Source: a virus. Taken from it: a stretch of 23,669 bases of DNA. Below, piece by piece: positions 1 through 23,669 of the stretch (within the stretch, counting starts at the first letter, position 1; the number at the start of each line of letters is the position of its first letter). The notes beneath the pieces were generated by a model, which was not told the DNA's origin, did no database searches, and saw only the letters and a program-made list of their open reading frames with translations. Location of the stretch: the IMG/VR virus record IMGVR_UViG_3300046003_001535, positions 1 through 23,669 of that record. One strand, written 5' to 3'. The translations under genes were made by a program, and so were the position numbers.

Positions 1-1
1 C

Positions 2-1885
2 AATCCTTCAACTGCCAACGGTTGGCCAGTAAACAGCACTTGGTATCACTTGTTATCTAGTACACATGTCAATGATGCCAATTATTATGCTATGCAGTTT
101 AGTGCAGATTTTTATGGGCAAAACTTATACTATAGAAGTACAGCAGGCAACGGAAGCACCGCTTGGAGTAAAATTTTACACAGTGGCAACTATAATGATT
201 ATGCTCCTAGCAAAGCTGGTGCTGGGGCAACCGGTACTTGGGCTATTTCTATTACAGGTAACTCTAATACAGTTACAACATTAAACTCTGGACAAATTGT
301 ATCAGCATTAGGATATACTCCAGTTAATCCCGGAGCATTAACTAATCAATCAGGTACTGCTATTAATGGTACAACAGCAACCTTTAGCGGTCAAGTAAAT
401 GTTTCAACATCGGGTATTAAGTTTCCTAATGACCCGTATGGTGGTAGTGGTGATACTGCTAGCATTACCTATGAATCAGTCAGTGGCGAAAAAACTAGAC
501 TGCGTTTTAGAGTAGCCAACGATGCTGGAATTACCTCAGTTGACGACAAAGCAGAATTTATTGTTCCAGACAACGACAGCTTATTAGTCAACGGTTATGT
601 TACACTTAATGCTGCCAACTACAATAGTTACTCTCCAACATTGTCCGGTGGTAACGCCAGCGGAACATGGGGTATCAATATTACTGGATCAGCTGGATCA
701 GCTGGATCAGTAGCGTGGAATTCAATTTCTGGAAGGCCTAATAATTTTGTTTTTAACGACGGCAATACTTATGGCATCAATGTAACTGGCAATTCTGGAA
801 CAGCCACCAGCTCTAGATTTGTTCAAAGTCCAGACGGTGATAGAAATCCAAATAATAAACTTCCGATAACATCAGGGCAATCAGTTAGGTTTGATTTTGC
901 CAATGCAGGTTATGTAGGAACCGGTGGTAATTATGCCGGTGTAATGACCTATGCTCCGTGGACTGGAACAACAGCATCAACTGGCGATGCAAGCTATCAA
1001 TTGGCATTTGGATCAACAGCAACTAACGGTAGCGGAACTCCGCAACTTCGTATTCGTAAGGGAATAGACAGTACTTGGAATAGCTGGTACGATTTATTAA
1101 CTAGTGCCAATTATAATAATTACTCCCCAACACTAACCGGTGGTAATGCCAGCGGCACTTGGGGCATTAATATAACCGGAAATGCAGGTACAGTATCTAG
1201 CATCACTACCCAACAGGTTGTTAACGCTCTAGGATTTACTCCTGCTAATCAATCTGATCTAACTAGAGTTACAACCAGTCCTTTACAAGCATCTAACATA
1301 ACGACTACTGGCACACTAACAGTAGCACAAGGTAGTGCCTTAGGAATTCGTTGGCCTAATGATGCTTTTGGCGGTGGTGGTGATACAGCAAGTATTACAT
1401 TAGAGACAGCGGGCTACTATGGTTCAGGCCTGCCCGCCGAAGCTACTCGCATGGTGCTTAAAGTAACTAATGATGCAGGGTATACTGGCGACAAAATTGC
1501 GTTTGACGTTCCGGACGCTAATTCAGTTGGTATACTGAGAGTTGCAAACAATCAAGTCTATCCGTTCTATAATTGGTTAAACATAGCATTTACCTCTGGT
1601 GTATCTACTTCAACTAGTGGATTTACCAATCAAGTAGGTTCATGGAATTTTGGTGCCAACTACTTTGATGTTTATCCGCCGGAATCTTATACTATGGCCC
1701 ATCTTGTTGTTTTTATTCCGTCAATTTATATTATTCATTTTGCAGGCGGAGTTAATGGTGATGATTCGATGGTATGTACTTGGAGTAATTTAGGTGATCG
1801 AATTAGGGTATATGTACAAAACACAGAACAGCGTAGCACCCCAGGTGCAAATTGGTTGGCCATTTGGAGAATACCATTGCCATGA
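2..1885 (+). CDS. Large repetitive tail fibre protein, 5' end missing
   Basis: The frame is open from base 2, so the gene begins upstream of the window; the TTG at 50 is only an internal codon. At least 627 codons remain. The protein is rich in Gly, Ser, Thr and Asn and has no enzyme motif. It is built of repeats: an NYNxYxPxxxGGxAxGTWxIxITG unit appears three times (near 185, 615 and 1110), a QxVxALGxTP unit twice (near 290 and 1215), and a PND.(Y/F)GGxGDTASIT unit with a following VxNDAG...FxVPD stretch twice (near 425 and 1350). The AWSKILHSGNY motif near 165-190 resembles the knob-like repeats of phage tail fibres and pyocins. The last ~100 residues (YTMAHLVV... to NWLAIWR) differ from the repeats and probably form the distal, receptor-binding tip. 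The product should sit in the virion tail. Family assignment is secure; receptor and exact fibre position are unknown. Confidence 0.85.
   Translation, partial: NPSTANGWPVNSTWYHLLSSTHVNDANYYAMQFSADFYGQNLYYRSTAGNGSTAWSKILHSGNYNDYAPSKAGAGATGTWAISITGNSNTVTTLNSGQIVSALGYTPVNPGALTNQSGTAINGTTATFSGQVNVSTSGIKFPNDPYGGSGDTASITYESVSGEKTRLRFRVANDAGITSVDDKAEFIVPDNDSLLVNGYVTLNAANYNSYSPTLSGGNASGTWGINITGSAGSAGSVAWNSISGRPNNFVFNDGNTYGINVTGNSGTATSSRFVQSPDGDRNPNNKLPITSGQSVRFDFANAGYVGTGGNYAGVMTYAPWTGTTASTGDASYQLAFGSTATNGSGTPQLRIRKGIDSTWNSWYDLLTSANYNNYSPTLTGGNASGTWGINITGNAGTVSSITTQQVVNALGFTPANQSDLTRVTTSPLQASNITTTGTLTVAQGSALGIRWPNDAFGGGGDTASITLETAGYYGSGLPAEATRMVLKVTNDAGYTGDKIAFDVPDANSVGILRVANNQVYPFYNWLNIAFTSGVSTSTSGFTNQVGSWNFGANYFDVYPPESYTMAHLVVFIPSIYIIHFAGGVNGDDSMVCTWSNLGDRIRVYVQNTEQRSTPGANWLAIWRIPLP
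684..710 (+). repeat. Three perfect tandem copies of a 9 bp unit in the fibre gene
   Basis: The unit CTGGATCAG occurs three times without mismatch. It encodes a Gly-Ser-Ala repeat just after one of the GTWGINITG units. The 9 bp unit keeps the reading frame, so slippage would lengthen or shorten a flexible fibre linker without breaking the gene. Confidence 0.9.
1795..1870 (+). repeat. Direct repeat, copy 1: end of the intact fibre gene
   Basis: These 76 bp match 1883-1958 at 72 positions, with a period of 88 bp. This copy codes in frame for the C-terminal residues IRVYVQNTEQRSTPGANWLAIWR of which the stretch up to WLAIWR is shared with copy 2. The fibre then ends with four residues (IPLP) not present after copy 2. 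Confidence 0.95.
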
Positions 1886-1964
1886 TCGAATTAGAGTATA
1901 TGTACAAAACACAGAACAGCGTAGCACCCCAGCCGCAAATTGGCTGGCCATTTGGAGAAGATAA
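1883..1964 (+). pseudogene. Remnant of an alternative tail-fibre 3' end (direct repeat, copy 2)
   Basis: Bases 1883-1958 repeat 1795-1870 with four mismatches. Read in the +1 frame relative to the fibre gene, the copy encodes IRVYVQNTEQRSTPAANW followed by LAIWRR and a TAA at 1962-1964. That TAA overlaps the ATG of the next gene (1964), and the GGAGA inside the remnant serves as that gene's ribosome binding site. The remnant therefore looks like the former natural end of the fibre gene, left behind when a new 3' end was placed in front of it. There is no start signal of its own, so it is probably not expressed alone. Confidence 0.75.
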
Positions 1965-2344
1965 TGTATTATATAGTTATTGAAAACGGTGGAATTTCTA
2001 GCATATTAAATTATAAACCCAATGTGCCTGAAACACATACGGTAGTAGAAATTTCCGATGCAGAACATGAAAGTATCGTAACAGCTAAAACTCATTATTT
2101 TGATCTAACAGATAACACCGTTAAGTCATATAGTCAAATATATTTAGATACAGAAGCTGCTAAGGAAGCTCAACGAATTGCTAATGCTGAAAAGAGAAAA
2201 TTTCTATCAGAATCTGACTGGAAGGTAATGCGACATCTGCGTGAAAAAGCACTAGAGCAGACTACGTCTCTTACAGATCAACAGTATCTAGACCTAGAAC
2301 AAGCTAGAGCAACGGCCGCGGCGGCAATAGTAGAAATCCAATAA
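1964..2344 (+). CDS. Tail-fibre assembly chaperone-like protein (Phage_tail_APC type)
   Basis: This 126-residue protein probably helps the neighbouring fibre fold or trimerise, as small genes directly behind phage fibre genes often do. Its C-terminal half (residues 63-120) has an alanine- and glutamate-rich helix, then FLSESDWKVMR at 80-90 and LTDQQYLDLEQAR at 103-115. This order, an (S/T)DW followed by a helix ending in Ala/Arg, is what I know from the phage tail assembly chaperone family. The N-terminal 60 residues look like a small beta domain. The ATG at 1964 is chosen over the upstream TTG at 1940 because GGAGA at 1954-1958 lies at good distance and the ATG overlaps the stop of the fibre remnant. 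The assignment rests on motif memory and position. Confidence 0.65.
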   Translation: MYYIVIENGGISSILNYKPNVPETHTVVEISDAEHESIVTAKTHYFDLTDNTVKSYSQIYLDTEAAKEAQRIANAEKRKFLSESDWKVMRHLREKALEQTTSLTDQQYLDLEQARATAAAAIVEIQ

Positions 2345-2347
2345 ATA
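2340..2347 (+). promoter_or_regulatory. Possible T4 late-type promoter box AATAAATA
   Basis: AATAAATA lies in the 26 bp gap before the gene at 2371 and differs from the T4 late box TATAAATA at one base. Transcription would begin near 2353, followed by GGAG at 2360-2363 and the ATG at 2371. AT-rich sequence makes chance matches likely, so this is tentative. Confidence 0.4.
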
Positions 2348-2370
2348 CATGAACAATCCGGAGTGAGTGA

Positions 2371-3933
2371 ATGGCATACCAAATAGACAGATTTAACGGA
2401 ACATTTTTAGTTTCAGTCGATGATCAAACACTGAACAGTACCGCTACGGATCTGCGTTTTGTAGGCCGTAATTATAGCGGCTACGGTGAAATTGAAAATG
2501 AAAACTTCTTGCATTTGCTGGAAAATTTCGCCAACAGTTCAGCGCCGCCTAGAGCTATTTCTGGACAAACATGGTTTGACACCATTACAAAAAAGTTAAA
2601 AATCTACGACGGTAATAAATTTAAGGTAACAACAGGCGCAGAATCTAGTGCTACAGCGCCAGCAGGATTAGCCATTGGCGATTTTTGGTGGGACAACCAA
2701 AACGAACAGATCAAAGTATGGAACGGTACAGAATTTATCTTAGTCGGTCCTGAGAAATCACCAATATATGGTGATACTTCAACAGCACCAGCAGTGGTAA
2801 AAGATTCTGTGGGCAGTGACCAGCAGATTATCAAGTTCCAAGTTGGTGGCGAAACAATAGCAATTGTCAGTAGATCCACATTTAACCTTAACACAGTTAT
2901 AAATCCTATTACAGGATTTGGATTATTAAAGCCCGGCATTAACTTTATCAACAGTGATCCGACTACAGGTGAAACTAGTAGCACACATAGATTTATTGGA
3001 ACAGCATCTAATGCTGAAAGATTAGGAGGATTTGCGGCTACTGATTTTCTAAGATCCGGCAATGCTAGTTTTGAGTCTCAAGTGAGTTTTAAAGACAGCG
3101 GGTTTACAGTCGGAGATCAAAATGACTTCCGTTTAACAATATTAAACGGGACTAGCCCAACGCTAGAAAGTACTTCAAATAATCCTTTTATATTTAGAAT
3201 ATCAAACGGCGGTGGCGACATTAAAGATGTTGTAGTAGTTAAAACTACAGGAATCGATCCTGGATCGAATGGAACATATGACCTAGGATCAACGGCCGCT
3301 AAATGGAAAACAGTTAATGCTGAAGAAATAAAAGCAACAACTTTTTACGGAAAATTAATTGGAACTGTTGAGACCGCTGCAGGACCGGGCGGAGTAGTTC
3401 CTCCATTAGCAATACAAAGTATTGCGGTCAGCGGTAATTTTAATATGTCTGCAAGCAGTGGAGGCGCCGCATCAAATTTTAGTGTCAACCTTGCAGGTAG
3501 TACCAGTGCTGTAAATTTATCATCGGGCGTTAGAGGATCATTAGACAATTTTAACATTGGCGGTGATAACCCTGGTACAGCAGCTTTTACAACACTGGCG
3601 TCTAGCGGCACAGTAACTTTTACAAATACTGCTGTAAGTACTGGTGTTGGCACAGGTGCATTAGTTGTAGCAGGTGGTGCTAGTATTGGAGGCGCCATGT
3701 ATGTGCAAGGTAACGGAATATTTGCAGGAACTGGCGCAATAAAATTACCTAGCGGTACAACAGGCGCACGACCAACAGTTCCTCAACAAGGAATGATTAG
3801 ATTTAACACCACAGACGGTGAGTGGGAAGGCTACGATGGCATACAATGGAGATTCATTGGTGGCGATGCCGATGAAGACTACGGCTCAATCACTACGGCA
3901 GTTGATGTGTTTGTAGATTACGGCAGTTTATAA
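2371..3933 (+). CDS. Tail fibre-like virion structural protein, paralogue 1
   Basis: This 520-residue protein begins with a domain I know from marine T4-like phages: MAYQIDRFNGTFLVSV, then FVGRNYSGYG at 30-39 and NENFLHLLENFA at 43-54. Two WxD...K(I/V)(Y/W)(D/N)G repeats follow at 68-84 and 106-123. About 170 N-terminal residues are clearly related to the protein at 4529-6331, while the rest differ, as expected if the N-terminus docks on the tail or baseplate and the C-terminus reaches outward. Near the end come GALVVAGGASIGG, then IKLPSGTTGARP and GMIRFNTTDGEWEGYDG (455-490), a fibre module common in phage tail proteins. The start is supported by GGAG at 2360-2363. It likely belongs to the virion; its exact place is unknown. 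Confidence 0.8.
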   Translation: MAYQIDRFNGTFLVSVDDQTLNSTATDLRFVGRNYSGYGEIENENFLHLLENFANSSAPPRAISGQTWFDTITKKLKIYDGNKFKVTTGAESSATAPAGLAIGDFWWDNQNEQIKVWNGTEFILVGPEKSPIYGDTSTAPAVVKDSVGSDQQIIKFQVGGETIAIVSRSTFNLNTVINPITGFGLLKPGINFINSDPTTGETSSTHRFIGTASNAERLGGFAATDFLRSGNASFESQVSFKDSGFTVGDQNDFRLTILNGTSPTLESTSNNPFIFRISNGGGDIKDVVVVKTTGIDPGSNGTYDLGSTAAKWKTVNAEEIKATTFYGKLIGTVETAAGPGGVVPPLAIQSIAVSGNFNMSASSGGAASNFSVNLAGSTSAVNLSSGVRGSLDNFNIGGDNPGTAAFTTLASSGTVTFTNTAVSTGVGTGALVVAGGASIGGAMYVQGNGIFAGTGAIKLPSGTTGARPTVPQQGMIRFNTTDGEWEGYDGIQWRFIGGDADEDYGSITTAVDVFVDYGSL

Positions 3934-3954
3934 TAATACCAGGAGCATTTAGGA

Positions 3955-4527
3955 ATGGCAAAAAGAATACAATTTAGGCGAGGAAGCACAACAGAACATG
4001 CTACATTTGTTGGAGCTCCTGGCGAACTAACCATTGATACCACTAAGAAAACAGTGGTAGTTCATGACGGCGTTACTCCTGGCGGTTTTCCTGCAAGTCG
4101 TCTTGAGGCAGTAGACGGTACTTCAACATTTAACGGTCAAGTTAGAATGACCAATGCTACAGCCAGTACTTCTACAACAACTGGATCGTTAATAGTAGGC
4201 GGAGGTGTTGGAGTTGCTGGTAGAGTTACAGCTAGTAATTTTGTTGAAACATCAACAATTGCAGTAAAAGAAAATGTAAATCCTATATTAGACGCATTAG
4301 CTAGTATCATGCAATTAACCGGAGTTATCTACGATAGAAAAGATAAAACATCAATGAATGAACCCGGATTGATTGCCGAAGAAGTGGATAAAATATTGCC
4401 TAATCTAGTAACCAAAGATGACAACGGCAATCCCTACGGAATTCAATATACCAAGTTAGTTGCCTATTTGATCGAAGCAGTTAAAGATCAGCAACATCAG
4501 ATTGAAGAATTAAAGAAAAAGGTATAA
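3955..4527 (+). CDS. Small tail protein with S74-type self-cleaving chaperone domain
   Basis: The 190-residue protein starts with IQFRRGSTTEHATF and GELTIDTTKKTVVVHDG (5-39), matching the N-terminal domain found in many phage fibres and named after the Bordetella phage Mtd protein. The C-terminal half resembles the intramolecular chaperone (Peptidase_S74) of fibres and tailspikes: KENVNPILDAL at 105-115, GVIYDRKD at 123-130, GLIAEEVDKILPNLV at 138-152, YTKLVAYLIEAVK at 165-177 and a terminal coiled-coil helix. The Ser-Lys dyad of that family (S then K five residues later) is present as S100 and K105, so cleavage before S100 is predicted, leaving a 99-residue virion piece and a 91-residue chaperone. 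Lying between two paralogous fibre genes, it could act alone or on them. AGGAG at 3941-3945 precedes the ATG. Confidence 0.8.
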   Translation: MAKRIQFRRGSTTEHATFVGAPGELTIDTTKKTVVVHDGVTPGGFPASRLEAVDGTSTFNGQVRMTNATASTSTTTGSLIVGGGVGVAGRVTASNFVETSTIAVKENVNPILDALASIMQLTGVIYDRKDKTSMNEPGLIAEEVDKILPNLVTKDDNGNPYGIQYTKLVAYLIEAVKDQQHQIEELKKKV

Positions 4528-4528
4528 A

Positions 4529-6331
4529 ATGGCCTATCAAGTTAACCGATATAACGGTTCATTTTTAGTTTCAGTTGCCGACGGTACAATTGATTCAACT
4601 ACTAACATTAGATTTGTTGGTAAAAACTACGCCGGTTATGGACAAGTTCAGAATGAAAATTTTCTACATCTTTTAGAACATTTTGCCGGAGCTGTACAAC
4701 CTAGTAAACCACTTGCAGGACAATTGTGGTATGACAGCACAGATAGAAAAATCAAAGTCTACGACGGCACAAGATTTAGACCAGTAGGAGGCGCTAACGC
4801 AACAGCCACAGCCCCATTAGGTCTAAGTGCTGGTGAATTTTGGTTTGATAGTCTTGCACAGCAATTGTATTGCTGGACTGGCAGCGAGTACACGCTAATT
4901 GGTCCAGAAAGTCCAAGCACATTGGGAGAAACCAGCGTAACTTCGTTAACTGTTAAAGATGACGGAAACGAAAATAGAACTATTGCCCGATTAAAAGCAG
5001 GCGGAGTTGACATTGCAATCGTTAGCAAAGATACATTTAATTTAAGCGATGCTGACAAAACAACACTACCTAGTTTTGGCAGAATCAAAAAAGGTATTAC
5101 TTTAATTGGTACAGACAATGATGATGGAACAACAGCTACTGCATCTGGCGCAGTTATTTGGGGAACTGCATCGTCAGCTAACAAATTAGTTGATGCTGCT
5201 GACAGCACAATATTTTACACTAGTGATGATATTGTATTAAAATCTGAACCAGTATTTCCATCGGTGGTAGATTTTAGCGATAGCGGGTTTACATTTTCAG
5301 CTAGTGCCGCAGTTAAGGCATCGATATTTTTAGAAGATGCTTCAAACATTGTTATTCAAAATCAATCAGCAAGTAATATTAAATTTAAAATTAGAATTTC
5401 ATCTAGTGAAACTAGAACTTTAGCTAATATTACTACATCAGCTATTTTACCCGGATTAGATAGTAGTTATAATCTAGGCAGTGATGAGATTCGTTGGTAT
5501 CAAATATTTGCAGACAACATTGCTGGGAATCTTATTGGCGATGTAGTAGGAAATATTTCTGGTAATGTAAAAGCTATAGATACCACAGTATTAATTAATG
5601 GAACTTCAAAACAAATTGGATATAGTGGAGCAACTATAGTAGGTAACCTAACAGGTAATGTTGTAGGTAACCTAACAGGAAATGCAACTAGTGCTACTAA
5701 TGCCAGCAGATTAAACAATGTTGAAGCTAGTGATAGTGCAACGGTATCCACAATTGCTTCAAGAACTGCCAGTGGAAATTTAGTTGCCAATCAGTTTATT
5801 GGCGTTGCTGACAAAGCAGACCGTATTAAAATTGACAATGATGCCGCCGATAATCCTGCATCAGCATATAAAACTGCAAAAACAACAAAAACAGCTAATA
5901 CTATTGCAGCTAGAGATAGCAGTGGTAATTTAAGCGCCAACGTGTTCAACGGTACAGCTACAGCAGTATCTGGTGCTGATCTTGCTGAACAATATCTAGC
6001 AGACAAAGAATATGATGTTGGCACAGTGGTAATTGTAGGCGGAGAACGCGAAGTTACAGCCAGTATTTGGGTAGGACAAAGGGCAGTCGGTGTAGTAAGT
6101 GGTGCTCCTGGCCTAATGATGAATCAAGACCTAGAAGGTGGCACTTACATTGCACTTAAAGGCCGTGTACCAGTTAGAGTTATTGGACAGGTTCGTAAAG
6201 GCGATAGGCTAGTAGCAGCACCAGACGGATGCGCAATGGCTAGTGAAGATGCCAATGCTAACACCTTTGCAGTAGCTTTAGAATCCAGTTTAAATACAGA
6301 AGTAAAAATAATTGAAGCAATTGTTCTTTAA
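4529..6331 (+). CDS. Tail fibre-like virion structural protein, paralogue 2
   Basis: The 600-residue protein shares its first ~170 residues with the protein at 2371-3933 (MAYQVNRYNGSFLVSV, FVGKNYAGYG, NENFLHLLEHFA, two WxD/YDG repeats, and an IAIVSKDTFNL end to the shared part). The middle carries GN-repeats (GNLIGDVVGNISGNV near 330, GNLTGNVVGNLTGNA near 373) typical of beta-helical fibre shafts. The last ~119 residues start at GADLAEQYLADKEYDVGTVV (482) and include GRVPVRVIGQVRKGDRLV, a domain I recall at the ends of many phage fibre proteins, related to autoproteolytic G2-like tail domains. No catalytic residues can be assigned with confidence. Only one base separates it from the upstream stop, so translation is probably coupled. 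It is expected on the virion surface. Confidence 0.8.
   Translation: MAYQVNRYNGSFLVSVADGTIDSTTNIRFVGKNYAGYGQVQNENFLHLLEHFAGAVQPSKPLAGQLWYDSTDRKIKVYDGTRFRPVGGANATATAPLGLSAGEFWFDSLAQQLYCWTGSEYTLIGPESPSTLGETSVTSLTVKDDGNENRTIARLKAGGVDIAIVSKDTFNLSDADKTTLPSFGRIKKGITLIGTDNDDGTTATASGAVIWGTASSANKLVDAADSTIFYTSDDIVLKSEPVFPSVVDFSDSGFTFSASAAVKASIFLEDASNIVIQNQSASNIKFKIRISSSETRTLANITTSAILPGLDSSYNLGSDEIRWYQIFADNIAGNLIGDVVGNISGNVKAIDTTVLINGTSKQIGYSGATIVGNLTGNVVGNLTGNATSATNASRLNNVEASDSATVSTIASRTASGNLVANQFIGVADKADRIKIDNDAADNPASAYKTAKTTKTANTIAARDSSGNLSANVFNGTATAVSGADLAEQYLADKEYDVGTVVIVGGEREVTASIWVGQRAVGVVSGAPGLMMNQDLEGGTYIALKGRVPVRVIGQVRKGDRLVAAPDGCAMASEDANANTFAVALESSLNTEVKIIEAIVL
5639..5679 (+). repeat. 17 bp direct repeat with 24 bp period in fibre gene
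   Basis: GTAGGTAACCTAACAGG occurs at 5639-5655 and again at 5663-5679. It encodes the GNLTGN repeat of the shaft. The near identity at DNA level, unlike the other more diverged GN units of this gene, suggests a recent in-frame duplication. Confidence 0.9.
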
Positions 6332-6341
6332 GGATTAAGAA

Positions 6342-7235
6342 ATGGCAGGATCAGGAACCACAGCCCTTGCAACAGATGTTAGTACTCCCTACAGTACTGG
6401 TTTTAATGTTATGGGTACCGGGTCAGTAACACGTGGATATGGACAAACTACATTCGGCGCTAGCAAAAATGTAGGTGATACTATCACGGCCAATGATTTT
6501 AACAACATTCGTTACGATTTGTTAAACGCCAGCGCTCACCAGAACGGATCAGCAACCGCACTTAGCCTAGCCGGCAATGTCGCAGGCGACATAATTAATT
6601 CCACAGATCCGAATGCATTTATTCCGTATGCTGCTACGGTAGATGGTGATAGATTTAATTGTCATAGTTCTAGAAAAAGCACAGGTGCAGCAGGCAGCAA
6701 TTCCAGAACAAGTTCGTGGGCTAGTTCTGTATCTGCTGTATATACTCTTAATTTTTCAAGCGCAAACGAAGCAAGATATTTTTGGAATGGCGGCGGCCGA
6801 ATTAGATTTGCTAGCTCGAGAACGGGCGGAGCAGCATCAGCACAAAATACTTCTTGGAGCAGTTTACTATCGTCTGCAGGTACTCAGGAATTTGGCGGTA
6901 GTAGTGTTTATGGATGGAGTACTGGCAACTCAAGTCTGTATTCTATATTTTCAAGTGCTCCGTATGCATCTAACACTTACAATATCTCGGCCAGTACTAA
7001 TGTGAATAATAGTTCAGGTGCAGCAAGTGTATTCTATTTTACTTTAACCTGGAATGATCCCTATGTTGATCCAATGCCAGGAGCACCTCCTTTACCAGAA
7101 GACATTGTTGACGGAACATTGAGCTATTCTGTTGAAATAACCTTTCCAACAGGCGGCCACGCACTTACTCCTAGCGGTACCTGGACCAGCTATACTTATT
7201 CTAGTTACTCAGCAGGCGCTATAACAGGCGGATAA
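6342..7235 (+). CDS. Probable virion structural protein with Ser/Gly-rich body
   Basis: The 297-residue protein has the look of a marine phage tail or virion protein: a GYGQTTFGAS motif near residue 33, then DTITANDFNNIRYDLLNASAHQNG near 45-68, a pattern I recall from structural proteins in this genome position. The rest is rich in Ser, Ala, Gly, Asn and Tyr, with many aromatic-Ser pairs, and suggests an all-beta fold. There is no signal peptide, membrane segment or enzyme motif. AAGGA at 6330-6334 overlaps the stop of the upstream gene and gives a good start at 6342. It closes the block of adhesion genes; the next gene follows after a 57 bp gap containing a hairpin. Function beyond structural is unknown. 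Confidence 0.65.
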   Translation: MAGSGTTALATDVSTPYSTGFNVMGTGSVTRGYGQTTFGASKNVGDTITANDFNNIRYDLLNASAHQNGSATALSLAGNVAGDIINSTDPNAFIPYAATVDGDRFNCHSSRKSTGAAGSNSRTSSWASSVSAVYTLNFSSANEARYFWNGGGRIRFASSRTGGAASAQNTSWSSLLSSAGTQEFGGSSVYGWSTGNSSLYSIFSSAPYASNTYNISASTNVNNSSGAASVFYFTLTWNDPYVDPMPGAPPLPEDIVDGTLSYSVEITFPTGGHALTPSGTWTSYTYSSYSAGAITGG

Positions 7236-7259
7236 TATTTTGAACTCCTAGACTAGCTG

Positions 7260-7267
7260 GTAAATAA
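7260..7267 (+). promoter_or_regulatory. Possible late-type promoter box GTAAATAA
   Basis: GTAAATAA sits in the 57 bp gap that separates the fibre block from the long modification operon. It resembles, but does not match well, the T4 late box TATAAATA. If used, transcription would start near 7273, within the hairpin loop, and read into the gene at 7293. The location at the head of the operon is the main argument. Confidence 0.3.
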
Positions 7268-7282
7268 ACAGCTATGTTTATT
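7263..7282 (+). other. Perfect 8 bp hairpin in the gap before the modification operon
   Basis: AATAAACA (7263-7270) and TGTTTATT (7275-7282) are perfect inverted repeats around the loop GCTA. A competing pairing, AGCTG (7255-7259) with CAGCT (7269-7273), shares bases with the first, so the two structures exclude each other. No T-run follows, which argues against a simple intrinsic terminator. The ribosome binding site CGGAG (7283-7287) begins directly after the stem, so the structure may instead influence translation start at 7293. Confidence 0.55.
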
Positions 7283-7292
7283 CGGAGACCCA

Positions 7293-7643
7293 ATGGACGA
7301 CAGATTATCTAAGGCTCTTGAGTTTGCCAATTATCGTCAAACTCTAGCTATCCAGAGAAAAACCCTTAAAGAAAAAATTGCTGCAAAGCTAACCTACGGC
7401 CATGCTGGCGGGCTATTCAAAATCAATCGTGAGCTCATTGTATTTGTACAAATGCTGATTGATCAAGGCCGTACGGAAAATGTACCCTTTGTTGACGAAA
7501 ATGGAAATCCGGTACTCGTAGCTGACCTACACTCTTTTAAAGATGAAATCATAGACAGGTACTTTACCGCTACCTATGAATACTATGAAGACTATCAAAA
7601 GATTAAATCTAGTAGAACAGTTGAAAAGTTATTGGATGTATGA
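7293..7643 (+). CDS. Conserved-looking small phage protein of unknown function
   Basis: The 116-residue protein is mostly helical and charged: SKALEFANYRQTLAIQRKTL at 5-24, then FVQMLIDQGR near 51-60, a loop with DENGNPV near 68-74, and FKDEIIDRYFTATYEYYEDYQKIKSSRTVEKLLDV at the end (stretch positions 82-116). I recall similar proteins, with the same DxRLxKALEFxNYR start and YFTATYE end, beside tail genes of marine T4-like phages, always without known function. It has no signal peptide, membrane segment or metal motif. CGGAG at 7283-7287 supports the ATG. Its stop overlaps the start of the glycosyltransferase gene (ATGA), so it is the first gene of the operon. A structural or chaperone role is possible but not shown. 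Confidence 0.6.
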   Translation: MDDRLSKALEFANYRQTLAIQRKTLKEKIAAKLTYGHAGGLFKINRELIVFVQMLIDQGRTENVPFVDENGNPVLVADLHSFKDEIIDRYFTATYEYYEDYQKIKSSRTVEKLLDV

Positions 7644-8500
7644 CTCGAGGCGTATTAATATTTGCTCACAACAGCCCTGATATTGATTACGGTCTAATGG
7701 CCACAATTGCAGGAGGACTTGCCAAAAAGAATCTAGATGTTCCTGTGAGTCTTGTAACTGACTTAGGTACACTAGACTGGTTGCGAGAGTCCGGTACATT
7801 GGTCAAAGCACAGGCAGTATTTGATCAAATTATACAAGTGACTAGACCTTACACTAAGAATGTGAGAAATTTGCATGACGGATTTGAAAGCAAAGTTATT
7901 CCATTTGTAAATTCAAATAGATACAGCGTGTGGGAACTTAGCCCTTACGATCAAACACTGTTGATAGACAGCGACTATCTAATCTTTTCCAACAAGTTAA
8001 ATGAGTATTGGTCAGTAGATGCCCCAGTAATGATGGGGCACAGTATGACAGACCTTACTGGAGAGCGTGGCGGCATTCTTGACAGTCGTGTAAGTGAAAC
8101 CGGCGTACACATGTTCTGGGCTACAACAGTGATGTTTGACAAGAGCTCCGAAAGCGAATTCTTTTTTAAACTAGTAGACTTTGTCAAAGACAATTATGTC
8201 TACTATGCAGATCTATTCCGTTTCAATCCCAAACAGTTCAGAAACGACATTGCCTTCAGTGTTGCTAAACATATTATGAATGGATTTGAAACTGAGTTTG
8301 CCTACACACTTCCTCCCATTCTAACAGTCTTTGACAAAGACATTTTACACAATGTTGAACAAGATAGACTGACATTCCTAGTCAGTCAGCCACACGATGT
8401 TGCAGGTTTTTGGGCTGCTACAACCAAGGGTACTGATGTTCATATTATGAATAAACAAAGCATAATCAGAAACGCCCACAGTCTTCTGGAATTAATATGA
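7640..8500 (+). CDS. Predicted GT-A-type glycosyltransferase (DSD motif), copy 1
   Basis: The 286-residue protein is predicted to transfer a sugar from a nucleotide-sugar donor. The N-terminus gives a Rossmann-like strand (GVLIFAHNS, 4-12) followed by helix and VSLVTD (36-41). LLIDSDYLIF (107-116) contains the DSD that would bind the metal and nucleotide, in the usual hydrophobic setting. HMFWATTVMFD and FRNDIAFSVAKHIMNG follow in the second half, as in GT8-like and related GT-A enzymes. It shares its plan with the next gene (FAHNSPDIDY versus VAAHPDIDYL at the start). No membrane anchor is seen, so it should be cytoplasmic. ATGA overlaps link it to both neighbours. Donor and acceptor cannot be read from the sequence. 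Confidence 0.7.
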   Translation: MTRGVLIFAHNSPDIDYGLMATIAGGLAKKNLDVPVSLVTDLGTLDWLRESGTLVKAQAVFDQIIQVTRPYTKNVRNLHDGFESKVIPFVNSNRYSVWELSPYDQTLLIDSDYLIFSNKLNEYWSVDAPVMMGHSMTDLTGERGGILDSRVSETGVHMFWATTVMFDKSSESEFFFKLVDFVKDNYVYYADLFRFNPKQFRNDIAFSVAKHIMNGFETEFAYTLPPILTVFDKDILHNVEQDRLTFLVSQPHDVAGFWAATTKGTDVHIMNKQSIIRNAHSLLELI

Positions 8501-9333
8501 ACTTTGGATATCTAATATTTGTAGCAGCCCATCCCGATATAGACTATCTTAAATTGGCCTATGCTTTAGCTCTGAGCATTAAGAATACACAGAAACCGGG
8601 CTATGATCGAGTAGCACTGATAATCAATGACAAGTCAGCAGTTGATACATTAAAAAGCCCCTGGGTGTTTGACAAAGTTATAGAGTGGCCAGAACAAAAG
8701 TTCTGGGACGGCCGATCGTGGATGGACGAAATAACACCGTGGGAACACACAGTTTGCCTAGATGCCGACATGTTGTTTCTTAGAGATTACAGCCACTGGA
8801 TTGACTACTTTGTAGAAAACACAGAAGTATATGTGGCTAATCGTGCATTTACATTTAGAGGTGAGGTAGTTACCAGTGATACTTATCGTAGAGCATTTAC
8901 CAAAAACGATTTGCCCAACTTATATTCAATGTGGACTTTCTTTAAGAAAGATAGCGGTAAAGAATTCTTTGAACTTGCTCGTCAGATTTTTATTAATCCA
9001 CAGGAATTTAAAAATCTGTATCTAAGCAATCATGTTCCTAAAGTTATAGGCACAGACGAAGCGTTTGCACTAGCGGCCAAGTTGTTAGACATTGACAGTG
9101 AAATTGCCTACCCTTTAGATTTTCCTAGACTAGTACACCTAAAGCCTAGGGTGCAGAATTGGCCCTGGGATGCAGAGCGTGTGACTGACCAAGCAGGATT
9201 TTATCTCAAAGGCGACGGTAGTTTAAAGATTGGAAATTATCAACAGACCGACATTGTGCATTATGTTGAAAAAGACATAATTACAGATGAGTTGGTTAGT
9301 ATGTTAGAGGAGATAGCATGGAAGAAAAACTAG
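8497..9333 (+). CDS. Predicted GT-A-type glycosyltransferase (DAD motif), copy 2
   Basis: The 278-residue protein is related in design to the preceding one. FGYLIFVAAHPDIDYLKLAY (3-22) forms the first strand and helix, VALIINDKSAVDTL (39-52) a second, and VCLDADMLFL (86-95) carries the DAD metal-binding motif. A conserved-looking VIGTDEAFALAAKLL occurs in the second half, where GT-A enzymes of this type have an acceptor-side (N/T)DE(A/x)F motif. The C-terminus includes HLKPRVQNWPWD. It is probably a soluble cytoplasmic transferase. The ATG overlaps the stop of the preceding gene (ATGA) and its own 3' end overlaps the next gene by 16 bp. Pairing with copy 1 suggests two successive sugar additions, which is inference. 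Confidence 0.7.
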   Translation: MNFGYLIFVAAHPDIDYLKLAYALALSIKNTQKPGYDRVALIINDKSAVDTLKSPWVFDKVIEWPEQKFWDGRSWMDEITPWEHTVCLDADMLFLRDYSHWIDYFVENTEVYVANRAFTFRGEVVTSDTYRRAFTKNDLPNLYSMWTFFKKDSGKEFFELARQIFINPQEFKNLYLSNHVPKVIGTDEAFALAAKLLDIDSEIAYPLDFPRLVHLKPRVQNWPWDAERVTDQAGFYLKGDGSLKIGNYQQTDIVHYVEKDIITDELVSMLEEIAWKKN

Positions 9334-9920
9334 ACCTTGCTCCCTTTGACGAGTGGATAAAAACACTTGAAGTTCCCGAAGAGACCTACTTCTTTGAGTT
9401 CGACACTGAAGGCAATGTCGTCGCACTTCATCCCGGACCAGCAGTTGATCATATTAAAAATAAAATACAAGTTGATCTTGATGTTGCGTTGGGTATATAT
9501 GAGCGCGGAGAAACTCTACGGCACTATAAAGTGGATGTGATTTCGGGTAGAGTTATAAAAGTAAATCTTGCCAGCATCACTGGTCTTACTAAAATAGACG
9601 ATGTCTTGCATAGAGTTGTTGACAAGAAGTGGAGCAAAGTTGCTAAACCTGATGTCAGCATAGAATATTCTAGAGAAGACGCTCTATTGACATTTAAGAT
9701 TAATCCTTTACTGAAAACTATAGAATGGCAAGGTGATCAAGACATGGTATTTTTAATAACAGAATACAACGATCCTAATGTATTACAAGAAATGATCAGC
9801 TTCAATGTCAACGAACTGGTAAAATACCCACAGCGGTTTACACTGGTGCTTCCAGAAAAGTTTAGCATTTACACACGAAGAATTTTTGACAAGTATACCT
9901 ATGAAGACACTAGAGCTTGA
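9318..9920 (+). CDS. Unrecognised phage protein within the sugar operon
   Basis: I do not recognise this 200-residue protein as an enzyme. The N-terminus has an acidic stretch (LAPFDEWIKTL, 7-17), then YFFEFDTEGNVVALHPGPAV (24-43), and the middle is likely beta-rich with alternating hydrophobic residues (YKVDVISGRVIKVNL). KIDDVLHRVVDKKW lies near 92-105. The last third (FLITEYNDPN..., FTLVLPEKFSIYTRR) also looks like beta strands. I recall proteins with a similar DLxPFDEW and FFEFDxxGNV start near fibre genes of marine phages, again unassigned. GAGGAG at 9307-9312 makes the ATG at 9318 firm. It overlaps the upstream gene by 16 bp and the downstream one by 20 bp. A virion or carrier role is as possible as an enzymatic one. 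Confidence 0.55.
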   Translation: MEEKLDLAPFDEWIKTLEVPEETYFFEFDTEGNVVALHPGPAVDHIKNKIQVDLDVALGIYERGETLRHYKVDVISGRVIKVNLASITGLTKIDDVLHRVVDKKWSKVAKPDVSIEYSREDALLTFKINPLLKTIEWQGDQDMVFLITEYNDPNVLQEMISFNVNELVKYPQRFTLVLPEKFSIYTRRIFDKYTYEDTRA

Positions 9921-10779
9921 TATTGTTTTTTTAAGTTATGATGAGCCTAATGCTGACCAGCACTATGCTGACCTATGCAATAAGGTGCCATGGGCCAAGC
10001 GTGTTCACGGTGTTAAAGGCAGTGATGCTGCCCACAAAGCCGCAGCAGAACTCAGCGAAACAGATTGGGTTATCACGGTGGACGCAGACAATATTGTGGA
10101 CAATAGATTTTTCAATCTAGGATTTGATCCCGACAACAAGGACATACAGGTCTACAGTTGGTTGGCTAGAAATCGTATCAACGGATTGTTATATGGCAAC
10201 GGTGGCCTAAAAATATGGCGCAAAGATTTCATCCTCAACATGAAGAGTCATGAGGCCAGCGACAACGATCGTGCGCAAGTAGACTTCTGTTGGGAAGATG
10301 GTTATAAACAGTTTGCCGAATGTTACAGTGAAACAGTTATCACTGGAAGTCCATTTCAAGCATGGCGAGCAGGATTCCGCGAAGGCGTTAAAATGACTCT
10401 GCTTGACGGAGTTCGTATTCCAGCTGACGAGATTAAAGAACGCATCTGGTGGCATAATCTACATAGACTTAAAGTTTGGAGCACCGTTGGCGCACACGAA
10501 GAAAACGGCCTATATGCAGTCTATGGTGCAAGACTAGGTCAATGGATGACCAATTGTACTGATTGGAACTATGTAGATGTTAGAGACTTTGAAATCTTAA
10601 AAAACATCTACAATGAAAATGTCAATCATACCAATCTAGAACACGACATACAGGATCTAGGCTATCACATTAAACGAGGTATGGGATTTGATTATCCTTA
10701 CCTAGATGCAGATCAAAGCAAGTATACTCTAGACCTTTACGAAGAAACAATTAAACTTACTAACACCTACCTAAGATGA
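9901..10779 (+). CDS. Predicted GT-A-like glycosyltransferase of the VHGVKG family
   Basis: The 292-residue protein begins LDIVFLSYDEPNADQHYADL (6-25), then AKRVHGVKGSDAAHKAAAEL (32-51) and WVITVDADNIVD (56-67). The last segment supplies a DAD motif in a family-2-like Rossmann setting. YSWLARNRINGLLYGNGGLK follows, and an acidic AxWRAGFREGVKM segment near 152-164 may face the acceptor. The same order of motifs recurs in the third module of the next gene, so the two are paralogues. I chose the ATG at 9901 rather than the TTG at 9886 because it is the first ATG; the SD signal is weak, and overlap with the upstream stop (9918-9920) suggests coupling. Donor and acceptor are unknown; the enzyme should be cytoplasmic. 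Confidence 0.65.
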   Translation: MKTLELDIVFLSYDEPNADQHYADLCNKVPWAKRVHGVKGSDAAHKAAAELSETDWVITVDADNIVDNRFFNLGFDPDNKDIQVYSWLARNRINGLLYGNGGLKIWRKDFILNMKSHEASDNDRAQVDFCWEDGYKQFAECYSETVITGSPFQAWRAGFREGVKMTLLDGVRIPADEIKERIWWHNLHRLKVWSTVGAHEENGLYAVYGARLGQWMTNCTDWNYVDVRDFEILKNIYNENVNHTNLEHDIQDLGYHIKRGMGFDYPYLDADQSKYTLDLYEETIKLTNTYLR

Positions 10780-12170
10780 TCTACGATATTTTTTATGTAA
10801 GCAAAGAAAAGATTAGCGATATTGAATGGCAGCAATTTCGTAACCGATTCCCGTCTGCTCAAAAAATTGAAAATGTAAAAACCATAGACGATGTAAAGAA
10901 AAAATCATTTACAAAATTCTTTTGGCTTGTTTGGGACGATGTTGTAATTGCAGATAATTTTACATTTGATTATCGCGTAGAAAAATGGGATGAAGATTAT
11001 GTCCATGTGTTTAAGAACAGTTGTAATGGCGCGGAATCCTACATCTCTGGAATAACATTGATTCCTAAAAAAGCAACTATACTTAAAAAAGAATTTGATT
11101 TTAAATTCTATGTAAACAAAAAAGAAACAGGTATAGTAGCCAGTAAGTTTCAATATCCTATTAGACATATTGATAGCTATGAGCAATACCTCAAGATAGT
11201 CAATGAAGAATCTAAGTCAATGTTTTGGTGTGTGCGTAACGATATTAATTTAATCAACAACAATATCTTTGATTTATATTTTGACCCGTTAGATGGAAAG
11301 TACGATTACGATCGCAGTATAAATCATGTGTTTAAAAACGGAGAGTCATTTGACGGACTCATGCTGGCCAGTAAAGATAAAATTTTAATGGAAAAAGAAT
11401 TCAAGTATAGATTTCCTATAGAAAAAAAAGAATGGGATATTGTTGCCAGCAAACCTAAACCTTATGATGTTGTGTTTATAAGTTACAACGAATCTAATGC
11501 AGATGCAAACTACGAAAAGTTAAAATTAAAAAGACCAGATGCTAAAAGAGTACACGGTGTAAAAGGTATACACAATGCTCATCTAGCTGCTGCCGAATCA
11601 GTCACAACAGAAATGTTTTGGGTAGTAGATGCCGACGCTGAGCTAGTTGATGACTTTAATTTTGAAATAGAATATATTCCTCATTATGATGCTGGAAATA
11701 GATTAGAACAAACATCAATGGTACATGTATGGGCTAGTCAAAATCCAATTAATGATCTTGTTTACGGCTACGGCGGAGTTAAATTATTGCCAACAAAATT
11801 AACCTTAGAAATGGATACTGAGTCAGTAGATATGACGACCAGCATCAGTAAAAAATTTAAAGCGGTTAATCAAATTAGCAACATTTCTGCTTTTAATGTT
11901 GACGAGTTTAGCACATGGCGTAGCGCATTTAGAGAATGTGTTAAATTATCTACCAAAGTTATTAATGAACAATACGATGAAGAAACTGAAAATAGATTAT
12001 TTTTATGGTGTGTGGTTGGAGAAACTCGACCATTTGGAAAATATGCAATTGACGGCGCAGTTGCAGGAAAAAAATACGGCGAGGCAAATATCAACGACTT
12101 TGATTCTTTAAGAAAAATTAATGATTACACTTGGATATTAGAACAATTTAACAAAGCATACAATGAATAA
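10776..12170 (+). CDS. Three-module GT-A-like protein, only the last module with an intact DAD
   Basis: The 464-residue protein contains three copies of one module. Module 3 (residues ~227-464) is complete and related to the preceding protein: DVVFISYNESNADANYEKL, AKRVHGVKG, FWVVDADAELVDDFNFE (281-297), VHVWASQNPINDLVYGYGGVK, then WRSAFRECVKLS. Module 1 (~1-125) has FWLVWDDVVIADNFTFDY (49-66) and VHVFKN; module 2 (~126-226) has FWCVRNDINLINNNIFDLYF (150-169) and NHVFKN. Each of the first two ends in IVASK. In modules 1 and 2 the DAD is replaced by WDD and RND and the later half is lost, so they are probably not catalytic and may bind substrate or partner. DNA here looks more A-rich than in the genes just upstream. 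ATGA joins it to the upstream gene. Confidence 0.65.
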   Translation: MIYDIFYVSKEKISDIEWQQFRNRFPSAQKIENVKTIDDVKKKSFTKFFWLVWDDVVIADNFTFDYRVEKWDEDYVHVFKNSCNGAESYISGITLIPKKATILKKEFDFKFYVNKKETGIVASKFQYPIRHIDSYEQYLKIVNEESKSMFWCVRNDINLINNNIFDLYFDPLDGKYDYDRSINHVFKNGESFDGLMLASKDKILMEKEFKYRFPIEKKEWDIVASKPKPYDVVFISYNESNADANYEKLKLKRPDAKRVHGVKGIHNAHLAAAESVTTEMFWVVDADAELVDDFNFEIEYIPHYDAGNRLEQTSMVHVWASQNPINDLVYGYGGVKLLPTKLTLEMDTESVDMTTSISKKFKAVNQISNISAFNVDEFSTWRSAFRECVKLSTKVINEQYDEETENRLFLWCVVGETRPFGKYAIDGAVAGKKYGEANINDFDSLRKINDYTWILEQFNKAYNE

Positions 12171-13521
12171 TCTTGAAACAATTAAAAAATTCATTCCTAT
12201 AATGAATGAAATTTCGCCTACATTCTGCATGGCCAAATGGCATCACACCACTATCTATTTGCAAACGGGAGAAACGCATAGTTGTTATCATCCTAGACCA
12301 CACAAAATTTCGTTAGACGAAATTGCTATAGATCCTAGCGCCCTGCACAACACAGAACAAAAAAAACTAGAAAGACTAGAAATGTTAAATGGCGGAAAGC
12401 CTAGTGGATGTCAGTACTGCTGGAATATTGAAGCAATGGGCGAGGATTATGTTAGCGACCGCAAAGAGCGCAACAGCACAATATATAGAGCCGATAGATT
12501 TGAACAGATTAAAAGTGGCCCATGGGATCAAAACATAAATCCTGAATACATTGAAATTAGCTTCGGCAATGAATGTAATTTCAAATGCGGATACTGCCAT
12601 CCTAAACATAGCAGCGCCTATCATAAAGAAATTAAAATGCACGGGCCTTATACTGCTGTGAATAATCATCGAAACGACATAGATTGGTTTAAAGTCTACG
12701 AAGAAGAAACCAATCCTTATGTTGAAGCATGGTGGAAGTGGTGGCCAGAAGTTAGCAAAACTCTAAATATTCTACGCATCACAGGCGGCGAGCCATTGCT
12801 ACAAGCTAGTACATGGAGGCTATTAGAAGACCTAGACAAAAATCCTCTACCCAACTTAGAACTAAACATCAATAGTAATTTTGGTGTAAAGCCTATTCTA
12901 GTCGATAGACTAGTAGAGCGTATTAATAAGTTACTTGTAGAAAAAAAGATCAAAAAGTTTAAAATGTTTACTAGTATGGATACTTGGGGACCACAAGCAG
13001 AATACATCCGTACAGGATTGGATTTAGAACTATGGGAAAGAAATCTTAAAAAATACTTAGCAGACACTGATTTGTCGATAACTTTTATGGTTACATTTAA
13101 TATTCTCACAGTTACTAATTTTCAAACATTGTTAGAAAAAATATTAGAGTGGAGGAAAGAATACCCATTCAATACAGATTATCGTGTAAAATTTGATACC
13201 CCTTATCTTAAAGAACCACTACAATACGACATGAATATACTTCCTAAAGAAGAGTTTATGCCATACATGCATAAGCATCTTGAATTTATTAAAGAAAATG
13301 TTAATGATAAGAATCTTAATAAATTCACAAGTTTAGAATATGAACGATTTAGACGTGTAGTTGACTATATGGAAACTACACACTATTCAAAAGATAAAAT
13401 TAAAGAAGGTCGAAAAGATTTTTATAATTGGTTTACAGAATATGATCGTAGAAGATCAGTAGATTTTGTTACTACATTTCCTACAATGGTAGATTTTTAT
13501 AATAGATGTAAAGATGAATAA
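12163..13521 (+). CDS. Radical SAM protein with extra N-terminal cysteines (twitch-like)
   Basis: The 452-residue protein carries the radical SAM signature CxxxCxxC as CNFKCGYC (C138, C142, C145), expected to bind a 4Fe-4S cluster and cleave S-adenosylmethionine to a radical. ISFGNEC leads into it and RITGGEPLL (205-213) supplies the GGEP SAM-binding motif. Four further cysteines lie N-terminal to the core: FCMAKWHH (C22), HSCYHP (C41) and GCQYCWN (C83, C86); they could hold an auxiliary cluster, although such twitch or SPASM cysteines are usually C-terminal. I recall this layout from radical SAM proteins of marine phages and bacteria annotated as twitch-domain. The substrate is unknown; a sugar nucleotide or a fibre residue is suggested by the neighbours. 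It overlaps the upstream gene by 8 bp and the next by 8 bp. Confidence 0.8.
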   Translation: MNNLETIKKFIPIMNEISPTFCMAKWHHTTIYLQTGETHSCYHPRPHKISLDEIAIDPSALHNTEQKKLERLEMLNGGKPSGCQYCWNIEAMGEDYVSDRKERNSTIYRADRFEQIKSGPWDQNINPEYIEISFGNECNFKCGYCHPKHSSAYHKEIKMHGPYTAVNNHRNDIDWFKVYEEETNPYVEAWWKWWPEVSKTLNILRITGGEPLLQASTWRLLEDLDKNPLPNLELNINSNFGVKPILVDRLVERINKLLVEKKIKKFKMFTSMDTWGPQAEYIRTGLDLELWERNLKKYLADTDLSITFMVTFNILTVTNFQTLLEKILEWRKEYPFNTDYRVKFDTPYLKEPLQYDMNILPKEEFMPYMHKHLEFIKENVNDKNLNKFTSLEYERFRRVVDYMETTHYSKDKIKEGRKDFYNWFTEYDRRRSVDFVTTFPTMVDFYNRCKDE

Positions 13522-14806
13522 AAAAATTAATTTAGCCTACGAATGGATAGGCCCAACCGGACCGTTGACAAACAATAGAATGCCTACATTAGCTGACCTA
13601 ATGACTGCATCAGTAGACTATCACTTTCCGCAGTTAAAAGGCGATCTATTTCAAAAGCCACATTTTCATTCTAGGATAGTCGACTCTAGGATTGTGTCTA
13701 CTTATAAACTTCCTCAAGAAATATTCTTGTATGAATTAAATTGGAATACCTTTCATTACAGAGATAAGTTTCATAACTTTCATAGTGCAGACGGACTTTT
13801 TGATGACAATCAAATTGATATCAAAGTACTAAACAGAGTGCAAAACAAGACAGCTTATTTTCTTGTAACGCTGTTCTATGAAGGGTACATGGATGACGAA
13901 TTTTTAAACCATCTATCAGATTACTTTACATCTAAAGGCTTGTCGCTAACACAGGTAATTTATCTAACTAACTGTTACAATGGTAAAGAAGTATATGAAG
14001 ATTATTGCAGGCGCAATCATAAATTGCCAGAAATGCAAATGGAATACTTTCCTGTGTTTAGAATTGACCGATGTAATATCCAACAGGCAATTGCAGAGTC
14101 TGTAAACTCAACATATCGACCGGGTCCTCGCAAAAAAACATTCTTGTGCTTTAATAGACGATATAATGATCATAGATTGATGTTGTACTTGGCAATAGTA
14201 CAACGTGGCCTAATTGATCAGTGTTATTACAGCATGGATAAAACTCAGCCCGAATCCACTAGAACATTTGTTGAAAATTGCAAATACTTAATAAGTAGAT
14301 TCCCTGACATGGGATTAACCAGCACCGATGTGTTGGTCGCGGATAAGTTATTGCCTTTGGTATTAGACAATCCTAATTTTAGTCAATATCCCATGGAGCA
14401 CAGTGTTGATCCAGTTAAACACTTATATGATAATTCTCTAGTTAATATTGTTACTGAAACATATTTCTTTAATAACATTATTCACATTACAGAAAAGACC
14501 TACAAGCCAATTGCTTTTATGCAGCCCTTTATATTGTTAGGTGCCGCTCGAAGTCTACAGCATGTTAAAGATATGGGATTTAAAACATTTGGAGAATTCT
14601 GGGATGAAACCTACGATCTAGAATTAGATGACAAACAACGTTTTAATAAGATAATAGCAGTAATAGAATCTATAGCTAAGTGGACAGAACAACAGCGAAT
14701 AGAGTTTACTGTTAGAGTTAAAGATATCATTGACTACAATGTCAATCATTTAAATACAATGCAAGATATTGAAATTGAAAATTTGGTGAAAAAATATGGA
14801 ACATAA
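13514..14806 (+). CDS. Glycosyltransferase-like protein with ITEKTxKP domain, copy 1
   Basis: The 430-residue protein ends in a domain that also occurs in two other proteins of this operon. Its marks are FLCFNRRYNDHR (210-221), IVTETYF (312-318), HITEKTYKPI (324-333), QPFILLGA (337-344), GFKTFGEFWDETYD (355-368) and a terminal helix with a D-rich start. I know such proteins from marine phages and surface-polysaccharide clusters of bacteria, where they are thought to be glycosyltransferases of GT-B-like type; the Glu-Lys-Thr-x-(K/R)-P stretch resembles the donor-binding part of fucosyltransferase-like enzymes. That link is from memory and unproven. The N-terminal ~200 residues are less conserved and may hold the acceptor side. 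The gene overlaps its neighbours by 8 and 11 bp. Confidence 0.6.
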   Translation: MNKKINLAYEWIGPTGPLTNNRMPTLADLMTASVDYHFPQLKGDLFQKPHFHSRIVDSRIVSTYKLPQEIFLYELNWNTFHYRDKFHNFHSADGLFDDNQIDIKVLNRVQNKTAYFLVTLFYEGYMDDEFLNHLSDYFTSKGLSLTQVIYLTNCYNGKEVYEDYCRRNHKLPEMQMEYFPVFRIDRCNIQQAIAESVNSTYRPGPRKKTFLCFNRRYNDHRLMLYLAIVQRGLIDQCYYSMDKTQPESTRTFVENCKYLISRFPDMGLTSTDVLVADKLLPLVLDNPNFSQYPMEHSVDPVKHLYDNSLVNIVTETYFFNNIIHITEKTYKPIAFMQPFILLGAARSLQHVKDMGFKTFGEFWDETYDLELDDKQRFNKIIAVIESIAKWTEQQRIEFTVRVKDIIDYNVNHLNTMQDIEIENLVKKYGT

Positions 14807-16922
14807 AAAAATATTAGTATGCGGAGCAGGTGGATTTATTGGAACACACCTAGTTACCAGTTTAAAAAGTCAAGGGCACTACGTTGTTGGTGTTGATTTA
14901 AAATTTCCAATGTATTCTAAAACTGATGCAGACGAGTTTCACATAGTTGATTTAAGAAATCAGGATCTAGTAGCCAAGATTGTTACTAGCGACCTAGATG
15001 AAATTTATCAATTAGCAGCAGATATGGGCGGTACCGGGTATATAGGCACAGGTGAAAATGATGCCGATATAATGCATAATAGTGCTGTAATTAATCTCAA
15101 CATTCTAAATGAGATGGTTAAGAAGGATGTTAAGAATGTATTCTATACCAGTAGTGCCTGTGTCTACCCAGAATACAATCAACTAGATCCAAATAATCCC
15201 AATTGTGAAGAATCGAGTGTATATCCAGCAGAACCTGATACAGAGTATGGTTGGGAAAAACTATTCAGTGAACGTCTGTATCTAAGCTACGGTCGCAACT
15301 ATGGGTTCAGAGTTCGTATTGCTAGATTACACAATGTATTCGGTCCACTGGGATCTTGGTGTGATGGTAAAGAAAAAGCGCCAGCAGCATTATGCCGTAA
15401 GGTAATTGAAAGCACAGGAGAAGTAGAAGTCTGGGGTCCTGGTAATCAGACTCGCAGTTTTATGTATATAGATGAGTGCATCAAAGGTATTCACCTAATG
15501 ATGGCCTGCGCTAGTCAACTGCCAATTAATCTTGGCAGTGATAGAATGATCAGCATTAACGATCTAGTATTGTTAATTGCCAAGTTGGCCGGTAAAGATA
15601 TTAAAATTAAAAATATTCCCGGACCCCAAGGTGTTATGGGCCGTAACAGCGACAACAATTTAATCAAAGGTTTAATTGGTGGATGGGCGCCAGCCGATGC
15701 ACTAGAGTACGGACTGACAAAAACCTATGCCTGGATCAAAAGTCAAAAGAAGATTTTTAGTAAGACAGGCAAAGTATATGACCTAAGAGTAGACAAAAAT
15801 TTCATTGCTCCTTTGACCGAGTGTGAATGTGCGCCTAATTCAATTTATTACTTTCACTACTATTACGATCTACACGACGGTGTAGGTATCCTAGATAGCC
15901 TAGAAGAAAAGCATTGGGATCATTTACGAACTGATCCGACAGCCAAGTTTCTTTATGAAAATTGCAATGAAACATTCACCTACAAACTAGCAGATGACAT
16001 TGCCAAAGTAATAACAGAAAAAAATATACATCCTTCTAAGATCTATATGATAGTAATGGATGATGTACATAAAAACTTTCTAAGTAAACGATTAACCGAA
16101 AGATCAATTTACGGAGTCAACATAGGTGTGTTTAACGATTTATTGGCAAAGACACAGATACACGACAATCAACATACTGAACACAAATTCAGTATGCTGA
16201 GTAGAAATTATCGTCCTTGGAGACTGCACCTATATGCTGAACTGGCGCAGCAGGATCTATTGAAAGACTTTAGATATAGTTTTTACAACATATTCCCCTA
16301 TGGTGAAGTTAGATACTTTGACAAAGACACAATGGCTAAAGATCTAACTGCATTGAACTTTAAAATAGATTCTAATGTAGACACTTGGTTATCCGGAGTG
16401 CCTTATACACTAGATGCTAGTGACAATGTTCTAAACAAATGGGGTGATGTAACCTACGATGCAATCCTAAATGCAGATTTTCATATTCTAGTAGAAACAC
16501 ACTATGATGTATCCTATTATGTAGATACTAGAAAAGGTAATTTAAGAGATCTAGCGCCTAGTAGCATTACCGAAAAAACCAATAAGCCCATTGCCTGCGG
16601 CAAGCCCTTTATTGCATTTTCTACGGCACACTTCTTAGAAGACTTCCGTAGTCTAGGATTCAAAACATTCAGTCCGTATATAAACGAATCATACGATCTT
16701 GAAGAAGACAATCACAAAAGACTAAGTATGATAGTTGCCGAAATAAAAAGAATATCAGAATTACCAAAAGATCAATATGACGAGCTGCTGTTTAATTGTC
16801 GTTTAATCGCAGCTAAAAATCGTGAAATATTGCTTTCTAAGAAAGACAACACAGCATACAATGCATCGTTTGAATTTTTAAGGAGTTATTTTGAGTCACA
16901 GTCAAATATACAAATTCTTTAA
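14796..16922 (+). CDS. Fusion of GDP-mannose 3,5-epimerase-like enzyme and ITEKT glycosyltransferase-like domain
   Basis: The 708-residue protein has two parts. Residues 1-~315 are a short-chain dehydrogenase-type NDP-sugar epimerase: GAGGFIG (10-16) binds NAD, AADMGG (74-79), SSACVYPE (119-126) and YGWEK (151-155) form the active site, with GKEKAPAA (191-198) and QTRSFMYIDEC (218-228) as in plant GDP-mannose 3,5-epimerase. C122, Y151, K155 and K194 match the catalytic residues I recall for that enzyme, so GDP-mannose to GDP-L-galactose is the best guess. Residues ~320-708 carry the domain also found at 13514-14806 and 18182-19381: SRNYRPWR (469-476), LVETHY (565-570), SITEKTNKPIACGKPFI (590-606), GFKTFSPYINESYD (621-634). 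The fusion suggests that the epimerised sugar is made and transferred by one protein. Its end overlaps the next gene by 32 bp. Confidence 0.75.
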   Translation: MEHKKILVCGAGGFIGTHLVTSLKSQGHYVVGVDLKFPMYSKTDADEFHIVDLRNQDLVAKIVTSDLDEIYQLAADMGGTGYIGTGENDADIMHNSAVINLNILNEMVKKDVKNVFYTSSACVYPEYNQLDPNNPNCEESSVYPAEPDTEYGWEKLFSERLYLSYGRNYGFRVRIARLHNVFGPLGSWCDGKEKAPAALCRKVIESTGEVEVWGPGNQTRSFMYIDECIKGIHLMMACASQLPINLGSDRMISINDLVLLIAKLAGKDIKIKNIPGPQGVMGRNSDNNLIKGLIGGWAPADALEYGLTKTYAWIKSQKKIFSKTGKVYDLRVDKNFIAPLTECECAPNSIYYFHYYYDLHDGVGILDSLEEKHWDHLRTDPTAKFLYENCNETFTYKLADDIAKVITEKNIHPSKIYMIVMDDVHKNFLSKRLTERSIYGVNIGVFNDLLAKTQIHDNQHTEHKFSMLSRNYRPWRLHLYAELAQQDLLKDFRYSFYNIFPYGEVRYFDKDTMAKDLTALNFKIDSNVDTWLSGVPYTLDASDNVLNKWGDVTYDAILNADFHILVETHYDVSYYVDTRKGNLRDLAPSSITEKTNKPIACGKPFIAFSTAHFLEDFRSLGFKTFSPYINESYDLEEDNHKRLSMIVAEIKRISELPKDQYDELLFNCRLIAAKNREILLSKKDNTAYNASFEFLRSYFESQSNIQIL
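16881..16885 (+). promoter_or_regulatory. Ribosome binding site AGGAG deciding a TTG start
   Basis: AGGAG lies five bases before the TTG at 16891 and inside the 3' end of the upstream gene. No ATG in that frame has a comparable signal, so the TTG is taken as the true start of the oxygenase gene. Confidence 0.75.
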
Positions 16923-17595
16923 TGAATTGAATCAGTACTACGATCCTACCGAATTAGCAGTAAGTCATGCTGAAGGTTCTCCAGTCCCCTACACGATCAT
17001 AGACAATTTTTTACCCGATGAACTATTCAATACACTAAGTTTTGAAGTTGATTTCTTACAAGAAAGTGATTGGACTGTGTTTAGTAAAGGAACAAGTTAT
17101 AGAAAAGAGTGCAGAAATTTTACCAGCACTCCTAGAATACAATCAATGGCCTATAGTTTTCAAGGTAGTATATTTCTCAAATGGATAGAACAACTAACAG
17201 GCATTGACAAACTAGTAGGAGATCCTCACCATCGAGGTGGCGGCATAACCCGTATGCCTACTGGAACCAGTCTAGGACTTCACAATGACTTCAATTGGAA
17301 TGAACAAATTAGACTTACTCGTCGTGCCAATGTAATATTATACATGAATCCCGTTTGGGAAGAAAGTTGGGGCGGAGAATTAGAGTTTTGGGACTTTGAC
17401 CGAACTGAATGCCTAGTTAAAATTGCACCCAAGCCCAATAGACTGGCCGTATGGAATTACGACGAACGTCTGATACACGGTCAGCCACATCCATTGACCT
17501 GCCCTGACTCCGTAGAAAGACAAAATTTCATACAGTTTTATTATAGTAGTAATGCTACGCATGAAACTCCACCTCATCGCAGTCAATTTGTCTAA
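16891..17595 (+). CDS. 2OG-Fe(II) oxygenase, prolyl-4-hydroxylase-like
   Basis: The 234-residue protein has the facial triad of 2-oxoglutarate/iron oxygenases: HND with H131 and D133, and H196 in LIHGQPHP. R210 (in ERQNFIQFYY) can bind the 2-oxoglutarate carboxylate. YTIIDNFLP (34-42) opens the domain, GGGITRMPTGTSLGLHNDF (116-134) leads into the metal site and GGELEFWD (161-168) follows, which is the usual order in prolyl-4-hydroxylase-like enzymes of phages and bacteria. It would hydroxylate or oxidise a carbon of a sugar or a protein side chain. Start is TTG with AGGAG at 16881-16885. It overlaps the upstream gene by 32 bp and shares TAATG with the next gene. Placement among sugar enzymes points to glycan or fibre modification, which is inference. 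Confidence 0.85.
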   Translation: MSHSQIYKFFNELNQYYDPTELAVSHAEGSPVPYTIIDNFLPDELFNTLSFEVDFLQESDWTVFSKGTSYRKECRNFTSTPRIQSMAYSFQGSIFLKWIEQLTGIDKLVGDPHHRGGGITRMPTGTSLGLHNDFNWNEQIRLTRRANVILYMNPVWEESWGGELEFWDFDRTECLVKIAPKPNRLAVWNYDERLIHGQPHPLTCPDSVERQNFIQFYYSSNATHETPPHRSQFV

Positions 17596-18182
17596 TGGCA
17601 AACTTTCATCTTAACAGTCAATCATATCTAGCTCAGCTGTCTTACAATCAAGACACAGATATGATATTAGAAATAGGTAGTGATCAGAATGAAGGATCTA
17701 CAGAATTTTTTAACGGATTATCAGTTAATTGGGAAATACCCTTTTATACTGTGGATGTTATTGATGAACCTCAACATAGATTCACACATCTAGATCATAT
17801 TATATGGCAAGTATCAGAAAGTGGAGCAGTATGGACTAAGTCAGTACTGCCTACATTGGGCAAACAAATTAAAGTGCTTTACCTTGATAATTATGATTGG
17901 TCTAACCCTGGATCAAATGCAGATAACATTAAAGCAAATTATGCTCAACGAAATGTTGAGTGGTCAAATATGGGCAGTCAGATTGAACATCTAGCACAAA
18001 TGGCAAACTGCATGCCATACATGTCAGCTGAGTCTTTAGTGATATGTGATGACACGCCTCTAGTAGAAGCAAGCGGAACTTACTCCGGCAAGTGCGGAGC
18101 AGTTGTACCTTATCTATTAGTTAATGGTTATCAAATAGTCTATACCGGAAACAACGGAGTTATACTTCAGAGAGGCAAGTAA
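17595..18182 (+). CDS. Class I methyltransferase-like protein
   Basis: The 195-residue protein has MILEIGSDQNEGSTEFF (23-39), which fits motif I of class I SAM-dependent methyltransferases (a hydrophobic strand, then E-x-G-S/T and an acidic-Gly loop). FYTVDVIDEP (50-59) fits the next strand with its acidic end, and IKVLYLDNYDW (92-102) fits the strand before the catalytic site. LVICDDTPL (147-155) is a later strand. The length is short for the family, and I see no substrate domain. Methylation of a sugar or of a hydroxyl made by the upstream oxygenase would fit the operon, but a nonmethylating Rossmann protein cannot be excluded. TAATG overlaps at both ends indicate translational coupling. 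Confidence 0.6.
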   Translation: MANFHLNSQSYLAQLSYNQDTDMILEIGSDQNEGSTEFFNGLSVNWEIPFYTVDVIDEPQHRFTHLDHIIWQVSESGAVWTKSVLPTLGKQIKVLYLDNYDWSNPGSNADNIKANYAQRNVEWSNMGSQIEHLAQMANCMPYMSAESLVICDDTPLVEASGTYSGKCGAVVPYLLVNGYQIVYTGNNGVILQRGK

Positions 18183-19381
18183 TGCTCTGTTACTTTGATA
18201 GTGCTATTGATGTAAATCTTTCACATATTGCAGACATTAAACAGGTACGGTCGCTGGACGAATTAAAAAAACGACTAAGTGAATCTAATTTTGAATTTGT
18301 ACATTCAACAGAATACTCGCAGCAGGGATTATACATAATTGAAATTAGTAAGATACCAGAGCTCTGGTGCGCAAAAACTTTTTTAAAAAGCTTCAACCTA
18401 TTGCTTAATATACCAAGTAGAGTAATTAAGGCCGCTAAATCTAAAAAGATAAGAATACTGATTTTGTCAACAGTAGAAGGAGATAATTTCAGTTATGATA
18501 CATTTGACGGATTCCAGCATTTACATAGTACAGTTCAATTGTTGGGGCTTCCTAAACACTCTGTACTTATTGTTTCTGGAAATTTAAATGCTGGGCAACA
18601 ATATACAGAATGGTGTATAAAAAATTCTAAAGAAGAATATATTGAATTTCAAGAAGGTATTGAGTGGGATGGAAAAATGTCACATCCTCCTAGTACCCCT
18701 GTTAAGATAACAGATTATGGTTTACCGTTTAACAGTTTAAATCGTGCCCATAGAAATCACAGAACAGAACATTTATATTTTCTAGCCGAAAATAAAATAC
18801 AGGGTTTAATAAGTGGTGGGGCTTGGTTTAATACACACACTATTGATATGCCGATATATCAAACAGTAGAATACAATCATTATAAAACTGTACTAACAGC
18901 TAACTACCCTAAGACTGTAGATGTACTAGACCTAGTTAATCAAGTACCTAACCTAATTAACAATCTAGAAATATATGAACGCAGCCAACTAACAGTTGTA
19001 ACCGAAAGTCATTTTAATCAAACAGGCGGATTGTTTATTACGGAAAAAACATTTAGGCCGTTATTAGTTGGCCATCCGTTTATGGTACTAGGTCAAAAAG
19101 GATCTTTAGAAAAATTGAAAAGTTGGGGATTCATAACTGACTTTGATGGCATTGATCAAAGCTATGATAATGTTGCAGATGATAAAGAACGATTTTTACA
19201 ATTTCATTTATCTTTAAGAAACTGGTGTGTACAAGATTCGGAAATTCGAAGAACTGCAATTTACAAATGGAACAACATTATCCAACACAATTTTCAAAAT
19301 TATAAAAAACTAAATTTTAAGAAAACTATGTTTGATAATGTTATCTTGTCTACGGAACAGTATTTTAAAAAATGTTTTTAG
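18182..19381 (+). CDS. Glycosyltransferase-like protein with ITEKTxRP domain, copy 3
   Basis: The 399-residue protein is the last gene of the operon. Its C-terminal domain matches the other two: LNRAHRNHRTEHL (186-198), TVVTESHF (271-278), LFITEKTFRPLLVGHPFMVLG (split around residues 284-304), SWGFITDFDGIDQSYD (314-329) and DDKERF. The N-terminal ~170 residues are not clearly shared; they include a Rossmann-like RILILSTVEGDNF (91-103) and SVLIVSGNL (127-135), which would suit a two-domain GT-B-like fold. I infer a glycosyltransferase with low confidence in the exact class. TAATG at 18180-18184 couples it to the upstream gene. Its last 17 bases overlap the end of the gene on the opposite strand. 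Confidence 0.6.
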   Translation: MLCYFDSAIDVNLSHIADIKQVRSLDELKKRLSESNFEFVHSTEYSQQGLYIIEISKIPELWCAKTFLKSFNLLLNIPSRVIKAAKSKKIRILILSTVEGDNFSYDTFDGFQHLHSTVQLLGLPKHSVLIVSGNLNAGQQYTEWCIKNSKEEYIEFQEGIEWDGKMSHPPSTPVKITDYGLPFNSLNRAHRNHRTEHLYFLAENKIQGLISGGAWFNTHTIDMPIYQTVEYNHYKTVLTANYPKTVDVLDLVNQVPNLINNLEIYERSQLTVVTESHFNQTGGLFITEKTFRPLLVGHPFMVLGQKGSLEKLKSWGFITDFDGIDQSYDNVADDKERFLQFHLSLRNWCVQDSEIRRTAIYKWNNIIQHNFQNYKKLNFKKTMFDNVILSTEQYFKKCF

Positions 19382-19670
19382 AACTTTCTTGAATATCAAC
19401 TTTTAATCTTTCGATATCCATTTGAAAATCCATCTTTTTAATATCGTTACGATATTCTTGAAAAATGTTTAACAGTTTTTCAGCAACTTCGTCAGAGGTT
19501 GAATTAGACAATTGTTCTTGTACATTTATTTCCCAAATACGACCATTGGTAAATTCTAATCGTAATTGGTTTAGATAGGCCACAGGCATAGTGTTCATGT
19601 AGAGATCTTCAAATATCTCCGGCCACTCACTAACCAAATGCCTGGGCGGTTTAAACAACGGTTTAGGCAT
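19365..19670 (-). CDS. Conserved-looking T4-like phage protein, unknown function
   Basis: The 101-residue protein starts MPKPLFKPPRHLVSEWPEIFEDLYMNTMPV, of which the PRHLVSEWPE and EDLYMNTMPV parts are what I recall from short proteins of marine T4-like phages with no known role. RLEFTNGRIWEINVQEQL (37-54) looks like a beta hairpin and the remainder (55-101) is a charged helix, likely coiled coil. No enzyme or DNA-binding motif is visible. Its ATG lies 8 bp inside the end of the preceding gene (19663-20316), so it is coupled to it. The 3' end overlaps the converging gene by 17 bp. Confidence 0.65.
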   Translation of the reverse strand: MPKPLFKPPRHLVSEWPEIFEDLYMNTMPVAYLNQLRLEFTNGRIWEINVQEQLSNSTSDEVAEKLLNIFQEYRNDIKKMDFQMDIERLKVDIQESSKNIF

Positions 19671-20316
19671 CAGCAGATTCTTCTGCCTTCACTGTTGCTT
19701 TTTTCTTTGGTGGATCTAGTGCATCTGCTTCTTTACGCAACCTGGCAGCTTCTTTGTACATAGCATCTGCTTGGCTTCGATAGCTTTTAGCAATATCAGT
19801 GTCAGTAAGAACTTCGTTAGCAGCGGCCTGAGGCATTGCTGGAACAGAAGTTGCTTCACTGTTTGGAACAGCGTTTTTCTTACTGTCTTGCGTTTTCTTA
19901 GCCTGAGCATTAGCCTGTGCGCCACTAACAAAATTACACAATTCGTCAACTGCACAATTTTTCTGTTCGGCAATCAGCACATTTAACTGATCTAAAGGAA
20001 CAGCGGCGTTAACAGTTGGCGTCATCAACACATTGCTAGTGGACACTTTTTGCAATCTTCCGTCTTGTTGTAATGCTGATAGCATTGGACGACCGTCTGG
20101 GAAATGACGAATAAACAACATCTCTCCAAATTCAAATGCTTCCTGAGCCTGATCAGTTTCAAGCATTTGCATAATTGCATCGTGGTACTCATCTTTAAGT
20201 TGATTAACTTGAATCACTAAAGCTGAGTCTGATTCGCCTGGAAGAGTTCTAAATACTGTGAGTACTTTAACTCCGGTATTTTTCATCCTTCCAATGTGTT
20301 TGACTGGATTGGCCAT
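19663..20316 (-). CDS. Conserved-looking phage protein with Ala/Pro-rich linker and C-terminal helix
   Basis: The 217-residue protein has an ordered N-terminal ~135 residues (MANPVKHIGRMKNTGVKVLT, ALVIQVNQLKDEYHDAIMQM, FIRHFPDGRPMLSALQQDGR, PLDQLNVLIAEQKNC), then a low-complexity Ala/Asn/Ser/Pro stretch (~135-165) and a charged helix YRSQADAMYKEAARLRKEAD (179-198) ending in a Lys/Glu-rich tail. I remember the MANPxKHxGRMKNTG start and the PDGRPML motif from marine T4-like phage genomes, where it has no assigned function. A good ribosome binding site (AAAGGAA on the minus strand near 20323-20329) precedes the ATG. The layout of domain, flexible linker and helical tail suggests a scaffold or adaptor, which is only a guess. 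Confidence 0.65.
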   Translation of the reverse strand: MANPVKHIGRMKNTGVKVLTVFRTLPGESDSALVIQVNQLKDEYHDAIMQMLETDQAQEAFEFGEMLFIRHFPDGRPMLSALQQDGRLQKVSTSNVLMTPTVNAAVPLDQLNVLIAEQKNCAVDELCNFVSGAQANAQAKKTQDSKKNAVPNSEATSVPAMPQAAANEVLTDTDIAKSYRSQADAMYKEAARLRKEADALDPPKKKATVKAEESADA

Positions 20317-20317
20317 A

Positions 20318-20554
20318 TTATTCCTTTTTAGTGGTTACTGATTCTAGAAATACTGACAGCTTGTTGTACACTTTGCCTACAGCTTCCATTTCAGCAGCCT
20401 TGAATGCGCCCCGTGAACTTGCAACATCAATAATACTACGGATAGCAGCAAGATCGTTGAGATTTAGATCAGGTGCAGCTGGTTGTTCAGCAGCTGGTGC
20501 AGTGGTTGGCTCTACTGGAGCGCCCGGTGATACTTTGCTTTCTTGTTGGTCCAT
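20318..20554 (-). CDS. Small acidic phage protein, unknown function
   Basis: The 78-residue protein has a disordered Pro/Ala/Glu-rich first third (residues 1-28) and a helical rest: NLNDLAAIRSIIDVASSRG (31-49) and AFKAAEMEAVGKVYNKLSVF (50-69). I recall the DLAAIRxIIDVAxxRGAFKAxE pattern from small unassigned genes of marine T4-like phages. It has a strong AAGGAGA site, and its ATG shares an A with the stop of the upstream gene (TAATG). The stop lies one base before the start of the next gene, so the three genes are surely translated together. There is no motif that points to a function. Confidence 0.6.
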   Translation of the reverse strand: MDQQESKVSPGAPVEPTTAPAAEQPAAPDLNLNDLAAIRSIIDVASSRGAFKAAEMEAVGKVYNKLSVFLESVTTKKE

Positions 20555-20835
20555 TAGTTTCTCCTTAAATGTGGACAGGCTAACATAAAGTATGTTAGTT
20601 CTTTTTGATCTTCAAATGCCACAAATGTGGCAGTTTTCAAGTGGCCGTCTTTATCGATAGAAGGCAGTTTAGCAATTGAGTATCGTCCTCGTAATCGAGT
20701 ACGCACCCAACTTTCCATAATTCCTGTTTGTGACAGGAAGTGTCCGCCCTCATCAATTTTAAACTTCGCAAAATGCGGAGGTATGTGTGACAGCGAGCGT
20801 TTGTTTAGAACTTCTAAAGGGTTTAGATCGAACAT
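20554..20835 (-). CDS. Conserved-looking phage protein, unknown function, start at a late promoter
   Basis: The 93-residue protein contains LNKRSLSHIPPHFAKF (10-25), MESWVRTRLRGRYSI (40-54) and ATFVAFEDQKELTYFMLACP (69-88), which I recall from short proteins of marine T4-like phages. It looks like a mixed alpha/beta domain with a basic middle, and no catalytic motif. No Shine-Dalgarno sequence precedes the ATG (the bases before it are TTTTCACT), and the T4 late-type box at 20844-20851 would start the message only about three bases upstream. The start may therefore be leaderless, or translation may begin by readthrough from the gene above. An alternative start inside the gene cannot be excluded. 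Confidence 0.6.
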   Translation of the reverse strand: MFDLNPLEVLNKRSLSHIPPHFAKFKIDEGGHFLSQTGIMESWVRTRLRGRYSIAKLPSIDKDGHLKTATFVAFEDQKELTYFMLACPHLRRN

Positions 20836-20843
20836 AGTGAAAA

Positions 20844-20851
20844 TATTTATA
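20844..20851 (-). promoter_or_regulatory. T4 late promoter box TATAAATA
   Basis: The minus strand reads TATAAATA exactly, in the 24 bp gap between the genes at 20860-21261 and 20554-20835. In T4 the box covers about -13 to -6, which would put the start of transcription near 20838. It is the only exact match I noticed in a gene gap of this window. Confidence 0.6.
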
Positions 20852-20859
20852 GATAAAGA

Positions 20860-21261
20860 TTAATTGATAGAGGATTCTTGGCGCAGCCTTTTTGCCATTG
20901 TTCTAGCCATCCCAAGTTTTTTAATGTCTCCAGAAAACATATATAGTTCAAAGGCTGTTTTTTCTGATAGTACCACAATATGTTTTTTAGTAATGTGCCA
21001 CGGAGTATCGATATATTGATCTAACCAAATTAGCACCTGCGGACTAATGGTCATCTCTTTTGGAATCTCAATCTTATAAGTTTTAATTTCGGATTTAGTT
21101 TCGACAAATTCCAAACAGTGATCGGTCATCCTTAATCCGCCGATGTCTTTTTCTCTAGTGCTGTACCACCAAATGGCCTTAAAGTCTTTTGTTCTTTTAA
21201 CATCTGCTTCTACACCTGCGGCTTTTAAAAAAACTTCAGTGTAGGAATCTTTGCGATCCAT
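20860..21261 (-). CDS. Conserved-looking phage protein, unknown function
   Basis: The 133-residue protein starts MDRKDSYTEVFLKAAGVEAD and has DFKAIWWYSTREKDIGGLRMTD (26-47) followed by an alternating strand region (KTYKIEIPKEMTISPQVLIWL) and, near the end, FELYMFSGDIKKLGMARTMAKR (104-125). I recall the combination of IWWYxTREKDIGGLRxTD and LFSGDI from an unassigned family of marine T4-like phages. The fold seems to be beta with a terminal helix; the Trp pair and DIGG could form a binding pocket, but nothing catalytic can be named. The ATG is separated from the stop of the upstream gene by one base, with a weak GAAGAAA site before it. Confidence 0.6.
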   Translation of the reverse strand: MDRKDSYTEVFLKAAGVEADVKRTKDFKAIWWYSTREKDIGGLRMTDHCLEFVETKSEIKTYKIEIPKEMTISPQVLIWLDQYIDTPWHITKKHIVVLSEKTAFELYMFSGDIKKLGMARTMAKRLRQESSIN

Positions 21262-21262
21262 T

Positions 21263-21547
21263 TTATTTTATTTCTTCGCCGGCAGTTAGTTTATAAACAG
21301 CAAAGTCTTTGGTTTTAAATAAACGATTGAGTTTCTTTGCAAGATTGTGTGCATGACCGGGATTACTAAATGATACTTTCTTATACTTAGGTCCTGGATA
21401 ACTAGCTACTAAACTACCGCTTTTTAAATTGAATGGTTGCCCTTTATAAAACACAGCCCAAATGGCCTCAGAGTTGAGAACTTGCTCAACTTTGTAGGTT
21501 TCTTTGTTTGCGTACTCAAGCAACACTTGAGGTTTCGGTCTACTCAT
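21263..21547 (-). CDS. Small conserved-looking phage protein, unknown function
   Basis: The 94-residue basic protein has MSRPKPQVLLEYANKETYK (1-19), AVFYKGQPFNLKSG (31-44), SYPGPKYKKVSFSNPGHAHN (49-68) and LAKKLNRLFKTKDFAVYKL (69-87). The pattern YPGPKYKKxSFSNxGHAxNLAKKLN is familiar from unassigned genes of marine T4-like phages. The many Lys and the compact alpha/beta look would allow nucleic-acid binding, but no known motif is present. The ATG lies 24 bases after the predicted start of transcription from the late-type box at 21577-21584, so this gene could head its own late transcript. No strong Shine-Dalgarno sequence is seen. Confidence 0.6.
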   Translation of the reverse strand: MSRPKPQVLLEYANKETYKVEQVLNSEAIWAVFYKGQPFNLKSGSLVASYPGPKYKKVSFSNPGHAHNLAKKLNRLFKTKDFAVYKLTAGEEIK

Positions 21548-21576
21548 ATCTATACATGTCCAATAAAGTGCATATA

Positions 21577-21584
21577 TATTTATG
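21577..21584 (-). promoter_or_regulatory. T4 late-type promoter box CATAAATA
   Basis: The minus strand reads CATAAATA, one base from the T4 late box. It overlaps the TAA stop of the gene at 21580-21834 and would start a message near 21571, 24 bases before the ATG at 21547. The gap of 32 bp between the two genes, unusual in this tightly packed block, supports a regulatory role. Confidence 0.5.
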
Positions 21585-21834
21585 TTTTTCCGAAGCCACC
21601 CCCGTCAACTTTTACTTCTATCTCAGTGGTACTCTGGCGTATCTCGGCTAGCATAGCATGTATTTCCTGCATGGTTTTTGCCATTTTGGATGTCATGATT
21701 GCTAATTCAGCAGTTAGGTCTCTAGCTTCCTGCACACTAATGCGAATTTCTTTTTGTTGACTTCTTTCGGCAGCTACTAGTCGTTGTACTAGTTTTTCTA
21801 CACTTGGTAAATTTACAGGATTATTTAGAGACAT
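21580..21834 (-). CDS. Small coiled-coil phage protein, unknown function
   Basis: The 84-residue protein is almost wholly helical: NLPSVEKLVQRLVAAERSQQ (8-27), then a long helix through ARDLTAELAIMTSKMAKTMQ (37-56) to AEIRQSTTEIEV. Hydrophobic residues recur at heptad spacing, so it should form a coiled coil. It ends in a glycine-rich DGGGFGKT tail, which contains GKT but no surrounding P-loop strand, so it is not an ATPase. Its ATG lies inside the end of the upstream gene (14 bp overlap). I recall a similar MSLNNPxNLPSVEKLVQ start in marine T4-like phages, without function. A scaffolding or adaptor role would fit but is not shown. Confidence 0.6.
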   Translation of the reverse strand: MSLNNPVNLPSVEKLVQRLVAAERSQQKEIRISVQEARDLTAELAIMTSKMAKTMQEIHAMLAEIRQSTTEIEVKVDGGGFGKT

Positions 21835-22297
21835 TGCTCAATACCTGTTTCATTTCAAGTTCTGTTTTAAACGGTCCTTGATATTCGTATCGTTGAAGTG
21901 TGATGGCTTTTGGACAGAAACTTTTAACCCATCCTTTGTCAAAACGAATAACATAATATCCTGCACAGTAAAGGCTTTTACTATCTCCGCTCTTAGTAAA
22001 GAGTGGTAATTTTCTTTTAACATCAAACATTGAATTGTGCGGAGTGGTTGAAGTTGCATAGCCATGCACCTCATTTGGTTCTGCATTGTCTGCTTCTTTG
22101 ATAATTTTTGCAACAAAGAAATCCTTACCAAATTCTAATGTTAGTTTTTCTTTTGTTTCATAGACTTTGATACCTAATTCATTACTCATTACAAAGTGAT
22201 TGTCTTCACTCTTTCTTAGCGTAGCAAACTTAGTTCCTGCTTTTTCTACTATCCAAAACTTTTCTGGAATAATAGGTTTAGCGTGTAAATCTGTCAT
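21821..22297 (-). CDS. Conserved-looking phage protein of unknown function
   Basis: The 158-residue protein has FWIVEKAGTKFATL (14-27), VMSNELGIKVYETKEKL (36-52), EVHGYATSTTPHNSMFDV (76-93), KLPLFTKSGDSKSLYCAGYY (96-115) and VIRFDKGWVKSFCPK (116-130). It looks like an all-beta domain with a helical end. I remember the KLPLFTKSxxSKSxYCAGYYxIxFxxGWVKSFCPKxxTLxxY pattern from many marine T4-like phages; its role is not known to me. I prefer the ATG at 22297 because AGGAGA lies five bases before it. An alternative ATG at 22360 would add 21 residues rich in cysteine and overlaps the upstream stop as ATGA; it cannot be ruled out. Confidence 0.6.
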   Translation of the reverse strand: MTDLHAKPIIPEKFWIVEKAGTKFATLRKSEDNHFVMSNELGIKVYETKEKLTLEFGKDFFVAKIIKEADNAEPNEVHGYATSTTPHNSMFDVKRKLPLFTKSGDSKSLYCAGYYVIRFDKGWVKSFCPKAITLQRYEYQGPFKTELEMKQVLSNVSK

Positions 22298-22302
22298 AGT
22301 TG

Positions 22303-22308
22303 TCTCCT
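22303..22308 (-). promoter_or_regulatory. Ribosome binding site AGGAGA deciding the start at 22297
   Basis: AGGAGA on the minus strand is followed by five bases and then ATG at 22297. This favours the shorter protein (158 residues) over the longer reading frame from 22360. Confidence 0.6.
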
Positions 22309-22356
22309 GACATGTGTCTGTTTTGTGTGGGCATGTATCGATGTAGTTGCAGATCA

Positions 22357-22572
22357 TCATTTACATGTTCCTAACCATTCATCGAATATATTTACGGCTT
22401 CGTCAAAGTCTATGGCTAATACTTTGGCTGATATGACGCCGTCTGTAATAGACATGTCAAACGGTACCACTCCGTTAAATCTAAAATCTTCAGGAGTATC
22501 AGTTTCGACAATGAACTCCTGTAAGTTCTTTGCTCTAAAAATTAAATTATTTGCCATGTCTACTGAATTCAT
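22357..22572 (-). CDS. Very small acidic phage protein, unknown function
   Basis: The 71-residue protein reads as a compact alpha/beta domain: NLIFRAKNLQEFIVETDTP (9-27), FRFNGVVPFDMSITDGVISA (30-49) and VLAIDFDEAVNIFDEWLG (51-68). It is acidic, with no membrane segment and no motif I can name. The ATG at 22572 overlaps the stop of the exonuclease gene as ATGA and has AAGG eight bases upstream; the ATG five codons later is a possible alternative start. It may be a small regulatory partner of the exonuclease or of the gene below, but only position suggests this. Confidence 0.55.
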   Translation of the reverse strand: MNSVDMANNLIFRAKNLQEFIVETDTPEDFRFNGVVPFDMSITDGVISAKVLAIDFDEAVNIFDEWLGTCK

Positions 22573-23555
22573 AATACATACCTTGCATTTAACGGCTCAG
22601 CATACGCTTGCGCCTGATCGGAAATCTTTTTAAGATCATAAAGATTACAGAATTTAATAAGTCTAATACCAACTTGACTGATATTCTTATTAGCACTTGT
22701 TGCAGTAGCGATAGTTTCTGCAATGATAGTCTTAATCTCATCTGGTTGTGCAGACAGATCGATCAGCACTCGATTGCGTTCGTAGTCATCCAGCACACGA
22801 TGCTCTTCACCGTTGTGGTCGGTCCAACGCTGAAGCATCATGTTGTTCCAATTGTAGCCTTTTGAGTCTCGATCACCGTAGGCCTCACGGAGACCAACCT
22901 TATTCTTTGTGCCTTTTTCCCGTACTCCCGGATATGCAGAGAATACATTGTCTGAGGTATCGCCTCGCATACACTTCTCAAAGAGTAACCACTGGGGGTC
23001 CGGAATGGCTTTTGGCTCTTGAGTCTTTTTATCAATAACTCTCTTACCTTTTGCATCGAAGATACCTTCATGTGTGATAGTAGTTTCCATAACACCATTA
23101 TATTGTTTCACATTGGGTGCAATAAGTTGTACAAAATCTGTGTCTGTGCTAATGATCACATGTTTATCATTTGGATGTGTCTGAATCCAACCTGCAATAA
23201 GATCATCTGCTTCTAGACGAGAATTTTGTAAGACTGTACAATTTGTCTTTTCTGTTACAAATTCTTTAAAGGTATCAAAGGCTTCCCAAAAGACTTTTTC
23301 TTCTTCTGCTTCACGCTCTGTATGTGCGGCACGACTAGCGGCTCTTTGTGCCTTGTAAGGCTTGTAATGGTCTTTACGCCAGCTACGACCTTCTAAACAG
23401 AACACAACATGAGTACCGCCAAAGTCTTGCCACGCTTTTTTAATCGAATTAAGTGTAATATGAAACGCCATGCCTAGTTTGATATCAGCGTCACCGTTGA
23501 TAACGTGACGAGCACGAAAGAATGTGTTTGCTGTATCTACTAAAATATAAGTCAT
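22569..23555 (-). CDS. 5'-3' exonuclease, T4 RNase H/FEN family
   Basis: The 328-residue protein should remove RNA primers and 5' flaps during phage DNA replication. The FEN-type acidic residues are visible in order: ILVDTANTFFRA (4-15) with D7, VFCLEGRSWRKDHYKPYKAQR (51-71) with the E and the basic arch residues, LEADDLIAG (114-122), VIISTDTDFVQL (133-144) and MRGDTSDNVFS (196-206). The stretch YPGVREKGTKNKVG (208-221) sits where the family has a helix-hairpin-helix that binds DNA. T4 RNase H has about 305 residues, so length fits. It is tied to the upstream gene by ATGA and to the small gene below by another ATGA. Family level is clear; whether it is closest to T4 rnh or another phage FEN is not decided here. 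Confidence 0.9.
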   Translation of the reverse strand: MTYILVDTANTFFRARHVINGDADIKLGMAFHITLNSIKKAWQDFGGTHVVFCLEGRSWRKDHYKPYKAQRAASRAAHTEREAEEEKVFWEAFDTFKEFVTEKTNCTVLQNSRLEADDLIAGWIQTHPNDKHVIISTDTDFVQLIAPNVKQYNGVMETTITHEGIFDAKGKRVIDKKTQEPKAIPDPQWLLFEKCMRGDTSDNVFSAYPGVREKGTKNKVGLREAYGDRDSKGYNWNNMMLQRWTDHNGEEHRVLDDYERNRVLIDLSAQPDEIKTIIAETIATATSANKNISQVGIRLIKFCNLYDLKKISDQAQAYAEPLNARYVL

Positions 23556-23669
23556 TTATTGTTTCTTTTCACACTTTGAATGTCAATAACACCTGTGTTA
23601 ACTTCGGGCAAATTTTCATCTACTACGACATTAGCACAGAGCTCTCTAAACCAGCGGTCTACAATTTCT
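23552..23669 (-). CDS. 3' end of an upstream gene, truncated by the window
   Basis: An open frame enters at the right edge and ends with TGA at 23552-23554, overlapping the ATG of the exonuclease (ATGA). Only 38 residues are visible: EIVDRWFRELCANVVVDENL, then PEVNTGVIDIQSVKRNNK. The overlap and the reasonable composition support a real gene in the same transcript. The fragment is too short for me to recognise; a replication or baseplate gene is possible. Confidence 0.6.
   Translation of the reverse strand, partial: EIVDRWFRELCANVVVDENLPEVNTGVIDIQSVKRNNK

Follow-up and report, generated by a model that had tools for sequence, protein, structure and literature searches.

The 3' end of the tail-fibre gene in this viral DNA has undergone a real remodelling, which is confined to one lineage and is ordinary in kind, as both duplications and the exchange of fibre ends are already known. 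The best explanation, and in our view a probable one, is a partial duplication with added filler, which turned the old end into a leader of the following gene. The analysed stretch (hereafter the window) comprises 23,669 nucleotides, positions 1–23,669 of IMG/VR record IMGVR_UViG_3300046003_001535, and the features of the fibre and chaperone genes given below lie on its plus strand. The direct repeat is located at 1795–1871 (copy 1) and 1883–1959 (copy 2), with an identity of 73/77, a period of 88 bases, and a +1 change of frame. The runner-up ungapped 77-base match, within positions 1001–2400 and at shifts of 20–600, reaches 39/77. The preliminary description gave 72/76, which is the same 77-base block minus one base, and its account of the two copies, their frames, and the overlap of TAA and ATG behind them is accurate.

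The 11 bases between the copies (1872–1882, TACCATTGCCA) are unrepeated, and the relatives have no homologous sequence at this place. A point missing from the earlier account is the composition of the four extra codons: A1871 and the 11-nt filler form ATA CCA TTG CCA (IPLP), and the new stop codon TGA (1883–1885) is made up of the three bases that open copy 2, i.e., the presumably ancestral GGT-GAT out of frame (GGT GAT or AGT GAT in relatives). From copy 2 to copy 1 the four differences are A–G, C–G, C–T, and C–T, and they alter a single amino acid, Ala to Gly, where the last strand of the encoded tip begins. The frame that corresponds to copy 1 stays open and undamaged in copy 2 up to TAA at 1962–1964, which would be the original stop codon. 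Copy 2, apparently the original 3' end, is probably untranslated and now forms a leader before the chaperone gene.

The fibre gene itself is represented in the window by its 3' part (50–1885, 611 amino acids, ending with ...WLAIWRIPLP and TGA). The full open reading frame, available from an overlapping record designated L041, has about 1,510 codons and starts with MAYIINRFDGT upstream of the window. The C-terminus matches phrog_30680 (E 4e-21), and a phage protein search with the tip returns only distant relatives, from Winogradskyella, Cellulophaga, and Synechococcus phages (40–46% identical). A nucleotide search of annotated phages with positions 1201–2400 gave no match, and neither the junction nor the tip motif was matched in genome contigs. 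The gene also contains two in-frame internal repeats that are 75–78% identical (425–479 with 1355–1409, and 613–701 with 1105–1193); judging from these, internal duplication appears to be a recurrent mode of change in it.

The next gene (1964–2344, 126 amino acids) matches phrog_188, tail fiber assembly protein (E 6.6e-6), and phrog_8716 (E 4.2e-7). Being located directly downstream of the fibre gene and matching a fibre-assembly family, it qualifies as a Tfa-like chaperone; a phage protein search with its product found no relative. As the preliminary description had it, the second copy ends in a TAA that overlaps the chaperone ATG and supplies its ribosome binding site; the overlap with the ATG (1964–1966) is one base, and the likely site is GGAGA, just 5' of that ATG. 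In single-copy relatives the chaperone gene starts within the fibre stop codon or a short way behind it. Here the two are 78 bases apart, and direct coupling between fibre and chaperone is therefore probably weakened, with the ribosome binding site kept. A 33-codon open reading frame, whose ATG at 1882 overlaps the TGA (ATGA), crosses the chaperone start and ends at 1983; it is regarded as incidental.

Regarding the age of the two ends, the most informative genomes are the nearest relatives, L003 and L036, each of which has one copy that ends in ...TPAANWLAIWRR-TAATG (WRR-TAATG) and is fused to the same chaperone start. Downstream, most of the DNA that can be aligned with the window is about 84–87% identical in L036 and about 70–80% in L003. 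Copy 2 differs from L003 and L036 at 2 of 77 positions each, copy 1 at 4 and 6, respectively (and at 4 from copy 2), and all other relatives have at least 13 differences in 77 from either copy. A scan for the chaperone start recovers only three lineages, those of the window, L003, and L036. At three of the four bases that distinguish the copies, copy 1 alone departs from L003 and L036, and the fourth (1807) varies among relatives. Because these two genomes have the end of copy 2 fused to the same chaperone start and three of the four differing bases changed in copy 1 only, the sequences support the view that the natural end of older date is copy 2. The preliminary description had taken the second copy for the older one and proposed a search for genomes with only that end joined to the chaperone gene, and L003 and L036 are such genomes.

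Outside these lineages, two family searches yielded 53 other distinct fibre ends, none of which has a second copy within 300 bases downstream. The IPLP terminus is absent from all relatives, these 53 ends included; the DNA pattern for WRIPLP occurs in 8 other contigs, none of them at a fibre end; and the PGANW variant, according to a scan of the viral collection, is found nowhere outside the window lineage, represented there by L041. Thus, not all relatives carry two copies, and within the data sampled the event appears to be confined to one lineage. Since relatives lack an IPLP end and PGANW does not occur outside the lineage, the IPLP ending looks like a by-product of the insertion and not an imported natural terminus. 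The earlier proposal that the gene acquired another 3' end through a swap of tips consequently loses ground: no relative ends in IPLP, the ending is made of filler plus a stop codon taken over from copy 2, and what is repeated varies less than any other part of the tip, its loop being the same in the two copies. The broader suggestion that such leftovers record swapping in general finds no further instance among the 53 other ends.

As for the protein, an AlphaFold2 model of the last 103 residues, based on an alignment of 32 tips, predicts a lectin-like jellyroll (1574–1882, mean pLDDT 88.6), with IPLP following the last strand. The last strands of the model span residues 77–83 and 91–99. Since the repeat encodes both of them together with the loop between (RIRVYVQN-TEQRSTP-GANWLAIWR in copy 1), and the last strand ends at residue 99, the expressed gene is predicted to keep a complete tip domain, behind which IPLP trails a finished fold. 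The tip probably still works. The two copies encode exactly the same loop, TEQRSTP, and VYVQNTEQR does not vary across the aligned tips, partly by selection, as contigs were found with that motif; for these reasons the duplication alone would seem to have left the variable, specificity-like segment unchanged. Structural neighbours of the model include discoidin I/II, Helix agglutinins, SLL-2, the LKA1 and phi297 tailspikes, the R1/R2 pyocin fibres, and AP22 gp53. The Z scores, best first, are 8.0 for discoidin I, 7.2 for Helix aspersa agglutinin, and 5.6 for R2 pyocin, with none above 8, and the best Foldseek hit against PDB has E 0.067. None of the 32 members matches Pfam lectin families at E 1, and a PDB sequence search with the tip has no match at E 1. 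Given Z scores of at most 8.0 and no sequence matches, the likeness to the R-pyocin foot and H-type lectins is best described as a predicted resemblance of fold and not as proven membership.

The surroundings of the repeat contain several further features. Three fibre-like genes (2371–3933, 4529–6331, and the fibre open reading frame seen in L041) begin with the same type of N-terminal segment, MAY-x-x-(D/N)R-(F/Y)-(N/D)G, as if one anchor domain were combined with different tips. Between the first two, 3955–4527 encodes a 190-aa protein with a major-tropism-determinant N-terminal domain and an S74 intramolecular chaperone domain. Downstream of the fibres, non-structural genes follow one another over 7640–19381; one encodes a radical SAM-like protein (12163–13521), and others, by inspection, are putative genes for glycosyltransferases and a sugar epimerase/dehydratase. 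In the comparison of the three genomes, the segment 1788–2122 (fibre 3' end plus the first half of the chaperone gene) has about 88–100% identity per 40-base block with flanks mostly at 65–90%, which hints at a stretch that is preferentially exchanged or under constraint. A second island of high identity, 2322–2562, lies where the next fibre-like gene begins; there the window and L036 share about 95–100% in most blocks and L003 does not, which likely marks a recombination boundary.

The reality of the repeat is supported by a second record. In a scan of viral contigs with a pattern for the coding motif, 62 contigs were found, and only L041 (IMGVR_UViG_3300046000_006225, 29,715 bases) contains the motif twice, 88 bases apart. 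The two records coincide without mismatch along 19,049 bases, the two copies included, and each reaches beyond the other. L041 is therefore the same strain in a second record; it backs the reality of the repeat and is not a second evolutionary case. An assembly artefact, in which two strain variants of one end were joined in tandem, is accordingly highly improbable. The 4-base difference between the copies would fit strain variants. However, two records of different extent are identical here (both may derive from related read sets), and an assembly would have had to read across the 11-nt filler, which relatives lack at this place. The possibility that the identity of the copies reflects assembly error, raised in the preliminary description, is thus not borne out by this comparison of the two records.

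According to the favoured account, a single 88-base insertion, composed of a near-copy of the last 77 coding bases and 11 bases of filler, would have occurred at the 3' end of the fibre gene in this lineage, likely as a partial tandem duplication through illegitimate recombination or template switching. Lying upstream, the added copy would complete the tip domain, the filler would add IPLP, and the shifted frame would make TGA out of the bases with which the old end starts; that end would persist untranslated as the 78-base leader with the ribosome binding site of the chaperone gene. Copy 1 is of this lineage's own type, being closest to copy 2, L003, and L036 (4–6 differences), and duplication in place is favoured by the Asn codon before Trp, which has T in both copies and C in L003 and L036. 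Three observations run counter to it. The translated copy 1 holds three bases found in neither relative and copy 2 holds none of its own, whereas duplication followed by decay would predict private changes in the free copy 2 instead, although the numbers are tiny. Position 1807 groups copy 1 with L003 and copy 2 with L036, in conflict with the grouping at 1852. The filler also has no convincing source: a search of the loci and the two overlapping records yielded only short, near-chance matches, among them one inverted 11-mer match about 3.1 kb before the window begins.

The first two of these might be explained by unequal recombination between co-infecting close relatives, in which copy 1 and its upstream DNA came from another strain and were joined at TGATCG, with the recipient's own end left behind; this is the swap of the preliminary description restricted to close relatives, and we consider it unlikely, if still to be reckoned with. 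Every private difference sits in copy 1, and such an exchange would account both for the private changes of the translated copy and for the grouping at 1807. The junction is also the most conserved DNA among three otherwise diverged genomes, as exchange would leave it: at four-fold sites the tip end is identical at 11/11, the first 55 chaperone codons at 75–91%, and most flanks at about 40–60%. Exchange of fibre plus chaperone is, moreover, well documented (PMC10579305). On the other hand, the viral collection yielded no donor of this tip or ending, the filler follows no natural end in the family, no relative is closer to copy 1 than copy 2 is, and both copies encode an identical loop. A stretch of 77 bases with two conflicting sites is too little to separate duplication from recombination with a close relative, and duplication is taken as the more probable of the two. 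Compatible with duplication, and very unlikely as a separate explanation, is the idea that copy 2 was retained to regulate the chaperone gene as its leader, which would act through the ribosome binding site and an adjoining CCAGCC/GGCTGG hairpin, with the 33-codon reading frame carrying ribosomes across. All three copy-1-specific changes fall in the hairpin arms, which are kept in copy 2, L003, and L036; however, the stability of the 96-base leader is not unusual, the stem is absent from the wider family, and the encoded protein dictates most of its letters.

A +1 ribosomal frameshift at CCA-TGA, which would lengthen the fibre so that it has both hairpins (...WRIPLP-DRIRVYVQNTEQRSTPAANWLAIWRR), has a negligible chance of being correct. 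The downstream frame is open and undamaged up to the TAA ending at 1964, but a recent or ancestral end would have an intact frame in any case. CCA would re-pair poorly as CAT, the stability of the downstream RNA is no greater than that of shuffles (z −0.17), and none of the 53 other distinct ends lengthens the tip in this way. To our knowledge, the site also lacks the prfB-like spacing of a ribosome binding site, which counts against a +1 shift. The earlier idea of a shift near the TGA at 1883 that yields a protein with both ends is thus backed neither by the site nor by RNA folding, and CCA-TGA was rejected as a programmed +1 site. It is equally hard to believe that both ends are used, i.e., that most ribosomes stop at TGA and a few shift to make tips with the second hairpin and mixed fibres on each virion. 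Two further mechanisms were rejected: invertible ends of the Mu G or P1 C segment type, as the copies are direct repeats with no inverted repeat flanking them, and a diversity-generating retroelement, as the changes are not confined to template adenines.

Under the preferred reading of partial duplication, a fibre gene would have been caught soon after the remodelling of its 3' end, with the old end in place and ancestor-like single-copy relatives available. It would show that a short partial duplication can give such a gene a new stop codon and rebuild its coupling to the chaperone gene while the tip domain is preserved. Its value is that of an illustration, as duplications in fibres and exchange of their ends are known already and the case comes from one strain.

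Exchange of the fibre 3' end together with the chaperone is known from T-even gp37/gp38, from P2, and from Alteromonas phages A5, V22, and P24 (PMC10579305). The present case resembles it in place (fibre 3' end and chaperone start) and in the raised DNA identity among relatives; in contrast, it is the conserved hairpin and not the variable part that is repeated, the donor was not found, and specificity need not change. In phage EfV12-phi1, in-frame tail-fibre duplications of 1.8 kb arose during coevolution (PMC6365445). Under the favoured account, both cases represent partial tandem duplications within a long fibre gene, but here the duplication is 88 bp long, out of frame, and at the extreme end, so that the stop codon is replaced and the fibre is not lengthened. 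As for the tip, the R-type pyocin foot has discoidin, Helix agglutinin, octocoral lectin SLL-2, LKA1, phi297, and AP22 gp53 as structural neighbours (PMC6363177). The tip studied here is likened to the R-type pyocin foot and H-type (discoidin-like) lectin tips as a predicted jellyroll at the fibre C-terminus, with the neighbours reported for the pyocin foot; it differs in having no sequence match to solved structures or a Pfam lectin family, and its sugar binding is putative.
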